DNA of 64,000 nucleotides from Flagellimonas beolgyonensis. Lineage in GTDB: Bacteria; Bacteroidota; Bacteroidia; Flavobacteriales; Flavobacteriaceae. The notes under the pieces are model-generated. The model did not search any database and was not told the DNA's origin. It was given only the letters and a program-made list of their open reading frames with translations. Positions 1 to 64,000 of this stretch are shown here, in pieces. The stretch is taken from the NCBI RefSeq assembly GCF_003992615.1, contig NZ_RZMY01000006.1, positions 310,001 through 374,000 on the forward strand. The letters are read 5' to 3'. Both the position numbers and the translations under genes were made by a program. Every line of letters starts with the position of its first letter. Position 1 is the stretch's first letter.

Positions 1-656
1 TTCTTGGCATTTTCCTTACAGATGTCCACATACTCCAATCGGGGCATTTCGTCATATTCAATACCCGGAAAGAAAAAAGTCTGTTTTTGCATATCGAGTA
101 ACCGATAGCCTTGATGTTTCAATTTATCTATCAAACACAAAACGGCCAACTCATCGGCACCCGCCATGGTGGTAAACAAATATTCGCCGAAAAAGAGTTT
201 GCCAATGGCGACCCCAAAGAGTCCCCCGGCAAGATTTCCATCTTTCCAAATAGCTATGGAATGTGCTTTACCCATCGTATGCAATTCCATAAATATGCGC
301 ACCATCCGTTCCGATAGCCAGCTGTTGTCCATTTGCCCTTCAAGGTTATATACTTGCTGACAACCACGTAACACCTGCTCAAAATCCGTATCAACGGTAA
401 CCGTGAACTCTTGGTTCAACATTTCCCATCTTTTTTGGGGAATTTCAAAGGATTCGGGACGTACAACGATCCTGGGGTCGGGTGACCACCACTTGATGTG
501 TTTGAGCGGATAGTGCCAATAAAAAATTCCGTTGTTATAGGCCAGCAACATACGCTCAACCGACATGGTGCCCCCAACGGCCAACAGCCCATCTATATCA
601 GCAAAATAGGCAGGTGGAAAAGTAATTTCATCCTTTTTAAGCTCAAAGTAAGGCAC
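1..656 (-). CDS. aat: Leucyl/phenylalanyl-tRNA--protein transferase homologue, 3'-truncated by window edge
   Basis: The reverse strand is open without a stop from about 656 to the window edge (218 codons read). Aat enzymes move Leu or Phe from tRNA to the N-terminus of proteins and so create N-degrons. Family signatures seen: FPPAYFADIDGLLAVGG near the N-terminus, LLAYNNGIFYWHYP, KWWSPDPRIVV, the FxVTVDTDFEQVLRGC block, LHTMGKAHSIAIW and GGLFGVAIGKLFFGEYLF. I place the start at a GTG (656), because the frame has no ATG before the conserved block; this gives MPYFELKKDEITFPP. It lies 11 bp after the hypC stop on the same strand, so it is probably the last or a late gene of the hypABC operon. 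Several usually fixed positions differ: GGTMSVER for GGDLSPER and GIFYWHYP for GIFPWF. It may be a divergent paralogue. The family call is firm, the substrate is not. Confidence 0.85.
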   Translation of the reverse strand, partial: MPYFELKKDEITFPPAYFADIDGLLAVGGTMSVERMLLAYNNGIFYWHYPLKHIKWWSPDPRIVVRPESFEIPQKRWEMLNQEFTVTVDTDFEQVLRGCQQVYNLEGQMDNSWLSERMVRIFMELHTMGKAHSIAIWKDGNLAGGLFGVAIGKLFFGEYLFTTMAGADELAVLCLIDKLKHQGYRLLDMQKQTFFFPGIEYDEMPRLEYVDICKENAK

Positions 657-667
657 CTTTTTATGTT

Positions 668-934
668 TTAGCCGGTAGGGTCCGGCAGTTGGTTCAATTC
701 GTCCAATTCTCCCAATTGGGTTAGTATCTCGAATGTTTTTTTTGCTTCTTCTTCATCAACCACGCTAATGGCCGCGCCCACATGGACCATCACATAATCA
801 TCCACCTTTGCTTCCGGCACCAAGGCCAGGCTCACGTCTTTCTTTACACCTCCAAAAGAAACTTTTCCCACTCGAAAGGTTTCATCCAAAGTAGCCGTTA
901 TTTCCAATAGTTTTCCGGGTATTGCCAAACACAT
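668..934 (-). CDS. hypC: Hydrogenase maturation chaperone HypC
   Basis: This 88-residue protein begins MCLAIPGKLLEI, the diagnostic HypC/HupF start in which Cys2 carries the Fe(CN)2CO intermediate with HypD and delivers it to the hydrogenase large subunit. The body, with GGVKKDVSLALVPEAKVDDYVMVHVGAA, matches the small OB-type beta barrel of the family. The length is normal. It sits 12 bp after hypB and 11 bp before the aat-like gene on the same strand. It acts in the cytoplasm on the large subunit precursor encoded at 3496-5229. Confidence 0.97.
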   Translation of the reverse strand: MCLAIPGKLLEITATLDETFRVGKVSFGGVKKDVSLALVPEAKVDDYVMVHVGAAISVVDEEEAKKTFEILTQLGELDELNQLPDPTG

Positions 935-946
935 GATTTTGCTTTT

Positions 947-1837
947 TTAATGATTTTCGGATGTCACTTGTACTTGCTGTTCCAGCCAATCGTACCATTG
1001 TTCCATACCCGTTCCCTTGGTAGCGGATACTTCAAAGAATTTGAGGTTTGGGTTTACCTGCAGGGCATTATTTCTAAGCGTTTCTACATTGGTATCCAAA
1101 TATGGCGCAAGATCAATTTTATTGATGATGCAGATATCCGAAGTATGGAACATATCCGGATACTTTATGGGCTTGTCGTCACCCTCAGTGGTACTAACGA
1201 TAACCACCCGTTTATGCTCGCCCAAATTGAACATGGACGGGCACACCAGGTTGCCCACGTTTTCAATCATCAAAACCGAATTGTTTTGAATGTGCAACTT
1301 TTTTACGGCATCATGGATCATATCGCTTTCCAAGTGGCATCCTTTTCCTGTATTGATTTGGATAACGGGCACATTAAGGGCTGCTATCCGATTGGCATCG
1401 TTCAATGTCTGTTGATCGCCCTCGATCACATAAAACGGAATTTTGTCCTTAAGGTCCTTCAAGGTGCGTTCCAAAAGGGATGTCTTACCTGAACCCGGTG
1501 AGCTTACCAGGTTTAGGGCAAAAACGTCCTTGGCATCAAAATACCCCCTGTTCCTGGCTGCCATGATCTCATTTTGTTGCAAAATGTCACGTTCCACTTC
1601 CAGCACCGTTTTATGGCTATGGCTGTGGTCGTGTTCGTGATGATGATGATGGTGGCCGTCATGGCTATGGGCATGGTGATGGTGATGATGTCCCTCATGA
1701 TCATGGTGGTGATCGTCATGACTGTGATTGTGACCATGTGAGTGGATATGATCGCCGTGTTGGTGTTTCTTTCCGGTATTGGGCATTACAATCTTAGCCC
1801 CGCCTTCTTCGCTTCCGCATCCGCAAGTACCGCACAT
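947..1837 (-). CDS. hypB: Hydrogenase nickel incorporation GTPase HypB with long His-rich region
   Basis: HypB uses GTP hydrolysis to drive nickel insertion into the hydrogenase active site, working with HypA. The N-terminus MCGTCGCG carries the CxxCGC high-affinity nickel site (Cys2, Cys5, Cys7). Residues 25-75 contain 30 histidines in 51 positions, a nickel-storage segment of the kind seen in rhizobial HypB. The GTPase domain follows, with P-loop SSPGSGKTS near 112-120 and the NKIDLA base-recognition motif. At 296 residues it is a full-length long-type HypB. It lies between hypA (18 bp) and hypC (12 bp). The His-rich stretch suggests that nickel is scarce or must be buffered. Confidence 0.98.
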   Translation of the reverse strand: MCGTCGCGSEEGGAKIVMPNTGKKHQHGDHIHSHGHNHSHDDHHHDHEGHHHHHHAHSHDGHHHHHHEHDHSHSHKTVLEVERDILQQNEIMAARNRGYFDAKDVFALNLVSSPGSGKTSLLERTLKDLKDKIPFYVIEGDQQTLNDANRIAALNVPVIQINTGKGCHLESDMIHDAVKKLHIQNNSVLMIENVGNLVCPSMFNLGEHKRVVIVSTTEGDDKPIKYPDMFHTSDICIINKIDLAPYLDTNVETLRNNALQVNPNLKFFEVSATKGTGMEQWYDWLEQQVQVTSENH

Positions 1838-1855
1838 AGGTTTTGGTTTTATGTT

Positions 1856-2197
1856 TTATATGACTTCCAGGGCTTTTACCCTCAGTTCCTTTCCTTGTAG
1901 AATCCCTTTAAGATTACTACCACAATGAGTGCAGGAATCATAAAAATGTTGGACCTCAAAAACGGTATCGCAGTCTGCACAAAGGGCCAATCCTTTCTTT
2001 ACATCGATCTTTCGTTCTGCATGCTCCAACACGGTATTCTTCACGGCCGAGGGCCAAACAAAATCCAAGGATTCAAATTCGACGCCGGCCAAAGTGCCAA
2101 TTTCGAGCTCTATCAAGGTTACCTTTTGGGCCTTGGCCTTTTTGGTTTCATCCTCAGCTATTTTCACTATGCCCATAGCAACCGACAACTCGTGCAT
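1856..2197 (-). CDS. hypA: Hydrogenase nickel metallochaperone HypA
   Basis: This 113-residue protein starts MHELSVAMGIVKIAEDE, where His2 is the known nickel ligand of HypA. It holds the structural zinc site as two CxxC pairs, CADC and CTHC, separated by the usual loop. HypA docks HypB on the large subunit to insert nickel. It is the first gene of the leftward hypABC operon. Its start faces the hyaA start across a 163-bp region with a candidate promoter (2240-2268) and a palindrome (2270-2283). Confidence 0.97.
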   Translation of the reverse strand: MHELSVAMGIVKIAEDETKKAKAQKVTLIELEIGTLAGVEFESLDFVWPSAVKNTVLEHAERKIDVKKGLALCADCDTVFEVQHFYDSCTHCGSNLKGILQGKELRVKALEVI

Positions 2198-2239
2198 TTC
2201 AAAACAACTTTACTGCCCCTTTAGGGATTTTACAATTAA

Positions 2240-2268
2240 CAATATTATTCAAAATCAATTTTGGACAA
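2240..2268 (-). promoter_or_regulatory. Candidate Bacteroidota-type promoter of hypABC
   Basis: Read on the minus strand, a TTG (2268-2266) is followed after 18 bases by TAATATTG (2247-2240). The consensus for the Bacteroidota housekeeping sigma factor is TTG at -33 and TAnnTTTG at -7, so one position of the -7 box differs. The distance to the hypA ATG (2197) leaves a leader of about 35 nt. I found no equally good match for the rightward hyaA promoter. Confidence 0.4.
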
Positions 2269-2269
2269 C

Positions 2270-2283
2270 ATGACTTTCGTCAT
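2270..2283. promoter_or_regulatory. FNR/CRP-like palindrome in the hyp/hya divergent control region
   Basis: ATGAC-tttc-GTCAT is a perfect inverted repeat with 5-bp arms and a 4-bp spacer, the geometry of FNR-family sites (TTGAT-N4-ATCAA). Its centre (2276.5) lies about 9 bp upstream of the candidate -33 TTG of hypA, near -42, the class II activator position. It is also 84 bp upstream of the hyaA start, so one regulator could act on both operons. No Crp/Fnr gene is in the window, so the regulator is unknown. Confidence 0.5.
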
Positions 2284-2360
2284 ATTTAAGGCGCTGATTT
2301 ATAGGTACTTTTAGCGTTAACCCTTTAAAAAAATTTCTTCAGGTTTAAAACATTTGGGCC

Positions 2361-3485
2361 ATGGCTACAGAAAAATCAGTAAAAGAAACCTATTACGAAA
2401 GTATTATTAAGCAGGGATACAGCAGACGCGATTTCATGAAGTTCGCCACCTACATTGCAGCCTATATGGGCTTGGAAACTTCTATGATCGGTCAGGTGGC
2501 AAAGTCCCTTGAGAACACTTTCCGAATACCAGTTATTTGGGAGCATTACCAGGAATGTACCTGTTGTAGTGAATCATTCATTAGATCGGACCATCCTATT
2601 GTGTCGGACATTATCCTTGACAAAATTTCCCTAGACTACACCTTAACCTTGATGGCGGCCTCGGGTTATCAGGCCGAAGCAGCCAAACATGCCACCATGG
2701 AAAAATACAAGGGCGATTACATTCTTTGTGTGGAGGGTTCCGTTCCCTTGGGTGACGATGGCAATTATTGCTGTATTGCCGGTCGTTCTGCAAAAGAACT
2801 GTTGTTGGAAGCGGCCGAGGGGGCCAAGGCCATTATTGCTTGGGGCAGTTGCGCATCCAATGGTTGTGTACAGGCAGCCTATCCCAATCCAACAGATGCT
2901 ACTCCCATTCACAAGATCATCAAGAACAAACCCATTATCCGGGTTCCCGGATGTCCGCCCATCGGTGAGGTCATGGCAGGTATCATTGTACACCTGATCA
3001 CTTTTGACCGCTTGCCCGAATTGGACGGATTGGGCCGACCCAAAGCATTTTACTCCAAACGGGTTCACGATTCCTGTTATAGAAGACCTTATTATGATGC
3101 AGGATTGTTTGCCGAGACCTTCGACGATCAAAATGCGAAGGATGGCTACTGCTTGTACAAAGTAGGTTGTAGAGGACCGATGACCTATAACTCCTGTGGT
3201 ACCATCAAATGGAACAATGGGGTGAGTTATCCCATACAGTCCGGTCACGGATGCATTGGTTGTAGTGAAGAAAATTTCTGGGATAACGGCCCATTTTATG
3301 AGCGTTTGACCGGACTTGCCGGCTTTGGCATTGAAAGCTCCGCCGATACCATCGGCAAGGTAGCTGCCGGAGTGGTGACAGGTGGTTTGGCAGTTCATGC
3401 CGTAGCCGCCAATATTTCCAAACGAAAAGAGCTGCGTAGCAGAACCACTCGTGCTAAACAAAACGAAAAGAAATTGGATTCTTAA
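2361..3485 (+). CDS. hyaA: O2-tolerant-type [NiFe]-hydrogenase small subunit, Tat-exported and membrane-anchored
   Basis: This is the electron-transfer subunit of a respiratory uptake hydrogenase, facing the periplasm. A twin-arginine signal (SRRDFMKF, residues 21-28) precedes the mature domain. Cysteines of the proximal cluster appear as ECTCCSES (C66, C68, C69), GSCASNGC (C164, C169) and VPGC (C198). C68 and C169 correspond to the two supernumerary cysteines (C19 and C120) of E. coli Hyd-1 that build the O2-protective [4Fe-3S] cluster; O2-sensitive enzymes have glycines there. Medial and distal cluster ligands follow (HDSCYRRP, CLYKVGCRGP, GHGCIGCSE). A hydrophobic helix (about residues 333-350) anchors the C-terminus. 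The length of 374 fits the family. The start ATG lies at the head of the rightward operon. Confidence 0.98.
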   Translation: MATEKSVKETYYESIIKQGYSRRDFMKFATYIAAYMGLETSMIGQVAKSLENTFRIPVIWEHYQECTCCSESFIRSDHPIVSDIILDKISLDYTLTLMAASGYQAEAAKHATMEKYKGDYILCVEGSVPLGDDGNYCCIAGRSAKELLLEAAEGAKAIIAWGSCASNGCVQAAYPNPTDATPIHKIIKNKPIIRVPGCPPIGEVMAGIIVHLITFDRLPELDGLGRPKAFYSKRVHDSCYRRPYYDAGLFAETFDDQNAKDGYCLYKVGCRGPMTYNSCGTIKWNNGVSYPIQSGHGCIGCSEENFWDNGPFYERLTGLAGFGIESSADTIGKVAAGVVTGGLAVHAVAANISKRKELRSRTTRAKQNEKKLDS

Positions 3486-3495
3486 TAAAAATATC

Positions 3496-5229
3496 ATGGC
3501 GAATAGAATTGTAGTAGATCCCATTACCCGGATTGAAGGACATTTAAGAATAGAGGTGGAGGTAAAAGATGGCATCATTACCGATGCCTATAGTTCCAGC
3601 CCCATGGTACGGGGACTTGAAAATGTTGTCAAAGGACGGGACCCCAAGGATGTATGGGCATTTGTACAGCGTGCATGCGGCGTGTGCACCACCGTACACG
3701 CACTGGCATCCGTTAGGGCCGTTGAAGATTCCTTGGGCATAGAAGTACCTCCCAATGCAGAAATGGTACGGAACATTATGGAAGGTGCCTTGTATATGCA
3801 CGACCACACCGTACACTTTTATCACCTGCATGCCCTGGATTGGGTTGATGTGGTGAATGCCTTAAAGGCAGACCCTGTTGAAACATCCCGAATAGCCCAA
3901 AGTATTTCCAACTGGCCCAAAAGCTCACCGGGCTACTTTTCGGACATCAAAAAACGGATAACCAAGTTTGTGGAAAGTGGCCAATTGGGCATTTTCGCGA
4001 ATGGCTATTGGGGCCACCCCCAAATGAAATTACCGGCCGAAGTCAACTTGTTGGCCGTGGCACATTATCTGGAAGCTTTGGAATGGCAAAAGGAAATTGT
4101 GAAAGTGCATACCATTTTTGGTGGTAAAAACCCCCACCCCAATTATTTGGTGGGTGGTATGGCCTGTGCCATTAACACCGAGAGTCCGGGTGGGCTCAAT
4201 GCGGAAAGACTGGCCTATGTAGGACGATTGCTGGAAGAAGGCAAACAGTTTATAGAACAAGTGTATATTCCCGATTTGTTGGCCATCGCTTCCTTCTATA
4301 AAGATTGGGGAGCCATTGGCAAGGGATTTGGCAATTATATGGCCTATGGTGATTTTCCAACCAATGGTTATGGCGATATCTCCTCCTTTAAGTTTCAACA
4401 AGGGGTTATTCTGGATAGGGACCTCTCCAAAGTATACGATGTCGATCACAGAAATGATGACATCGCCGAATTTGTGAACAATTCCTGGTATGATGATTAT
4501 GCTGAAGGAAGAGATCAGGGAAAACACCCATGGGATGGCGAGACCAACATCAAGTACTCTGGTCCAAAACCACCCTATGACCAATTGGATGTCAGCCAAA
4601 AATACAGTTTCATAAAAACGCCTCGTTGGAAAGGCAAACCGATGGAAGTTGGACCACTTGCCCGACTTTTGGTAGGTTATGCCAGAGGCAACAAGGAAAT
4701 CCAAGAGGCCGTGAACGGTGCCTTGAGCCACTTGGATGTACCGGTTGACGCTTTGTTCTCCACCTTGGGAAGAACAGCAGCCAGGGGTATAGAAACCCAA
4801 TTAGTGGCCAATTGGACCATGGAGTTTTATGACACCTTGTTACAAAACATCAAAAATGGGGATACCCGAATGGCCAATGCCGCTAAACGTGATCCAGCTC
4901 TTTGGGAAAGCGAATCCAAGGGAGTAGGCTTTACCGAGGCACCACGGGGAGCTTTGGCGCACTGGATCAAGATCAAGGATGCCAAAACGGAAAATTACCA
5001 ATTGGTGGTCCCTTCCACATGGAATGCATCGCCACGGGATCCCTTGGGCCAACGATCAGCCTATGAATCCACGCTTTTGGGAACGCCGGTTGCCGACCCA
5101 GAATTGCCTTTGGAAATCATCAGGACCATACATTCCTTTGATCCCTGTATCGCCTGTGCCGTCCATTTGTACGATGAGCATGGTAAGCATCTTTCACAAG
5201 TACAGAACGTTTCGAGCTGCGAAATATAG
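3496..5229 (+). CDS. hyaB: [NiFe]-hydrogenase large subunit
   Basis: The catalytic subunit oxidises H2 at the NiFe(CN)2CO centre. Active-site ligands are in RACGVCTTVHA (C61, C64) and DPCIACAVH (C551, C554). The end protease cleaves after His557, removing a 20-residue tail. The ATG at 3496 is chosen over a longer in-frame start inside hyaA, because MANRIVVDPITRIEGHLRIE is the standard N-terminus of the family; it lies 10 bp after the hyaA stop. The subunit has no signal peptide and is exported by the Tat pathway together with HyaA. Length of 577 is typical of membrane-bound uptake enzymes. Confidence 0.98.
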   Translation: MANRIVVDPITRIEGHLRIEVEVKDGIITDAYSSSPMVRGLENVVKGRDPKDVWAFVQRACGVCTTVHALASVRAVEDSLGIEVPPNAEMVRNIMEGALYMHDHTVHFYHLHALDWVDVVNALKADPVETSRIAQSISNWPKSSPGYFSDIKKRITKFVESGQLGIFANGYWGHPQMKLPAEVNLLAVAHYLEALEWQKEIVKVHTIFGGKNPHPNYLVGGMACAINTESPGGLNAERLAYVGRLLEEGKQFIEQVYIPDLLAIASFYKDWGAIGKGFGNYMAYGDFPTNGYGDISSFKFQQGVILDRDLSKVYDVDHRNDDIAEFVNNSWYDDYAEGRDQGKHPWDGETNIKYSGPKPPYDQLDVSQKYSFIKTPRWKGKPMEVGPLARLLVGYARGNKEIQEAVNGALSHLDVPVDALFSTLGRTAARGIETQLVANWTMEFYDTLLQNIKNGDTRMANAAKRDPALWESESKGVGFTEAPRGALAHWIKIKDAKTENYQLVVPSTWNASPRDPLGQRSAYESTLLGTPVADPELPLEIIRTIHSFDPCIACAVHLYDEHGKHLSQVQNVSSCEI

Positions 5230-5243
5230 AAAAACAAGGAACC

Positions 5244-5996
5244 ATGAAAACACGAAGTTTTAAAAGGGTTTATGTTTGGGAGCTCCCGGTACGGGTTTTT
5301 CACTGGATCAATGTGCTTTCAATCATCATTTTGGCCACTACGGGTTTCATCATTGCGAATCCGCCCGCCATCATGTCAAGCGCAGAGGCCAGTACCAGTT
5401 ATTGGTTCGGAACAGTACGGTTCATTCACTTTGCCACGGCCTATGTCTTTTTTTTCAATATGATCCTAAGGGTGTATTGGTCGTTTGTGGGCAATAAATT
5501 TTCCAGTTGGCGCGCCTTTTGGCCCTTCAGCAAAAAAATGTGGCATAACTTTTTGCATGTCATAAAAGTGGATGTATTCCTTGCCAATGAGAAAAAACCG
5601 GATATCAAGGACATCAGTATCGGACATAACAGTGTAGCTGCCTTCTCCTATGCAATGCTATTTTTATTGGCACTGGTGCAGGTCTTCACAGGCTTTGGGC
5701 TCTATTCCGACACTGCCGGTTGGTGGCTGCCCAAAATGTTCAGTTGGGTGGTGCCCTTTATGGGCGGGGATTTTATTGTGCGAACCATTCACCATACTGC
5801 AACCTGGCTCTTTATATTGTTCACTTTGATCCATGTATATCTGGTGTTTTACCACGATTGGCTTGAAGGACGTGGCGAAGTATCCTCCATGTTCGGAGGC
5901 TATAAATTTGTTTGTGAAGAGCGACTCAACAAGGTTATGGATGAAGAAGAAATTGAGGAATTGTTGGATGAGGAACCCGTTGAGATCATTGATTAA
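5244..5996 (+). CDS. hyaC: Hydrogenase cytochrome b subunit
   Basis: This 250-residue integral membrane protein passes electrons from the small subunit to the quinone pool. It begins WELPVRVFHWINVLSIIILA, the usual first helix with a heme-ligand histidine, and shows four hydrophobic helices. The last part, HHTATWLFILFTLIHVYLVFYH, holds the other heme histidines. The protein ends in an unusually acidic tail, about 20 residues rich in Glu and Asp. It lies 14 bp after hyaB. Its presence shows that the enzyme feeds the respiratory chain rather than a soluble NAD module. Confidence 0.95.
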   Translation: MKTRSFKRVYVWELPVRVFHWINVLSIIILATTGFIIANPPAIMSSAEASTSYWFGTVRFIHFATAYVFFFNMILRVYWSFVGNKFSSWRAFWPFSKKMWHNFLHVIKVDVFLANEKKPDIKDISIGHNSVAAFSYAMLFLLALVQVFTGFGLYSDTAGWWLPKMFSWVVPFMGGDFIVRTIHHTATWLFILFTLIHVYLVFYHDWLEGRGEVSSMFGGYKFVCEERLNKVMDEEEIEELLDEEPVEIID

Positions 5997-6005
5997 TAAT
6001 TGAAA

Positions 6006-6560
6006 ATGACAAAATCCGTAAACACATTGTCCGAACTGGACAAAAAACCTGTTGCCGTCAGCAGTGATGCCTTTTTCTTTGAAAAAGACAAGTCAAAGAG
6101 TATTTTGGTTCTGGGGGTAGGCAACTTCCTCATGGGCGATGAAGGAGTCGGTGTACATTTGATCCAATCGATGGATACCATGGAACTACCCTCCTATATT
6201 GACATTCTGGATGGCGGCACAGGTGGATTTCTGTTGCTCAATTGCTTTGAATGCTATTCTAAAATCATATTTGTTGATGCCACCATGGATGGCAAGGAAG
6301 AAGGCACCATATCGTTGATCCGCCCAAAATTCGCCTGTGATTTTCCCTCGGCTTTGAGCGTTCACGATGTAGGTCTGAAAGATATGATCGAAGCAGTGTA
6401 CCTGATGGAGAACACTCCTGATCTGCATCTGTTTACCATATCGATTGCAAAGGTTGAACCCATGACCACCCAATTGGCGCCAAAAGTTGAAAAGGCAATA
6501 CCTGCGACCATAACCCAAATATTGTCGCTGGCAGCAACCTTGCACGATCAATTCACATAA
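6006..6560 (+). CDS. hyaD: Hydrogenase maturation endopeptidase
   Basis: The protein removes the C-terminal tail of the large subunit once nickel is in place. The core begins ILVLGVGNFLMGDEGVGVHLIQ, the family motif whose Glu/Asp bind nickel in the precursor. LDGGTGG and the conserved SVHDVGLKDMI segment (His ligand) follow. The ATG at 6006 gives 184 residues and an extra N-terminal stretch of about 35 residues compared with E. coli HyaD. A TTG two codons earlier is also in frame. It sits 9 bp after hyaC and abuts hypF. Confidence 0.95.
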   Translation: MTKSVNTLSELDKKPVAVSSDAFFFEKDKSKSILVLGVGNFLMGDEGVGVHLIQSMDTMELPSYIDILDGGTGGFLLLNCFECYSKIIFVDATMDGKEEGTISLIRPKFACDFPSALSVHDVGLKDMIEAVYLMENTPDLHLFTISIAKVEPMTTQLAPKVEKAIPATITQILSLAATLHDQFT

Positions 6561-6561
6561 G

Positions 6562-8817
6562 GTGCCAAAAACGTATAAAATAGTACTGACCGGCCGTGTC
6601 CAAGGGGTTGGTTTTCGACCCCATGTCTTCAATTTGGCCACAACTTTCCAATTGGACGGCACCGTTTCCAATAATGAGGAAGGGGTAATCATTGACCTCA
6701 CCGGCGATAAAGATCTGGTACATTCCTTTTATCGCATATTGGTAACTCAACCTCCAAAGGCCTCCAAGATCAAGGAACACCAACTTACTGAAACAACGTA
6801 CAAGGCATTTGATGGATTTTCCATTGTTCCCTCAAAAACAGCAGGAAAACTGAACCTACAGTTAACTCCGGATTTTGCCATTTGCGACGAATGCAAATCT
6901 GAAATTGTCGACAAGCACAACCGACGGTACCACTACCCCTTCACCACCTGTGTCAATTGTGGTCCCCGATGGGCCATCACCAATACATTCCCGTTCGAAA
7001 GGGATCATACCAATTTGGCCACTTATGACATGTGTGACTCGTGTGCCAAAGAGTATGGCAATCCATCAGACAGACGGTTCCATTCGCAAACGAACTCCTG
7101 TTCGGATTGTGGTATTACGCTTCAATTATCCACTGCCAATGGGGAGGTTGTTGCAACAGATCACCCGATTAAAAAGACCTCAGACCTCATAAAACAGGGA
7201 AAAATCGTTGCCATCAAAAATACCAGTGGTTACCTGTTGTGCTGCGATGCCAACAATACGGAAGTCATTAAAAAACTTAGGGAAAGAAAAAAAAGACCCA
7301 CGAAGCCCTTTGCCATTCTGTATCCATCGCTGGAACTTTTAAAACAGCAAGTAGAAATCAATACGGATCAAGAAAACTGCTTAACATCCCCTGAAAGTCC
7401 AATTGTAATCCTTCAAAGAACAGGTTTTCGCGGTGCGCTTGCCCTAGTTGAACTGGCTCCCCACCTGAACCAATTGGGGGTAATGCTCCCCTACTCCGGT
7501 ATCCTATATCTATTGGCCAACGAACTGCAAATCCCCATTGTGGCAACCAGCGGCAACATTCATGCTTCTCCCATTATCAGTGATGCTGCAGATGCGCATA
7601 AGGAATTGGCCAAAGTTGCCGATTACTTTTTGGACCATGACCTAAAAATCAGCAATCCCCAAGATGATTCCGTGGTCAAATACAGTGACCGTTACCAAGA
7701 AAAAATCATATTCAGGCGATCAAGGGGACTCAGCCCCAACTTTGATGCGGACGTGAAAACAGGCCAAAAAATCCTGGCCATGGGCGGGCATTTGAAAGGT
7801 ACAGTTGCCTTTCTGCCCAACGACTACCTCTATATCAGTCAATATCTCGGTAACTTAGATCATTTTGATGTCTTTGATCGTTATATGCAGACCACCCAAA
7901 AATTCATCAATCTGTTTGAAGAGCAACCCGAAGTTGTATTGGTGGACAAACATCCTGACTACAACAGCACCCGATACGGCATGGAGCTTGCAAAAAAATT
8001 CGATGTAAAACTTTATCAGATCCAACACCACAAGGCCCACTTTGCCTCGGTTTTGGGGGAACATAAACTTTATGATAAAAAATCACCCATACTTGGGGTG
8101 GTTTGGGATGGAACGGGCTATGGTGACGACGCACAAATTTGGGGCGGAGAATTTTTTACATACCAAGACGCGGTCATGGAACGTATTGGGCATTTTGAAT
8201 ATTATGATTGGCTTGCAGGCGATAAAATGGCCAAGGAACCCAGAATGTCATTTTTTTCATTGGCCAATGATGCCATGCAGAATGAAATCAAACAAAAGTT
8301 TACCAAAGAAGAAATCTCCATTTACAATCAATTAAAGCAAAAGGCATCTCTTAAAACCTCATCGGTAGGTCGCCTTTTTGATGCCGTGGCTTCCCTTTTG
8401 GGCCTTTGCGACTATAATACATATGAAGGAGAAGCTGCCATTATTCTGGAAAATCAAATCATCGATTATAGGCTTGAAAATTGCCAAGTCTATGCCTCGG
8501 AAATGGTAAATGGAATTGTTCCTACCCAGGAACTCTTCAATAATTTGTACGTTGATTTTAAAAATGGAACCCAAAAAGAGCAAGTCATTGCGAATTTTTT
8601 GTTCACCTTGGCAAACATTATCCTTAAAATGGCAGTGCAATCCAACGTCAAGGTAATTGCAGTAAGCGGTGGTGTTTTTCAGAATACTGTTTTGGTGGAT
8701 ATGCTAAAAGAATTGGCCGGCACCGAATACAAGCTATATTTTAATCGTAACTTAAGTCCAAACGATGAAAACATCTCTTTCGGGCAATTGATGTACTACC
8801 AAAACGTAAAACTTTGA
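6562..8817 (+). CDS. hypF: Carbamoyltransferase HypF
   Basis: HypF makes the cyanide ligand precursor by moving carbamoyl from carbamoyl phosphate to HypE. Domains in order: acylphosphatase (GRVQGVGFRPH, residues 11-21), a double zinc-finger region (C108, C111, C130, C133 and a second CxxC...CxxC set), a YrdC-like domain with KKRPTKPFAIL, and a Kae1/TobZ-like carbamoyltransferase domain with HHKAHFASV and WDGTGYGDD. The 751 residues are complete. The start is GTG, one base after the hyaD stop, so translation is probably coupled. Confidence 0.97.
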   Translation: MPKTYKIVLTGRVQGVGFRPHVFNLATTFQLDGTVSNNEEGVIIDLTGDKDLVHSFYRILVTQPPKASKIKEHQLTETTYKAFDGFSIVPSKTAGKLNLQLTPDFAICDECKSEIVDKHNRRYHYPFTTCVNCGPRWAITNTFPFERDHTNLATYDMCDSCAKEYGNPSDRRFHSQTNSCSDCGITLQLSTANGEVVATDHPIKKTSDLIKQGKIVAIKNTSGYLLCCDANNTEVIKKLRERKKRPTKPFAILYPSLELLKQQVEINTDQENCLTSPESPIVILQRTGFRGALALVELAPHLNQLGVMLPYSGILYLLANELQIPIVATSGNIHASPIISDAADAHKELAKVADYFLDHDLKISNPQDDSVVKYSDRYQEKIIFRRSRGLSPNFDADVKTGQKILAMGGHLKGTVAFLPNDYLYISQYLGNLDHFDVFDRYMQTTQKFINLFEEQPEVVLVDKHPDYNSTRYGMELAKKFDVKLYQIQHHKAHFASVLGEHKLYDKKSPILGVVWDGTGYGDDAQIWGGEFFTYQDAVMERIGHFEYYDWLAGDKMAKEPRMSFFSLANDAMQNEIKQKFTKEEISIYNQLKQKASLKTSSVGRLFDAVASLLGLCDYNTYEGEAAIILENQIIDYRLENCQVYASEMVNGIVPTQELFNNLYVDFKNGTQKEQVIANFLFTLANIILKMAVQSNVKVIAVSGGVFQNTVLVDMLKELAGTEYKLYFNRNLSPNDENISFGQLMYYQNVKL

Positions 8818-8820
8818 CCC

Positions 8821-9915
8821 ATGAAGTATTTGAGTGAATATCGCAACTTGGAGGCCACCAAAAAATACTTGGACCTTATTGAGAAAACAGCCACACAAAC
8901 TTGGAACATCATGGAAATTTGTGGGGGGCAAACCCACGGCTTGGTAAAAAATGGCATCATTAACCTGTTGCCAGAAAATGTACGTATGATTCATGGTCCA
9001 GGTTGTCCGGTTTGCGTTACCCCCCTCAACCTTATTGACAAGGCCATTGAATTGTTGGAAAACAGGGTAATTGTATGCTCTTTTGGGGATATGGTGCGTG
9101 TACCAGGAAGCAAAAAAAGTCTGTTGGAAGCCAAAGCCAATGGAGGTGACCTACGTATTCTGTATTCGCCATTGGAGGCAGTAAATATTGCCAAACAAAA
9201 TCCCGATAAGGAGGTGGTATTCTTTGCCGTTGGGTTTGAAACCACGGCACCGGCCAATGCACTTTCTATATTGCATGCGCAAAAAGAACAGGTCACCAAT
9301 TACTCCATTTTGGTTTCACATGTACTTGTTCCCCCTGCCATGGAAGGAATTTTGGACGATGAGCTCAGCACTATCGATGCTTTTTTGGGAGCTGGTCACG
9401 TTTGCGCCATTATGGGCATGGAAGAATACTACCCTTTGGTTGAAAAGTACAAAATACCTATTGTGATCACAGGTTTTGAACCCCTTGATTTGGTTCAGGG
9501 CATTTACATGGCGTTGTTACAACTGGAAAAAGGGGAATTCAAATTGGAAAACCAATATTCCCGTGTGGTGAAGGAGGAAGGAAATGTGGAAGCCAAAAGC
9601 ATGATGGCCTCCGTTTTTGAAATAGCCGATCGGGAATGGCGGGGCATTGGAACCATACCCAACAGCGGGTACCGACTAAAAAAGGAATTTCTGGCCTATG
9701 ATGCCGAAACCAAGTTCCAAATTAGTTCCATTACTACCCCCGAAAATTCGGCCTGTATTGCGGGCCAAATCCTAAAGGGTATTAAAAAGCCACACCAATG
9801 TGAACAATTTGGAAAAGCATGCACACCCGCCAATCCCATGGGAGCACCCATGGTATCTTCTGAAGGTGCTTGTGCGGCCTATTACCATTTTTCAAACAAT
9901 TTAATACCATCTTAA
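8821..9915 (+). CDS. hypD: Hydrogenase maturation scaffold HypD
   Basis: HypD is the iron-sulfur scaffold on which the Fe(CN)2CO group is built together with HypC. Conserved motifs seen are MEICGGQTHGLVKNGI, IHGPGCPVCVTP, FAVGFETTAP and the C-terminal cysteine region KACTPANPMGAPMVSSEGAC that holds part of the [4Fe-4S] cluster. At 364 residues it is of usual size. It starts 3 bp after hypF and ends 2 bp before hypE. Confidence 0.98.
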   Translation: MKYLSEYRNLEATKKYLDLIEKTATQTWNIMEICGGQTHGLVKNGIINLLPENVRMIHGPGCPVCVTPLNLIDKAIELLENRVIVCSFGDMVRVPGSKKSLLEAKANGGDLRILYSPLEAVNIAKQNPDKEVVFFAVGFETTAPANALSILHAQKEQVTNYSILVSHVLVPPAMEGILDDELSTIDAFLGAGHVCAIMGMEEYYPLVEKYKIPIVITGFEPLDLVQGIYMALLQLEKGEFKLENQYSRVVKEEGNVEAKSMMASVFEIADREWRGIGTIPNSGYRLKKEFLAYDAETKFQISSITTPENSACIAGQILKGIKKPHQCEQFGKACTPANPMGAPMVSSEGACAAYYHFSNNLIPS

Positions 9916-9917
9916 CC

Positions 9918-10943
9918 ATGGGCCGAAAAGATATAGGATACGAAACCATCAACTTGGGTCATGGAAGCGGAGGCCTTATGACCCGTGACCTTTTGGATCA
10001 AATCATTTTTGAAACCTTCAGCAACCCTTATCTGGACCAAAAACACGATGGTTCGATCATTAAAGTGGATGGGGAACTTGCCATTTCCACCGATAGCTTT
10101 GTGGTGTCCCCCATCTTTTTCAAAGGAGGGAACATAGGGGAACTGGCCGTGAACGGTACGGTGAACGATGTGGCCATGTGCGGCGCAGACCCCAAATTTC
10201 TATCCCTGGCGTTTGTCGTGGAAGAAGGTTTGCCCATGGATGATTTTGTAAAAATCGTGGAATCCATCAAAAAAACGGCCGATACTGCCGGAGTACAGAT
10301 CATTACGGGAGACACGAAGGTCGTGGAACGTGGTAAGGGCGATAAAATCTTTATCAACACCACTGGCTTTGGCAAAGTGCATCCCAAAGCGCATATATCA
10401 GTCGGTAAAATAAAAGCAGGGGATAAAATCATCATCAGTGGCCCAGTGGCCCAACATGGCATGGCCATCATGTCGCAACGCGATGGGCTGGAATTTGAAT
10501 CCACTATTTTGAGTGATACCACCAACCTTAACTTTTTGGTGAACGATCTGTTGGATGCCTTTGGGGATCAGATCCATTTGTTCCGTGACCCAACCCGAGG
10601 AGGATTGGCCAGTGTACTATCTGAAATTGCAAACGACACCACTATGGGCGTTTCCATCAAGGAAACGGAGATACCGTTGGATGACCAAGTGGCCGCAGCC
10701 TGTGAAATTTTGGGTCTCGACCCTCTATTTGTGGCCAATGAAGGCATATTTGTCACCATCGTCGCTGCAGCAATCGCTGAGGATGTTTTGGCGCTCATGA
10801 AAAATCATGAGAAAAGCCCAAGGGCGGCCTGTATCGGTGAATTTACCAACGAGCATCCCAAAAAAGTTGTCATGCATAGCATCATTGGTGGCAAACGGAT
10901 GGTAACGCCTTTGCTGGGCGAACAACTGCCACGAATCTGTTAG
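9918..10943 (+). CDS. hypE: Carbamoyl dehydratase HypE
   Basis: HypE turns the carbamoyl group on its C-terminal cysteine into thiocyanate with ATP and hands CN to the HypCD complex. It has the PurM/SelD-like fold motifs LGHGSGGLMTRDL and FRDPTRGGLA and ends in LPRIC, where the last Cys is the carbamoylated residue. The ATG at 9918 (MGRKDIGYETINLGHGSGG) is preferred to a longer start within hypD. It is the last gene of the rightward operon, and its 3' end overlaps the converging nickel transporter gene by 4 bp. Confidence 0.97.
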   Translation: MGRKDIGYETINLGHGSGGLMTRDLLDQIIFETFSNPYLDQKHDGSIIKVDGELAISTDSFVVSPIFFKGGNIGELAVNGTVNDVAMCGADPKFLSLAFVVEEGLPMDDFVKIVESIKKTADTAGVQIITGDTKVVERGKGDKIFINTTGFGKVHPKAHISVGKIKAGDKIIISGPVAQHGMAIMSQRDGLEFESTILSDTTNLNFLVNDLLDAFGDQIHLFRDPTRGGLASVLSEIANDTTMGVSIKETEIPLDDQVAAACEILGLDPLFVANEGIFVTIVAAAIAEDVLALMKNHEKSPRAACIGEFTNEHPKKVVMHSIIGGKRMVTPLLGEQLPRIC

Positions 10944-11647
10944 GAACTGAAAATCCAATAAACTCCAATTACAATGGCGAAAAGTCCACCCGCCATTCGA
11001 ATACCATTGAAGAACATTTCACTATGCCCGTTCTTTGCGATGGATGATACTTTACCTATTACAAAGGCAAAGGTGATCATGGCCACAAGTATTCCCGCTG
11101 CGAAACCAATAATATAGGCAATCGAATTGGCTTGTGTTTCAAAACCCAAAACGGGAAGGAACAACAAAAAATGTGAAATACCGGCCAAACCGTGTAAAAT
11201 ACCAATGGAGAAGGACGCAAGATTATTCTGTTTCAATTTTTCGCTATGCGAATGGTGATGTGAGGTTGATTGATCATGTTTGTGCTCATGGGTATGGATC
11301 ACAGGTGTGTTTTCCGCATGAACATGCAAATGCTTGTGCTTTTTTCGCTTTTTGAAGATACGGTACATGGCCCAAAAGCCTATCCCGACCAAAACGAACC
11401 CGACCAATTGCTCACTGTATTTGGAAATGGCATCCACAGGAATCACCTCTTTAAAAACCGCAAACAAAAGTCCGATGGCAATCATCCCGACCAAATGGCC
11501 GATGCCCCAAAAAAGTCCGATTTTCCATGCTTTCCGCTTGGATTCAATGGCGAAGGGGGCAACTGCCGCCAAATGGTCCGGACCGGCAATAACATGCAGT
11601 ATGGAGGCTATCAAGCCCGCGGTCAACGGAAAGGTGGTGTCCATCAT
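10940..11647 (-). CDS. Probable nickel transporter (UreH/NiCoT-like) with cytoplasmic His-rich loop
   Basis: This is a membrane protein of about six helices. The first helix carries LHVIAGPDHLAAVAPFA, close to the H-x4-5-DH metal signature of nickel/cobalt permeases and the UreH branch. A central hydrophilic loop is rich in histidine (KHKHLHVHAENT, HTHEHKHDQ, HHHSHSE). A second repeat, ISHFLLFLPVLGF, follows. The start at 11647 (MMDTTFPLTAGL) fits homologues; a GTG at 11698 would add a weak extension. The gene converges on hypE with a 4-bp overlap and most likely supplies nickel to HypA/HypB. Substrate is inferred from motif and position. The order could change if the gene is transcribed alone. 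Confidence 0.8.
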   Translation of the reverse strand: MMDTTFPLTAGLIASILHVIAGPDHLAAVAPFAIESKRKAWKIGLFWGIGHLVGMIAIGLLFAVFKEVIPVDAISKYSEQLVGFVLVGIGFWAMYRIFKKRKKHKHLHVHAENTPVIHTHEHKHDQSTSHHHSHSEKLKQNNLASFSIGILHGLAGISHFLLFLPVLGFETQANSIAYIIGFAAGILVAMITFAFVIGKVSSIAKNGHSEMFFNGIRMAGGLFAIVIGVYWIFSS

Positions 11648-11836
11648 TTTGGTTAGGAATACTACTGATAAAACTACAATTTTCAGCTTTTGCCACACCT
11701 GATAATAATCAATTTATCCCTGAAGTAAATGTTGTAAAAAACAAAGGCCACTAGGCCCAATTTCATTTATATTTATGCAAAAAGCAGGGTAAGTTCAAGC
11801 AAATTTCAACCCAAGACCTGCTCCCAAAAGTTGACA

Positions 11837-12994
11837 ATGTCCAAAGATGCCACCATGGTCCGTCCCGAAATTTTTATTTTACGAAAAGAGCTTCATGCCC
11901 ACCCGGAACTGTCGGGTTTGGAACATAGCACAAAAAAGCGCATTCAAAAGTTTGTTGCGGAACATGGACCTTCAGCCCAAATCCAGAATTTGGGAGAAAC
12001 GGGTTTTGCTGTGGTTTATGAATTCGCCGAAAAAGGAAAAACCATTGCGATTCGGTGTGAGTTGGATGCACTGCCCATTCTGGAAACCAATACATTTTCC
12101 CATAAATCACAAACTAATGGAGTATCCCATAAATGTGGCCATGATGGCCATATGGCCATCGTTTCCGGATTATTGTTTTGGTTGGAATCACGGCCAAACC
12201 TTCATGGTAAGGTAGTCTTGCTTTTTCAACCGGCCGAAGAAACCGGAAAGGGTGCCGAAAACATCGTTACTAATGAAACGTTCAAAGCATTGAATATCGA
12301 TTACCTGTTTGCACTGCACAACATCCCCAAAGAACCTTTGCACAGTATCATATTGCCTTCCAAAGGATTTTCGGCAGAAGTCATCAGTCTGATCATTGCC
12401 CTCAAAGGGAAGGAATCCCATGCCTCTGAACCGGAAAACGGGATAAATCCTGCTTTGGCCTTATCACAAATCATACAGGATATGGAACGATTGAAGGTCA
12501 CGGATCCCACCTATGATCATTTTGCCCTCCTCACCCCTGTTCACCTAAGCATGGGCGAAAAAGCATATGGCATTTCACCGGCGGATGCCGAACTGCATTA
12601 TACGCTACGAACATGGAACAACAAACAGATGGAGCTGTTGAAAACAAATGTTTTGGATATCGTGCAAAGGATTTGTGCCCAATATGGGTTGAACCATACA
12701 TCGAAATGGATCGAATATTTCCCGGCAAGCAACAACGCCCCGGAATGTTGCACTACGATAAAAAAAGCGGCGAAAGAACTAAATCTAAACCTTATCGAAA
12801 AGCCCCACCCCTTTAAATTTGGGGAAGATTTTGGTTGGTACGCCAAGACCTACAAATGTGCCATGTTTGGCTTGGGAGCAGGCATCAACACCCCTGCGCT
12901 GCATAACGCCGATTATGATTTCCCCGATGAAATAATAGAGACGGGCATTGCCCTGTTTATTTCTATAATTAGAAACCTATTGACTCAAGACTGA
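11837..12994 (+). CDS. M20D-family amidohydrolase (peptidase/aminoacylase type)
   Basis: A zinc-dependent amidohydrolase related to hippurate and indole-acetyl-amino-acid hydrolases. Motifs seen: LRKELHAHPELSGLE at the N-terminus, RCELDALPI, HKCGHDGHMA (metal-binding Cys/His) and LFQPAEETGKGA (catalytic Glu pair). The C-terminal ALHNADYDFPDE matches the last metal-ligand region. The ATG at 11837 is taken over a TTG two codons upstream. The length of 385 is typical. The physiological amide substrate cannot be read from sequence. A loose inverted repeat, AGCAGG/CCTGCT, lies in the leader just upstream. Confidence 0.9.
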   Translation: MSKDATMVRPEIFILRKELHAHPELSGLEHSTKKRIQKFVAEHGPSAQIQNLGETGFAVVYEFAEKGKTIAIRCELDALPILETNTFSHKSQTNGVSHKCGHDGHMAIVSGLLFWLESRPNLHGKVVLLFQPAEETGKGAENIVTNETFKALNIDYLFALHNIPKEPLHSIILPSKGFSAEVISLIIALKGKESHASEPENGINPALALSQIIQDMERLKVTDPTYDHFALLTPVHLSMGEKAYGISPADAELHYTLRTWNNKQMELLKTNVLDIVQRICAQYGLNHTSKWIEYFPASNNAPECCTTIKKAAKELNLNLIEKPHPFKFGEDFGWYAKTYKCAMFGLGAGINTPALHNADYDFPDEIIETGIALFISIIRNLLTQD

Positions 12995-13046
12995 ATTAAT
13001 CCGTAATTTAGTGTAGAACACCCCGTTTGCACCAAAACCCTCTGAA

Positions 13047-13394
13047 ATGGAAAGAAAAACAGACATTAAGCTACGCTGTTGGATCGATGTTGATGGACAA
13101 AAGTTTTTTGGGCCGGGGCGTGCTGTCCTGCTACAACACATCCATGAGCAAGGTTCCATTTCCAAAGCGGCCAAGGTCATGGGCATGTCCTACAAAAAGG
13201 CCTGGGCCATGGTCGATGATATGAACCATAAAGGAAAACAACCCTACGTGGTGCTGCACAAAGGAGGAACTAGTGGTGGCGGTGCCGAATTGACGGAAAC
13301 CGGTAAAGCTGTATTGAACGCATTCAACGATTTGAGTCATAAACTATCCCAAACGTTGAGCTCCGAACAACAGCAACTCATGAAACTTATTTAA
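13047..13394 (+). CDS. Stand-alone ModE-type winged-helix regulator
   Basis: The 115 residues match the N-terminal DNA-binding domain of ModE: LLQHIHEQGSISKAAKVMG is the helix-turn-helix, followed by SYKKAWAMVDDMN and the GGGAELTETGKAVL wing. The C-terminal molybdate-binding (MOP) domains of full ModE are absent, as in many Bacteroidota homologues. It lies 15 bp from the converging end of the molybdenum-cofactor operon, so regulation of MoCo genes is the natural guess. How it would sense molybdate is unclear. Confidence 0.85.
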   Translation: MERKTDIKLRCWIDVDGQKFFGPGRAVLLQHIHEQGSISKAAKVMGMSYKKAWAMVDDMNHKGKQPYVVLHKGGTSGGGAELTETGKAVLNAFNDLSHKLSQTLSSEQQQLMKLI

Positions 13395-13409
13395 AAGTGA
13401 TAAAGGACA

Positions 13410-14165
13410 TTAAATTTTGATGGCAAACCCGTGTAGCAAAATCAACCGTAATCCCACGTACAACACCAAAATACTGGTCAAGATGCCCAAAAATTTCAGG
13501 TTGAATTTTTTATTGGACAGATAGGATCCTATACTACCTCCAACAACCACTGCAATGATCAATTGCACCATTAGACCTTGATTCAGTTTAAAAGTGCCGG
13601 CCACATGCAATCCGATGAGGCCTGAGATGGAATTCACCAAAATAAAAACGGATGCAAGGGAAGCCACAACCCTGGGGTTGGCCCACTTCAATAAATTGAG
13701 CACGGGGGATAAAAAAATACCGCCACCAATTCCGGAAATCCCGGAAAGGAGGCCAATACTACCGCCCAAAATAATTTTTTTGGAGTTGGAAAATTCCTTG
13801 GAATCGAATTTTTTCTTGATAAAGCGAAGCAGCATAAAAACCCCGGCCAAAATCAATGCACCGCCTAAAACCATGAAAAATGCCTTTTGGGAAAGCCGCA
13901 CCTGAGCACCCAAATACGCAAAGGGAATACTGAAGACCAAGAAGGGCCAGAACATTTTCAAATTGAACACTTTATTTTTTATAAAAACAAGGGTGCCAAT
14001 GGTAACCACACAAATGTTCAAGATTAGAGCAGTGGAACGAATTTCATAGAAATCCGTCAGAAACAAACTGAGAATGGCCAAATAGCTAGATCCCCCACCA
14101 AAACCAACGGAACTATAAAAAAGGGCTATCAAAAAGAAAACAATGGGTAGGTATTCCACGGACAT
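13410..14165 (-). CDS. TauE/SafE (TSUP) family permease
   Basis: An integral membrane protein of 251 residues with about eight helices and the two-fold repeat of the TSUP family; FGGGSSYLAILSL near the start and GIGGGIFLSPVLNLLKWANP mark the two half repeats. Family members export sulfite, sulfoacetate or related anions. It is the last gene of the MoCo operon, 1 bp after moeA, which suggests a job tied to sulfur or oxyanion handling, such as removing sulfite produced by or meant for a molybdoenzyme. The substrate is unproven. Confidence 0.85.
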   Translation of the reverse strand: MSVEYLPIVFFLIALFYSSVGFGGGSSYLAILSLFLTDFYEIRSTALILNICVVTIGTLVFIKNKVFNLKMFWPFLVFSIPFAYLGAQVRLSQKAFFMVLGGALILAGVFMLLRFIKKKFDSKEFSNSKKIILGGSIGLLSGISGIGGGIFLSPVLNLLKWANPRVVASLASVFILVNSISGLIGLHVAGTFKLNQGLMVQLIIAVVVGGSIGSYLSNKKFNLKFLGILTSILVLYVGLRLILLHGFAIKI

Positions 14166-14166
14166 A

Positions 14167-15333
14167 TCAGGAAATCAATTTGCATTCCACCAAATCCCCA
14201 GCTGCCCTTTTCCCTCCTGCTTCCACAAAGGCCAAGGCATTACCCAATGCCATGGATTGGATCATGGAAGAGCCCTGACCATCCAAAATTTCTACCAATC
14301 CGTCCACAATTCCCGCTTTTAAAAAAGAGGGACGGTCAAATCGACTTTCGTAGGGATGTTTCATGGGAAAATGATAGCTTGGTAGCCCAAGCTCCGAATA
14401 ACCACTCAATTTTTGAAGCATTGGCAACACATAGATATAAAAACAAGTCAGGGAAGATGCAGGATTACCGGGCAGGGCAAACACAAATTGATTGGCCTTT
14501 CTTCCAAAAAACAAAGGTTTTCCCGGTTTTTGAAACACTTTATAAAACAACTCCTCAACCCCGTTTTCCTCCAGCGCCTGTTTTACAAAATCATAATCCC
14601 CCACGGAAATGCCCCCTGAGAGCAAAAGCACATCACAAGTTTGCAATGCCTCACCGATACTTCTTTTGGTGGCTTCAAAATCGTCTGCAACCTGTTTGGT
14701 TTGCTGACATTCAAATCCGAATTGCTTCATGGCACCCGTTAAAGCAAAACTGTTGGATTCATAGATCTGACCTTCGGATTTGGGTTGACCCGGTTGCACC
14801 AATTCATTGCCCGTGGTAATCAAATTGATGGTCGGTTTGGAAAATACCAGAACCTGTTCCAGGCCCAAACTGCCCAAAAGTCCCATAGATCTCGGGTTCA
14901 AAACATGGCCCGCTTCAAAGACGCGTTGACCTTCCTTCAATTCGCCTCCTTTTTTACGGATATTCTGTCCCATTTTGGGCAATTCCTCCAATAAAAGGAT
15001 ATTTCCTTCCACCTTGGTTTTTTCCTGCATCATCACCGCCGATGCACTTTCCGGAACTCTGGCTCCCGTGAAAATTCGTACGGCTTCACCTGCTTTCAAC
15101 GCGATTGAATTTGTGTCACCTGCCGCCACTTCACCAACAATGTTATATTCCTGAAAAATGCCGCAAAGCGCATACCCATCCATGGCGGAATTGTCAAATG
15201 CTGGCATATCAAAAGGAGCCTTGACCTCATCGACCAAAGCATAACCCATGGCATCCAACAAAGGTTTGTGCACAGTTTGAAGTGCAACTCCCTGTTGTTG
15301 AACTATTTTAAGTGCTTCCTCTATAGTTACCAT
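14167..15333 (-). CDS. moeA: Molybdopterin molybdenumtransferase MoeA
   Basis: MoeA inserts molybdate into adenylylated molybdopterin. The sequence shows the N-terminal AFDNSAMDGYAL segment, FTGARVPESASAVMMQE, the nucleotide-binding region with TTGNELVQPG, LSGGISVGDYDFVK and FALPGNPASSLTCF. Its 388 residues match the family. The start ATG overlaps the moaA stop (ATGA), showing translational coupling within the operon. Confidence 0.97.
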   Translation of the reverse strand: MVTIEEALKIVQQQGVALQTVHKPLLDAMGYALVDEVKAPFDMPAFDNSAMDGYALCGIFQEYNIVGEVAAGDTNSIALKAGEAVRIFTGARVPESASAVMMQEKTKVEGNILLLEELPKMGQNIRKKGGELKEGQRVFEAGHVLNPRSMGLLGSLGLEQVLVFSKPTINLITTGNELVQPGQPKSEGQIYESNSFALTGAMKQFGFECQQTKQVADDFEATKRSIGEALQTCDVLLLSGGISVGDYDFVKQALEENGVEELFYKVFQKPGKPLFFGRKANQFVFALPGNPASSLTCFYIYVLPMLQKLSGYSELGLPSYHFPMKHPYESRFDRPSFLKAGIVDGLVEILDGQGSSMIQSMALGNALAFVEAGGKRAAGDLVECKLIS

Positions 15334-16325
15334 CAGCCTCCTATTGAAATCATGGATCGGTTTTGCTCGTAATGTTCTGCTTCCATTTTCACCTCCATAC
15401 CATCCCGTGCGTGTTTTTTGGACTTAATCGCATTGATAATCAATTCATCCAGCTGTGTTCCATTCCGCATTGGTGTCAACAAATCCGTTTCTGAAGTAGC
15501 GAAAAGGCAGTTTTTCATTTTGCCATCGGCCGTGAGGCGAATGCGATTGCAATCATCACAAAATGGATTGGTGATAGTGCTCACGATGCCAAAACTTCCT
15601 TTGTGGCCCTTCACCTTAAAGTTGGATGACGTACTGTGTTTCGGGTTTTGAAGCTCCTCGATATGACCAAATTTCGATTCTATGGTTTGAAGAATTTCTT
15701 CCCTACCCACACCTTTGTTCCAATCCCATTTATTGCCTTTAAATGGCATAAATTCAATGAACTTCACCACTAAGTCCTTATCCTTTGTCAAGGCAATAAA
15801 ATCATTGATCTCATTGTCATTTACGCCTTTAATAAGCACCATGTTGAGTTTGATATTCATGTCCATCCCAAGCGCCTTGTCCAAATTTTGCATGATGCGA
15901 TCGTAGTAATCCCGTTTGGTAATGAACACCGATTTGGCCTTGTCCAAGGTATCCAAGCTGAAATTGATGTTACGCAACCCTATTTTGTCAAAGAGGTCCA
16001 GGTACTTGTCCAGTACAATGCCATTGGTGGTTAATTTTAACTTAACTCCCAATTTGGCCAATTCCTCCACCAAGAAACCAAAGTTTTTTCGAACCAAAGG
16101 TTCGCCGCCGGTCAACCGGACCGTATGCACCCCCAAATCACGAAACGTTCGGGTCATTTCAATGATTTCCTCCAAGGTCATCACATTGGGCTTTTCTATG
16201 AGTTCGATGCCTTCCTCTGGCATGCAATAAAAACAGCGGAGGTTGCAGCGATCCGTCAAGGAAATCCTTAAGTAGGTGTGTGGCCTGCCGAAATTGTCAA
16301 TTATTTTTGGGGTATGTTCAATCAT
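15333..16325 (-). CDS. moaA: GTP 3',8-cyclase MoaA (radical SAM)
   Basis: MoaA starts molybdopterin synthesis by cyclising GTP. It has the radical-SAM cluster CNLRCFYCMPEEG (CxxxCxxC), TGGEPL for SAM binding, and the second [4Fe-4S] site CDDCNRIRLTADGKMKNC near the C-terminus. The protein ends in ...SIGG, the Gly-Gly tail needed in MoaA. At 330 residues it is complete. It overlaps the upstream moaC-mog gene by 8 bp and moeA by 1 bp. Confidence 0.98.
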   Translation of the reverse strand: MIEHTPKIIDNFGRPHTYLRISLTDRCNLRCFYCMPEEGIELIEKPNVMTLEEIIEMTRTFRDLGVHTVRLTGGEPLVRKNFGFLVEELAKLGVKLKLTTNGIVLDKYLDLFDKIGLRNINFSLDTLDKAKSVFITKRDYYDRIMQNLDKALGMDMNIKLNMVLIKGVNDNEINDFIALTKDKDLVVKFIEFMPFKGNKWDWNKGVGREEILQTIESKFGHIEELQNPKHSTSSNFKVKGHKGSFGIVSTITNPFCDDCNRIRLTADGKMKNCLFATSETDLLTPMRNGTQLDELIINAIKSKKHARDGMEVKMEAEHYEQNRSMISIGG

Positions 16326-17214
16326 GTCTTTTTCCTTCTATCACTTTAAATGCATGCAACACGTGCGGGAATATGGCTTCCATCGATTCCACGGCTCCCC
16401 GGGTGGAACCTGGCAGTGCCAAAATCAACTTACCATCCTTAATCCCTGCAATGGAACGTGAAAACATGGCAAAGGGCATGCGCTCCTGTCCATAGCTTCG
16501 CATTTGTTCTTCCACGCCTTTCAATTTGATGTCCAACAAGGGCTCCAAAGTCTGGGGGGTTACATCCCGGGGACCCACACCCGTTCCACCTGTAAATATA
16601 ATCAGGTCGGACTGATTGGATTCCACTATATTTTTAATCTGTTCCGATTCGTCAGGAATGATGGTCTTTTCGGATGTCATGCCCAATTCTTTCAACTTTT
16701 CCATGATGGCCTCACCTGCCTTATCCTCGCCTTTTCCTTTGGAAATGGTATCGGAACACACTACCACATGGGCTTTCAGTCCTTCGGTGTTTATATGGAA
16801 GGAGGACTTGCCCCCTTTCTTGGTTTTGAGACGAATAGTGCCAATTTCAACGCCCTTGTCAATAGGCTTTAACATATCGTACATGGTAAGGGCCACCACA
16901 CTGGCGCCATGCATGGCTTCCACCTCAACGCCTGTTTTGTAAATGGTTTTCACCGTCATGGTAATGGTAATTTCCAACCCATTGATTACATAGTCGATTC
17001 CTGTGTATTCTATGGGCAGCGGATGGCAATCGGGCAGCAAATCAGGTGTTTTTTTTACGCCCAACAGGCCAGCGGCCTTTGCCATTTCAAAAACATTGCC
17101 CTTGGGCACCTGATTGTTTTTCAGGGCATCGATGGTATCCTGACTACTGGTACGCACAATTGCCTCCGCAGTGGCTTCGCGCAATGTGTTCACTTTATGG
17201 GTTATGTCTACCAT
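16318..17214 (-). CDS. moaC: Bifunctional MoaC-Mog fusion (cPMP synthase plus molybdopterin adenylyltransferase domain)
   Basis: Residues 1-150 are MoaC, which forms cyclic pyranopterin monophosphate: MVDITHK, PKGNVFEMAKAAG, LLPDCHPLP, and YDMLKPIDKG with the catalytic Asp/Lys pair. Residues 155-298 are a MoaB/Mog domain: VVVCSDTISKGKGEDKAG, FTGGTGVGPRDVTPQT and LPGSTRGAVESM. Fusions of this kind occur in Bacteroidota and some other phyla. Key residues of both halves are kept, so both steps are probably active. It starts 1 bp after moaE ends and overlaps moaA by 8 bp. Confidence 0.95.
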   Translation of the reverse strand: MVDITHKVNTLREATAEAIVRTSSQDTIDALKNNQVPKGNVFEMAKAAGLLGVKKTPDLLPDCHPLPIEYTGIDYVINGLEITITMTVKTIYKTGVEVEAMHGASVVALTMYDMLKPIDKGVEIGTIRLKTKKGGKSSFHINTEGLKAHVVVCSDTISKGKGEDKAGEAIMEKLKELGMTSEKTIIPDESEQIKNIVESNQSDLIIFTGGTGVGPRDVTPQTLEPLLDIKLKGVEEQMRSYGQERMPFAMFSRSIAGIKDGKLILALPGSTRGAVESMEAIFPHVLHAFKVIEGKRHD

Positions 17215-17215
17215 A

Positions 17216-17644
17216 TCAATTGTTCACTTTCCATTGATGGGTTTCATCCTCAAAAATCTCCTTTCCGAAAACGGGCACTTTGGACTTGATCTCCTGCACA
17301 AAATAATTGGTGGCCTCAATGGCTATTTTTCGGTGCGCCGAAGAGGTAAAGACGAACATACAAAGTTCCCCTATTTTTACTGTTCCCAAACTATGATAGA
17401 TGTGGGCGCAGGTGATATCAAATTTGCTGAATGCAGCCTCACGAATTTCATGGAACACTTTTTCCGCCATTTCTTCGTAGGCGGTATATTCAATGGCCGC
17501 AACGGTTTTACCATCCACCACATCGGCACGTATCTGCCCTAGAAAGATACTGTGGGCACCAATGTTGGTCTTGCTTTGGTGGTTGGCCACCGATTGTGCG
17601 ATTTTTTCGGGGGGTATGGCCCCCTGTACAAATACTTTTTTCAT
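17216..17644 (-). CDS. moaE: Molybdopterin synthase catalytic subunit MoaE
   Basis: MoaE adds dithiolene sulfur, carried as a thiocarboxylate on MoaD, to the pyranopterin. Family features seen: GAHSIFLGQIRAD, AIEYTAYEEMAEKVFHEI, HIYHSLGTVKIGELCMFVF and the C-terminal lysine block VPVFGKEIFEDETHQWK, which holds the catalytic Lys. The 142 residues are typical. It lies 1 bp downstream of moeB and 1 bp before the moaC-mog gene. Confidence 0.97.
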   Translation of the reverse strand: MKKVFVQGAIPPEKIAQSVANHQSKTNIGAHSIFLGQIRADVVDGKTVAAIEYTAYEEMAEKVFHEIREAAFSKFDITCAHIYHSLGTVKIGELCMFVFTSSAHRKIAIEATNYFVQEIKSKVPVFGKEIFEDETHQWKVNN

Positions 17645-17645
17645 G

Positions 17646-18665
17646 TTATTTTTCTACTTCAATGATCGATTCTATACCGCCTTCCACATTTTTCAGGTTG
17701 TTGAAACCAAATTCTCGTTTCAATAGGTCTACGGCATTTTTACTTCGTTTTCCGGATTGGCAAAATACCAACACCTCTATGTCTTCTGGTATTTCCCGAT
17801 ATCGCGATAAAATGTCTCCCAAAGGAATGTGGATGACATTATTCCCTTTGGGCTTAGGTTGTTCAAATATTTCCCTAACATCCAAATACCACTGTTGTTC
17901 ATTTTTCAGGGCGCACTCTATTTTGATGGGCAGAATTCCGTTTTGCTGTATGGCTTCAATTTCTTCAGGTCTCTTTTTGATGTTGATGGTTTGCTCGGTT
18001 CCCAACATTATGTTGAAGAGTTTTAGTGTTCCTGACAGCACTTCGCCCCTTTCCAAAATCAACTTAAGTGCCTCAGCAGCCTGAAGCGTTCCCAGTATGC
18101 CCGGAAGCACACCAAGTACGCCGGTTGCCTCGCAACTGATGTTTTGCCGGGTCGTTTTGGGGAACAGACAGCGATATGACGGTCCATTCTTATAATTGAA
18201 TACGGACAATTGCCCTTCATTTTTATAAATGGATGCATAGATCCATGGTTTATTGGATAACACACAGGCATCGTTGATCAGGTATTTGGTCTCAAAGTTG
18301 TCGGTTCCATCCAAAATGATGTCGTAATTTTTAAAGATTGACAATGCATTGGAAACGGTCAATGCTTCTTTAATCACCTCAAACACCACATTGCTATTTC
18401 TAGCTGACAAATGTTCTTTGGCCGCCCTTGCTTTGGGTTTTCCTACATCGGATTCCTGAAACAACACTTGGCGGTGCAAATTGGTCAGATCAACCTTGTC
18501 GTGGTCCATCAGTCCTATTTTACCGACACCGGCACCCACCAAATACAAAGCTGCCGGACAACCCAAGCCACCAACGCCCACGATCAACACTTTGGCATTG
18601 CGCAATTTGTCCTGACCCATTGGGCCCACTTCGTCCAGTTGTATTTGTCTATCGTATCGGTTCAT
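17646..18665 (-). CDS. moeB: MoeB-type E1 adenylyltransferase fused to rhodanese domain, zinc cysteines degenerate
   Basis: The ThiF/MoeB domain (residues 1-235) adenylates the MoaD C-terminus: nucleotide loop VGVGGLGCPAALYL (about 29-42), TNLHRQ, LDGTDNFETKYLIND. The C-terminal domain (about 258-339) is rhodanese with active loop CQSGKRS (C302) that can accept persulfide. This MOCS3-like layout links sulfur supply to MoaD. Oddly, the first zinc motif reads SYRC (S163, C166) where most relatives have CxxC, and I see no second CxxC before the rhodanese domain, so zinc is probably not bound. Its start overlaps the moaD stop (ATGA). Confidence 0.93.
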   Translation of the reverse strand: MNRYDRQIQLDEVGPMGQDKLRNAKVLIVGVGGLGCPAALYLVGAGVGKIGLMDHDKVDLTNLHRQVLFQESDVGKPKARAAKEHLSARNSNVVFEVIKEALTVSNALSIFKNYDIILDGTDNFETKYLINDACVLSNKPWIYASIYKNEGQLSVFNYKNGPSYRCLFPKTTRQNISCEATGVLGVLPGILGTLQAAEALKLILERGEVLSGTLKLFNIMLGTEQTINIKKRPEEIEAIQQNGILPIKIECALKNEQQWYLDVREIFEQPKPKGNNVIHIPLGDILSRYREIPEDIEVLVFCQSGKRSKNAVDLLKREFGFNNLKNVEGGIESIIEVEK

Positions 18666-18898
18666 CCTCCTGCAAATGGTGGCAACAATGCCACTTCGTC
18701 TCCTTCTTTTATTTCTATGGTATCATCCAAATTTTGGTTTACGGCAACTTGAACGGAATCCCTATCCAGAATGGACAGTTGATCCAAACATTTATTTTTT
18801 AGTTCTCCGGAGGTCAGCGTACCTTCAAAATTGAAAACCTCCTCATTTTTACCGGCAGCCTCTGCCACCAATCCAAAATATTTGATGGTTACTTTCAT
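18662..18898 (-). CDS. moaD: Molybdopterin synthase sulfur carrier MoaD
   Basis: A 78-residue ubiquitin-fold protein, MKVTIKYFGLVAEAAGKNEE, ending in LLPPFAGG. The C-terminal Gly-Gly is adenylated by MoeB and turned into a thiocarboxylate, which MoaE uses. Size and tail are diagnostic. It overlaps mocA upstream (ATGA) and moeB downstream (ATGA), so the three are translationally coupled. Confidence 0.96.
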   Translation of the reverse strand: MKVTIKYFGLVAEAAGKNEEVFNFEGTLTSGELKNKCLDQLSILDRDSVQVAVNQNLDDTIEIKEGDEVALLPPFAGG

Positions 18899-19500
18899 TG
18901 TTCAATTGTTTTTAATTTGGCCACATCTTCTTCGGTGTCGATATCAAAAAGTCCTTTTTCAAAAGGTTCGGTTTCAAATTCAAAACCTTTCATCGTTGTC
19001 AATTTTTTAGCACCTTGATCTCCTTTCAGCGTTTTTAAGAATGGAAATGCGGCTTGGGAAAATATGGCGGGAACGCCCAAAACTCCATCATACTCGGAAT
19101 AGGTCGCCATCCTGTTTCCCGACAGGTGCGTTTTTACCAATCGTTTTAGTTGGGAAACCTCCAAAAAAGGCTGATCGGACAATACAAACATGATATGGTC
19201 TATCTTCCTTTCATTGGACAATATCTGTTCAAACCCCACCTGCATGCTGCTAGCAATGCCATGTTGCCAATCGGAGTTTAGCACCACTTGCAAACCTTTG
19301 GGGTCAATTCTTGACGAAATTTGTTCTTTGCTCCCTCCCAATACCACGACACTTGGACCAACTTCCAATTGAACCACCTGGTCTATTGCATGTTGCAACA
19401 TAGCCTTTCCTTTGAACTGAACCAACTGCTTGGGTCGTCCCAAGCGTGTAGAGCCTCCCGCGGCCAAAATAACCACACCTATGTTGTTTGTCGGTTTCAA
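18895..19500 (-). CDS. mocA: MobA/MocA-like molybdopterin nucleotidyltransferase
   Basis: The N-terminus IGVVILAAGGSTRLGRPKQL is the NTP-binding signature (LAAGxSxRxGxxK) of the MobA/MocA group. MocA enzymes add CMP to MoCo for the xanthine dehydrogenase family. LSDQPFLEVSQLKRLV and GVPAIFSQAAFPFL fit MocA better than the GMP-adding MobA, and adjacency to xdhC supports this. The start is TTG, overlapping the xdhC stop as TTGA; no better start is present. 201 residues. Confidence 0.88.
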   Translation of the reverse strand: MKPTNNIGVVILAAGGSTRLGRPKQLVQFKGKAMLQHAIDQVVQLEVGPSVVVLGGSKEQISSRIDPKGLQVVLNSDWQHGIASSMQVGFEQILSNERKIDHIMFVLSDQPFLEVSQLKRLVKTHLSGNRMATYSEYDGVLGVPAIFSQAAFPFLKTLKGDQGAKKLTTMKGFEFETEPFEKGLFDIDTEEDVAKLKTIEQ

Positions 19501-20651
19501 ATGGATATTTTTTGAAATTGCGAATTGTGATGGTCGTGTATGGGGGCCTTTTTCTGTTTTAGCGGCATGGGTGTTTTATTGGTGAGCACACTTTGTATTT
19601 CTGCCAAAATGGATAACCCGATTTCGGCAGGGGTCTCCGCTCCCATTTCCAATCCAATTGGAGCATGTATCTTGGATAAGTCGTTTTCACTTACCTCCAC
19701 ACCTTCATCGGCAAGTTCATCGAGCATTCGTTGGTATTTCTTCAATGGCCCCAAAATACCGATATAGGAGAGTTCGGGTTTGCCCAACAAAAGCTTTAAA
19801 ACCGAGAGGTCATAATTATAATTATGGCTCATTAAAACGAAACAGGTCCGTTCATCCAACCGAACACTTTCCAAAGTTGCTTCGGGTTTTGTCACAATCA
19901 CTTGGCAAGATCCCAGAAAACGCGATTTGTTGGCATGTGTGGGTCGGCCATCCGTTACAATGACCTTCCATCCTAAAAGTTCTGCCTGTTGGGCAAGGAT
20001 TTGGGCATCGTTCCCTGCGCCTACCAACACCAACTGGACCGGTGATGGGTGAAATTCCATGAAAATGTGCGACATACCCTCATTTGCATCCATTTCCAAG
20101 AAACTGGATCTTTCATTTTCGATGACTTCGCGGCTTTTTTCATGCAAGACTTTTAGTGTTGCTTTTCCCAAATTTTTATGCGCAAACACTTCTTGACCAT
20201 TGGAAACCAGTACTGTTCCCAATTGCTTTTGGGTGTTGTCCAGATTAAAACCGATTGAAGTTACTGAGGGGACCTCTAAGTCCACAACTGTTTTCAATAG
20301 TTCACAAACATTGTTGTTGTTCCCGTAATCCACGGGCTCAAATAGCACTTGAATAACTCCATTGCAGCCCAATTGCGCTCCAATCACCGCATCATCTTCA
20401 TCGCTGGTATCGTAGGTAATCAATTTATTCTCTTGCTTTTCCAGGGCAAAAAGGGCTTTCTTGAGCGCGTCGCCTTCCAAACAACCACCACTGATGGCTC
20501 CAGTGATATTTCCATATTCATCCACCAACATCCTTGCTCCAGCCCTGCGGTATGATGATCCTTCCACATGCACTACGGTTGCCAGCACACATTTGATGTT
20601 TTTGGATTTCAAATCCGAATAATTCGAAAGTATGGTTTCCAGCTCTCTCAT
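19497..20651 (-). CDS. xdhC: XdhC/CoxI-family MoCo chaperone
   Basis: XdhC proteins bind MoCo, promote its sulfuration and insert it into xanthine-dehydrogenase-type enzymes. The N-terminal domain shows LATVVHVEGSSYRRAGARML and GAISGGCLEGD; the C-terminal Rossmann domain has LVLVGAGNDAQILAQQAELL and ends with HAPIGLEMGAETPAEIGLSI. Length of 384 is standard. It sits between the cysteine desulfurase and mocA with 4-bp overlaps on both sides, matching the known partnership of XdhC with a NifS-type desulfurase. It implies a sulfurated molybdoenzyme elsewhere in the genome. Confidence 0.95.
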   Translation of the reverse strand: MRELETILSNYSDLKSKNIKCVLATVVHVEGSSYRRAGARMLVDEYGNITGAISGGCLEGDALKKALFALEKQENKLITYDTSDEDDAVIGAQLGCNGVIQVLFEPVDYGNNNNVCELLKTVVDLEVPSVTSIGFNLDNTQKQLGTVLVSNGQEVFAHKNLGKATLKVLHEKSREVIENERSSFLEMDANEGMSHIFMEFHPSPVQLVLVGAGNDAQILAQQAELLGWKVIVTDGRPTHANKSRFLGSCQVIVTKPEATLESVRLDERTCFVLMSHNYNYDLSVLKLLLGKPELSYIGILGPLKKYQRMLDELADEGVEVSENDLSKIHAPIGLEMGAETPAEIGLSILAEIQSVLTNKTPMPLKQKKAPIHDHHNSQFQKISI

Positions 20652-21802
20652 AGGGACACTGTTTTTAACCGATCTACAACGCTACTTATTTCCTCAATGG
20701 CATTGTCAATATCTTGTTCCGTGGTCTGTCTTCCCAAACTGATACGTATACTCGACAATGCAAGTTCATCACTATGGCCCATGGCTTTGAGGACGTGTGA
20801 AGGACTGACCAAGTTGGCGTTGCAAGCAGAACCCCTCGAAACTGCTAAATTTTTGAATTGGCGCAACAATTTTGAACCGTCAATGCCATGAATCGAAATA
20901 TTGGTGGTATTTGGCAGGCGATCCTGTTTCTGACCATTGATTTGCAGACCATCCACTTTGGAAAGTTGGTTTTCCAACCTGTTCCGTAACTTTAGGAGTC
21001 TATTGCCCTCCTCTATTATTTCATTGGTGGCCAGGGCAGCTGCCGCACCAAACCCCACGATACCGGGCACATTGAGTGTACCGGGCCGCATGCCCTTTTC
21101 CTGATTGCCCCCAAAAAGGGTTTTTCTCAATGTTAGTTGTTTTTTCTTGCTGACATAAAGGGCTCCCACGCCTTTTGGGCCATACATTTTGTGCGCCGAA
21201 AATACGCCGAGATCAATATCCAGGTTTTTTAGATCCACGGGGATCTTACCCACGGCTTGGGTCATGTCCACCATCAATGCGGCATTTCTGTTATGAACAA
21301 TATCAGCAATGGTTTTTATGGGATGAATCAATCCTGTTTCGTTATTGGCATACATCAAGCTTACCAAAATGGTCTTTGGTGTAAACGCTTCCTCCAATTG
21401 GTGCAAATCGATATTTCCTTCTCCGTCCACATTCAAATACGTCACCGCAAAACCCCTTCTTTCCAACTCCTCCATCGGTTCGAGAATGGCCTTATGCTCC
21501 GTTTTACAGGTAATGATATGGTTTCCCTTGACTTTTTGATTTTCACAAAACCCAAATAGGGCCAAATTGGCTGCTTCTGTGGCTCCAGAAGTAAAATAAA
21601 TTTCGACAGGTCTACAATTCACCAATTTGGCTACCTGCATTCTTGCCGTTTCCACCCCATCTTCGGCATACCATCCAAAGGCGTGATCGCTGCCAGCATT
21701 ACCAAAGTGCTCGGTAAAATAGGGCAGCATCGCTTCCAGTACCGTTGGTTCTACCGGTGTGGTGGCATTATGATCCAAATATATTTTGTTATCCGTCGAC
21801 AA
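20648..21802 (-). CDS. NifS/IscS-like cysteine desulfurase of the MoCo operon
   Basis: A PLP enzyme that frees sulfur from cysteine as a persulfide. Motifs seen: IYLDHNATTPVEP, SGATEAANLALFGF, HKAILEPMEEL, FSAHKMYGPKGVGALYV with the PLP lysine, and SRGSACNANLVSPS with the catalytic Cys in the loop. No ATG or GTG precedes the conserved N-terminus. I choose TTG at 21802 (MSTDNKIYLDHNA...); an upstream TTG at 21841 falls inside a candidate -7 box and would need an earlier transcript start. It heads the MoCo operon and overlaps xdhC by 4 bp. It probably feeds XdhC and the MoeB rhodanese domain. Confidence 0.93.
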   Translation of the reverse strand: MSTDNKIYLDHNATTPVEPTVLEAMLPYFTEHFGNAGSDHAFGWYAEDGVETARMQVAKLVNCRPVEIYFTSGATEAANLALFGFCENQKVKGNHIITCKTEHKAILEPMEELERRGFAVTYLNVDGEGNIDLHQLEEAFTPKTILVSLMYANNETGLIHPIKTIADIVHNRNAALMVDMTQAVGKIPVDLKNLDIDLGVFSAHKMYGPKGVGALYVSKKKQLTLRKTLFGGNQEKGMRPGTLNVPGIVGFGAAAALATNEIIEEGNRLLKLRNRLENQLSKVDGLQINGQKQDRLPNTTNISIHGIDGSKLLRQFKNLAVSRGSACNANLVSPSHVLKAMGHSDELALSSIRISLGRQTTEQDIDNAIEEISSVVDRLKTVSL

Positions 21803-21841
21803 TTTAGCGTTATGTACAAGCTTACATATCCGAATATACAA

Positions 21842-21855
21842 AGAATTTAAATTCT
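21842..21855. promoter_or_regulatory. 14-bp palindrome at the MoCo operon start
   Basis: AGAATTTAAATTCT is a perfect palindrome. It overlaps a weak Bacteroidota-type promoter on the minus strand: TTG at 21873-21871 and ATTCTTTG at 21846-21839 (24-bp spacer, one base beyond the usual range). A repressor bound here would block initiation. The AT-rich base composition makes chance palindromes likelier, so this is only a candidate site. Confidence 0.35.
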
Positions 21856-21884
21856 CGACCCACTCATTTCCAATAAAGAAACAG

Positions 21885-21928
21885 AGAAATACAAAACGGG
21901 CCCAAAAGGCTTGAACCTATTGGACCCG
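21885..21928 (-). terminator. Rho-independent terminator after the dodecin gene
   Basis: On the minus strand an interrupted stem forms between 21928-21925 and 21900-21897 (CGGG/CCCG), continued by TTGG...CCAA and AGG...CCT pairs around a short loop, and is followed by a T-rich tail (TTTTGTATTTCT). It lies 24 bp after the dodecin stop and before the MoCo operon promoter, separating the two units. Confidence 0.7.
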
Positions 21929-21951
21929 AACATTAAATCTCAACAAAATTG

Positions 21952-22158
21952 CTAATCCTCCTCGATACCAAAAGTAACCTTGGCGTTGACTCGGTATTCA
22001 TTTATTTTGTTGTCTTTTACCAAAACCTGCATATCCTGCACATATACTGATTTTATGTTTCTTACTGTTTTGGCGGACTCATTGATAATGTTCTGAACTG
22101 CATCTTCAAAACTCACTGGTGAGTTCCCCAAAATCTCTATCACTTTCAACACAGCCAT
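21952..22158 (-). CDS. Dodecin (flavin-binding storage protein)
   Basis: The 68-residue protein MAVLKVIEILGNSPVSFEDAV... has the dodecin length and pattern: VKVIEI-S strand, a single helix (SFEDAVQNIINESAKTV) and two strands (IKSVYVQDMQVLV, YRVNAKVTFGIEE). Dodecins form 12-mers that bind FMN or riboflavin and may buffer flavins. It appears to be monocistronic or co-transcribed with the PepSY-like gene 45 bp upstream; a terminator follows. Confidence 0.92.
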   Translation of the reverse strand: MAVLKVIEILGNSPVSFEDAVQNIINESAKTVRNIKSVYVQDMQVLVKDNKINEYRVNAKVTFGIEED

Positions 22159-22203
22159 ACTCGTTAATTTTTAGGGTTAAACTCAAATAGGTTGATTCAT
22201 TCC

Positions 22204-22713
22204 TTAATAAAAGACTCCGTTTTCATCCAATTTGACTCGAATGGTCTTACTGCCATTTTCCAATTTCAATTTGTACTTTTTGTTTACTCCACTTTTATCG
22301 TGATAGGTAACATAATACACATCTTTGGAAATGGTCCATCCAGGATACCTGTCCAATACTGAAACTTTAACAGAATTTGGAAGGTTGATGTCTTTGAATC
22401 GTTCCACAGTACGGATGATTTTACCATCCTTGTCGTAAGCAGCCAATATCTTACCCTCAGGTATGTAGAAACTGATGTTGTAAAAATCATAGTCATCTTG
22501 ATAAAACTCTGATTCCTTTACATCGAAAGCTGCCACTTTTCTCCTTAGCATTTCTACCGGTATGGAGGCTTCCTCCTTGGCGTCAATGCTGTTCAAATAC
22601 TTGTAGTTGGTGGCATACACCACTACTTCAGAAAGTTCTTCCGTTTTAATGATTTGGGATTGCAACGGAAAAACCAGACCCATGGCCAAAAGGCCAAACA
22701 ATAGCTTTTTCAT
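22204..22713 (-). CDS. Secreted PepSY-like protein of unknown function
   Basis: The protein (169 residues from the ATG at 22713; a GTG lies one codon earlier) begins with a signal peptide, MKKLLFGLLAMGLVFPLQSQ. The mature part contains ISFYIPEGKILAAYDKDGKIIRT...LPNSVKVSVLDRYPGW, the pattern of PepSY-like domains in Bacteroidota periplasmic proteins, and ends in a short beta segment with basic and acidic turns. The function is unknown. A 10-bp palindrome, ATCCCGGGAT, lies 32 bp upstream at 22745-22754. Confidence 0.65.
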   Translation of the reverse strand: MKKLLFGLLAMGLVFPLQSQIIKTEELSEVVVYATNYKYLNSIDAKEEASIPVEMLRRKVAAFDVKESEFYQDDYDFYNISFYIPEGKILAAYDKDGKIIRTVERFKDINLPNSVKVSVLDRYPGWTISKDVYYVTYHDKSGVNKKYKLKLENGSKTIRVKLDENGVFY

Positions 22714-22889
22714 CACTTTATGATTTAAATTAATCCATTCGTCAATCCCGGGATATTACTTTAAAATTCGTACTGAATGTAATCTTATAATTATTGAAAT
22801 CCAATGATTTATATCATGACAAAATGAGATGAAAGGGATGCTAAATGAGATAAATCAGTAAAACTTAAGGTAAAATTGAAAGCGTAGTC

Positions 22890-24200
22890 CTATTTGTTCA
22901 CAAAAAAAGGAATGTTACCTGTAGCGGTATGGCCATTACCATCGTTCACATATACAAAAAGTCGGTAAGCGCCTTCCTTCTCCGGAGCTTTAAAAAGTAG
23001 CTGTCCGTTGTTGCTTTCTTGGATCAGTCCCATCAATGATTCTGGTCGCTCTTCGTGGTCGCCACCTTCTTTAAGATCGGTACTTTCCGGCATTATGTCC
23101 CAAATGTATTCCAACGAATCGCCATTACCATCACTTATACTTGCAAGCGACGTATAGGTTTGACCGGGTTTCAAGGATACATTTTGATATGCCGATTTCC
23201 CATCCAAAACAAATTCTTCTATTTTCGGCGAGCGATTTTCCGGCCAAGTTCCGTTCCAAAGAAAATGCATCACATCCACTGCTGCGGTTTCGTTGCCATT
23301 TTCCATAAAAATACCATACCAGGTCGGGGTTCGTTCCTGCTTGTTTCCCCACAAGAAAACATAAGATCCCAAACATTGCATGGTATCTTTGGCTATACCT
23401 CCCTCAAATCGCTTCAAGTAATTATTGGCCTTTACCGTACTGTTTTCCTCAATAGGTGCGCCCCAACTGGTGGTGGGCACTTCCCAATGGCCCGTAGCTC
23501 CCCATTCTGTGACCATATAAGGACCTTCCCATCCAAATTCCTGGATCAATACGGGTAAATTGGGTAAATCCCCATACATCTGAATCGATAGGATATCGAG
23601 ATCGGGACACTTGGATTTGATGTAATCCACTTCCTTTTGGGAGATGCCGGCCAAAGTGGTCGTTGTAGGATGGTTGCCATCCAACTCATGGATCATTTTG
23701 GCGATATCGTTCACAGCGTCCCACACTTTGGGATTGGTATAATTTAGGTTCAATTCGTTGCCTATACTCCAAATCAGGAGGGCGGGATGGTCCTTGAGTG
23801 CCAATACCTCTTCCCGAACCCGTTCTTTTTGCGCCTGGACCTGTGCAACATCGTTATAATCAAAACCGTGACGCTCACTGCCCATTTCAATGCCCATGGT
23901 GACCATCAACCCATTTTTAAGGGCCTCATCAAGCACTTCTTGCCCCTGTCTTCGACCATTGTTTGTCCGCCAAGTTCTAAAGCTATTGCCCCCATGCTTA
24001 GCCAGGGCTTCAACGTTTCCGAATTCCAAGCCAGCACCTTTAATGTAGAATGGCTTTTTATCCACCAACAAGGAATACTTGCCATCCGTCTGCACCAATT
24101 CCACTTTTTTAGCTGACTGGGAAGTTACAGCGGTTTCATCGGTTGCATCCTTACAACCCAGTAACAAGGCAACTAACAACATTAATGGCAATAATCTCAT
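22890..24200 (-). CDS. Clan GH-A glycoside hydrolase lipoprotein (GH2-like TIM barrel)
   Basis: From the ATG at 24200 the protein is 436 residues, with a lipoprotein signal (LVALLLGC, Cys16). The TIM barrel carries DHPALLIWSIGNEL with the acid/base Glu149 and YMVTEWGATGHW with the putative nucleophile Glu232, the NE/E pair of clan GH-A. After about residue 330 comes an Ig-like beta domain ending in NDGNGHTATGNIPFFVNK. It lacks the sugar-binding N-terminal domain of full GH2 enzymes; such short forms occur in several GH-A families (for instance GH2-like or GH158), and I cannot choose between them. It ends the SusCD/GH16 operon, so a role in trimming beta-glucan products is likely. Confidence 0.82.
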   Translation of the reverse strand: MRLLPLMLLVALLLGCKDATDETAVTSQSAKKVELVQTDGKYSLLVDKKPFYIKGAGLEFGNVEALAKHGGNSFRTWRTNNGRRQGQEVLDEALKNGLMVTMGIEMGSERHGFDYNDVAQVQAQKERVREEVLALKDHPALLIWSIGNELNLNYTNPKVWDAVNDIAKMIHELDGNHPTTTTLAGISQKEVDYIKSKCPDLDILSIQMYGDLPNLPVLIQEFGWEGPYMVTEWGATGHWEVPTTSWGAPIEENSTVKANNYLKRFEGGIAKDTMQCLGSYVFLWGNKQERTPTWYGIFMENGNETAAVDVMHFLWNGTWPENRSPKIEEFVLDGKSAYQNVSLKPGQTYTSLASISDGNGDSLEYIWDIMPESTDLKEGGDHEERPESLMGLIQESNNGQLLFKAPEKEGAYRLFVYVNDGNGHTATGNIPFFVNK

Positions 24201-24306
24201 TGGGCACAAAATTTTAAACTGGTATTTTGGTATTGAACAAGATTGTCCCGGCCTGAACATTAGTCTCGATTTTGCAAATCTGCCAGGGCTGGGACAACCT
24301 TTATTT

Positions 24307-26409
24307 CTATTGATACATTCTGATATAATCCACCTCCAGTGTGGATTGTGTAAATGCGGGATCTACAGTGCCTCCAAAGGTACCTCCCATGGCCACATTG
24401 ATGATGAAAAAGAAATCCTTGTTGAAGGGTAACGATGGATCGTTAGGTACCGTGTGGTAGACTATACCATCCACAGCGAACTTGATCTCAGTAGCCGTCC
24501 ACTCCATTTCGTAAATATGGAACTCATCGGAAACACCACTCACCAAGGTTGAACCTGTATTGGCATTACCCCCGAATGCTGTTGGATCGTGGGTTGTTCC
24601 AAAAATGATATCCTGCTGATTACCCACATGTTCCATTACATCCATTTCTCCCGCTGCGGGCCACGGATTGGTCAAATAATCGCTGCCCAACATCCAAATG
24701 GCAGGCCACGTACCTCCACCTATGGGCAATTTGGCCCTAGCCTCCACCCTACCATAGGTAAACTCTTGCAGACCTTCTGTTTTGATACGTGCCGAAGTAT
24801 AGGAAGCACCATTACCTGTTGTACCAAAATCAAAGAAGAAGACGACACGATCGTAATTGAAATTGGGTGCGGCACTGAAATCATAGACCAGTGTTTCCCA
24901 TGTGTTGGCCACAGTGGTGGTCAAATCCACCTCGAAGGATTCGGATGTATTGGCGGAGTTTTCCAATTTTAGTTTCACCACGGCCCCAACTTTGGGCGAC
25001 CATGTTTTTATGCTGATCCGATTGTTTACTGATAAATCCAGGGCTGAACCTAAATCAAAATAAGAGCCCGCAAAGGATTCAGCTGTCGTTGATCGGGTAA
25101 ATTCCACCACATTGGACGAAGTATTCACGCCCGATGCATCCGGATTTGCGATTACCTGACTTACACCGCCACCGAAATTTTCAAATGCTGGCGCAGTTCC
25201 TTCAAAATCCTCAATGGTCGTCTGAGGATTGCCACCAGCATCGGCCAATTGCACATCATCCAAATAATACAAGGTTGGATCGGTAGAGCTTGTTTTAGCT
25301 GTAATCTTCAAATTACCACCTTCCACCAAAACGTTTTCAGGCAAATTGGTATAGCTCTGTAATTCAGCGTTGCCCCACCCATTATCACCTGTTCCCAAAT
25401 CATAGGTCCAGTTGGCCGGATCGGGCGCACCATCGGTATTGAACTCATCCGACCACACCAAGTTGGTAAAAATGGTTTCCAAGGCGTCTCCTCCACTTCC
25501 CGTAGTGCCACCATCCTCTGGAACAAAACTGTAGTACCATGCCAATGGATCATCTCCATTAAATGGCTGACTAATTCCTCGAACTGTCAATCGGTTGGCA
25601 GTTAACTCGGTTATTTGATACTGACCAGAAATAACGGCCCAATAGCTCAAAAAGCCATCTCCAACATCCAAAGTGGAAGTACCGTCACCATTGTCTATGA
25701 TTACAAAATTGTCGGCAAAGGTGGCTTGATCGGTTATATCCCTACATTCGTCATTGAACTGTTGTGGTGTAGCATCGGGGAAAAAGCGATTGATTTCCGT
25801 CCAATTCATGAATGTCTCATTATTGGCACCAGGCTCCAAAGTGAAGCTGTAGTTATCATTGGCATCATAGCTGAACACCAATACATCGTCATAGAGACAT
25901 GGGTTCAATTGATTGGGTCCGGCACTGAAAAACTCAGGAAAATCGTTCGTTAATGGACCAACACCAAAATGACCACCCACTGTTTGGTCCCAAACCCAAC
26001 GTTTGGTTCCGTCACCAGCGATCAATTGCAAGGTCTCTGCATTGATGAACAAACGAACATCAAGTGCTACGGCCTCTGTTATACTCGAACTTACCCCTCC
26101 AACTCCAAATGCCACCAATGTAATGGGTGTATCATATTGACCCGACTTTGTAAATCTGAAGGTGTGGGATTCCCCTTTGGAAATCACCACTGGATCGGAT
26201 CCAGGCGTGAAGTACACATGAAAATATAAGGCATCATCGGCCGATGGACTTACAGTTACGTTTCCTGATTGGTCATTGGCCACTTGGGCGTTCAATGCCA
26301 CATTGGTCGGTATTGTTACGGCTTGGAGTGTAGGTTCATCTTCTTGGCAACCCAAAAGCAACATACTTAGGAGCAGCACACTATAGAACCTTGATATCAT
26401 TTGTTTCAT
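24307..26409 (-). CDS. GH16 endo-beta-glucanase (laminarinase-type) lipoprotein with nested binding domain
   Basis: Lipobox LLLGC (Cys21) is followed by an Ig/PKD-like domain (about 28-118), a lipocalin-like beta domain (about 120-300) and a GH16 catalytic domain (about 310-700). Catalytic residues lie in GEMDVMEH (E588, D590, E593). The GH16 fold begins with LVWSDEF and NGWGNAELQSY, then is interrupted at residues 373-536 by a domain of about 164 residues before resuming at SARIKTEGLQEFTYGRVEARAK. The insert resembles a module of the neighbouring surface protein, sharing VIANPDASG-NTS-NVVE. GH16 enzymes of this form cut beta-1,3-glucan such as laminarin. The location (surface or periplasm) is inferred from the lipid anchor. 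Confidence 0.94.
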   Translation of the reverse strand: MKQMISRFYSVLLLSMLLLGCQEDEPTLQAVTIPTNVALNAQVANDQSGNVTVSPSADDALYFHVYFTPGSDPVVISKGESHTFRFTKSGQYDTPITLVAFGVGGVSSSITEAVALDVRLFINAETLQLIAGDGTKRWVWDQTVGGHFGVGPLTNDFPEFFSAGPNQLNPCLYDDVLVFSYDANDNYSFTLEPGANNETFMNWTEINRFFPDATPQQFNDECRDITDQATFADNFVIIDNGDGTSTLDVGDGFLSYWAVISGQYQITELTANRLTVRGISQPFNGDDPLAWYYSFVPEDGGTTGSGGDALETIFTNLVWSDEFNTDGAPDPANWTYDLGTGDNGWGNAELQSYTNLPENVLVEGGNLKITAKTSSTDPTLYYLDDVQLADAGGNPQTTIEDFEGTAPAFENFGGGVSQVIANPDASGVNTSSNVVEFTRSTTAESFAGSYFDLGSALDLSVNNRISIKTWSPKVGAVVKLKLENSANTSESFEVDLTTTVANTWETLVYDFSAAPNFNYDRVVFFFDFGTTGNGASYTSARIKTEGLQEFTYGRVEARAKLPIGGGTWPAIWMLGSDYLTNPWPAAGEMDVMEHVGNQQDIIFGTTHDPTAFGGNANTGSTLVSGVSDEFHIYEMEWTATEIKFAVDGIVYHTVPNDPSLPFNKDFFFIINVAMGGTFGGTVDPAFTQSTLEVDYIRMYQ

Positions 26410-26428
26410 TTCGGTACTATTTTTCTAA

Positions 26429-29113
26429 TTAGTTATGAAAGTACACGTTATCCACATATACGGTTATCGCTCCCGAAGGGTCGCCGGAATAAATCAGCTG
26501 GGCAATATTTGCCCTTGTGGTCAACCCGGTAAAGTCTGTCAATGGGATATCCAAGCTTACCCATTCACCTTGTGCAGGGCTGGTTATGGAGATTTCGTGT
26601 TCCACGTCATCACCGCCACCAAAGGCACCATCAGCGCCAAAATCCACTAGCTTGATTCGAAACGTAGTCGCATCCGCTGTCCAGATATCTGTATGGAAGT
26701 GGGTCATGGAAGTTGCATCGATCTGATTGGCCACAGTCTCTACTCCCACAAAGCTCAAGGCACTGTATTTTTTTACAGCATCCGACGCCACAGTTACGTC
26801 TTCCAACGTAGCATTGGACCAATCGGTTCGCCAGGTATCCACAGGAACATCGGTATATGCGTCACTGAACATGGAAATCACGTTGGCAGCATTCAGTGTT
26901 GGAGTTGGTGCCGCACTGGTCGGTGCTGTTGGTAGTTCCGCGTAAAAATATACGTTATCCACATAAACGGTTGTTGCTCCTGAAGGATCGGCAGAATAAA
27001 TCAATTGGGCTATATTGGCCTTTGTGGTCAATCCGGTAAAGTCGCTTAACGGAATGTCCAAGCTAACCCATTCGCCTTGAACTGGATTGGAAATAGCGAT
27101 TTCGTGCTCCACGTCATCCCCACCACCAAAGGCACCGTCGGCCCCGAAATCCACCAACTTGATACGGAATTCTGTTGCATCTGCTGTCCAGATATCGGTA
27201 CGGAAATGGGTCATGGACGTTGCATCAATCTGGTTGGCAACGGTTTCAATGCCCACAAAGTTCAGGGCACTGTATTTTTTCACCGCATTGGATGCCACAG
27301 TGATGTCTTCCAACGTAGCGCTGGACCAATCTGTACGCCACGTATCCACGGGATCATCGGTATAGGTATCGCTGAACATGGAAATCACATTCGCGGCACC
27401 TTCTGATGGTGTTGGTGCAGCCGCTGTAGGTTCTGAACCACCTGCTGAACCATCTCCCAAAGTAATATCATCAAAATAAAAGAGTTCATCGCTGCCCGCA
27501 TTGCCAAAATCAGGGAACAGGATTACCCTATCATACGATTCCGAGGTGCTAAAAGCTCCAAATGTTGTCATGTCAAAAGTGAGTTCTTCCCATGCCGAGG
27601 CCACAGTACTCGTCGCGCTCACCTCTGCAAAAATTGTTGGGTTGCCATTGCCATCTGCAGGGGAGGTGGAATCTTCTATTTTCAACAATATTGGGGTTCC
27701 CACTCTGGGTGACCATACTTTGACACCAATAGTGGTTCCATTTGTCCAATCAATCGCACCATCCAGATTTAGACTGGCACCTGCCCAAACCTGTGCGCCT
27801 GCGGTCTTGTTGATCTCCACCACATTGCCACTGGTGTTGATACCGGAGGCATCGGGATTGGCAATAACGGCAGCTGGAATGGGGCCAAAATCTGAAGCAC
27901 CAAATCCGTTCCAAGTGTAATCGTATATATCGCCGGATTCAAAATCCAATGGTAGGTTGGGTGCCTGCAATGCCACCCCACCCTCTTGTGCAATATCATC
28001 AATATAGAAAGTACCTGCGGTTGTTCCAGGACCATCAATAAAAATAACCATGGTCGCATATTGGCCTGTGGGCACAAAAGACTCGCCTACACCCTGGGAT
28101 CCATCGATATAGCTTTTAACGGCATCCGTTGCAAAATCAAAAGACAATATCTCCCAACCCGATCCGCTGTGGTTGGCCGTTACTTCGCACTGGCGTTCGT
28201 CACCGTTCACGCCGCCTTCAAACTTCAACAGGACAGGCACTGCTGTGCTGGACCATAATTTCATGGTAATGGTCTTATTGGAACCACTAAAATCGACAGG
28301 TGTTCCCAAATTGAACGCTCCCCCCTCATAGGCAGCACCAGAATTGGTAATGGCCCCTACTTTGGTAGCTATGGTATGGGCCCCTGTATTATCAGGGTTG
28401 TCCACCACTTCAAAACTGGCTCCGTTAAAAGTTGAGAAGGCATAATTCACTGTAGCCAAATCAAAAGTAATCGGCAACGTTATAGACTCCATTGCCCCTG
28501 ATATTTCGACTGTCTGGGTAGATTCTATGGTAGCGGCACCAGCTCCTCTTGCTACTACACGTACTTCATAGGAGCCAACTTCGGCATAGGTGTGATTAAT
28601 GGTCTCCCCACTCATAATAGTCGTAGGTGTCTCATTTTCGGCATCACCAAAATACACATCGAATACCGTGGCGTTTTCGGCGGAGGGATCAACCGTAATC
28701 TCAAAAGGATTCGTGCTTGAAATGGTAACCTCCACATTCAAGTTGGAGGGAGGTGTAAAAGAAATGGTCACGATCCGGCTCAACTCACTGGTCAATCCTG
28801 TGGTACCTATGGCCACAATTCGTAGGGTATATTCACCTTCTCCGTAAACATGGTTAACAGTTTCTCCCGGATTTACATCCACGGGGGTTTCGTTCTCCAC
28901 ATCACCAAAATATACTTCGAAAGAGGCTGCACCAACACCGGTCGGTGTCACCGAAACCTCGCCAGAGTCATCATCTGCAATGTCAAAAACTGCAGACAAA
29001 TTCGTAGGCGCTGATATGTCTTGCAATACATAGGAGGTTTCGTCATCGTCCTTACAGGATTGGAACACATTGACCGCCAATGTAACTACTAATAAGAGTC
29101 TTAAATATTTCAT
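26429..29113 (-). CDS. Multi-module surface glycan-binding lipoprotein of the beta-glucan locus
   Basis: The 894-residue protein has a lipoprotein signal (Cys20 in VFQSCKDDD). Modules in order: two Ig/PKD-like repeats (about 33-118 and 120-205, each with YFGD-ENETP), a beta-sandwich module with TFDLATVNYAFSTFNGASFE (about 212-376), a related module (387-553) that matches the GH16 insert, and two tandem copies of about 169 residues (561-894). It has no catalytic motif. It sits between susD and the GH16 gene, where SusE/SusF-type or SGBP-B proteins are found. Binding of laminarin at the cell surface is inferred. Confidence 0.85.
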   Translation of the reverse strand: MKYLRLLLVVTLAVNVFQSCKDDDETSYVLQDISAPTNLSAVFDIADDDSGEVSVTPTGVGAASFEVYFGDVENETPVDVNPGETVNHVYGEGEYTLRIVAIGTTGLTSELSRIVTISFTPPSNLNVEVTISSTNPFEITVDPSAENATVFDVYFGDAENETPTTIMSGETINHTYAEVGSYEVRVVARGAGAATIESTQTVEISGAMESITLPITFDLATVNYAFSTFNGASFEVVDNPDNTGAHTIATKVGAITNSGAAYEGGAFNLGTPVDFSGSNKTITMKLWSSTAVPVLLKFEGGVNGDERQCEVTANHSGSGWEILSFDFATDAVKSYIDGSQGVGESFVPTGQYATMVIFIDGPGTTAGTFYIDDIAQEGGVALQAPNLPLDFESGDIYDYTWNGFGASDFGPIPAAVIANPDASGINTSGNVVEINKTAGAQVWAGASLNLDGAIDWTNGTTIGVKVWSPRVGTPILLKIEDSTSPADGNGNPTIFAEVSATSTVASAWEELTFDMTTFGAFSTSESYDRVILFPDFGNAGSDELFYFDDITLGDGSAGGSEPTAAAPTPSEGAANVISMFSDTYTDDPVDTWRTDWSSATLEDITVASNAVKKYSALNFVGIETVANQIDATSMTHFRTDIWTADATEFRIKLVDFGADGAFGGGDDVEHEIAISNPVQGEWVSLDIPLSDFTGLTTKANIAQLIYSADPSGATTVYVDNVYFYAELPTAPTSAAPTPTLNAANVISMFSDAYTDVPVDTWRTDWSNATLEDVTVASDAVKKYSALSFVGVETVANQIDATSMTHFHTDIWTADATTFRIKLVDFGADGAFGGGDDVEHEISITSPAQGEWVSLDIPLTDFTGLTTRANIAQLIYSGDPSGAITVYVDNVYFHN
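26432..27446 (-). repeat. Direct tandem duplication of a 507-bp (169-codon) module
   Basis: The two copies are offset by 507 bp (for example ACGTTATCCACAT at 26445 and 26952) and stay in frame inside the surface-binding gene. DNA identity is roughly 80 percent by eye; protein identity is higher (both contain VDTWRTDWS-ATLED, VETVANQIDATSMTHF and FGADGAFGGGDDVEHEI). This points to a fairly recent internal duplication under selection for function. Confidence 0.9.
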
Positions 29114-29132
29114 GTGTCGATTTTTTGTTTAG

Positions 29133-30620
29133 TTAGTACCCTGGATTTTGTTCCCAGCGGTTGCCCGCCAATTCTATTTCGATGGAAGGAATGGGAAACA
29201 GTTCGTGTTTTTGTGTTTGAAATCCTTCTATCTCCGCTGCTGCGCGGCCTGTTCGCACCAAGTCGAAAAAGCGATGGCCTTCGCCCACCAATTCCACTCT
29301 ACGTTCTTGATAAATGGCATTGGTCAAGTTATTGTCTGCCAAATCAGTTGAAACAGGAATCAAACCAGCTCTTTCGCGTACCCTATTTAGGTACTGCCTG
29401 GCTTTGGCATCGTCAATATCTCCGCGGTTCAAGGCTTCTGCGGCCATCAACAGCACATCGGCAAAGCGAATGGCCCTGTAATTGTTGGGGTTGGTCAAAT
29501 TGGCATCCCCCGTATTGAGGTCACCTTGTCTCGCTATATATTTTCTGTTGTAATAACCGGTATGTTCATGGCCTTCCACATAGGAGACATCCGAATTGGC
29601 AGCTGCCCATGCTTCAATATCCAAAATCGCTACATCCCTGCGAACATCGCTGGGTTCAAAAGCATCAAAGGCTTCTTGGGTGGGCACATTGAAACTAAAC
29701 CCAGACTCGAACACCGGCCCCGAATAGTTACGGATACCATTAAACCCTACGGCAACGTTTCCTTCACTACATTGCAAACAGCCGAACCCTGCACCTTCCA
29801 CATCGGTATATTGTACTTCGAAAACCGATTCGATATTGTTTTCATTATCGTTCTCAAACATGGTGCTGTAATCTTCCAACAGGTCATAGGTACCCGAGTT
29901 GATTACCTGCTCCAAATAGTTTGCGGATTCTGGAAATTTATTCTGAAACAGATAAACCTTACCCAATAGCGCTTGGGCCGCTCCCTTGGTTACACGCCCC
30001 ACTTGAGCCTGTGTAACCGGCAGATTATCCGAGGCAAAAATCAAATCTCTTTCAATCTGTTCGTACACTTGTGCGGCCGGGGTTCTGTCCACTGTGTTCT
30101 GTGCCCCAAAAAGTAAGCGTTGATCCACAGCCAGTGGCACATCCCCGAACCATTTAACCAACTCAAAATAATAATAGGCCCTCAGAAATGTTGCTTCGGC
30201 CAAGATGATGTTCTTGTTTGGAAAATCTGTTTTATCCTTAAACTCAAGGATGTAGTTGGCCCGGTTGACCCCTGCAAACATCCAGTTCCAAATGTCCCGT
30301 AATTGTGCATTTACGGGTGTGTGTTGCATATCGTCAATTTCCTGAATTCCGGGTACATCGGTGGCACTTTCTCCACCTGCCAATGTGTTGTCCGATGCAA
30401 TTTCACCCAGCATTACATTCAAATAGGTGGATTGAAGCATATCGTAGGCTGCAATAAGTGCAGATTCATAGTCCTCTTCGGAGTTGAAGAAATTTTCGGT
30501 ATCCTCATCAAACGATTCAACATCCACAAAATCGTCAGTACATGCCCAAAGAACAAGGCCTGCCAATACAAACAATGCTGCTTTACGCATAATTTCAAAT
30601 GTGTTTTTATTCGTTTTCAT
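29133..30620 (-). CDS. susD: SusD/RagB-family outer-membrane lipoprotein
   Basis: SusD proteins form the lid over the SusC channel and bind the glycan. The signal ends in LVLWACTDDF (lipidated Cys). The body has the SusD helical pattern: NFFNSEEDYESALIAAYD, FLRAYYYFELVKWFGDVPL, KGAAQALLGKVYLFQ, NNYRAIRFADVLLMAAEALNR and ERRVELVGEGHRFFDLVRTG. The ATG at 30620 is 4 bp after susC; an ATG at 30590 gives a more compact signal peptide and may be the true start. It pairs with the upstream SusC. Confidence 0.95.
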   Translation of the reverse strand: MKTNKNTFEIMRKAALFVLAGLVLWACTDDFVDVESFDEDTENFFNSEEDYESALIAAYDMLQSTYLNVMLGEIASDNTLAGGESATDVPGIQEIDDMQHTPVNAQLRDIWNWMFAGVNRANYILEFKDKTDFPNKNIILAEATFLRAYYYFELVKWFGDVPLAVDQRLLFGAQNTVDRTPAAQVYEQIERDLIFASDNLPVTQAQVGRVTKGAAQALLGKVYLFQNKFPESANYLEQVINSGTYDLLEDYSTMFENDNENNIESVFEVQYTDVEGAGFGCLQCSEGNVAVGFNGIRNYSGPVFESGFSFNVPTQEAFDAFEPSDVRRDVAILDIEAWAAANSDVSYVEGHEHTGYYNRKYIARQGDLNTGDANLTNPNNYRAIRFADVLLMAAEALNRGDIDDAKARQYLNRVRERAGLIPVSTDLADNNLTNAIYQERRVELVGEGHRFFDLVRTGRAAAEIEGFQTQKHELFPIPSIEIELAGNRWEQNPGY

Positions 30621-30624
30621 CTTT

Positions 30625-33600
30625 CTAAAATTTGAGGTTTACGCCCAATAAATAAGTTCTTGGTACTGGATAAAATCCTGGATCTATTCCTGCTCCGATC
30701 GGTGTGCCGGAGCTGGCACTTGGGTCGTAACCCCTATACTTGGTAAATGTGTAGATATTGTTTGCGGATACGTACACCCTTAATTTGTCTATGCCAACAC
30801 TGTTCAGCATTTCTTGTGGAAAGGAATACCCCAATTGCGCATTTTGAATCCGCACAAAAGAACCGTCCTCAACAAAAAAGTCCGAGAACAAGGTATTGGA
30901 TGTTGCGCCTGTGGTCACCCTTGGTTGTGTGGTTGAAGTACCTTCGCCAATCCAACGGTTTAAGGTATAAACAGAACGGTTGACCAAAGGTTGGTTTCTT
31001 TCATAGTTTCGGACAATCTCGTTGCCAATGGAAGCAAAAGTATAGGCGCCAAAATCGAAGTTCTTATAGGTAATGGACAGGTTCAATCCCATGGTTGCAT
31101 CAGGAATCGGATTGCCGATATCCACCCGGTCATCGGAATCAATTACCCCATCATTGTTTTGATCCACAAAGCGAATTTCTCCTGGGGCAGCATTGGCTTG
31201 GGTGGCATGATTGTCCACTTCGGTTTGGTTTTGGAACAATCCATCTGTTTCCAATCCATAAAAGTATCCGATGGGTTTTCCGGCCTCCATCCTTGCCGGC
31301 GGGTCCTGACCAACGCCAAAAGACCCTCCCTGCAAGAAACCTGCCTCATTATTTACCTCGGTCACTTCATTGTCCAAGAAAGTGGCATTATAGTTAATGG
31401 ATAATGAAAAATCGTCTGAAGGGTTGTAATTGTACCCGATGGCAAATTCAAAACCGCGGTTTTTAACCGTACCACCATTTACTACTGGGGGTTGTGCGCC
31501 GGGTGCCGAAGCCCCCAAAATTCCAGATACTTGTGGTTGCAACAACAGGCCTTCGGTGGTCTTGTCAAAATAATCAGCCGTGATGTCCACTGCATTATTG
31601 AACAATCGCAAATCAACCCCTATATCGTACGTTTTCTGTTCCTCCCATTGAATTTCTGGATTTGAAAGCACTCCTACAGCCTGCCCGAACACCAAATTTC
31701 CATTCCAGACGTAGGCGCCTTCCCCATTGAGCACCCCTCTAAATCCGTTGGAAGGAATACGATCGTTACCCAGGATCCCATAGCTTCCCCTCAATTTCAA
31801 AAAATTCAAGAAATCGCTTTGTTGCATAAACTCTTCTTCGGAAACGATCCATCCCACGGAACCGGATGGGAAATATCCGAATCGGTTATTGGGACCAAAC
31901 TTGGTAGAGCCATCCCTACGAATAACCCCAGAAATTAAATACTTTCCATCATAATCGTATTGCACACGGGCAAAATAGGATAGGAGCCGTTCGTCAAATT
32001 TTCCGCTGAGGCCACTATCCACCAAACCGTTTCTTCGATCTACTGTGTCCTCGATATCAGCTTCGGGAAAAGTGGTCTCATTTTCAAAGAAACCCTGCGT
32101 TGTTCCTGAGAACTGGCCTTGGGTCCTAAATACCGACATACCAAGGGTTCCCTGTAGATTGTGCTTTTCACCAAATGTGTTGGAATAGTTCACGAAGGCG
32201 TCGAACGTATAATCCTTAAAAATGTCCTTGTTTACGAATAGGGTATTGCGCCCCACATTGTTGAACACTTTACCAGACCCATAGAAAATGGTTGGATTGA
32301 AACTTCTTCCCTGAACCTCCGAGTAGTTGAACTGAAGACTGGTTTCGGCCGTAAAATGATCAAGAAAACCATAATTGAGCGCTACTTTACCACTAAGTCT
32401 ATCCACTTTGGTCTTGTTGAAGGTGTTTTCAATTTGAGCCAAAGGGTTGATAACCTCGTTGCCCAATCCTTCGGCGAGCGTGAATTCACCATTGGCATCC
32501 TTTACCGCAAATGTGGGTGCGTTGTTCAATGCATTAAAAAGAACGGATCCAATGGCGTTCTCAGCCAATGTTTTACGTTCGGTACCTGTATACAACAAAT
32601 TGGTGGTGAGCTTAAGATTTTGAAGTAAATCTGTATTAAAGTTGACCCGTGTGGTGTACCGTTTAAAATTTGCTTTGTTTCCACCAACGATACCGTCTTG
32701 GGTTAGTAATGAGGAACCAAACGAATAGGTAGACTTTTCACTACCGCCATTAACTGTTAGGTTGTGGTTGATTATGGGTGCATTTTGAAAAACTTCATCC
32801 TGCCAATTGGTGCCAGTTCCCAGTCTTGAAAGATTTGGATAAGGGACCGATTGTCCACCGGCAGCGAAGGCTTCGTTGACAATCAAGGCATATTCGGTGG
32901 CATTTAATACCGGAATAGTTCGTGAGGTTTGCTGAAAACCACCGAAGGCATCATAACTAAACTTAAGATCCGAATTTTTACGACCGGTTTTGGTCGTTAT
33001 GAGTACAACGCCGTTTGCGGCCCTTACCCCATAAATACCAGCGGTGGCATCTTTCAGCACGTTAATACTTTCTATATCTCCAGGATTTAGGACACTTAGG
33101 TCTTCGATTACGTTGCCATCGACCAAGATCAAAGGACGGTTATCACCATTGGTCGAGATTCCACGAATTCGAATGTTCAATCCACTACCTGGCGATCCGG
33201 AACCTGATGTGATGTTTACACCGGCCACCTGCCCTTGCAGCGCTTGCTCTATTTGGGTCGGGTTCAATTCTTCAATGGTTTCTGAACCTACAACGGTAAC
33301 GGCACCTGTAATTTCTTTTTTGGTCTGGGTACCATAACCTATAACGACCACTTCATCCAATTTGCTAACATCTTCTTGCAAGTAGACAGTTAAATCATCA
33401 GAGCCCGTAACCGTAATTTCCTGTGACTTAAAACTGATATAGGAAAAAACTAAAATGTCTCCCACAGCTATATTTTCTATACTGAAGATTCCGTCAAAAT
33501 CCGTTGTGGTACCAACGGTCTTGTTCTTTACCAGCACGTTTACTCCTGGCAGGGGTTCGTTGGTTGTTTGATCGTACACAGTACCCGAAACTGTGAAATT

Positions 33601-33660
33601 TTGGGCGGACATTACACCTACTCCCAAAAGGAATATGAGTATGCTTAGTTTGCGCTTCAT
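30625..33660 (-). CDS. susC: SusC/RagA-family TonB-dependent receptor of the beta-glucan locus
   Basis: An outer-membrane importer of 1011 residues. It has a signal peptide (ILIFLLGVGVMSAQ), a CarboxypepD_reg-like domain (about 22-105), a TonB box region DEVVVIGYGTQTKKE, a plug with IRIRGISTNGDNRPLILVDG and GIYGVRAANGVVLITTK, then a 22-strand barrel ending in the aromatic YLLGVNLKF. Unlike the second SusC of this window, it lacks an STN domain, which fits control by the adjacent one-component regulator rather than by sigma/FecR. It is the first gene of the operon susC-susD-SGBP-GH16-GH. Confidence 0.96.
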   Translation of the reverse strand: MKRKLSILIFLLGVGVMSAQNFTVSGTVYDQTTNEPLPGVNVLVKNKTVGTTTDFDGIFSIENIAVGDILVFSYISFKSQEITVTGSDDLTVYLQEDVSKLDEVVVIGYGTQTKKEITGAVTVVGSETIEELNPTQIEQALQGQVAGVNITSGSGSPGSGLNIRIRGISTNGDNRPLILVDGNVIEDLSVLNPGDIESINVLKDATAGIYGVRAANGVVLITTKTGRKNSDLKFSYDAFGGFQQTSRTIPVLNATEYALIVNEAFAAGGQSVPYPNLSRLGTGTNWQDEVFQNAPIINHNLTVNGGSEKSTYSFGSSLLTQDGIVGGNKANFKRYTTRVNFNTDLLQNLKLTTNLLYTGTERKTLAENAIGSVLFNALNNAPTFAVKDANGEFTLAEGLGNEVINPLAQIENTFNKTKVDRLSGKVALNYGFLDHFTAETSLQFNYSEVQGRSFNPTIFYGSGKVFNNVGRNTLFVNKDIFKDYTFDAFVNYSNTFGEKHNLQGTLGMSVFRTQGQFSGTTQGFFENETTFPEADIEDTVDRRNGLVDSGLSGKFDERLLSYFARVQYDYDGKYLISGVIRRDGSTKFGPNNRFGYFPSGSVGWIVSEEEFMQQSDFLNFLKLRGSYGILGNDRIPSNGFRGVLNGEGAYVWNGNLVFGQAVGVLSNPEIQWEEQKTYDIGVDLRLFNNAVDITADYFDKTTEGLLLQPQVSGILGASAPGAQPPVVNGGTVKNRGFEFAIGYNYNPSDDFSLSINYNATFLDNEVTEVNNEAGFLQGGSFGVGQDPPARMEAGKPIGYFYGLETDGLFQNQTEVDNHATQANAAPGEIRFVDQNNDGVIDSDDRVDIGNPIPDATMGLNLSITYKNFDFGAYTFASIGNEIVRNYERNQPLVNRSVYTLNRWIGEGTSTTQPRVTTGATSNTLFSDFFVEDGSFVRIQNAQLGYSFPQEMLNSVGIDKLRVYVSANNIYTFTKYRGYDPSASSGTPIGAGIDPGFYPVPRTYLLGVNLKF

Positions 33661-33897
33661 GTGCAGTTAGTTTTGAATTTGCAAACTATTCCATACTAAT
33701 TAGGAAACCATAAAAAGAACCTCAACAAAAAATATACATTCTCAAAAAAATGAAGCTATTTTTATCATATCGTTAATGAACCCCTGTAAAATCAATGACT
33801 TTCAGAAAGTTCTGTTGAGGAAAATTAACCGCTGATACGAGTCAAATTTGTTAATTGTATAGGTAATGTTGTGGTGAAATAGGACGTTATATAGGGT
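33661..33897. promoter_or_regulatory. Control region between the PUL regulator and susC, with two inverted repeats
   Basis: These 237 bp hold no gene. Two symmetric elements stand out: ACTTTC-a-GAAAGT (33798-33810, perfect 6-1-6) and AATTAAC...GTTAATT (33823-33829 and 33850-33856, 20-bp spacer). Either could bind the neighbouring LuxR-type regulator. I found no clean TTG/TAnnTTTG promoter for susC. The region is AT-rich. Confidence 0.4.
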
Positions 33898-36717
33898 TTA
33901 AATAGAAAGTATATATTCAACCAAACCATCTTCATGTGGTAAATCCATCTTTTTCCGTAATCGATAACGTTTAACTTCCACACTTCGAGTGGAGATATTA
34001 AGTAGTGGTGCTATTTCTTTGGATGATAAATTTAGTCTGAGGTATGCGCACAACCTTAGGTCGTTTGCGGTAAGTTCGGGATGCAACTCCTTTATCTTTT
34101 TCAAAAAGTGCTTATCCGCATTATTGAAGGCTTCTTCAAAAAACTTCCAATCGTCTTCATTATTGATATTTCGGTCGATGGTACGAATGACGGACCGTAT
34201 GGCTTGCTGTCCTTCCGCCTGTTTCAATTGATCCTTAATGGCATTAAGGAATTCGTTCTTTTTGATCAGGCTCATCGTTGAAACGGCCAGTTCCCTATTT
34301 TTGGCCTCTATTTCCTGTTCCAGCTTTTCATTTCGAATCTGTACGATCTTTTTCTGGTTCTTGATCTTCTTCCGTTTTAGCTTCCGCTGGTTTTCCTTTA
34401 AAATCCGCTCTTGCTGTTTTCTGTAATAGCGCTTATACAACTTATGGGTCAAAAACAATAAAGCGACAAACGACAGCCCATATAATACTATGGCCAAGAT
34501 GGACCAATACCATGGCCTATCTATGTTAAAGGCATAAGTTGCCACATTTTCCGTGAGCTCCCCTCCTACCATTGCTCTCACTTTGAATTCATAATCACCA
34601 AACGGTAGGTTTTCAAAACTCGTGAACGCATCAAAGGACCAGTTGCTCCATTTATCGTATAGTCCCACCAATTGGTATTGATAGCGCACCTCGGTATACT
34701 TATCGTATTCGGGCACACTATAGGTAAAGAGCAGGTTGTTCTCCTTAAAGGTAAAATCGACTATGGAATCCAAGGGCACTTCAACGGAAGGCCTATCATA
34801 GAACTCCTTGGATATCTTATTCAAATGAATCTGGTGATCACTTGTGGTAACCTTGTCAAGGTCGAGGGTAACATAACCATTTGAGGTTCCGATCAAATAC
34901 CGATCATCTGCAATGGCATTGATGTTTTCAAAGCCAGATACACCCAAATTGCTTCTAAAAAAACTGGGGATGGCTATTTTGGCAAGCTTCGGAACACCAT
35001 CCAATTCACCTGGTTCAACGTACAAAATATCATAATCAGCAAAGCGCCAGAGTCTTTCTTTTTGTGTATCCGTGATCAAAATGCTCATCGGTCCTTCGCC
35101 ATCCGTATTGAAAACATTGGAAAACACATTGTTCCATTCAAATTTCTGATCGGATTGGTTCCAGGAAAAAACACCATTGTTGGTCGCATACAAAAGCTGA
35201 TCGTTAAATGTGACCAAACTGGTTGCGTACCCCATACCGTCTTGATGTTCCACAGTTTGTATTTTTTGAAAACCATCGTCCAATGTAAGGGTGAAAAGGC
35301 CTTTATATTCGTGACTGACGATTACCTTGTTGTCCTCCATTATCTCAAAGAATCGACTGGATATGTTGAACCCCTCAAGTTTACCTTCCAATTCCCATTG
35401 ATCATCCCTTTTGATCAATAGGCTGATTCCATTGTAATTACCCTGTAGCAGTCGATTGGAATCTCTTGCAATCCTTTTGATACCCCATGTGCCACTGTTA
35501 TTGGCCATTAAATCGGCCTGATTTCCACGAACGATATAGGTTCCATTATTATGACCACAAAACAGAGTGTCATCGATAACTTGTAAACTCCAAACTTGTC
35601 CTTCAGTTCCTTCGATGAGTTCAAATTCTGAATCATCGCCTTGCTGTACAAACAATCCTTGGTTGGTCCCCAAATAAAGTCTGCCCTTATGTTGGGCCGA
35701 GGTATAGACCACCCCTATCTTTCCTGCGGTATCATTGAATTCATTGAATGGGGAGGTAAGGTTGAGCACGCTAAGTCCGTTATCATGCGCCAACCAAAGG
35801 TTGGCGTCCCGGTCTTGGTACATATTCAGGATAGTGTTGTTGTTCAACCCTTGTTGTTGATTGATCTTTCGAATCAGTTCCCCTTGTTCAGAAATATGAT
35901 AGATTCCGTCCGATATGGAACCCAAAATCAAACTTCCATCGGTAAGTTGCAGGCTACTGTACAAACTCAATCCCTCTATATCCCCAACTTCAACAGCTCG
36001 CCAAGGAACCAAGGTCCCGTTTGGCCCTTCAGTGAGAAATCGGCCATCATCCCTTATAAATACCAACCTGTTTTGTAGCTCATAAATTCCCACCAAGGGA
36101 GTATTTTGAACAGCTTCTTGTACGGAGACCGTTTCGATTTCGTTATTGGCTATCTTGAAAACTCCTTGATCCTTTCGCTGAAAATAAATGCCTTGGTTCT
36201 TCAGATAGAAGACCAATGGTTTCACGGTTTCCGCTTCAATGATGCGTACATCTTGGGTAGCTGTGTTGTAGATATAGATTCTGTTGAGCGATTGGAACAT
36301 AATGGAACCATCTATAACTTCTATGTTCCAAAACTCCTCATCATCCAACAAAGGCTCCTTTAAATTGGCCGATATGGACGTGTACTCCAGATTTCCGAGA
36401 CCATTTTTCTGCCAAAAGCCAAATTCCATGTAGCATCCGGTATAGATTACCTCCTCTACTGTGGTTACGGATCGTATCACAGATCCATTGGGAGAAGGGT
36501 ACTTTCGCCACAGTTCACCATCAAATTCCAATAAACTGTGATTGTTGGCAACATAAATGAATTTGGAACTGGCCTGGGAAATGTCCCAATTTTGGTTTTC
36601 TCCAATATACTCCGATGGTGTATAAACCTGAATAGGCGGCAACTCTTGTGAAGCACAAAAAAAGGGAAACAGCGTAAGAAGTAGCAGTATTGTCCTCAAT
36701 TCTATTAGCCTGACCAT
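33898..36717 (-). CDS. Membrane one-component regulator: beta-propeller, Y_Y_Y domain, LuxR-type HTH
   Basis: From the ATG at 36717 the protein is 939 residues. It has a signal anchor (LRTILLLLTLFPFFCAS), a long periplasmic sensor with Reg_prop propeller repeats (ILNMYQDRDANLWLAHDNGL and similar) and a Y_Y_Y domain (EVRYQYQLVGLYDKWSNWS). A single TM helix follows (YWSILAIVLYGLSFVALLF), then a basic coiled coil and a C-terminal helix-turn-helix (LSSKEIAPLLNISTRSVEVKRYRLRKKM). There is no histidine kinase or receiver domain, so a signal from a periplasmic glucan fragment would pass directly to DNA bound at the membrane. Its place upstream of susC suggests that it controls the beta-glucan operon. 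Confidence 0.92.
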   Translation of the reverse strand: MVRLIELRTILLLLTLFPFFCASQELPPIQVYTPSEYIGENQNWDISQASSKFIYVANNHSLLEFDGELWRKYPSPNGSVIRSVTTVEEVIYTGCYMEFGFWQKNGLGNLEYTSISANLKEPLLDDEEFWNIEVIDGSIMFQSLNRIYIYNTATQDVRIIEAETVKPLVFYLKNQGIYFQRKDQGVFKIANNEIETVSVQEAVQNTPLVGIYELQNRLVFIRDDGRFLTEGPNGTLVPWRAVEVGDIEGLSLYSSLQLTDGSLILGSISDGIYHISEQGELIRKINQQQGLNNNTILNMYQDRDANLWLAHDNGLSVLNLTSPFNEFNDTAGKIGVVYTSAQHKGRLYLGTNQGLFVQQGDDSEFELIEGTEGQVWSLQVIDDTLFCGHNNGTYIVRGNQADLMANNSGTWGIKRIARDSNRLLQGNYNGISLLIKRDDQWELEGKLEGFNISSRFFEIMEDNKVIVSHEYKGLFTLTLDDGFQKIQTVEHQDGMGYATSLVTFNDQLLYATNNGVFSWNQSDQKFEWNNVFSNVFNTDGEGPMSILITDTQKERLWRFADYDILYVEPGELDGVPKLAKIAIPSFFRSNLGVSGFENINAIADDRYLIGTSNGYVTLDLDKVTTSDHQIHLNKISKEFYDRPSVEVPLDSIVDFTFKENNLLFTYSVPEYDKYTEVRYQYQLVGLYDKWSNWSFDAFTSFENLPFGDYEFKVRAMVGGELTENVATYAFNIDRPWYWSILAIVLYGLSFVALLFLTHKLYKRYYRKQQERILKENQRKLKRKKIKNQKKIVQIRNEKLEQEIEAKNRELAVSTMSLIKKNEFLNAIKDQLKQAEGQQAIRSVIRTIDRNINNEDDWKFFEEAFNNADKHFLKKIKELHPELTANDLRLCAYLRLNLSSKEIAPLLNISTRSVEVKRYRLRKKMDLPHEDGLVEYILSI

Positions 36718-36823
36718 AGATTTTAAAGGTAGCAAAATTACAGTAATCCATTTGCAAACTTTGCGAAGTCTCAAATGTTGAAAATAGAAAAGACCTCACA
36801 TCTCACAAAGCTGCTATTTCACA

Positions 36824-38278
36824 TCAATACAACTCTATATTGGAAAGAATAGGACATCCCAGCGCATTGGTAATGGATACTTTGACCTTGGAAGATTCGA
36901 CCCCACCCAATGGCAGAATGCGTTTGTAACCTATAGTGGTTGCATGTGCAACTTCGGTCCAAACCCCATTTTGCCACACATGTACCTTAAAAGCTGCGAT
37001 ACGCTGCCCAAGGGGTATATATTCTTGAAGAATCAGGTAATTCAATTTTTGGGGTGAAGACAGCTCAAGTTCAATGGAAGCTTGGGTTATATCATCATCG
37101 GTGGCCCAATAGGTTTCAAAATCAGCATCCAAGACATTTTGAGGGGCATAATCACCGTCATTGCCGCGGAAGTTGGTGGCCATTATTTTTGCCGTACTTG
37201 CATAATTCGTTTGGAACACACTATCCAGAATTTTTCTCAATCCCTGCAGGGAAGCCACATCGTTTTCATGAAACTGTCCTGTTTGATCGGGTGGAATGTT
37301 CAACAAAAGATTGGATCCTCTCCCTACTGAAGTCATATAAATTTCAAAAAGCTTTTCCGGAGATTTGACCAGGGTATCTTGGGACTCGTGATAAAACCAA
37401 CCCGGCCTTATGGAAACATCCACCTCAGCAGGTATCCATTTGCTACCACCTTGGGTGCCATGTTGCAAAAGGTTCTCAATTCCTGCTTTGCCCGCATACA
37501 GGGTATCTGGAGTGATTGTATTCCAATTGGTTTCCCCTGCCACTCCCCTCTCGTTGCCCACCCAACGTAAATCCGGACCGGCATCGCTGAAGAACACTAC
37601 TTGGGGCTGCATGGAATCGACCATTTTGAGGGTTGTGGGCCAATCGTAATAACGTTGCCTATCAATGGTTCGGGTTTCATTGGCTCCCCCATAATAGCCA
37701 TCGCCACCATTGGCTCCATCGAACCACATTTCAAAAATGGGTCCGTAACCTGTAAACAATTCCTTGAGTTGATCTCGATAATAGTCCACATAGGAAGATT
37801 GCCCATAATCCGCTCGATTTCTATCCCAAGGCGAAACATAGACCCCGAATTTAAGCCCATGTTTCTTGGCTGCATCGGCAACAGCTTTCACAACATCCCC
37901 TTCACCATTCATAAATGGACTGTTCTTGACGGAATGCTCGGTAAATTTCGAAGGCCAAAGGGCAAACCCATCATGGTGCTTCGCTGTCAGAATCACCCCT
38001 TTAAATCCGGCATCCTTTAAAGATCTAATCCATTGTTCCACATTAAAATCGGAAGGATTGAACAGATTCGGGGATTCGTCTCCATAGCCCCATTCTTTAT
38101 CGGTGAAGGTGTTGATGCTGAAATGCACAAACGCATTGAGCTCCATGTGGTGCCAAGCCATTTGATCCTCAGTTGGTATTGGTCCAAAAGCCGATGGTGG
38201 GGAAATCGTTTCCTTTTTACCGCATGAAGTACTATTGATGATAACGAAAAGCCCAAACAACCATAGGAAACGATACAT
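36824..38278 (-). CDS. GH29 alpha-L-fucosidase lipoprotein with C-terminal discoidin-like domain
   Basis: The signal ends in NSTSCGK (lipidated Cys19). The catalytic barrel shows MELNAFVHFSINTF, GVILTAKHHDGFALWPS and GPIFEMWFDGANGG, where Asp187 is the family nucleophile. SVGRGSNLLLNIPPD marks the end of the barrel. Residues from about 360 form an F5/8-type beta domain (DFETYWATDDDITQASIELEL, LNYLILQEYIPLGQRI) likely to bind carbohydrate. Fucose is not part of laminarin, so this gene may serve another glycan. It lies 106 bp downstream of the regulator and 28 bp before the aldo/keto reductase. Confidence 0.93.
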   Translation of the reverse strand: MYRFLWLFGLFVIINSTSCGKKETISPPSAFGPIPTEDQMAWHHMELNAFVHFSINTFTDKEWGYGDESPNLFNPSDFNVEQWIRSLKDAGFKGVILTAKHHDGFALWPSKFTEHSVKNSPFMNGEGDVVKAVADAAKKHGLKFGVYVSPWDRNRADYGQSSYVDYYRDQLKELFTGYGPIFEMWFDGANGGDGYYGGANETRTIDRQRYYDWPTTLKMVDSMQPQVVFFSDAGPDLRWVGNERGVAGETNWNTITPDTLYAGKAGIENLLQHGTQGGSKWIPAEVDVSIRPGWFYHESQDTLVKSPEKLFEIYMTSVGRGSNLLLNIPPDQTGQFHENDVASLQGLRKILDSVFQTNYASTAKIMATNFRGNDGDYAPQNVLDADFETYWATDDDITQASIELELSSPQKLNYLILQEYIPLGQRIAAFKVHVWQNGVWTEVAHATTIGYKRILPLGGVESSKVKVSITNALGCPILSNIELY

Positions 38279-38305
38279 AACTTTTATTTAGAAATATTCT
38301 TGTTT

Positions 38306-39313
38306 TTAATTGGATTTTCCTGAAAGAATATTTTCCAATGTATTCAATTCAGCCTCGTCAAAATCTGGATTTTTCAACGCCTCCAATGAGTCTTCCAGCT
38401 GTTCCGGACGACTGACCCCCAACAAAACAGAAGTGACACGTGGATCACGCTTTGCCCATGAGAGGGCCATTTGCGCCAGCGATTGTCCTCTTTTTTGGGC
38501 CACTTCATTAAGTTTACGGACAGTTTCCAATTTTTCCGGTGTTATTTGGTCCGCTTCGATGGCTCCATTGCCGCGACCTGAAGCCGCTCGGGAAGATGCT
38601 GGGATTCCCTTCAGGTATTTATTGGTCAACAGGCCTTGCTCCAAAGGTGAAAAAACAATGCATCCCACACCCTCTTGTCCCAGTACATCCAGCAAGCCAT
38701 CTTCTATCCACCTATCGAACATGGAATATCTCGGTTGATGGATCAAACACGGGGTTCCCAATTCCTTGAACATTTTTAGGGCTTCTGTTGTTTCCTCCGC
38801 AGAATAACTGGAAATACCCACATAAAGTGCTTTCCCTTGCCGAACCATTAGGTCCAAGGTCCCAATGGTTTCTTCCAAGGGCGTTGCTGGATCGGGTCGA
38901 TGGTGATAGAAAATATCCACATAATCCAGACCCATTCGTTTTAAACTCTGATCTAAACTGGCGACTAGGTATTTTTTGGAACCGAAATCGCCATAAGGCC
39001 CATCCCACATTTTCCAGCCCGCTTTGGTACTGATGATGACCTCATCTCGATAAGCTGCCAAATCCGATTTGAAGATTTTCCCGAAGTTGGTCTCGGCCGA
39101 TCCAGCCGGTGGACCATAATTATTGGCCAGGTCAAAGTGGGTAATGCCAGCATCAAATGCTTTACGAACGATGGTCCGTGCATTGTCAAAGTCGTCCATA
39201 TGGCCAAAATTATGCCACAGACCCAATGAAAAAGCAGGTAATAGAAGTCCGCTATTACCACAGCGGTTATAGGTCATCTTGTTGTATCGATCGGAATTGG
39301 GTTGGTAGTTCAT
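38306..39313 (-). CDS. Aldo/keto reductase, glyceraldehyde-3-phosphate reductase (YghZ/Gpr) type
   Basis: An NADPH-dependent (beta/alpha)8 reductase of 335 residues. Motifs: the GITHFDLANNYGPPAGSAE block with catalytic Asp/Tyr, IISTKAGWKMWDGPYG, SLKRMGLDYVDIFYHHRPD and SVLLGVSRPEQLEDSL at the cofactor site. The GPPAGSAE and MWDGPYGD segments are typical of the YghZ/Gpr branch. The order DASS gene, aldo/keto reductase, GH29 on the same strand hints at use of released fucose or small aldehydes, but this is only context. Confidence 0.9.
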   Translation of the reverse strand: MNYQPNSDRYNKMTYNRCGNSGLLLPAFSLGLWHNFGHMDDFDNARTIVRKAFDAGITHFDLANNYGPPAGSAETNFGKIFKSDLAAYRDEVIISTKAGWKMWDGPYGDFGSKKYLVASLDQSLKRMGLDYVDIFYHHRPDPATPLEETIGTLDLMVRQGKALYVGISSYSAEETTEALKMFKELGTPCLIHQPRYSMFDRWIEDGLLDVLGQEGVGCIVFSPLEQGLLTNKYLKGIPASSRAASGRGNGAIEADQITPEKLETVRKLNEVAQKRGQSLAQMALSWAKRDPRVTSVLLGVSRPEQLEDSLEALKNPDFDEAELNTLENILSGKSN

Positions 39314-39467
39314 TTAGTATCAATCAATTATTAATAAAATAGCTACAGAAGCACTGTTTGCAGCTAATAAAAATAGGGGATTAAATTGAAAATGAAAGCC
39401 AAAGAAAGAACAATCAGTCTTTAGCAATAGTTTCCCAAAAAATGCTATACCCTAACTTTCATTGCGA

Positions 39468-40892
39468 TTACCATAGCATCGGTAGCAGCAGATAAACGGC
39501 CAAGGCGACAACTATAATCGATATTAGATTCATCAAAATACCTGAACGGACCATATCCGGTATCCTAAGATAACCAGAACCAAAAACCACCGCATTGGGC
39601 GGTGTTGCCACAGGTAGCATAAATGCGCAAGAAGCAGCGGAAGTACAAGCCACCAATAACAGAAATGGATCAATTTGCAAGGTAAGTGCCAAAGGGGCCA
39701 AAACGGGTAGCATCATCGCCGTTGTTGCCAAATTGGAGGTCACCTCTGTTAAAAAGTTAATGCTTGTAATGATCAAAAGCAATAGTAGCAGCAATGGCAA
39801 GCCTTCAAAAAATGCCATTTGACTGCCCAAGTAACTGGCCAGGCCTGTTTCTTCAAAACCGTTGGCAATGGCCATGCCCCCACCAAACAACAATATGATG
39901 CCCCAGGGAATCTTTACGGCTTCTTCCCAATTCAATACTGTCCTTCCCTTACCTGTAGGCAACATGAACAAAACAAGTGCAGCTCCTATGGCAATGATGG
40001 TATCGTCAATATTCGGCATGAATTTTTGCAGGACAAATGATCGGGTAATCCAACAGATGGCCGTGAGCACAAACACCGTTAAAACGAGTTTTTCTTCATG
40101 TTTCATGGGCCCCAATTCCCGAATCAAACGTTCAATTTCCTTTTTTCCGCCAGGAAATTGTCCCTGTTTTAGCGGATAGGCTAACCGCGTGAGATATAAC
40201 CATGCCAGAACCAATAGTAAAATGGATACAGGAAGGCCAAACTTCATCCATTGCCAGAAGGTAATATCCACTCCATATGTTTTTTGCACAAAACCGGCAA
40301 AAACAAGATTGGGTGGGGTTCCAATCAACGTTGCAATGCCCCCGATGGAAGCCGCATACGCAATGGCGAGCATCAACAATTTACTAAAGATGGCATTCTC
40401 ATCTTCAGGAGTTGCAGGATTGTCCTTGAGTTGTTTAACAATGGAAATTGCCATTGGAAGTACCATTACCGTGGTTGCCGTATTGGAAATCCACATGGAT
40501 AAAAAGGCAGTGGCCACCATGAATCCCAGTACAATGGTGTACATATTCGTACCAATAGCCTTGATAATGTATAGAGCAATTCGCTTATGCAGTCCCCATT
40601 TTTCAATGGCCATGGCCAACATGAAGCCCCCCATATATAAAAAAACGTATTTGTGCCCATAACTGGCCGTTGTCTCACCAAGTCCCACTGTACCCATTAG
40701 CGGGAAGAGAACTATGGGAAGTAAGGCCGTTGCCGCAATGGGCAACACTTCCAAAATCCACCAAACACCTATCCATACTGTCGCCGCCAATATATCCCGG
40801 CCTTGCTCCGATAAACCTTCGCCTTTAAAAAAAACATGGACAAGCACAAATAGAAGTGGTCCGAGTACAAAACCTATACGTTTATATGTCAT
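39468..40892 (-). CDS. DASS/SLC13-family sodium:anion symporter
   Basis: A 474-residue permease with about 11-12 helices. The SLC13 signature appears as SNTATTVMVLPMAIS, GTPPNLVFAGF, and in the second half FLTEVTSNLATTAMMLPVL and PVATPPNAVVFGSGYL. Such proteins import di- or tricarboxylates or sulfate with sodium. It is preceded on its strand by the terminator at 40927-40962, so it is likely transcribed from its own promoter rather than with the PL26-like operon. The substrate cannot be assigned. Confidence 0.9.
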   Translation of the reverse strand: MTYKRIGFVLGPLLFVLVHVFFKGEGLSEQGRDILAATVWIGVWWILEVLPIAATALLPIVLFPLMGTVGLGETTASYGHKYVFLYMGGFMLAMAIEKWGLHKRIALYIIKAIGTNMYTIVLGFMVATAFLSMWISNTATTVMVLPMAISIVKQLKDNPATPEDENAIFSKLLMLAIAYAASIGGIATLIGTPPNLVFAGFVQKTYGVDITFWQWMKFGLPVSILLLVLAWLYLTRLAYPLKQGQFPGGKKEIERLIRELGPMKHEEKLVLTVFVLTAICWITRSFVLQKFMPNIDDTIIAIGAALVLFMLPTGKGRTVLNWEEAVKIPWGIILLFGGGMAIANGFEETGLASYLGSQMAFFEGLPLLLLLLLIITSINFLTEVTSNLATTAMMLPVLAPLALTLQIDPFLLLVACTSAASCAFMLPVATPPNAVVFGSGYLRIPDMVRSGILMNLISIIVVALAVYLLLPMLW

Positions 40893-40926
40893 TTTTAATC
40901 AGTTGGTTTGGTTATGTAATTACAAT

Positions 40927-40962
40927 AAAAAAAGGGGCGCCGAACAAACATCCGATCGCCCC
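40927..40962 (-). terminator. Strong rho-independent terminator after the PL26-like gene
   Basis: On the minus strand GGGGCG (40962-40957) pairs with CGCCCC (40939-40934) around a 17-nt loop, followed at once by seven Ts (40933-40927). It lies 21 bp after the stop at 40983. It marks the end of the second PUL operon and isolates the DASS gene. Confidence 0.85.
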
Positions 40963-40982
40963 AACCTCGAAGATTACATTTT

Positions 40983-43634
40983 CTAATTCTTATGCATATT
41001 TTCCATCCAATACAGCAGATAAGGAATATTGTACGCGTGGGTCCAACCAAAAACGCGAAGGCCTTGATTTGTTTCCCAATTGGTAAATCTCTTTTCACTT
41101 TTAGGCAAATTGGAAATCTTCACCAAATCATCGCTGAATTCCTGTGCATTGGCATAATCCTGCGGATTTTTGGGCAACACTCCAATTTTAAGGACATTGG
41201 CCCGAGCCAATGCTTCATTGAAGTAGACCATTTCCCCACTTATCTCATAGCCGAGCAATAACGGATAAATGGTGGCCAAATAGGATTCCATTTCATGGTT
41301 TAGTGGAGGAACATCCCTGACCCATCTGGCATGGTCCAAAAGGGCTTTACGAACTTTCTCATCTCCCGTAATCTGCTGGTACTTGTACAAACCTTGGGCC
41401 ACATAGGTTTGGGCATAGCCATACCTATCGAGCAAAAGGTTACCGCCCTGACGTTCCTGGAACTCCAACATCAATCGTACTCGCTCATCCAATTCCTTCT
41501 TGTATTTTTCAAGTTTGGTGGCATCATACAGTTCCACCAAATTCAACACTGAGAGGTATAATCGCCTTCCTCGAAGATCATGCTCACCCCAAATTCGTTT
41601 CAGATAGGTATCGCCGGTCATTTTGGCGACTTCCAGCGCCCGATGATCGGCAGACAGGTAGTAAGAGGCAATCCAACCCTGTATCCAAACATGGGCACTA
41701 AGCAAGGCATACCAATGCTCGTTTGCATGTCGTCGCCCTATACCCAGATAAGGCGTTGATTCTGGTTCATCTTCGTAGTTCCAAAAGTCAATGGCATCGT
41801 TGATCTCTCCAAAATATGTACGTTTTTTGGGCCAATGTATGTTGTCCACATCCATCGTATGCCGGCTCATGGCCTGTGCCAGATTAAAATACTTTGGGTC
41901 TCCTGTCCTCATAAAATTGGTCCAAAGCATAAAGTCCACAGTAGGCTCGTTATTGGTCCATTGTACCCAGTTTCCATTGAAAAAATAGGTCTTACCATCG
42001 CCATAATCGAACATTCCGTACCACGGTTCGTGTTTTTGATTGTAAGCCCACCACTCGAATTTATACTGCATTGCATTTTCAAACTCAGGGTACTGCGTTG
42101 AAAAGGGCGCCATATTGCCATAAACTTTGGAACCTGTATACCATTCCGGAGATGCATGGGCGACCGGGGCATCCAAAACATAATCCATTTTTTGACCTAC
42201 CGAATCAGCTTCCTCACTGTTATGGAAATAGTAAATGAACTCCGTGGTCTTGGTGATTCCTTGGGCAAAATTATCCAACATTTCTCCGTCGGGTTCAGTA
42301 TTGTGCCTTGCAAAACTCATGGGGCCATTGTTTTTGGGCCAAATGCTTCCCACCAACGTTTTGGTTGTTGGATCCATCTCAATTCCTTTTGGATATTCCT
42401 TCAAAAAATTCTTGATACCTACCCCAACTCCACGCTTTCCATCAGAGACGTTAAGCCATCCTTTGGCCCTCTGGGATTCGGCGACTTTTTCGTCTCCTTT
42501 TGTAATAGTTGCTCTGAATGTGGGGGTATCTCCCTTACTTTCCTTGTTATCCTCTGTTTTAAACCCGTTCCGATAAAGGCTTCGTAAACTTGTGCTTTCC
42601 TTTCTATCGGGGCCCTGCTGTAGCAATTCCACCGGAGTTTGTCCGTTTATTGCCACTTCTTGCATTACAGCACCTGAGTCGGAATCCAACCAGCTTCCTT
42701 TGAACATAGGCATGGTAACGCTGACATCATCATCCAAATGGTACTTGAACTGTAGTCCACAGGCTGCAATTTGATCATTTGGCTGTGTCCAACCCATATC
42801 GTCCTCAGTATCTTCCGATATTATTTTTTTGTTCTGTGTGGCTATGTTGGCATGTTGCCCCTCCTGCTGTTTGTGCTTATCCGGTACACCGGTATAGGTC
42901 ATGGTATGCAACACCTTGATGTAGCTTTTTCCGGCATAGGCATGTAACCAAAGGGTAAAGGGAGAAAGATTGTTATCGGGACGATCATAGGTATAGGTAC
43001 CTTCCACCCTAAATATGGAATGCATTGGTCCGGAACCTTTTTCACGAAAGACCTCATTGATCACTGCTTTTGACGAATCTACCCCAGCATCGTCCAATAG
43101 ATCTAAAAACGAGCCCCTGTTCTTTTCTGGCGAGGTGGCTATCAATTCATCTTCTTGAAATTCCCTGTCATTATTGGAATCCAGATATACCTCATCCAAA
43201 AATCCATTACCCTTTTTATGAATGGAGAAGGAAATCGGTCCTGTATTGACATCGATACCTCCTTGGGGCCTCATATTGTTCATTGAAACAATCTTTTCTG
43301 TGGGCAACATGGGTACTACATCTTCGCCGTATTCCAAAATATAATCGGAACCTTCTTCAGCGAAAAAGAAGACCCAAGCCCATTTGATACTGTTATCCAA
43401 TGGTCCCCAATTGGTCACCTCTGTGGTCTGGCAGGGAATTTCTTTACCGTCTGACGTAAGTAACCGTACATGGTCTACCGATTGTAGTTCCCCTTTGGGG
43501 AAAGGTATGCCCAAGGTAACAGGAGCACCGAGCTTGTTATTCTCAATGGTGATGGCAACTTGTTTACCAGGTTTGGCTGGTGTACAAGATTTCAATATGA
43601 AACATGCCAGCAATATTAGTGTTACTATTCTCAT
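40983..43634 (-). CDS. PcRGLX/YetA-like (PL26-type) polysaccharide-degrading lipoprotein
   Basis: From the ATG at 43634 (a TTG lies 7 codons upstream) the protein has 883 residues and a lipoprotein signal (ACFILKSCTPAK). The N-terminal RIFT-barrel region shows GAPVTLGIPFPKGEL and LDNSIKWAWVFFFA. The middle holds YWYTG-like and FEWWAYNQKHEPWYGMFDYGD segments, and the C-terminal part is an alpha-toroid with repeated aromatic helices. This layout is that of PcRGLX exo-rhamnogalacturonan lyases (PL26) and YetA-like proteins. Many relatives are uncharacterised, so true lyase activity on rhamnogalacturonan is not assured. It closes the operon with PIG-L, MFS and ROK genes. Confidence 0.72.
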   Translation of the reverse strand: MRIVTLILLACFILKSCTPAKPGKQVAITIENNKLGAPVTLGIPFPKGELQSVDHVRLLTSDGKEIPCQTTEVTNWGPLDNSIKWAWVFFFAEEGSDYILEYGEDVVPMLPTEKIVSMNNMRPQGGIDVNTGPISFSIHKKGNGFLDEVYLDSNNDREFQEDELIATSPEKNRGSFLDLLDDAGVDSSKAVINEVFREKGSGPMHSIFRVEGTYTYDRPDNNLSPFTLWLHAYAGKSYIKVLHTMTYTGVPDKHKQQEGQHANIATQNKKIISEDTEDDMGWTQPNDQIAACGLQFKYHLDDDVSVTMPMFKGSWLDSDSGAVMQEVAINGQTPVELLQQGPDRKESTSLRSLYRNGFKTEDNKESKGDTPTFRATITKGDEKVAESQRAKGWLNVSDGKRGVGVGIKNFLKEYPKGIEMDPTTKTLVGSIWPKNNGPMSFARHNTEPDGEMLDNFAQGITKTTEFIYYFHNSEEADSVGQKMDYVLDAPVAHASPEWYTGSKVYGNMAPFSTQYPEFENAMQYKFEWWAYNQKHEPWYGMFDYGDGKTYFFNGNWVQWTNNEPTVDFMLWTNFMRTGDPKYFNLAQAMSRHTMDVDNIHWPKKRTYFGEINDAIDFWNYEDEPESTPYLGIGRRHANEHWYALLSAHVWIQGWIASYYLSADHRALEVAKMTGDTYLKRIWGEHDLRGRRLYLSVLNLVELYDATKLEKYKKELDERVRLMLEFQERQGGNLLLDRYGYAQTYVAQGLYKYQQITGDEKVRKALLDHARWVRDVPPLNHEMESYLATIYPLLLGYEISGEMVYFNEALARANVLKIGVLPKNPQDYANAQEFSDDLVKISNLPKSEKRFTNWETNQGLRVFGWTHAYNIPYLLYWMENMHKN

Positions 43635-43655
43635 TTTATAACTTAGGTTATTCAA

Positions 43656-44492
43656 TTACAGACAAAGTGCAGCTGCACCCAACTCGGGCGAATCCACCAA
43701 ATCTGATGTTTCAATTTTAAAATGTTCCAATTGTTTTTGATAGGCGAAAGTGTCCAATGCGGATTGCAACGACTTTTCAAAAAAAGTGTAGGCACGACTT
43801 ATGGATCCACCAAGAATTATGGCTTCGGGCGCAAACATGTATAGGATGGCCTTGATGGCCTCTCCCAAATGCACACCATACTCTCCAAAGGCCATTAAGG
43901 CGGTGGAATCATTCATCAAGGCCTTTTTATACAACTCCTTGGCAGATTGCCCATACTTCCCATCAAAAAAGAAGCTACCTGCATAATGCTCCAAAATTTT
44001 GTCTTTGTACGGGAGCATGCCCACCTCTCCTGCTCCACACAAAACCCCATTGTAGAGCTCGTTGTTAATGATAATGCCCATACCGAGTCCAGTACCCAAG
44101 GAAAGGGCCACACAGTTTGCATGGTCCATGGCCTTTCCAAAATATTTTTCACCCAACGCAAAGCAATTGGCGTCGTTGTTTATGTGTGCGGGTATTTGAT
44201 ATCTGTCCTGAATCAAATCCTTCATTGGAACTTCTTTCCAAGACGGAATGTTCTGTACATCATACACTACACCGGACTCCGGATCCACCACGGCGGGGAC
44301 ACCTATGCCAATGGCTTCAATGGAATCGGTTATTATTGTATCGATTGCATCGTAAAGCTTTTCCAAGGAAACTTCCACAGAGTCGCTGGGATCAACGTCG
44401 ATAATATGGCTCTTAAGGACCTCTCTTCCCTTAACCTTGCCCAATTTTATCTTGGTCCCACCAATGTCAATCCCCAATATTTCCTTCTCCAT
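43656..44492 (-). CDS. ROK-family sugar kinase
   Basis: The N-terminus EILGIDIGGTKIKLG is the ATP phosphate-binding loop of ROK kinases. Substrate and fold motifs GIGVPAVVDPESGVVYDVQNIPSW, HINNDANCFALGE with the catalytic Asp, and LSLGTGLGMGIIINNELYNG follow. The usual ROK zinc motif (CxCGxxGC) is replaced by a sequence without those cysteines, GAGEVGMLPYKDKILEHYAG, a form known in ppgk-like and some Bacteroidota kinases. The ATG at 44492 is 2 bp after the MFS stop. It probably phosphorylates the hexose imported by the MFS permease. Confidence 0.9.
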   Translation of the reverse strand: MEKEILGIDIGGTKIKLGKVKGREVLKSHIIDVDPSDSVEVSLEKLYDAIDTIITDSIEAIGIGVPAVVDPESGVVYDVQNIPSWKEVPMKDLIQDRYQIPAHINNDANCFALGEKYFGKAMDHANCVALSLGTGLGMGIIINNELYNGVLCGAGEVGMLPYKDKILEHYAGSFFFDGKYGQSAKELYKKALMNDSTALMAFGEYGVHLGEAIKAILYMFAPEAIILGGSISRAYTFFEKSLQSALDTFAYQKQLEHFKIETSDLVDSPELGAAALCL

Positions 44493-44494
44493 GA

Positions 44495-45757
44495 TCACTT
44501 TTCTTTTTTTAGACTTATTGTCTTATTGTTGACCAATGGCTTGGCCCAAAATCCTATGGTAAAAATGAAAGCCAAGGGAATCAGCAAAAAGAACATACCG
44601 GATCGTAATGTTAACAGCTCGCCCAGTCCTCCCACTATGAAAGGAATAACAGCTCCGCCCGCTATACCCGTACAAAGAATGCCGGATAGCGAACCGTGAT
44701 GTTCCTTTACCGAATTGAGCGCCAATGAAAAAATGATGGAGTACATGACGGATATAAAGAATCCTACCATGGGAAAACCGATGAGAGCCATTTGGGGCGA
44801 TCCCGTCAATGCCAAAACAAGACTGCCAATGGTAATGGCCGTAGCCAAAATCAGTAGTTTTCGGCTGTCCATAAACTTCAACAGCAGCAGGCCCAGCAGA
44901 CATCCTACTGTTAACATGGCCCAAAAGTAGGATACAGTGTCCGCGCCAATAGTCTGTGGATCTAGATCATGATACTGATAAAGGAACTGTGAAATCCAAT
45001 TGCCCACTCCCTGCTCTGTTCCCACATAGCAAAAGATGCCCAAGAAATATAGAATGGTCCATTTGTTCTTCAACAAGTCCCAATAGGATCTCTTATCACC
45101 AGCCTGTTCATCTTCTTTCTTTTCAAACTTGGGATATTTGGTGACAAGTACATAAACAAAGAGCAGCATGGAAATAGCCGCAAAAACGATATAAAGAGAT
45201 GCCCATGGCAAATTTTGAGGCACCCAACCACGTAATACTTCTGCGATTGTTCCACTTGTTGAAGGCTTATTATTGACCAAATATTTATAGAGGTAAGGAC
45301 TTAAGAACGAGGCAGCCCCAAATACCAATTGTGCCAGCACCGAATTGAACGCAAAGTGCTCTTCTCCCCCGGCCACCCGAAGCATGGGATTGATGATGAC
45401 CTGTAAAACGGCCATACAACACCCCAAGGTAAACAGGGTTATACTGAACACTCCGTATTGTGGAAATAGGGCAAAACCCAGGGAAGCAAGCGCCATGACC
45501 AAAAAAGACAAGGAAAGTAGGGTTCTCTCACTATACTTTTCGGTTAGGAATCCAGCGGGAATGGACATAATTCCATACGCAATAAAGAAAGTGAAAGGCA
45601 AGAGTCCTGTTAATGTTAGGCTCAGATCAAAACTATCCTTTACATCCACAATGATCGAATTCAGAATATTGGTAATGAACGATATCACAAAGAACACGAT
45701 CATTACCAAGGCAATCAGGTGGATATATCTTTTGGTCTTGGGCTTGCTGGTCTCCAT
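44495..45757 (-). CDS. Sugar MFS transporter (FucP/GluP-like)
   Basis: A 420-residue permease with 12 predicted helices, starting with a basic tail (METSKPKTKRY). FFIAYGIMSIPAGFLTEKYSERTLL matches the helix 2-3 motif of the FucP group, and QVIINPMLRVAGGEEHFAFNSVLAQLVFG matches the region around helix 4 that holds the sugar-contacting Asn. FCYVGTEQGVGNWISQFL marks the start of the second half. It imports a monosaccharide with protons; the specific sugar is not known. It lies 2 bp before the ROK kinase and 49 bp after PIG-L. Confidence 0.9.
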   Translation of the reverse strand: METSKPKTKRYIHLIALVMIVFFVISFITNILNSIIVDVKDSFDLSLTLTGLLPFTFFIAYGIMSIPAGFLTEKYSERTLLSLSFLVMALASLGFALFPQYGVFSITLFTLGCCMAVLQVIINPMLRVAGGEEHFAFNSVLAQLVFGAASFLSPYLYKYLVNNKPSTSGTIAEVLRGWVPQNLPWASLYIVFAAISMLLFVYVLVTKYPKFEKKEDEQAGDKRSYWDLLKNKWTILYFLGIFCYVGTEQGVGNWISQFLYQYHDLDPQTIGADTVSYFWAMLTVGCLLGLLLLKFMDSRKLLILATAITIGSLVLALTGSPQMALIGFPMVGFFISVMYSIIFSLALNSVKEHHGSLSGILCTGIAGGAVIPFIVGGLGELLTLRSGMFFLLIPLAFIFTIGFWAKPLVNNKTISLKKEK

Positions 45758-45806
45758 TTAGTGGTCGGTTATATTTGTTTGGATTTTCCTGGGTGGTCAG
45801 TGTATT

Positions 45807-46694
45807 TTATTTTGACCCCAACATGGGGAACAATTCTTTGATCTCAGCTTCGGTGGGTTGTTTTCCATATTCACAGATTTCGAAAAACTCCACTTGCTTC
45901 ACCTTTGAAATATCGGCATTGGGATACCATTTTTTCACCACTTCCAAGGTGCTGGCATCTGGTTTTCTGTTCATCCATTTATCTTTTAACCAGGCCAACC
46001 TTTCCTGCTCACCGGTGGGTATGGTGGATAGATCGGTGCCATTGGTCCAAGGCAACCATTCGAACATTTGGGAATCGTGGGCGGCCAGTCCCTTAACCTT
46101 GGTGTCGATAACATCGTCAACTATCACGGCAATATCCTTTTGGAACGGATAGGGCTTTTTAAAGTGATCACTCATATAGAGAAATACCGGGTTCTTTTTC
46201 AAAGGTGGGGTATCCGGTGCCACGTTGGGCACAATGTTCATATAGGCGGCATCCTGAACAACGGACCCTGCATTTCTATGGTCTGGATGATAATCGTTTG
46301 GTCTAAGACCCAACACGATATCGGCGTTCCAATCACGTATTCTTCGGATTACCTCCAACCTCACGTTCAAAGTTGGAAACAATTCACCATCGTGGTTGTC
46401 CAACACTTCATATTCCGCAATGCCCAGGGCCTTTGCGGCATCCTTGGCCTCTTGTCTACGTTTTTTTGCCAACGGGCCTCCGCCCATACTCTGATGGCCT
46501 GCATCGCCATTGGTAAGGGCCAAAAACTTAACATTATGGCCCATTTTGGCAAACAAAGCCGCCGTTCCCCCAAACTTGGAATCACAATCATCAGGGTGCG
46601 CCCCGATGGCAATGATGTTGAGTACTTTTTTTTCTTGCGCCCCCACTATTGCAACGGCAAAGCATAGGCAAAATGTCAATAGTAATTTTCTCAT
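45807..46694 (-). CDS. Secreted PIG-L-family deacetylase
   Basis: From the ATG at 46694 the protein has a signal peptide (LLLTFCLCFAVAIVGAQ) and the LmbE/PIG-L fold. Zinc ligands are in IAIGAHPDDCDSKFGG and in NDYHPDHRNAG; LTNGDAGHQSM and RRQEAKDAAKALG complete the family pattern. Such enzymes remove N-acetyl groups from amino sugars or conjugates. Its position between susD and the sugar permease suggests that the glycan or a fragment carries an N-acetyl group. It is exported, so it acts on oligosaccharide in the periplasm. Confidence 0.9.
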   Translation of the reverse strand: MRKLLLTFCLCFAVAIVGAQEKKVLNIIAIGAHPDDCDSKFGGTAALFAKMGHNVKFLALTNGDAGHQSMGGGPLAKKRRQEAKDAAKALGIAEYEVLDNHDGELFPTLNVRLEVIRRIRDWNADIVLGLRPNDYHPDHRNAGSVVQDAAYMNIVPNVAPDTPPLKKNPVFLYMSDHFKKPYPFQKDIAVIVDDVIDTKVKGLAAHDSQMFEWLPWTNGTDLSTIPTGEQERLAWLKDKWMNRKPDASTLEVVKKWYPNADISKVKQVEFFEICEYGKQPTEAEIKELFPMLGSK

Positions 46695-46897
46695 TTTATA
46701 AATGGATTTATTCATTGTTTTATGGCAATTGGTTACCTGGCCGTGTCTTTGGACACCACCGTCTTTCTGTTTCATTATCAGTTGTGATCAGCCTCTTAAA
46801 ATGCCCATAGATTCATAAGTAGGCGTATGGTATGGGACCTCGTCAATCAAACAATCACAATTATGAAAACAATCTTTGGTCGCCTTTTGCGCGATTA

Positions 46898-48277
46898 TTA
46901 ATTCTGTACAAAATTTGGATTGATGTCCATTTCCCGTTGCGGAATAAAAAAGTATTCCCTGGTACCGGTAATGAAAGGTTCGGCCTCGATGATCTTGCCA
47001 ACTGCGCCAAAACGCTTTAAATCTGGCCATCTATGGTTCTCAAATGCCAATTCCACCCTTCTTTCATGGAGCAGTTTTTCCTCGAAAGTGCCAGGTGTGG
47101 CAGCATCAATATCTGCCAATCCAGCCCTGTTCCTTACTTCATTGATCAGATCATAACTTTCGGCGGTCTCACCCAAAGCTTCGGCCAACATCAACAATAC
47201 ATCGGCATACCTGAACACGACAAAGTTGATGTCCGAGTCGTTTTCAATGGCAAGGTCGGATTGGTATTTTTTGATATACCTGGCCTCTACCACTTCGCCT
47301 TCAAGATTCACATAGGAATCGCCCATGGAGGCATCGTACCTCAAATCGCCCGCCTCATAGGCTTCCAACATGGAAACGGTAGGACGGTTTCTGCCAAAAC
47401 CGGAACCGGTCTGCAAATCGGTACTGGGTGAAAAATCGTTGGTAAACAGACTTCCCTGTCCAATACCTCCGCTGATGTACTGTACCTCAAATATGGACTC
47501 GGCGTTGTTTTCGTTGGAAACACCCCATAAATTGGCATAATCGGGCAACAATTCATAACCGTAGTTGGCAATGATGCGTCGCAATACGGTTTCTGCTGCC
47601 GAATTATCGCCCAGGGTCAACAATACTTTTGCAAGCAAAGTTGCCGCTGCACCTTTGGTGGCCTTACCTACCAGACTGCCCGAATACGAAACAGGAAGCA
47701 GTTCTTCGGCTTGCATGAGGTCAGTTACCAGCTGTTGCAATACGGTATCCTCGTTTACCTGTACCAATTCGTCACCAGATACAAATGGCTCCAATTGCAA
47801 AGGAATGTTTCCAAAAGCAATGGCCATGTGGTAATACACCAAAGACCTAATGAACAAAGCCTCGCCCGTAACCCGGTTCTTGGCAGCTGTTTCCATTTCA
47901 ACGTTTGGAATGCGGCTTAGAATCACATTACAATTGGCAATCACTTTATAGGATTCGCTCCAAGCTGAGGTTACCTGTTCGTTCAAAGCATCTTCGGTAA
48001 AGGAATTGATTTCGGTGTATTGCCTGGCCAAACCTGTTGCGTCGGGACCTTGGTCGGTATTGTCGCTCCGCATTTCAAACATGGTCCAATACCCACGACC
48101 ATATACGCCCGTGCTCTGAAGGCCTGCATAACTTGCATTTATGGCTACCTCAAAATCATCGGATGAATTGTAAAAGTCCGCCTCATTTCTATTGGAAATG
48201 GGTGCCAAATCGGTAAAATCTTCACTACACCCCATGATCATGGAGGTACAAAGCATTATATATAGAATTCGTTTCAT
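46898..48277 (-). CDS. susD: SusD/RagB-family lipoprotein of the second PUL
   Basis: The 459-residue protein has a lipoprotein signal (LCTSMIMGCSEDF). SusD hallmarks: RNEADFYNSSDDFEVAINASYAGLQ, ALFIRSLVYYHMAIAFGNIPL, KATKGAAATLLAKVLLTLGD, NFVVFRYADVLLMLAEALGE and HERRVELAFENHRWPDLKRFG. It partners with the SusC encoded 17 bp upstream. A gene-free 203-bp stretch separates it from the PIG-L gene; I see no terminator there. Confidence 0.95.
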   Translation of the reverse strand: MKRILYIMLCTSMIMGCSEDFTDLAPISNRNEADFYNSSDDFEVAINASYAGLQSTGVYGRGYWTMFEMRSDNTDQGPDATGLARQYTEINSFTEDALNEQVTSAWSESYKVIANCNVILSRIPNVEMETAAKNRVTGEALFIRSLVYYHMAIAFGNIPLQLEPFVSGDELVQVNEDTVLQQLVTDLMQAEELLPVSYSGSLVGKATKGAAATLLAKVLLTLGDNSAAETVLRRIIANYGYELLPDYANLWGVSNENNAESIFEVQYISGGIGQGSLFTNDFSPSTDLQTGSGFGRNRPTVSMLEAYEAGDLRYDASMGDSYVNLEGEVVEARYIKKYQSDLAIENDSDINFVVFRYADVLLMLAEALGETAESYDLINEVRNRAGLADIDAATPGTFEEKLLHERRVELAFENHRWPDLKRFGAVGKIIEAEPFITGTREYFFIPQREMDINPNFVQN

Positions 48278-48294
48278 TTTTCCGTTTTTTTAGG

Positions 48295-51200
48295 TTAGAA
48301 CTTTAGGTTTAAGCCGACGGTGAAGGACTTGGTCAATGGAAATGCACCATAATCCTCCCCAGGTGTTAAACTGCTGGTGGTTATATTACTAACCTCTGGG
48401 TTGTATCCCAGATAATCGGTGATGGTAAAAAGATTGGTCCCTGTTACATAAAAACGCAGTCTTTGAATCTTGTTTCCAAACAAGTTATCGGTGGGCAACG
48501 TATAACCCAGGGTCACGTTACGCAAACGCACATAGGAACCATCTTCTACCTGAAAAGATGAAGGTCTGTTATTGTTGCCATGGTTACCGGATTCCCGATC
48601 TGCCCTTGGTACACTGCCATTCCCTGGATCTGATGGTGATCTCCATCGTTCATTGAAAATGGCATAGGAATTAAAATTCGCTTCACCATTTTTCATGTGG
48701 CGCGATGTTAGGTTCAATATCTCATTGCCCTCCACGCCTTGGATCAAGAAACTAAAATCGATGTTCTTGTACGTAAGCCTGTTGTTCACCCCCCAAGTGA
48801 AATCAGGAAAATAACTACCTGTTACCGTCCTATCATCCGGAGTGATCTGGCCATCACCATTAATGTCCTTGAACCTAAAATCTCCCAAACCGGGGTTCGG
48901 TGCCTGTGTGTCTACAGGTGCATTGTCCAAATCGGCCTGAGTTTGGTAGATGCCATCCACCACATAACCGTAATAACTACCAATCGGATCGCCAACACGG
49001 GTTACGTGGCGCACACCGGCACTTCCCGATGAATAGATGGGCTCGTTGTCCTCGTTCAGGGAAAGTACTTCATTTTTGTTGGTGGCAAAATTGATATCGG
49101 TATTCCACGTAAAGTCACCAACAAAGTTTTTGGTGCTCAATGCAATTTCAAATCCTCTGTTTTGAACCTCACCCAAATTACGGAGCGTGGTTTCAAAACC
49201 AGAAACGGAGGAAATAGCCACGTTCAACAATAGGTCCCTCGTTTTGGTATCGTAATAATCGGCCAAAAGGAATACCCTGTTATTGAACAAACCAAGCTCA
49301 ACCCCTATATCCACTTGCTCTGATTTTTCCCAAGTCAAGTTCGGATTGGGAATGGTACTTTGCACCAAACCATTGATTTCGTTACCGCCAAGGTTGTAGT
49401 TTTGTGGGGACAACAATCCCACTGCACCATAGTTAGGGATTTCAAAGTTCCCTGTCTGGCCCCAGCTCATTCGCAGCTTCAGTTCTGAAATGGTCTCGGA
49501 ATCGGCCAAGAAATCTTCCTCGTTCAAACGCCATCCCACAGAAAAAGAGGGAAAGTAACCTGTTTGGTTATTTTTACCGAACCTTGAAGATTTGTCAGAT
49601 CGAATGGTTCCTGTAAAAAGGTATTTGTCCTTGAAGCTATAATTGACCCTAAAAAGGGAAGACAACAACGACCATTGCTCTTTTACCGAAGTACCACCGA
49701 ACACCTGTCCACCACTTATGGTTGGAACAAGATCATCAGGATAATTGTTGGCAAGCACACTTTTCAGTGCCAAATTGTCTTTTTGGGCGGTATATCCCAA
49801 AACGGCATCGATGTAGTGATCACCGAATTCTTTTTTCCAGCTCAATGTATTTTCCCAAAGCCAGTTGGTCTCTGTTGATGAAGATGCCTGACCATATGGG
49901 TTTCCATCCGCAGAATTTCGGAATAACAGGGTGTTGGCCCTGTAAAAATCTTGGTTGAAAAGGTTGATGTAGACACCTCCAAATGTTTTGAAGCTCAGTT
50001 CTGGTAAGATATCATAGGTCAAGCCCAATGTTCCCCTAGTCTGAAACTGAAAAATTTGATCGTCCACCGCTTCAATGATCGCCAATGGATTACTGGCCGT
50101 TGTGGTACCACCTCCCAAGTAGGATTGGTTGTTCAACTGGTTAATGGTGCCATCCGGATTGTATGGACTCACTGTTGGAGAATGCACAATGGCCGAGTAT
50201 ACGATACCCGGGGGTGTCGCAAAATAAGGGGCCGAAGCCGGTACCCTTTGGTTTTCGGTCACCGTCGGCGCCAATCGCAGATCCAAGTTCAATTTTTCAG
50301 TGAGCTGCGAATTTAGGTTCAACAACACCGAATATCTTTCAAACTTCGATTTTTCAATGATTCCTGTTTGGGAAAAATAACCCGTGGAAGCATAAAAGCT
50401 TGTTTTGTTACGCACAGGCGAGGCATAGGAGAAATTATAGCTCTGAACGATTCCGGTCTTGAAGATCAAATCTTGCCAATCGGTGTCCGTACCATCCCAG
50501 TTTACAAAGGATTCGGGCAATTCATAGTTAGCGTTGCCCCTATCCCCTGGTCCTATGGGATCATCTATGGAAGCACCGGGCACTGAAGCCAAGTAGTTAT
50601 TGTTCCGTGCATCCCTGGTAAAGTCAATAAGCTCCTGTGCATTCATCAGATCCAATTTATTGGCCACGGATTGCATACTTACATAGGAATCAAAAGAAAA
50701 GATACCTTCTTCAGAATTAGATCCCTTTTTGGTGGTGATCAACAATACCCCGTTACCACCCCTGGAGCCATAAATGGCCGCAGCACTGGCATCTTTCAAC
50801 ACCTGAATGGATTCGATATCGTTGGGGTTCAACGTCGCCAAAGGGTTAATGGTCGGTGGCTGAAAAGCGGCACGTCTATTGGAAACACCCCCCAATTGAC
50901 TTGACGAGGTCAAATTCCTTGAAATTGGAATACCATCGACCACGAACAACGGATCGTTACCTGCCGAGATAGATCCGGAACCCCTTACCCGAATGTTTGG
51001 GGCAGCACCCGGTTCTCCGGAAACCTCCTGTACCTGCACCCCGGAAACTTGCCCGATAAGGGCACCTTCTGGTGTAAGTGCCGGTACTTCAACAATGGTC
51101 TCAGGTGTAATGGAAACTACCGAACCGGTAACTTTGGTCTTTGCCAAGGTACCATACCCCACTACAACAACCTCTTCCAAAGCTGCCGCATCTTGTTGCA

Positions 51201-51825
51201 TGGTTACGGTTACGGTTGTAAGTCCAGCAACGTTTACCTCTTTTGGTCTGTACCCAATATAGGTCACCTGTATCACCGTAACCCCTGCGGGCAATGTCAT
51301 TTCAAAATTTCCGTCGAAATCGGTGGTGGCGCCAACTGAAGTGCCTTTGGCAATAATTGTTGCTCCTGGCAATGGAACCCCAGCTTCATCCAAAACAGTG
51401 CCCGAAAGGTTGGATTGTGGATTGTCAGGTTCAATCTTACTTTTCGGGGTCAACGACGGAAGCGCTCCTTCGGTCTGTTTTTTAACCACAATCTGTCGGG
51501 CTATGACCTCGAAGGTGAGATCTGTTCCTTTAAATACTTCTTTTAAAAAATCTTCTATACAAAGATTGGACTTGTTAACGGTCACCTTGCGGTTTAGGTC
51601 CACCTCTGTGGCTTCATAAAAAAACTTGTAACCCGTGTACTCCGTGATTTTATCGAACACAGTGCCCATCTCTTGGTTTTTGATGGTCAATGCAACAACA
51701 TCATTCTGTTCGCATGACATTTCCGCGGCGTACCCAAAATTACAGGTCAGCAACAGCACCATACTGTAGAGCATCGCAAAGCACAGCTTATGTGCTTTAC
51801 AGCAGCTAAAATTGGTTTTTCTCAT
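48295..51825 (-). CDS. susC: SusC/RagA TonB-dependent receptor with STN signalling domain
   Basis: The 1176-residue receptor has a signal peptide, an STN (secretin/TonB short N-terminal) domain at about 40-118 (ALTIKNQEMGTVFDKITEYT...IARQIVVKK), a CarboxypepD_reg-like domain (LSGTVLDEAGVPLPGATIIAKG), a TonB box region and plug (AAIYGSRGGNGVLLITTKKG), and a barrel that ends in FTVGLNLKF. The STN domain contacts the periplasmic part of FecR, so substrate uptake can be signalled to the ECF sigma factor encoded upstream. This is the trans-envelope type of SusC. Confidence 0.96.
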   Translation of the reverse strand: MRKTNFSCCKAHKLCFAMLYSMVLLLTCNFGYAAEMSCEQNDVVALTIKNQEMGTVFDKITEYTGYKFFYEATEVDLNRKVTVNKSNLCIEDFLKEVFKGTDLTFEVIARQIVVKKQTEGALPSLTPKSKIEPDNPQSNLSGTVLDEAGVPLPGATIIAKGTSVGATTDFDGNFEMTLPAGVTVIQVTYIGYRPKEVNVAGLTTVTVTMQQDAAALEEVVVVGYGTLAKTKVTGSVVSITPETIVEVPALTPEGALIGQVSGVQVQEVSGEPGAAPNIRVRGSGSISAGNDPLFVVDGIPISRNLTSSSQLGGVSNRRAAFQPPTINPLATLNPNDIESIQVLKDASAAAIYGSRGGNGVLLITTKKGSNSEEGIFSFDSYVSMQSVANKLDLMNAQELIDFTRDARNNNYLASVPGASIDDPIGPGDRGNANYELPESFVNWDGTDTDWQDLIFKTGIVQSYNFSYASPVRNKTSFYASTGYFSQTGIIEKSKFERYSVLLNLNSQLTEKLNLDLRLAPTVTENQRVPASAPYFATPPGIVYSAIVHSPTVSPYNPDGTINQLNNQSYLGGGTTTASNPLAIIEAVDDQIFQFQTRGTLGLTYDILPELSFKTFGGVYINLFNQDFYRANTLLFRNSADGNPYGQASSSTETNWLWENTLSWKKEFGDHYIDAVLGYTAQKDNLALKSVLANNYPDDLVPTISGGQVFGGTSVKEQWSLLSSLFRVNYSFKDKYLFTGTIRSDKSSRFGKNNQTGYFPSFSVGWRLNEEDFLADSETISELKLRMSWGQTGNFEIPNYGAVGLLSPQNYNLGGNEINGLVQSTIPNPNLTWEKSEQVDIGVELGLFNNRVFLLADYYDTKTRDLLLNVAISSVSGFETTLRNLGEVQNRGFEIALSTKNFVGDFTWNTDINFATNKNEVLSLNEDNEPIYSSGSAGVRHVTRVGDPIGSYYGYVVDGIYQTQADLDNAPVDTQAPNPGLGDFRFKDINGDGQITPDDRTVTGSYFPDFTWGVNNRLTYKNIDFSFLIQGVEGNEILNLTSRHMKNGEANFNSYAIFNERWRSPSDPGNGSVPRADRESGNHGNNNRPSSFQVEDGSYVRLRNVTLGYTLPTDNLFGNKIQRLRFYVTGTNLFTITDYLGYNPEVSNITTSSLTPGEDYGAFPLTKSFTVGLNLKF

Positions 51826-51893
51826 AATGAATTAGTCTAGTTAGTTAGTATTTGTTTTTTGGTCCATTGGTTTAAGTTCAAATCATAGGCACT

Positions 51894-53069
51894 CTATTGT
51901 TTATTAGGTTTTATCATTATTATCTTTCCTTGTTTCTCGTAACTAAAGTTGGTGTGGGCCTGGATTGTCCTCAACACATGATCTATATCCTCCACATCGA
52001 ACATACCGGTAAACCTTCGCTCACCCAATGTTTCATTTTGATTGACAATCTGAATGTTATATTGTCGCTCCAACCTTTTTATGATCTTGGTCATTGCTTC
52101 GTTTTCGAAGGCCAAAATGCCCTTGGTCCAAGAAATGTATGGGGTTACGTCTACGTTTTCCAATACAAAGCCAGTATCGGATTCCGCGCTTTTGGCAAGT
52201 TTTTGGGAAGGCTCCATCATCTGAAGACCTGCTTTTTCATCTGAATTTGGCTTGCCCACCCCAACAGATCCTTCAACAAGGACCACTTCTTCCGTACCAT
52301 CCTCTTCGTAAGCGGCAACATTGAACACGGTTCCAAAAACTTGGGTATACATACCTTTAGTTCGAACTATAAATGGCTGCTCAGGATTTTTTGCCACTTC
52401 GAAAAAAGCTTCTCCGTTGAGTTGGACCACTCTTTGGTCCATACCTTCAAAACTATTGGGATAAACCAGCGATGATCCAGAATTCAGCATCACCACCGAT
52501 CCATCTTGAAGCGTTACCGACAGTTTCTTACCGTAGGGCACCCGCAAAATGTTTTCCTTACCTATTTCTTTTTCGTCGGTAACACTTTCTTGACTCAAAA
52601 CTCCATGAACCAAGGATATCACTGCATTCCCTGTTTTGCTTTTTAGGGTAACATCGGTATCCGGGTCCAAACTGATCACTTCACCGTTCTCCAGTTGCAG
52701 CGTGATCATGTTGGGGTCAATTGGAGGGGCAATGTTATCCTGTACATTCTTTTGGGTAAAGAAAAACAAGGAAGACGCAACGATCACCACAACGGCTGCG
52801 GCATATTTCCAAACATGTGGTCTGGCAATAATGGATCGCACTCCTTTGGATTCGTTCTTTTTAATAGATCTTAAAAAATCTTCGAAAGCCGCTTCGGAAT
52901 CCCAGCTCTTATCTTGGTAATTGACCAAAAAATCGGCCTGAACAAACTTTTTGAACACTTCATCATTGTTTCCCTTCTTTACCCATTCATAAAGAATGGA
53001 AAGTTCCTCTTGGGTCGCTTCATGGTTGATATACCTGATAATTATTCTTCTGATATCGAGCTTGGTCAT
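51894..53069 (-). CDS. FecR-family anti-sigma factor
   Basis: A 391-residue single-pass membrane protein. The cytoplasmic part (about 1-88) can hold the sigma factor; the TM helix is YAAAVVVIVASSLFFF. The periplasmic FecR domain shows VPYGKKLSVTLQDGSVVMLNSGSSLVYP and the GEAFFEVAKNPEQPFIVRT segment. The C-terminal DUF4974-type domain (ISWTKGILAFENEAMTKIIKRLERQYNI) is the likely contact for the STN domain of the downstream SusC. It lies 135 bp after the sigma gene and 68 bp before susC. Confidence 0.95.
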   Translation of the reverse strand: MTKLDIRRIIIRYINHEATQEELSILYEWVKKGNNDEVFKKFVQADFLVNYQDKSWDSEAAFEDFLRSIKKNESKGVRSIIARPHVWKYAAAVVVIVASSLFFFTQKNVQDNIAPPIDPNMITLQLENGEVISLDPDTDVTLKSKTGNAVISLVHGVLSQESVTDEKEIGKENILRVPYGKKLSVTLQDGSVVMLNSGSSLVYPNSFEGMDQRVVQLNGEAFFEVAKNPEQPFIVRTKGMYTQVFGTVFNVAAYEEDGTEEVVLVEGSVGVGKPNSDEKAGLQMMEPSQKLAKSAESDTGFVLENVDVTPYISWTKGILAFENEAMTKIIKRLERQYNIQIVNQNETLGERRFTGMFDVEDIDHVLRTIQAHTNFSYEKQGKIIMIKPNKQ

Positions 53070-53204
53070 TCGAATTAATTTAACTCTACAACCAACAGAC
53101 GTAGGTTTTTACAAAAACCCTTACTCAAATTGAAAATTTTAACAAAAAAAATGATGATAGGTCGACTTTACGTCTAGAATTGTGCATTGTAGACAATGAG
53201 GCTA

Positions 53205-53759
53205 TTAGAAGAAAATGGTCAATTGTGCACGTAATCGTTTTAACGCCTTGGCCATGTGCACCTCAACTGTTTTGATGGAAATATGGAGACGGTCGGAGAT
53301 TTCCTGATATTTGAGCCCTTCCTTTTTACTCATAATAAAGACCTTCTTACATTGTTCAGGCAAATTTTCAATTTCTTGTTCCACCATTTTAAGTTTTTCC
53401 TCAAAGAGTGAGGCATCCGTATCCACTAAATCCAAATAGGCGGCATGTTTGAGGTTTTCAAGGAGTTCAAACTCCTTTTTCTTTTTTCGCTTGGTATCCA
53501 CAAATTGATTGTAGGCTATCCTGAAAATGTATTGCTTAAGCTTACCCTCCTGCAAATTCAGATTTTCCCTGTTGTCCCATAACTTTATGAAGGTTTGTTG
53601 GGCGATATCCTCGGCCAACTTGGCATTCCCTGAAATTGCCTGGATGTAATTACAAAGGTCTTTATGGTATAGTTTGAACACTTGTTTAAAGGCATTGGAG
53701 TTTCCTTCTTTCAATTGTCCAATCAGCAGATCCTCATCGAAAATTAGTTTTCGGTTCAT
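53205..53759 (-). CDS. ECF sigma factor (RpoE-like, Bacteroidetes PUL type)
   Basis: The 184-residue protein has sigma region 2 (FKQVFKLYHKDLCNYIQAISGNAKLAEDIAQQTFIKLWDNR) split across its first third, and region 4 (LPEQCKKVFIMSKKEGLKYQEISDRL...SIKTVEVHMAKALKRLRAQL). Together with the adjacent FecR and STN-SusC it forms a cell-surface signalling unit that turns on the second PUL. A perfect 8-2-8 inverted repeat lies about 100 bp upstream of its start. Confidence 0.96.
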   Translation of the reverse strand: MNRKLIFDEDLLIGQLKEGNSNAFKQVFKLYHKDLCNYIQAISGNAKLAEDIAQQTFIKLWDNRENLNLQEGKLKQYIFRIAYNQFVDTKRKKKKEFELLENLKHAAYLDLVDTDASLFEEKLKMVEQEIENLPEQCKKVFIMSKKEGLKYQEISDRLHISIKTVEVHMAKALKRLRAQLTIFF

Positions 53760-53856
53760 TTTTAGCCTTTCTTTTAGAATGAAACATCAACAAAACATGA
53801 TCGATCAAAGAATGTTGACATTGCCATTCGCGTTCTACACATTCAGCATAGAGATA

Positions 53857-53874
53857 GTACAAATTGATTTGTAC
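53857..53874. promoter_or_regulatory. 18-bp palindrome upstream of the ECF sigma gene
   Basis: GTACAAAT-tg-ATTTGTAC is a perfect inverted repeat with 8-bp arms, centred 107 bp upstream of the sigma factor ATG. Its length and symmetry suggest an operator. The cognate regulator is not known, and the gene for one is not adjacent. A smaller palindrome, TGATCGATCA, lies nearer the gene at 53798-53807. Confidence 0.45.
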
Positions 53875-54219
53875 AATACCTATGATTTATAAGAAAGTAC
53901 CTTAATGGTCCAACGGACCGAATTCCCTTCAATAAGGTGGCAAAAGACCATTTTATTGAGGTGTCGATTTGAAAAAACCAATAGAAGTATTACCAAAAAA
54001 CATCAACAAATTATAAAAAAAACTTTACATATGACGTTTTTACGGAAAAAATGAAAACGTTTTCGTTAACTGAGAACATTGGCTGTTATCTCCCGTTCCT
54101 GAAAATTGAAACTCTTTTAATGAATTGTATTCTAGGACCACAAGCCCTACGTTTACACCAAATAGGTCCAAAATTTAATGAAAAAGGTAAATTGAAAAAT
54201 ATAGAGGTTTGATCCCGTT
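53875..54219. other. Gene-poor AT-rich interval with a LacI-like 12-bp palindrome
   Basis: This stretch between the sigma factor promoter and the 3' end of the ABC permease gene holds no convincing gene. The main signal is GAAAACGTTTTC at 54053-54064, a perfect palindrome with a central CG, like operators of LacI-family repressors. The neighbouring cgtttttacgg forms a further partial inverted match. A small open frame starting inside the palindrome is listed separately. I see no terminator hairpin. Confidence 0.5.
54051..54212 (+). CDS. Possible 53-residue small ORF, doubtful
   Basis: An ATG inside the 54053 palindrome opens a frame of 53 codons, MKTFSLTENIGCYLPFLKIE onward, ending 7 bp before the converging ABC permease gene. 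It has no signal peptide and no family I recognise, and no Shine-Dalgarno site. It is listed only because nothing else occupies this stretch; most likely it is chance. Confidence 0.12.
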   Translation: MKTFSLTENIGCYLPFLKIETLLMNCILGPQALRLHQIGPKFNEKGKLKNIEV

Positions 54220-56760
54220 TTACTCCTTCTCCTTTTTTAAGACCGCCAACGGTGAATTGCGAACAATACCAATACTGTTCCCTACTCCCAACGCAAATAC
54301 CAACAGCGTAATTGCCGGAAGAATGATCAAAAATGGTATGGATGATGGGGCAAAAGTGGTCTCAAAAAGCATCCAGGCCAAAAGGGAACTGCCCAATACT
54401 GCCAACAACACACCCATAAAAGCGCCTAAAAAGCCAAGAATGGCATATTCGATAGCAATCATTTTTAAAATCTGTGCCCCTTTAGCTCCCAAGGTCCGCA
54501 ACAGTGCGCCTTGTTTTACACGTTGGTGCTTACTGCTATAAATGGCGCCCATGAGCACCGCTACACCCACAAATATGCTGAAGAAGGCCATAAAATTGAT
54601 CACCCAGCCAATCTTTCCCAAAATTTCCTCCAAAAGACTAAGGATCCGTTTCAGGTCCAGGATGGAAACATTGGGAAATTCCCGAACCAATTGTTGTTGC
54701 AGTTTGGCCGAGCCTTCATCGCTATTTGTTCGGGTGGTCATTACCCCAAATTGCGGTGCATTTTCCAGTACTCCTGCTGGGAACACAATGGAAAAATTGG
54801 GCTGCAACCTACTCCAATCCACTTCACGGATACTACGAACTTCCGTATTCATGATCCTGCCCTGAACATTGAAGGCCACTGGATCACCAACGGTGACCTT
54901 GGCCATATTTGCAAAATCATTGCTTATCGAAATTGGGATGTCGGCATTCTTTTCCACATTGGAAACCCATTCCCCATGCAACAAACGCTCCGAATTGATC
55001 ATACTATCGCGATAGGTGACTCGGAATTCATGGTTCAAGATCCAACGATTCACTTGCGACGTGGAATCTGAGCGAATTTCGTTTACCGGTCTACCCTTAA
55101 TGGATTCCACCCGCATGGTAACAATGGGAATCTTATCGATAACGGGAATTCCCGAAGATTCGATGGTCTTTGCCACAGCATCCACCTGTTGGGTCTGGAT
55201 GTCCATCAAAATCATATTGGCGCTATTGGCCCGATCTTCAATGGCCGCTTTCTCCAAAAGCATATCTTTTGTAAAGTAGAGCGTGCTGATCAGAAAGGTG
55301 CCAATGCCGATGGCCAATACCAACACCAATGTTTGGTTTTGTGGTCTGAATAAGTTCTTCAAACTCTGGCGTGCAATGAATCCCCAGGAATGAGGGAAAA
55401 ACTTTTTCAATAGCCACATGAACAAATTCGCTATACCGGTAAGGATCAAATAAACCAATAAAAGTCCCACCACAAAAAATAAGGAGCGTTGAAAATTACC
55501 CAATAGCCAAAATGAAAAGCTGAATACAAATAGTACAATGCCAAATCCCACTGCCGTGATCGCCAATTTGGAGCGCGACCTGTTTTCTTGTACCACCCGC
55601 AACGCCTCAAGGGGTGAAACATACAACGTCTTCATTAGGGGGTACAATGCAAAAAGTACTGACATGGCAAGACCAAGTGAAAGTCCCAATAAAATACTTT
55701 GCAGGGACAAGGTGATGCCCACTTCCACCGGAATTAGGTCACCTAGCAACACTGGGAACAATTGTTGGAGCAGATAACCGAAAAGGGTGCCCAATAGGCC
55801 TCCCACGATGCCCATACAGGCAATCTGAATAAAAAAGATGAGGTAACTCTGTTTTTTGGAGGCTCCCAAACACTTGAGCACTGCAATGGATTTCAATTTC
55901 ATCTGCACATAGATGCCCATACCACTGGCAATACCAACACAACCCAACAACAGGGCTATAAACCCGACCAAATTAAGAAACTTTCCAAAGTTTTCGTAGC
56001 GCCTTCCCATGCGTCTGGCCTCGGAAAGGTGCGTGTCCAAATCCGCTTGTTCTGCATCCAAAATAGGCCCAAGCTCATCATTCAGCATTTCCAAGTCTTG
56101 GTTTTCGTCCGATTGAAAATAGTATTTGTAGTCAATTCGGCTTCCTGTCTGGATCAATCCAGTGGCATCAATATATTCCAAAGGAATAAGCACAGGTGGT
56201 GCAATGGCTCCGAATACTGATGTGCTGCCTGGTACGGTTTCCAAAGCTCCAGCTATGGGCAGCGTAATGGCCCCCAATTTAATGCTATCCCCTGCTTTTA
56301 AACCAAATTGGAGCATGGTGGTGGCATCCACCAAGGCTTCTCCTTTTCGGAAACTATTTACCGCAGCTGTTGGTTCGGTTTCCAAATCCCCATAAAAGGG
56401 AAAACCGGTTTCCACTCCCCTAACTTCCAATAGTTTGGTGCCCTCATTACCTGGAAAGGAGGCCATGGACAAAAAATTGATTTCCCTGGCATCGGCCCCA
56501 CCCAAAGAATCGATAATGCCTTGCACTTTTTCGTTCACGGGCTTATCACTTTCAATAAGAAAATCGGCGCCTAAAAGTTCTTTCGATTGTTGGGCTATAT
56601 TTTCTTTCAACAATCGGCTAAACGATTGTACACTTACCACAGCGGCCACGCCAAGAGTTATGGAGAAAACGAACAATAAAAGTTTACCGTAACTCGCCTT
56701 GCCATCGCGCCATGCCATTTTCAATAGCCACAAAAACCCTGCTTTGTTTTCCTTGTCCAT
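54220..56760 (-). CDS. FtsX-like ABC transporter permease (YbbP type)
   Basis: A permease of 846 residues from the ATG at 56760 (a TTG lies two codons earlier). It has an N-terminal helix (LLLFVFSITLGVAAVVSVQSF), a periplasmic MacB-like domain, two FtsX blocks with helices such as GFIALLLGCVGIASGMGIYV and FFSIFVGVAVLMGAIYSS, and a second periplasmic domain between them. This duplicated layout matches E. coli YbbP. It starts 2 bp after the ATPase gene ends. By family it should extract or release an envelope lipid or hydrophobic compound. Confidence 0.92.
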   Translation of the reverse strand: MDKENKAGFLWLLKMAWRDGKASYGKLLLFVFSITLGVAAVVSVQSFSRLLKENIAQQSKELLGADFLIESDKPVNEKVQGIIDSLGGADAREINFLSMASFPGNEGTKLLEVRGVETGFPFYGDLETEPTAAVNSFRKGEALVDATTMLQFGLKAGDSIKLGAITLPIAGALETVPGSTSVFGAIAPPVLIPLEYIDATGLIQTGSRIDYKYYFQSDENQDLEMLNDELGPILDAEQADLDTHLSEARRMGRRYENFGKFLNLVGFIALLLGCVGIASGMGIYVQMKLKSIAVLKCLGASKKQSYLIFFIQIACMGIVGGLLGTLFGYLLQQLFPVLLGDLIPVEVGITLSLQSILLGLSLGLAMSVLFALYPLMKTLYVSPLEALRVVQENRSRSKLAITAVGFGIVLFVFSFSFWLLGNFQRSLFFVVGLLLVYLILTGIANLFMWLLKKFFPHSWGFIARQSLKNLFRPQNQTLVLVLAIGIGTFLISTLYFTKDMLLEKAAIEDRANSANMILMDIQTQQVDAVAKTIESSGIPVIDKIPIVTMRVESIKGRPVNEIRSDSTSQVNRWILNHEFRVTYRDSMINSERLLHGEWVSNVEKNADIPISISNDFANMAKVTVGDPVAFNVQGRIMNTEVRSIREVDWSRLQPNFSIVFPAGVLENAPQFGVMTTRTNSDEGSAKLQQQLVREFPNVSILDLKRILSLLEEILGKIGWVINFMAFFSIFVGVAVLMGAIYSSKHQRVKQGALLRTLGAKGAQILKMIAIEYAILGFLGAFMGVLLAVLGSSLLAWMLFETTFAPSSIPFLIILPAITLLVFALGVGNSIGIVRNSPLAVLKKEKE

Positions 56761-56762
56761 GA

Positions 56763-57440
56763 TCAACCTATGGTTTCTTCGATTTTCCCGGATCTTAATC
56801 GTATGCTTTTGTCCGTTTTTTGGGCCAGTTCCAGATCATGGGTCACGATTACCAGGGCCGTACCTTGTTCTTTGTTGAGATCAAAAAGCAACTGTTCTAT
56901 TTTCGTCCCGGTTTCATCATCGAGGTTACCCGTGGGTTCATCAGCAAAAAGGATGGATGGTTGGTTGGCAAACGCACGGGCCAAAGCCACACGTTGTTGC
57001 TCCCCACCGGATAATTGGGATGGGTAATGACTGGCCCGATCGGCCAACCCCACCTTTGCCAATAACTCCTTTCCTTGATCCATCGCTTTTTTAACCCCTC
57101 GTAATTCCAAGGGCACAACAACATTTTCCACGGCGGTTAAGGTTGGCAGCAATTGAAAGTCCTGAAAAACAAAACCTACATTTTGATTTCGCAAAAGCGC
57201 CCTGCCATCTTCATCCAAATCGACCAAATTTTGACCACACAACCATATTGCACCTTCATCGGTGGTATCCAAACCTGCACAAAGCCCAAGCAAGGTGGTC
57301 TTGCCGCTGCCCGAAGGACCCACAATGGCAAAGGTTTCACCACTGTTTACTTCAAAGGAAACTTTATTGAGAACATGGAGGTCATGGTCGCCACTCCGAT
57401 AGGTTTTAGAGAGGTTTTCAACTTTTAATATCTTTGACAT
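56763..57440 (-). CDS. ABC transporter ATPase (YbbA/LolD type)
   Basis: The 225-residue ATPase shows Walker A (GPSGSGKTT), Q-loop (FVFQDFQLLP), signature LSGGEQQR, Walker B (ILFADEPTGNLD) and the switch histidine in VIVTHD. It belongs to the LolD/MacB/YbbA group that works with FtsX-type permeases, here the gene 2 bp downstream. It is divergent from the SGNH hydrolase gene, 42 bp away, as ybbA is from tesA in E. coli. Confidence 0.95.
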   Translation of the reverse strand: MSKILKVENLSKTYRSGDHDLHVLNKVSFEVNSGETFAIVGPSGSGKTTLLGLCAGLDTTDEGAIWLCGQNLVDLDEDGRALLRNQNVGFVFQDFQLLPTLTAVENVVVPLELRGVKKAMDQGKELLAKVGLADRASHYPSQLSGGEQQRVALARAFANQPSILFADEPTGNLDDETGTKIEQLLFDLNKEQGTALVIVTHDLELAQKTDKSIRLRSGKIEETIG

Positions 57441-57482
57441 AACACGCGTTTGGTTGAATTTTTCAAAATACTAAATTAGATC

Positions 57483-58184
57483 ATGACCAAGAAAGCCCCA
57501 TACCCTCATAGGCCGTTAATGTTTTGTTATTTTTTGTTCGTCCTTTTTTGGGGTTGTGGTGAAAAAAACAACACAACGAAGAATTCCACGGACAAGACCG
57601 ATAGCGTGATTCAGGTGGATGAACCCACCGTATCCACAAAAAAAATTCTCTTTTTCGGTGACAGTCTTACCGCGGGATATGGCTTGGAAGTGAGCCAAGC
57701 TTTTCCTGCATTGATACAACAAAAATTGGATTCCCTTGGATTGGATTACACTGTGATCAATGCCGGACTCAGTGGAGAGACCACGGCAAGTGGCAAAAAT
57801 CGATTGGACTGGGTATTGGAGGACGATATCGACATCATTATCATAGAACTCGGCGCCAATGATGGATTGCGGGGTATTCCCTTGGCTGAAACAAAATCCA
57901 ATTTAGAAACTATGGTCGAAATGGTCCGGACCAAACTGCCCAATGCTGAAATAATTTTGGCCGGTATGAAGATTCCGCCGAATATGGGACCGGAATACAC
58001 AGCCGAATTTGAAGGCATCTTCCCAAATCTTGCATCGGCGGAAAAAGTACACCTCATTCCCTTTCTTTTGGAAGATGTGGCCGGTATTCCCGAACTCAAT
58101 CAAGGTGATGGGATACACCCCACGGTAGAGGGCCAAAAAATAGTGGCCCAAAATGTTTGGGATATTCTGGGCCCACTACTTTAA
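57483..58184 (+). CDS. TesA-like SGNH hydrolase (lysophospholipase/arylesterase), lipoprotein
   Basis: The 233-residue protein has a lipoprotein signal (FLFVLFWGCGEKN) after a basic N-terminus; an ATG at 57519 would give a shorter signal. SGNH blocks: ILFFGDSLTAGYG with the nucleophile Ser61, NAGLSGETTASG, IIIELGANDGLRG, and GDGIHPTVEGQ with the catalytic Asp/His. TesA-type enzymes hydrolyse acyl-CoA, lysophospholipid and aryl esters in the periplasm. The divergent ybbAP-like genes suggest a shared job in handling envelope lipids. Confidence 0.92.
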   Translation: MTKKAPYPHRPLMFCYFLFVLFWGCGEKNNTTKNSTDKTDSVIQVDEPTVSTKKILFFGDSLTAGYGLEVSQAFPALIQQKLDSLGLDYTVINAGLSGETTASGKNRLDWVLEDDIDIIIIELGANDGLRGIPLAETKSNLETMVEMVRTKLPNAEIILAGMKIPPNMGPEYTAEFEGIFPNLASAEKVHLIPFLLEDVAGIPELNQGDGIHPTVEGQKIVAQNVWDILGPLL

Positions 58185-58193
58185 TTTTAATTG

Positions 58194-59591
58194 TCAACGT
58201 AATTTCATGGTCTGTGGATCCCATTCCACAATTTTCTTGCTGAAATAACTTTCGTTGCACGACAAAGCCGGGGCTGCCGCCCTGAAACCGAATTCGGCAT
58301 CTTCCACTACTTGGGTTCCGTTTCGGATGGCATCAAAGAAGTTCGTAAAATGGTCCACGTGGGAACTATAGCCCTCCGGGGCTTTATAGATGATGTCCCC
58401 AATCGGCTTACGCTTGGTCTGTTCAGGGCTCCATTTGGCATTGTACGCCTTTGTCAGTTCCTCTTGCATGCTTTTGGGGAACGTAAACAGGGAGTCGTAG
58501 CCGCCAAAACCTGGTGCTTCGGGCATCACACTACGCTTTAGGGTAATATCGTCGCCATTTATGGTAATGACCCCTTCGGAGCCGATCAATTCGATGACTT
58601 CCTGTCCACCTGTTCCACTGATGAAATTCACCCTGAGGTTCAATTGAAACGCTGGGTGTTCCTCACTATCGGGATACTGCATCACCCCGGACATAACGTC
58701 GGGCAGGTTACGGCCATCCTTCCAATAGCTTAATTGGCCGGTACTGAAAATAGTCTCTGGTCCTTTGGAATTGGTCATAAAATGGGTGCCGCTCAGCAAA
58801 TGGATGTACAGGTCGCCTGCCACACCGGTACCCAATTCCTTGTAGGCCCTCCACCAAAAGAATTTTTTGGCATCGAATGGTATTTTATCGGTGATTTCGA
58901 TAAAGGTTTCCCAATCCGTGGTCGATGGGTCGGCATCGTTGGGGATGGTGTATTCCCACGCACCTATGGAACTCTGTCTGTCCCATGCGGCATTCACCAT
59001 GTTCAACGCCCCAATTTCACCCGATGCAAGTAGTTCTTTCGCCTTGGCATAACCCACACTGCTCACCCGCTGGCTGCCCACCTGAAATACTTTGCCCGAG
59101 TTTTTGGCCGCTTCCATAATCGGGTAGCCTTCGTCTATTTTATAGATCATGGGCTTTTCAATGTATACGTGCTTGCCTTTTGCCAAGGCATCAAGGGCAA
59201 TGCGTGCATGCCAAATATCAGTGGTACAGATCAAAACGGCATCAATGTCTTCCTTGTCCAAAAGATTCTTGTAGTTTCTGGTGGTAAACATATCCTTGCC
59301 AAATTGTTCCTTGGCCTTTTCGACCCTTCCCGTATATAGATCGCAAATACCCGCCAATTCGACCCCAGGAACCTTAAGGGCGGAGTTCAAATCAAAATGT
59401 CCCTGCACCCCATAACCAATGACCCCAATACGAATCGTATCATTGGCTGTAAAATTTCTTTCGTAGCGTAAAATGCGTTCCTCCGCTTTTTCCTCGGCAG
59501 CAAAAGATGCAAAGGGAGTGGCTGCAGAAGCTAAGGTAGTCGCCCCTATTTGACGCAAAAACCGCCTTCTGGCATTTTTATTGTTCTTCAT
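58194..59591 (-). CDS. Tat-exported Gfo/Idh/MocA-family oxidoreductase
   Basis: From the ATG at 59591 the protein is 465 residues. A twin-arginine signal (NARRRFLRQIGATTLASAAT) precedes an NAD(P) Rossmann domain (IRIGVIGYGVQGHFDLN) and the EKPMIY motif with the catalytic Lys. The C-terminal domain includes FFWWRAYKELGTGVAGDLYIHLL and an SHVDHFTNFFDAIRNG segment. Such exported members act on sugars or sugar derivatives in Bacteroidota; the substrate is not known. It lies 25 bp after the propeller protein gene on the same strand. Confidence 0.92.
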   Translation of the reverse strand: MKNNKNARRRFLRQIGATTLASAATPFASFAAEEKAEERILRYERNFTANDTIRIGVIGYGVQGHFDLNSALKVPGVELAGICDLYTGRVEKAKEQFGKDMFTTRNYKNLLDKEDIDAVLICTTDIWHARIALDALAKGKHVYIEKPMIYKIDEGYPIMEAAKNSGKVFQVGSQRVSSVGYAKAKELLASGEIGALNMVNAAWDRQSSIGAWEYTIPNDADPSTTDWETFIEITDKIPFDAKKFFWWRAYKELGTGVAGDLYIHLLSGTHFMTNSKGPETIFSTGQLSYWKDGRNLPDVMSGVMQYPDSEEHPAFQLNLRVNFISGTGGQEVIELIGSEGVITINGDDITLKRSVMPEAPGFGGYDSLFTFPKSMQEELTKAYNAKWSPEQTKRKPIGDIIYKAPEGYSSHVDHFTNFFDAIRNGTQVVEDAEFGFRAAAPALSCNESYFSKKIVEWDPQTMKLR

Positions 59592-59616
59592 TGTTAAGTG
59601 ATTTGTTTTATGATGT

Positions 59617-60927
59617 TTAGTTAATTGAGTAGCTGACAAATGCAATTTTCTTACTGTCTGGACTCCAAGACGGAACATTGATGGTTCCTTGTCCACCGAA
59701 AAATTCAGGGGTTAAATCCTTGATTTCCTTGGTCTCCAAATTCATCAAACGAAGTTTGACCTGCTTTCCGAATAAATGGGCTTCTTTTTGATCGGAGGTA
59801 TAAGCAATGTAAACGATCCATTTCCCGTCAGGTGAAGGATGTGGAAACCAGTTGGAGTTTTCATCAAAAGTCAATTGTTCTGGTTTGGACCCATTGGCCC
59901 GCATACGCCAGATTTGCATATGTCCTGTGCGATAGGAGTTGAAATAGATATACTTTCCGTCGGGTGAATATTCAGGTCCATCATCCAGTCCGAGGGTTTT
60001 GGTCAGTCTTTTTTCTTTGCCGCCATTAATATCGATGGTGTAAACATCGTAATTGCCGATGCGTTCCGCACAATAGGACAGTGTCTTTCCATCGGGCGAC
60101 CATCCGTGCCAATAGGAAGGCACCTGATCGGTAATTTTTCTAGGGGTACCTCCAGAAATGGGCATGACATACATGGCCGATTTATACAATTTTGGTGATG
60201 GGTCGGAAGTATCATTGTGGCTGATGGCCAACCATTGGCTGTCTGGCGAAATGCCATGGTCGTTATTGCATTTATCGGCAAAATCCGAATCCAATACCTT
60301 TAAAGCTTTGGTGGCAAGATCGAGCGTAAATAATTTTCCCCTGCTATTTACGATCAAATAATCATCAGGGTGCCAATTGGGCGCCTCAAAATGCTCTTTT
60401 AAGGATAGAATTGTCTCAATGCGACCTGTTGTAATATCCACAGTTTGTATGTGACTTGTTGTATCTATTTTGGAGTCTTTTTTGATGGGGTCAAAAGCGA
60501 TAATGGACTGTCCTACCAATTTCCAATTCCCGTCCACCTTTTCCAACATCCGCATTTCATAGGTCGAGGTCTCCTTGCCAAATTTATCTATCGACAATTC
60601 ATCATGGCTTACCCAAGCTCGATCCGCTCCGATGCTCAACTTATAGTTGGAATGGATGGCTAAGCCGCCATTGCCGAACATGGTGGGTGGCAGGTCGATG
60701 ATCGTGGAAACCGGAACATCGATAGCCCTGCCATCTGCTGTTGCCACCAAAATGCGACCATATGGCCGTTCTTGCCAACAAGCTGCATGGCCTTCAATAT
60801 CGCCCATTCGCCAGGTCAACGATTCCCTTTCCAGTAATTGGACGATAGCCAAGGAATCATTTTGAATTTGACCATACCCTTGAAAAAAAAGTGTGGTACT
60901 AAATAGGAATAGGAAATACCTGCGCAT
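59617..60927 (-). CDS. Secreted TolB-like (PD40) beta-propeller protein with N-terminal NTF2-like domain
   Basis: From the ATG at 60927 the protein has 436 residues and a signal peptide ([17 protein letters not shown]). Residues 20-150 resemble a SnoaL/DUF4440 NTF2-like domain ([21 protein letters not shown]...[18 protein letters not shown]). The rest is a propeller of WD40-like PD40 repeats ([23 protein letters not shown] and others). No catalytic triad is visible. An in-frame ATG at 60984 would add 19 residues without a clear role. It is likely co-transcribed with the Gfo/Idh gene; the function is unknown. Confidence 0.8.
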
Positions 60928-61233
60928 GAAAATCCATAACTGGGCAACTCCCACCGGCTGGTGAGCAAGCGCATTTTTTGCCATTTTTATGTTTGTTTAG
61001 TTGATTGCTACCTGCAACTTACGGAATAAAAATCAGTTTTTTCCCATCTTCACAAAAGGACAAGACAAGACTTATTTTCTAAAATACCCAGCACGGGCCA
61101 TGACAAATCATGATATGATTTTATTGGTAACATTTCTTCCCAAACCTATATCAAAGGGAATGAATAGTTGGATTTATAACCTTTATAAACAGATTTGGAA
61201 CGACATTTCCAATCCAATCATCGTATACTGCAT
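60928..61233. other. 306-bp intergenic stretch without a supported gene
   Basis: Between the galactose mutarotase stop and the propeller gene I find no convincing coding frame. A short palindrome, ATCATGAT, and a CACC-ggct-GGTG hairpin (in the possible N-terminal extension of the propeller gene) are the only symmetric elements. It probably holds the promoter of the propeller/Gfo operon, but I cannot name a clear TTG/TAnnTTTG pair. Confidence 0.5.
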
Positions 61234-62433
61234 TCAGGGTTTTGCAGAAAATTTAAAAAGGGTCCTTGAAAAATAGGTTTCGCCCGGATTCAAGCGAACA
61301 CTGGGGAAACTGGGTTGATTCGGGCTATCCGGAAAGTGTTGAGTTTCCAAACAAAATCCCGCCCGTTTTCCAAAAACATTGCCTTTTTTACCCGAAAACG
61401 TGCCATCCAAAAAGTTACCGCTATACAGCTGGACACCGGGTTCGTTCGAATACACTTCCAAGAACCGTCCCGACTCTGGGTGGTGCACATAACCAATCCG
61501 TCCAAAGCCATCTTCCCTTTCATTTAACACCCAACAATGATCGTAACCCTTTCCCAATTTCAATTGATCGTTGTCCAATTGGATATCTTTTCCAATGGGT
61601 TTGGGTTGCTTAAAATCAAATGGGGTCCCTGCAACCGGAGCAATTTCCCCGGTCGGGATCAAACCGTCGTCCACGGGCAAATAGGCATCGGCATGCAAAA
61701 CCAGTTCGTGGTCTTCAATGCTTTGGGAAAAATCCCCGGAAAGATTGAAATAGCTGTGTTGAGTAAGATTTACAATGGTTGGTTTATCGGTGCTGGCCTC
61801 ATATTGAATGTCCAGTGCATTTTCAGGAGTCAAGGCGTAGGTTACCTTTACTTCCAAATTACCCGGATAACCTTCCTCCCCATCTGGGCTGGTATAGGTC
61901 AGTTCCAAAACTGCACCTGTTTTGGTGACCTTGGGTGTAGCTTTCCACACTACCTTGTCGAACCCCTTATTACCGCCATGCAGGTGGTTTTCACCATCGT
62001 TTAGGGCCAATGTATAGGTTTCTCCCTCCAAAGTGAAGGTGCCCTTGGCAATTCGATTGGCATACCTGCCCACCAATGCACCAAAAAATGGGTTGCCCTC
62101 CACGTAGGATTCCAAATCTTCAAAACCAAGAACCACATCCTGGTATTGTCCATTCTTGTCGGGAGCGGTCCAACGAGTAATGATGCCGCCATAGGTAATC
62201 ACGTCCACCTCCATGCCTTGGGCATTAATCAAGGTGAATTTTTCCACTATGGATCCATCGGGCATTTTCCCAAAAATGCTTTTGCTGAAAAAATTGCTGT
62301 GTTGTTGGGTGTTTTCGGTTTCCATAAAAGATTCGGTCTCCCTTTTGTTTTGCTTACAAGCCAAAATTACCAGAGTCAGCAGCAAAACAAAGCAAAATAA
62401 TTTTAGGTAAGAAATCCCATTGGGCTTTACCAT
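61234..62433 (-). CDS. galM: Aldose 1-epimerase (galactose mutarotase), lipoprotein form
   Basis: From the ATG at 62433, preceded by a good GGAGAAGG ribosome site (rare here, and the reason for choosing this start over 62478), the protein has 399 residues and a lipoprotein signal (LLLTLVILACKQN). GalM motifs: FFGALVGRYANRIAKG, NDGENHLHGGNKGFDKVVW, LTQHSYFNLSG with a catalytic His, and CLETQHFPDSPN with the catalytic Glu. It interconverts alpha and beta sugar anomers, here in the envelope. It is upstream of the propeller and Gfo genes on the same strand. Confidence 0.93.
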   Translation of the reverse strand: MVKPNGISYLKLFCFVLLLTLVILACKQNKRETESFMETENTQQHSNFFSKSIFGKMPDGSIVEKFTLINAQGMEVDVITYGGIITRWTAPDKNGQYQDVVLGFEDLESYVEGNPFFGALVGRYANRIAKGTFTLEGETYTLALNDGENHLHGGNKGFDKVVWKATPKVTKTGAVLELTYTSPDGEEGYPGNLEVKVTYALTPENALDIQYEASTDKPTIVNLTQHSYFNLSGDFSQSIEDHELVLHADAYLPVDDGLIPTGEIAPVAGTPFDFKQPKPIGKDIQLDNDQLKLGKGYDHCWVLNEREDGFGRIGYVHHPESGRFLEVYSNEPGVQLYSGNFLDGTFSGKKGNVFGKRAGFCLETQHFPDSPNQPSFPSVRLNPGETYFSRTLFKFSAKP

Positions 62434-62562
62434 TCCCTTCTCCACTTTGATTTTTAAATGCTTCCTGATAAATGTCATTAAATGAACATCTTAGTTTCAA
62501 TAATTTTAAGAAAATTTCCTAACAATTCCATGGTTCCCAATTGTTAGACAAAATTTATTACA

Positions 62563-62934
62563 ATGGACACCGATCAAATCAATACCAAGTTCGAGCAGGC
62601 TGATCAATTTCTTGAGGCGGCCCAAAGTGAATTGAATCGACCAGCAGAAGATGTGGTACCATATATGGTATGCAGAAGTGCCCGAAAATCCATATCCCAT
62701 TATTTAAAAGGGTTTCTATTAAAACACGGGAATAATTTCAACGAGGAAGATACCGTGGAAAACTTATTGGACAAATGCCGAACCATCAGCAGCACATTCC
62801 ACAGTTTTGATTTGGGCCCCATCACATTTTCTAGGGACGATGAATACAGTGCAGAATACAGTCGTATGAAAAGCTGCATTGACCTGGCCTCCTATGCCAA
62901 ACAACTGGCAGGAGTCCCAAACCAAAAATTTTGA
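62563..62934 (+). CDS. Small HEPN-domain protein
   Basis: A 123-residue, all-helical protein. The core VCRSARKSISHYLKGFLLKHG followed by a polar linker and VENLLDKCRTIS matches the HEPN pattern (paired helices with a conserved YLKALL-like stretch). An R-x4-H string (RKSISH) is present, but not clearly at the helix position of catalytic HEPN RNases. No MNT nucleotidyltransferase partner adjoins it, so a toxin-antitoxin role is not supported. It lies 43 bp before the ferredoxin oxidoreductase gene on the same strand and may be its operon partner. Confidence 0.75.
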   Translation: MDTDQINTKFEQADQFLEAAQSELNRPAEDVVPYMVCRSARKSISHYLKGFLLKHGNNFNEEDTVENLLDKCRTISSTFHSFDLGPITFSRDDEYSAEYSRMKSCIDLASYAKQLAGVPNQKF

Positions 62935-62976
62935 AAGCGTACCTCACTTATATACCACAACATTAATCCTCATATT

Positions 62977-64000
62977 ATGAGCCAGTCAGTCCTGCAGAAA
63001 ATTGGAATTCAAAAAGACGTAACAAAGAGCAAAGACAAAAAATCATCCAAATATAAATATCCCGGAAAACCGGTTGCGATGGACGGAAACACGGCCGCCA
63101 TTATGTGCGAACGTGAATCCACAGATGCGGCGGGGGCATTTCCCATTACCCCATCCACACAGATGGGTGAGTATTGGGCAGATGCGGCTGCCAAAGGCCA
63201 TTTGAACATTTCCGGAAAACCGCTGATTTTTATTGAACCCGAAGGGGAGCACGCCGCAGCAGCGGTCACGGCTGGTCTTTCCATGACAGGGTTGCGGGCT
63301 TCCAACTTCTCATCTGGGCAAGGTATTGCCTACATGCACGAATCCCTTTATGCCGCCGTGGGTAAACGCCTAACCTACGTCTTGAACATCGGAGCACGTG
63401 CCATGACCAAATCGACACTGAACGTACACGCGGGCCATGACGATTACCATGCCATTGATGACACCGGGTTTTTCCAAATGTTTGCAAAAAAGGCACAGCA
63501 TGTTGCCGACCTTAATATTATAGCACACCGCATTGCTGAACTGGCACTTACCCCCGGCATCATCGCGCAGGATGGGTTCTTGACCACACACTTGATCGAA
63601 TCCTTCCTTTTGCCCGAACGCGAATTGATCAAAGAATATTTGGGCAGACCGGACGATATCATCAAAACTCCTACTCCGGCCCAACGCATCATATACGGCG
63701 AGACACGTCGCCGAATTCCCGAATTGTGGGATGTGGACAACCCTGTGATGGCCGGCATTGTACAAAACCAGGATTCCTACATGCAGAGCGTTGCCGCCCA
63801 ACGTCCGTTCTTCTTCGATCACATCCAAGAGTTGACCGATCGCGCTTTTGATGAATATTTTGAGCTGACCGGAAGGAAATACCAACGAGTGATGACCTAT
63901 AAGGCCGATGACGCCGATTACCTGATTTTGGGTCAGGGAAGTTTGGTGCCCAGTGCCGAAGCCGTTGTTGACTATTTGCGTGAAACTCGCGGCATAAAAG
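62977..64000 (+). CDS. Pyruvate:ferredoxin oxidoreductase-like 2-oxoacid oxidoreductase, 5' part
   Basis: The frame is open from the ATG at 62977 to the window edge (341 codons). It begins with a 30-residue extension, then the PFOR domain I: MDGNTAAIMCERESTDAAGAFPITPSTQMGEYW, IEPEGEHAAAAVTAGLSMTG, NFSSGQGIAYMHESLYAAVGK and NIGARAMTKSTLNVHAGHDD. Domain II starts near residue 310 (YLILGQGSLVPSAEAVVDYLRE). Such enzymes decarboxylate 2-oxoacids to acyl-CoA and reduce ferredoxin. Substrate-contact segments differ from the classic NifJ, so pyruvate is not certain. The TPP-binding and cluster domains would lie beyond the edge. Confidence 0.88.
   Translation, partial: MSQSVLQKIGIQKDVTKSKDKKSSKYKYPGKPVAMDGNTAAIMCERESTDAAGAFPITPSTQMGEYWADAAAKGHLNISGKPLIFIEPEGEHAAAAVTAGLSMTGLRASNFSSGQGIAYMHESLYAAVGKRLTYVLNIGARAMTKSTLNVHAGHDDYHAIDDTGFFQMFAKKAQHVADLNIIAHRIAELALTPGIIAQDGFLTTHLIESFLLPERELIKEYLGRPDDIIKTPTPAQRIIYGETRRRIPELWDVDNPVMAGIVQNQDSYMQSVAAQRPFFFDHIQELTDRAFDEYFELTGRKYQRVMTYKADDADYLILGQGSLVPSAEAVVDYLRETRGIK

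Follow-up and report, generated by a model that had tools for sequence, protein, structure and literature searches.

A conserved nine-gene SusCD operon of Flagellimonas beolgyonensis predicted to take up an amino-sugar-containing molecule

Gene content and conservation of the locus

The window, a stretch of 64,000 nucleotides of Flagellimonas beolgyonensis DNA (contig NZ_RZMY01000006.1), carries on its minus strand a unit of nine genes in the order sigma factor, FecR, SusC, SusD, PIG-L, MFS, ROK, PL26-like and DASS (Table 1). The original prediction described a sigma/FecR-driven polysaccharide utilization locus (PUL) combining a PL26-like protein, a PIG-L deacetylase, a ROK kinase and a sugar MFS; the eight genes that it named are intact in the list of open reading frames (minus strand, 53759 to 40983), and all match the families given. 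SusC and SusD, the pair that defines a PUL, are adjacent. The predicted span was correct for these eight genes but not in its limit at 40927, which lies in the gap between the PL26-like gene and an omitted DASS gene with which the unit runs on to 39468. The MFS protein scores below the cut-offs of the NCBIfam models for GluP, FucP and NagP. Judging from sequence, the candidate carbohydrate-active degradative enzymes are the PL26-fold protein and PIG-L; domain annotation found no endo-acting enzyme among the nine genes, as had been anticipated. A scan for promoters and terminators gave counts equal to those of shuffled sequences.

Table 1. Genes of the nine-gene unit, with positions in the window
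Feature	Position	Strand	Evidence
ECF sigma factor, FecI type	53205..53759	-	TIGR02985 142 bits (cut-off 126.4); Sigma70_r2, r4_2
FecR-type anti-sigma factor	51894..53069	-	FecR and FecR_C
SusC, TonB-dependent transporter carrying an STN signalling domain at its N-terminus	48295..51825	-	TIGR04056 899 bits; STN, Plug
SusD lipoprotein	46898..48277	-	SusD_RagB, SusD-like_3; N-terminal lipoprotein signal judged by eye
PIG-L/LmbE deacetylase, probably exported	45807..46775	-	PF02585 89.7 bits (cut-off 28.2); HPDD...HPDH intact
MFS sugar transporter, GluP/FucP/NagP group	44495..45757	-	PF07690 (MFS_1); TIGR01272 117.9 bits, below cut-off 202.55
ROK-family sugar kinase	43656..44498	-	PF00480 153.2 bits
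PL26-fold lipoprotein, PcRGLX-like	40983..43655	-	PF19501, PF21345, PF21346 above cut-offs; AlphaFold2 model
DASS sodium-coupled anion symporter, last of the nine genes	39468..40892	-	PF00939; TIGR00785 322 bits (cut-off 198.6)

SusCD utilization loci controlled by an ECF sigma factor and its anti-sigma factor are known in Bacteroidota. Like these, the window locus groups sigma factor, FecR, a SusC with an STN domain and SusD, followed by candidate degradative genes; unlike them, it has no glycoside hydrolase among its nine genes, while it does encode a deacetylase as well as an anion carrier and a second carrier of the inner membrane. The earlier statement that no common polysaccharide locus has this set agrees with our finding no characterised PUL with the same genes in open-licence PMC papers, nor any description of the nine-gene nutrient route or its substrate in the open-licence literature.

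A search for relatives returned 163, of which 80 loci were kept for comparison, 59 of them with full flanks. The same gene set is conserved in other genomes: the exact eight-gene order recurs in 34 of the 80 loci, of which 25 have DASS immediately after the PL26-like gene, and since the flanks of the cassette differ among the genomes compared, the grouping is more than chance. The locus is thus a real, conserved unit of nine genes. PIG-L is present in all 59 full-flank loci, SusC and SusD in 55 each, MFS in 55 and ROK in 56, while a small control of seven loci picked by their DASS gene had PIG-L once (29% over 136 residues) and neither MFS nor ROK. The full-flank loci without ROK are L078, L081 and L091, and those without MFS are L090, L091, L092 and L094; at L026 and L053 the PIG-L reading frame is overlapped by a longer one and was detected by tblastn. 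The cassette is rare across the class, as a profile search at E 1e-20 retrieved 3 of 395 genomes, the window's own among them. The PL26-like protein had no match in 72,556 plasmid records, which gives no sign of plasmid-borne spread. The operon has a near-constant order in many Flavobacteriaceae and looser versions in several phyla, with no printed substrate found; the host group is largely marine, and many relatives carry this same block, predicted to take up an amino-sugar-containing molecule, split it outside the cell interior and import the parts as nutrients.

The PL26-fold protein and the uronate question

The PcRGLX domains of the PL26-like protein all score above their cut-offs (PF19501, 33.7 bits; PF21345, 58 bits; PF21346, 50 bits). 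Its AlphaFold2 model (pLDDT 85.7, pTM 0.89) has PcRGLX as best PDB match (5xqg; Z 31.7, rmsd 3.2, 705 of 896 residues aligned), and the PcRGLX fold is predicted to span the full chain; other toroid and sandwich proteins were retrieved at Z 17-23, covering part of the model. PcRGLX, the PL26 exo-rhamnogalacturonan lyase of Penicillium chrysogenum (PDB 5xq3, 5xqg, 5xqj, 5xqo), has in common with the window protein its whole-length architecture and the motifs WYG..DYGD and RHT..VD..H. The two differ in that identity over the aligned residues is 19%, the last ~280 residues are unaligned by the sequence profile and the window protein has a PIG-L gene as constant neighbour. No paper giving the catalytic residues of PL26 was found among open-licence PMC papers. 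With this enzyme as its nearest solved relative, the protein could be the exo-acting lyase of an ordinary rhamnogalacturonan locus. The low identity and the unaligned C-terminal part argue against this, as do the absence of rhamnose genes and other pectin lyases among the annotated neighbours (available for part of the 80 loci), the constant PIG-L, for which such a locus has no obvious role, and the lack of a KDPG aldolase match in the window's genome; we find this reading hardly credible.

From the PL26-like protein, the original prediction had also suggested that the substrate is a glycan containing uronic acid. The hexuronate search of the window's genome, which covered KduI and KDPG aldolase, gave no match to either, although the tool rates this genome as 100% complete. 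Uronic acid is a weaker reading as a result; moreover, the cassette's commonest acid carriers are DASS and DctA. We therefore correct this step, and caution that a PL26-like annotation should not be taken to mean pectin or uronate use. Both enzymes are likewise missing from G697 and G698, genomes given without completeness figures. Observations against the correction are that, among 21 cassette genomes, 12 have KduI and 17 have KDPG aldolase, and that Uxa/Uxu genes occur near the cassette: G014 has a UxaC-UxuA-SDR group one ORF beyond its sigma gene, and in G290 UxuA lies near DASS, which points to hexuronate in those loci. UxuA is nearby in two loci of a six-locus set. A search of the 80 named loci that covered the G014 UxaC, UxuA and UxuB-like SDR found no relatives of these three.

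The same observations bear on a reading in which the substrate is an oligosaccharide of N-acetylhexosamine and uronic acid (hyaluronan-, chondroitin- or heparosan-like, or of bacterial capsular origin), which the PL26-like protein would cleave as a genuine uronate lyase, unlinked genes then processing the unsaturated uronate. The fold and domains are indeed those of a uronate lyase, and the genes near the cassettes of G014 and G290 and the KduI and KDPG aldolase counts are in keeping with it. Because the window's genome, G697 and G698 have no match to either enzyme, the G014-type genes have no relatives in the 80 loci, and DASS and DctA are the commonest acid carriers, we judge it unlikely, though worth serious consideration.

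The deacetylase and the amino-sugar branch

The metal motif of PIG-L proteins (HxDD plus H) reads HPDD...HPDH in the window protein. The 71 window-type cassette PIG-L proteins that were read all have it too; 71 of them carry HPDHR and 58 carry HPDDC, forms shared with diacetylchitobiose deacetylases. The cassette proteins align over about 195 residues with the archaeal diacetylchitobiose deacetylase Dac (PDB 3we7, 3wl4, 8bgn) and have HPDDC, RR.E and HPDHR in common with it; unlike Dac, they are apparently exported, a signal peptide having been judged by eye, and are partnered by a PL26-fold protein. The true start of the window protein may be a later methionine.

The best NCBIfam model for the window PIG-L is BshB1, at 113.5 bits against an equivalog cut-off of 182.5, and a separate BshB1 elsewhere in the genome scores 301.8 bits. 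PMC4101496 gives Arg109 of BshB, the Arg before HPDH, as a contact of the docked substrate; each of the 71 window-type cassette proteins has Tyr at the corresponding position. The sub-cut-off score and this replacement do not support the protein as a BshB1 acting on bacillithiol. BshC occurs in all 21 cassette genomes, which tells little because, in the class, it scores above cut-off in 133 of 149 genomes.

The proposal that the deacetylase points to an N-acetylated sugar is supported by the constancy of PIG-L and by a glucosamine-6-phosphate deaminase gene that immediately follows the PL26-like gene in 7 of the 80 loci and also in G125, as a NagB gene in L063, L066 and L095 and as a NagB-PIG-L fusion in L046, L049, L055, L059 and G125. 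In each of the 21 cassette genomes tested, PF01182 matches a frame of 638-678 residues, which is about as long as this fusion. The window genome's copy, of 638 residues, shares 55% identity with the L046 fusion across 629 residues and 49% with NagB of L066. A 256-residue PF01182 frame, only 24% alike, was rejected as a second NagB and may be a 6-phosphogluconolactonase. The PDB relatives of the ROK protein include glucokinases and ManNAc/GlcNAc kinases.

PIG-L travels with dicarboxylate-type carriers, which would fit a role in freeing a dicarboxylic N-acyl group (N-succinyl or N-malyl) to be carried by DASS or DctA, with the PL26-like protein cutting a separate glycosidic bond. LmbE-like enzymes have diverse N-acyl substrates (PMC4101496). 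Against this stand the HPDHR and HPDDC motifs shared with diacetylchitobiose deacetylases, and we consider this role highly improbable. We know of no common glycan with a dicarboxylic N-acyl group.

Acid carriers and the proposed route

Among the full-flank loci, 34 have DASS, 5 have DctA, none has both and 20 have neither nearby; in the largest 70% cluster, of close Flagellimonas and Maribacter relatives, DASS is found in 29 of 38 loci. Nine label changes on the PL26 tree are needed for DASS and three for DctA, which is above its curated cut-off in L065 and L081. The window DASS, assigned to SLC13 by TIGR00785, has SLC13A2/A3 as nearest PDB entries. Compared with SLC13 proteins, it scores best with dicarboxylate carriers (286 bits), and the sulphate carrier SLC13A1 follows closely (257 bits); sulphate is a candidate cargo too. 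DASS is common without the cassette: close relatives at E 1e-150 occur in 61 of 199 Flavobacteriaceae genomes, the window's own included. Away from the cassette, DASS has glycerate kinase as a neighbour in L137, where PEPCK is also adjacent, and in L139, and elsewhere it stands next to unrelated genes.

We propose, at even odds of being right, that the operon scavenges a small conjugate in which a carboxylic acid is joined to an N-acetylhexosamine, GlcNAc being the likeliest. The conjugate would cross the outer membrane through SusCD, whose STN domain, in SusC, would signal its presence to FecR and the sigma factor. Acting either in the periplasm or on the cell surface, the PL26-fold lipoprotein would separate the sugar from the acid, with PIG-L taking off the N-acetyl group before or after this cleavage. 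The free amino sugar would be imported by the MFS protein, phosphorylated by ROK and routed to fructose-6-phosphate by the glucosamine-6-phosphate deaminase, in the operon of some species and, in the window's genome, elsewhere as the putative NagB-PIG-L fusion; the acid, probably a C4-dicarboxylate, would enter by DASS, or by DctA in other lineages. Gene content, order, conservation, fold, transporter families and the NagB-type gene are direct observations; we infer every reaction, substrate and product, as well as the cellular location of the proteins, whose signal peptides were judged by eye. The specific products expected from this gene content are an amino sugar and an organic acid, and the substrate could be revealed with a few purified proteins.

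A more specific version, which we regard as rather improbable, is that the operon eats glucosamine-malate conjugates (for example bacillithiol, its N-methyl form or breakdown products of these) from other bacteria, the PL26-fold protein being a new kind of lyase. Beta-elimination, the reaction that PL26 performs on galacturonate, would split glucosaminyl-malate into glucosamine and fumarate, the latter taken up by DASS or DctA. According to PMC6282198, bacillithiol derivatives may be more widespread among bacteria than any other low-molecular-weight thiols; no paper on bacteria eating bacillithiol was found in the open-licence literature.

For the conjugate proposal in general, we counted the recurrence of the exact eight-gene order, the gene frequencies in the full-flank loci beside those of the DASS-picked control, the NagB and NagB-PIG-L genes, the end-to-end PL26 fold, and the use of two unrelated carriers, DASS and the C4-dicarboxylate carrier DctA, never together. 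Counted against it were the full-flank loci with neither carrier, the cassette-free DASS genes, the SLC13A1 score, the Uxa/Uxu genes of G014 and G290, the loci without ROK or MFS, and L083. The PL26-like protein of L083 is very similar to those found in loci with DctA, yet in place of DctA or DASS this locus has a lactate permease gene and one resembling glycerate 2-kinase, so that the acid could be something other than a C4-dicarboxylate. Together with the DASS-glycerate kinase-PEPCK group of L137, L083 suggests glycerate. Against glycerate, just one of 29 other DASS loci has a neighbouring relative of the L137 glycerate kinase, and L083 is the sole locus of the 80 in which either kind of glycerate kinase was found.

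Conservation and organization of the operon

The eight families of the original prediction, which described a sigma/FecR-driven polysaccharide utilization locus, are all present by family match as consecutive minus-strand ORFs (sigma, FecR, SusC, SusD, PIG-L, MFS, ROK and PL26-like; see table). The SusC carries an N-terminal STN domain; on a TonB-dependent transporter this is the arrangement for signalling to FecR. The MFS and ROK ORFs overlap by 4 bases, the ROK and PL26-like ORFs abut, and inspection by eye found a signal peptide on PIG-L and lipoprotein signals on SusD and the PL26-like protein. A second SusCD locus, with GH16, GH2-like, Y_Y_Y/LuxR-type regulator, fucosidase-like and aldo/keto reductase genes, adjoins the operon and lies outside the conserved unit.

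Coordinates of the operon, its neighbours and features of related loci
Feature	Position	Strand	Remark
Eight-ORF operon	window 53759-40983	-	sigma to PL26-like gene
PL26-like gene	window 40983-43655	-	lipoprotein
DASS symporter	window 40892-39468	-	next gene downstream of PL26-like gene
Second SusCD locus	window 22890-38278		whole region
SusCD genes of second locus	window 30625-33660, 29133-30620		
UxaC, UxuA, SDR	L010:4421-8783		genome G014, one ORF past sigma gene
NagB-like, GH20-like, amidohydrolase	L009:1-5688		genome G014, other flank
Large PIG-L, 833 aa	L065:18583-21084		Pedobacter
Large PIG-L, 950 aa	L090:7073-9925		Acidobacteriota
FAD oxidase	L061:5338-6537		between SusD and PIG-L
FAD oxidase	L087:6623-7852		between SusD and PIG-L

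When the gene set was sought in other genomes, it proved conserved. A sequence search found the PL26-like protein in 6 of 299 genomes of the family, the window's own included; G120, G014 and G125 have the same eight genes in the same order within different flanks, with two PIG-L copies in G014 and G125. G290 keeps PIG-L, SusD, SusC, MFS and ROK in a different arrangement, where neither sigma nor FecR was matched within 29 kb of sequence, and the contig of G251 is too short to judge gene order. A scan of genome contigs gave 163 relatives; among the best 80 of these, the eight-gene run is uninterrupted in 34, and DASS follows it in 25 of the 34. Neighbour counts were made on the 59 loci that span 22 kb or more: PIG-L of any of three kinds (tblastn) occurs in all 59, ROK in 56, and SusC, SusD and MFS in 55 each; the loci do not amount to 59 independent events, because the PL26-like proteins group into 19 clusters at 70% identity. 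As a small control, seven loci were picked by their DASS gene, each from a cassette-holding genome; PIG-L occurred in one of them, and MFS and ROK in none.

One cassette type is flanked by an AbiEii-type gene (L018, L019, L021, L022, L039, L054 and also L023). Records labelled as six Flagellimonas/Allomuricauda species share it at 98.6% identity across 22.6 kb, each compared with L018, and a Leeuwenhoekiella MAG shares it at 99.2% across 17 kb, so that a large block may have been transferred recently. Two distinct cassettes occur together in each of four Flagellimonas/Allomuricauda genomes (L019+L024, L021+L025, L022+L060, L036+L054) and may recognise different substrate forms.

This is a real, conserved uptake operon; its type, the SusCD locus, is familiar, and its combination of enzymes and carriers is unusual. 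It is undescribed as far as could be searched: in the open-licence PMC literature, queries on PcRGLX (the PL26 rhamnogalacturonan lyase of Penicillium chrysogenum) and PL26, on PIG-L with SusC/SusD utilisation loci, and on bacillithiol/glucosaminyl-malate breakdown returned no paper on such a locus.

The PL26-like protein and hexuronate metabolism

An AlphaFold2 model of the PL26-like protein (49 sequences; pLDDT 85.7, pTM 0.89) matches PcRGLX over the whole chain (Foldseek E 6.9e-31; Z 31.7 over 705 residues, 19% identity, rmsd 3.2), and on this model the protein is assigned the PL26 fold. A profile search aligned motifs in the sandwich and the first part of the toroid, with no alignment to PcRGLX in the last ~280 residues, where several family-invariant His and Arg residues fall; the pocket is perhaps different from that of PL26.

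Of the 21 cassette genomes searched, 12 have KduI and 17 have KDPG aldolase; neither was found in the window's genome, which makes a hexuronate product less likely for this strain but leaves room for non-standard routes. Counting against this argument are the UxaC, UxuA and SDR genes beside the G014 cassette (its other flank is listed in the table) and a UxuA near the DASS of G290; relatives of these genes were found in none of the 80 named loci (best 80 of 163).

Evidence for a probable glucosamine intermediate

The window PIG-L retains the metal motif and is about equally close to diacetylchitobiose deacetylase (69.7 bits) and BshB (2ixd; 65.5 bits). YHPDHR is present in each of the 71 window-type cassette PIG-L proteins read, and HPDHR also in the Dac enzymes compared; the Arg that precedes HPDH in BshB is absent from all 71. 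For PIG-L of other kinds, motifs alone were compared in four proteins. A study on LmbE-like enzymes places this BshB Arg at the substrate by docking (PMC4101496). L065 and L090, which gave no short PIG-L, have large PIG-L proteins with an NPCBM-associated domain near the PL26-like gene. The FAD oxidases of two Cytophagales-type loci have N-methyl-L-tryptophan oxidase as closest model, below cut-off.

The closest models for the MFS are GluP, FucP and NagP, and the closest families for the ROK protein are hexose and HexNAc kinases. Directly behind the PL26-like gene stands NagB (glucosamine-6-phosphate deaminase) in three KSB1/Calditrichota loci (L063, L066, L095) and a NagB-PIG-L fusion in L046, L049, L055, L059 and G125. 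Each of the 21 cassette genomes tested has a frame of 638-678 residues, as long as the fusion, that matches PF01182; that of the window's genome is on another contig and 55% identical to the L046 fusion. Taken together, the PIG-L, MFS, ROK and NagB evidence points to glucosamine as a probable intracellular intermediate.

Anion carriers and the proposed acid

The closest solved relatives of the window DASS are the dicarboxylate carriers SLC13A2 (286 bits) and SLC13A3 (281 bits); SLC13A1, which carries sulphate, scores a little lower (257 bits). Among the 59 loci used for neighbour counts, DASS occurs in 34, the unrelated C4-dicarboxylate carrier DctA in 5, both together in none and neither in 20. 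DctA adjoins the cassette in 7 of the best 80 of 163 loci, of Pedobacter and Chitinophaga type, and scored above cut-off in the two of these seven that were checked. On a quick PL26 tree with some long branches, the label changes nine times for DASS and three for DctA. Single loci have a BASS (L084) or SSF (L031) carrier, and L083 has a lactate permease with a glycerate 2-kinase-like gene. For cassettes to which no DASS is linked, a copy elsewhere in the genome is 54-66% identical for L031, L043, L049, L061, L064 and L091, the best copy is 40-44% for L040, L041, L042, L044, L048, L058 and L062, and none was found in the genomes of G014 and L070. Close DASS genes are common across the family at large (61/199 genomes).

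Most probably the operon splits an N-acetylhexosamine-acid conjugate. A reading of this conjugate as bacillithiol or glucosaminyl-malate would account jointly for the lyase chemistry and the C4 carriers, but it is an inference, to which the residues of PIG-L lend no support. Bacillithiol derivatives are described as widespread, and N-methyl-bacillithiol as occurring in Polaribacter (PMC6282198).

In L136, L137 and L139 alike, two genes of comparable size stand behind a close relative of the cassette's DASS: in L137 they are glycerate kinase and PEPCK, and in L139 one was identified as glycerate kinase. These neighbours may show what this DASS clade transports.
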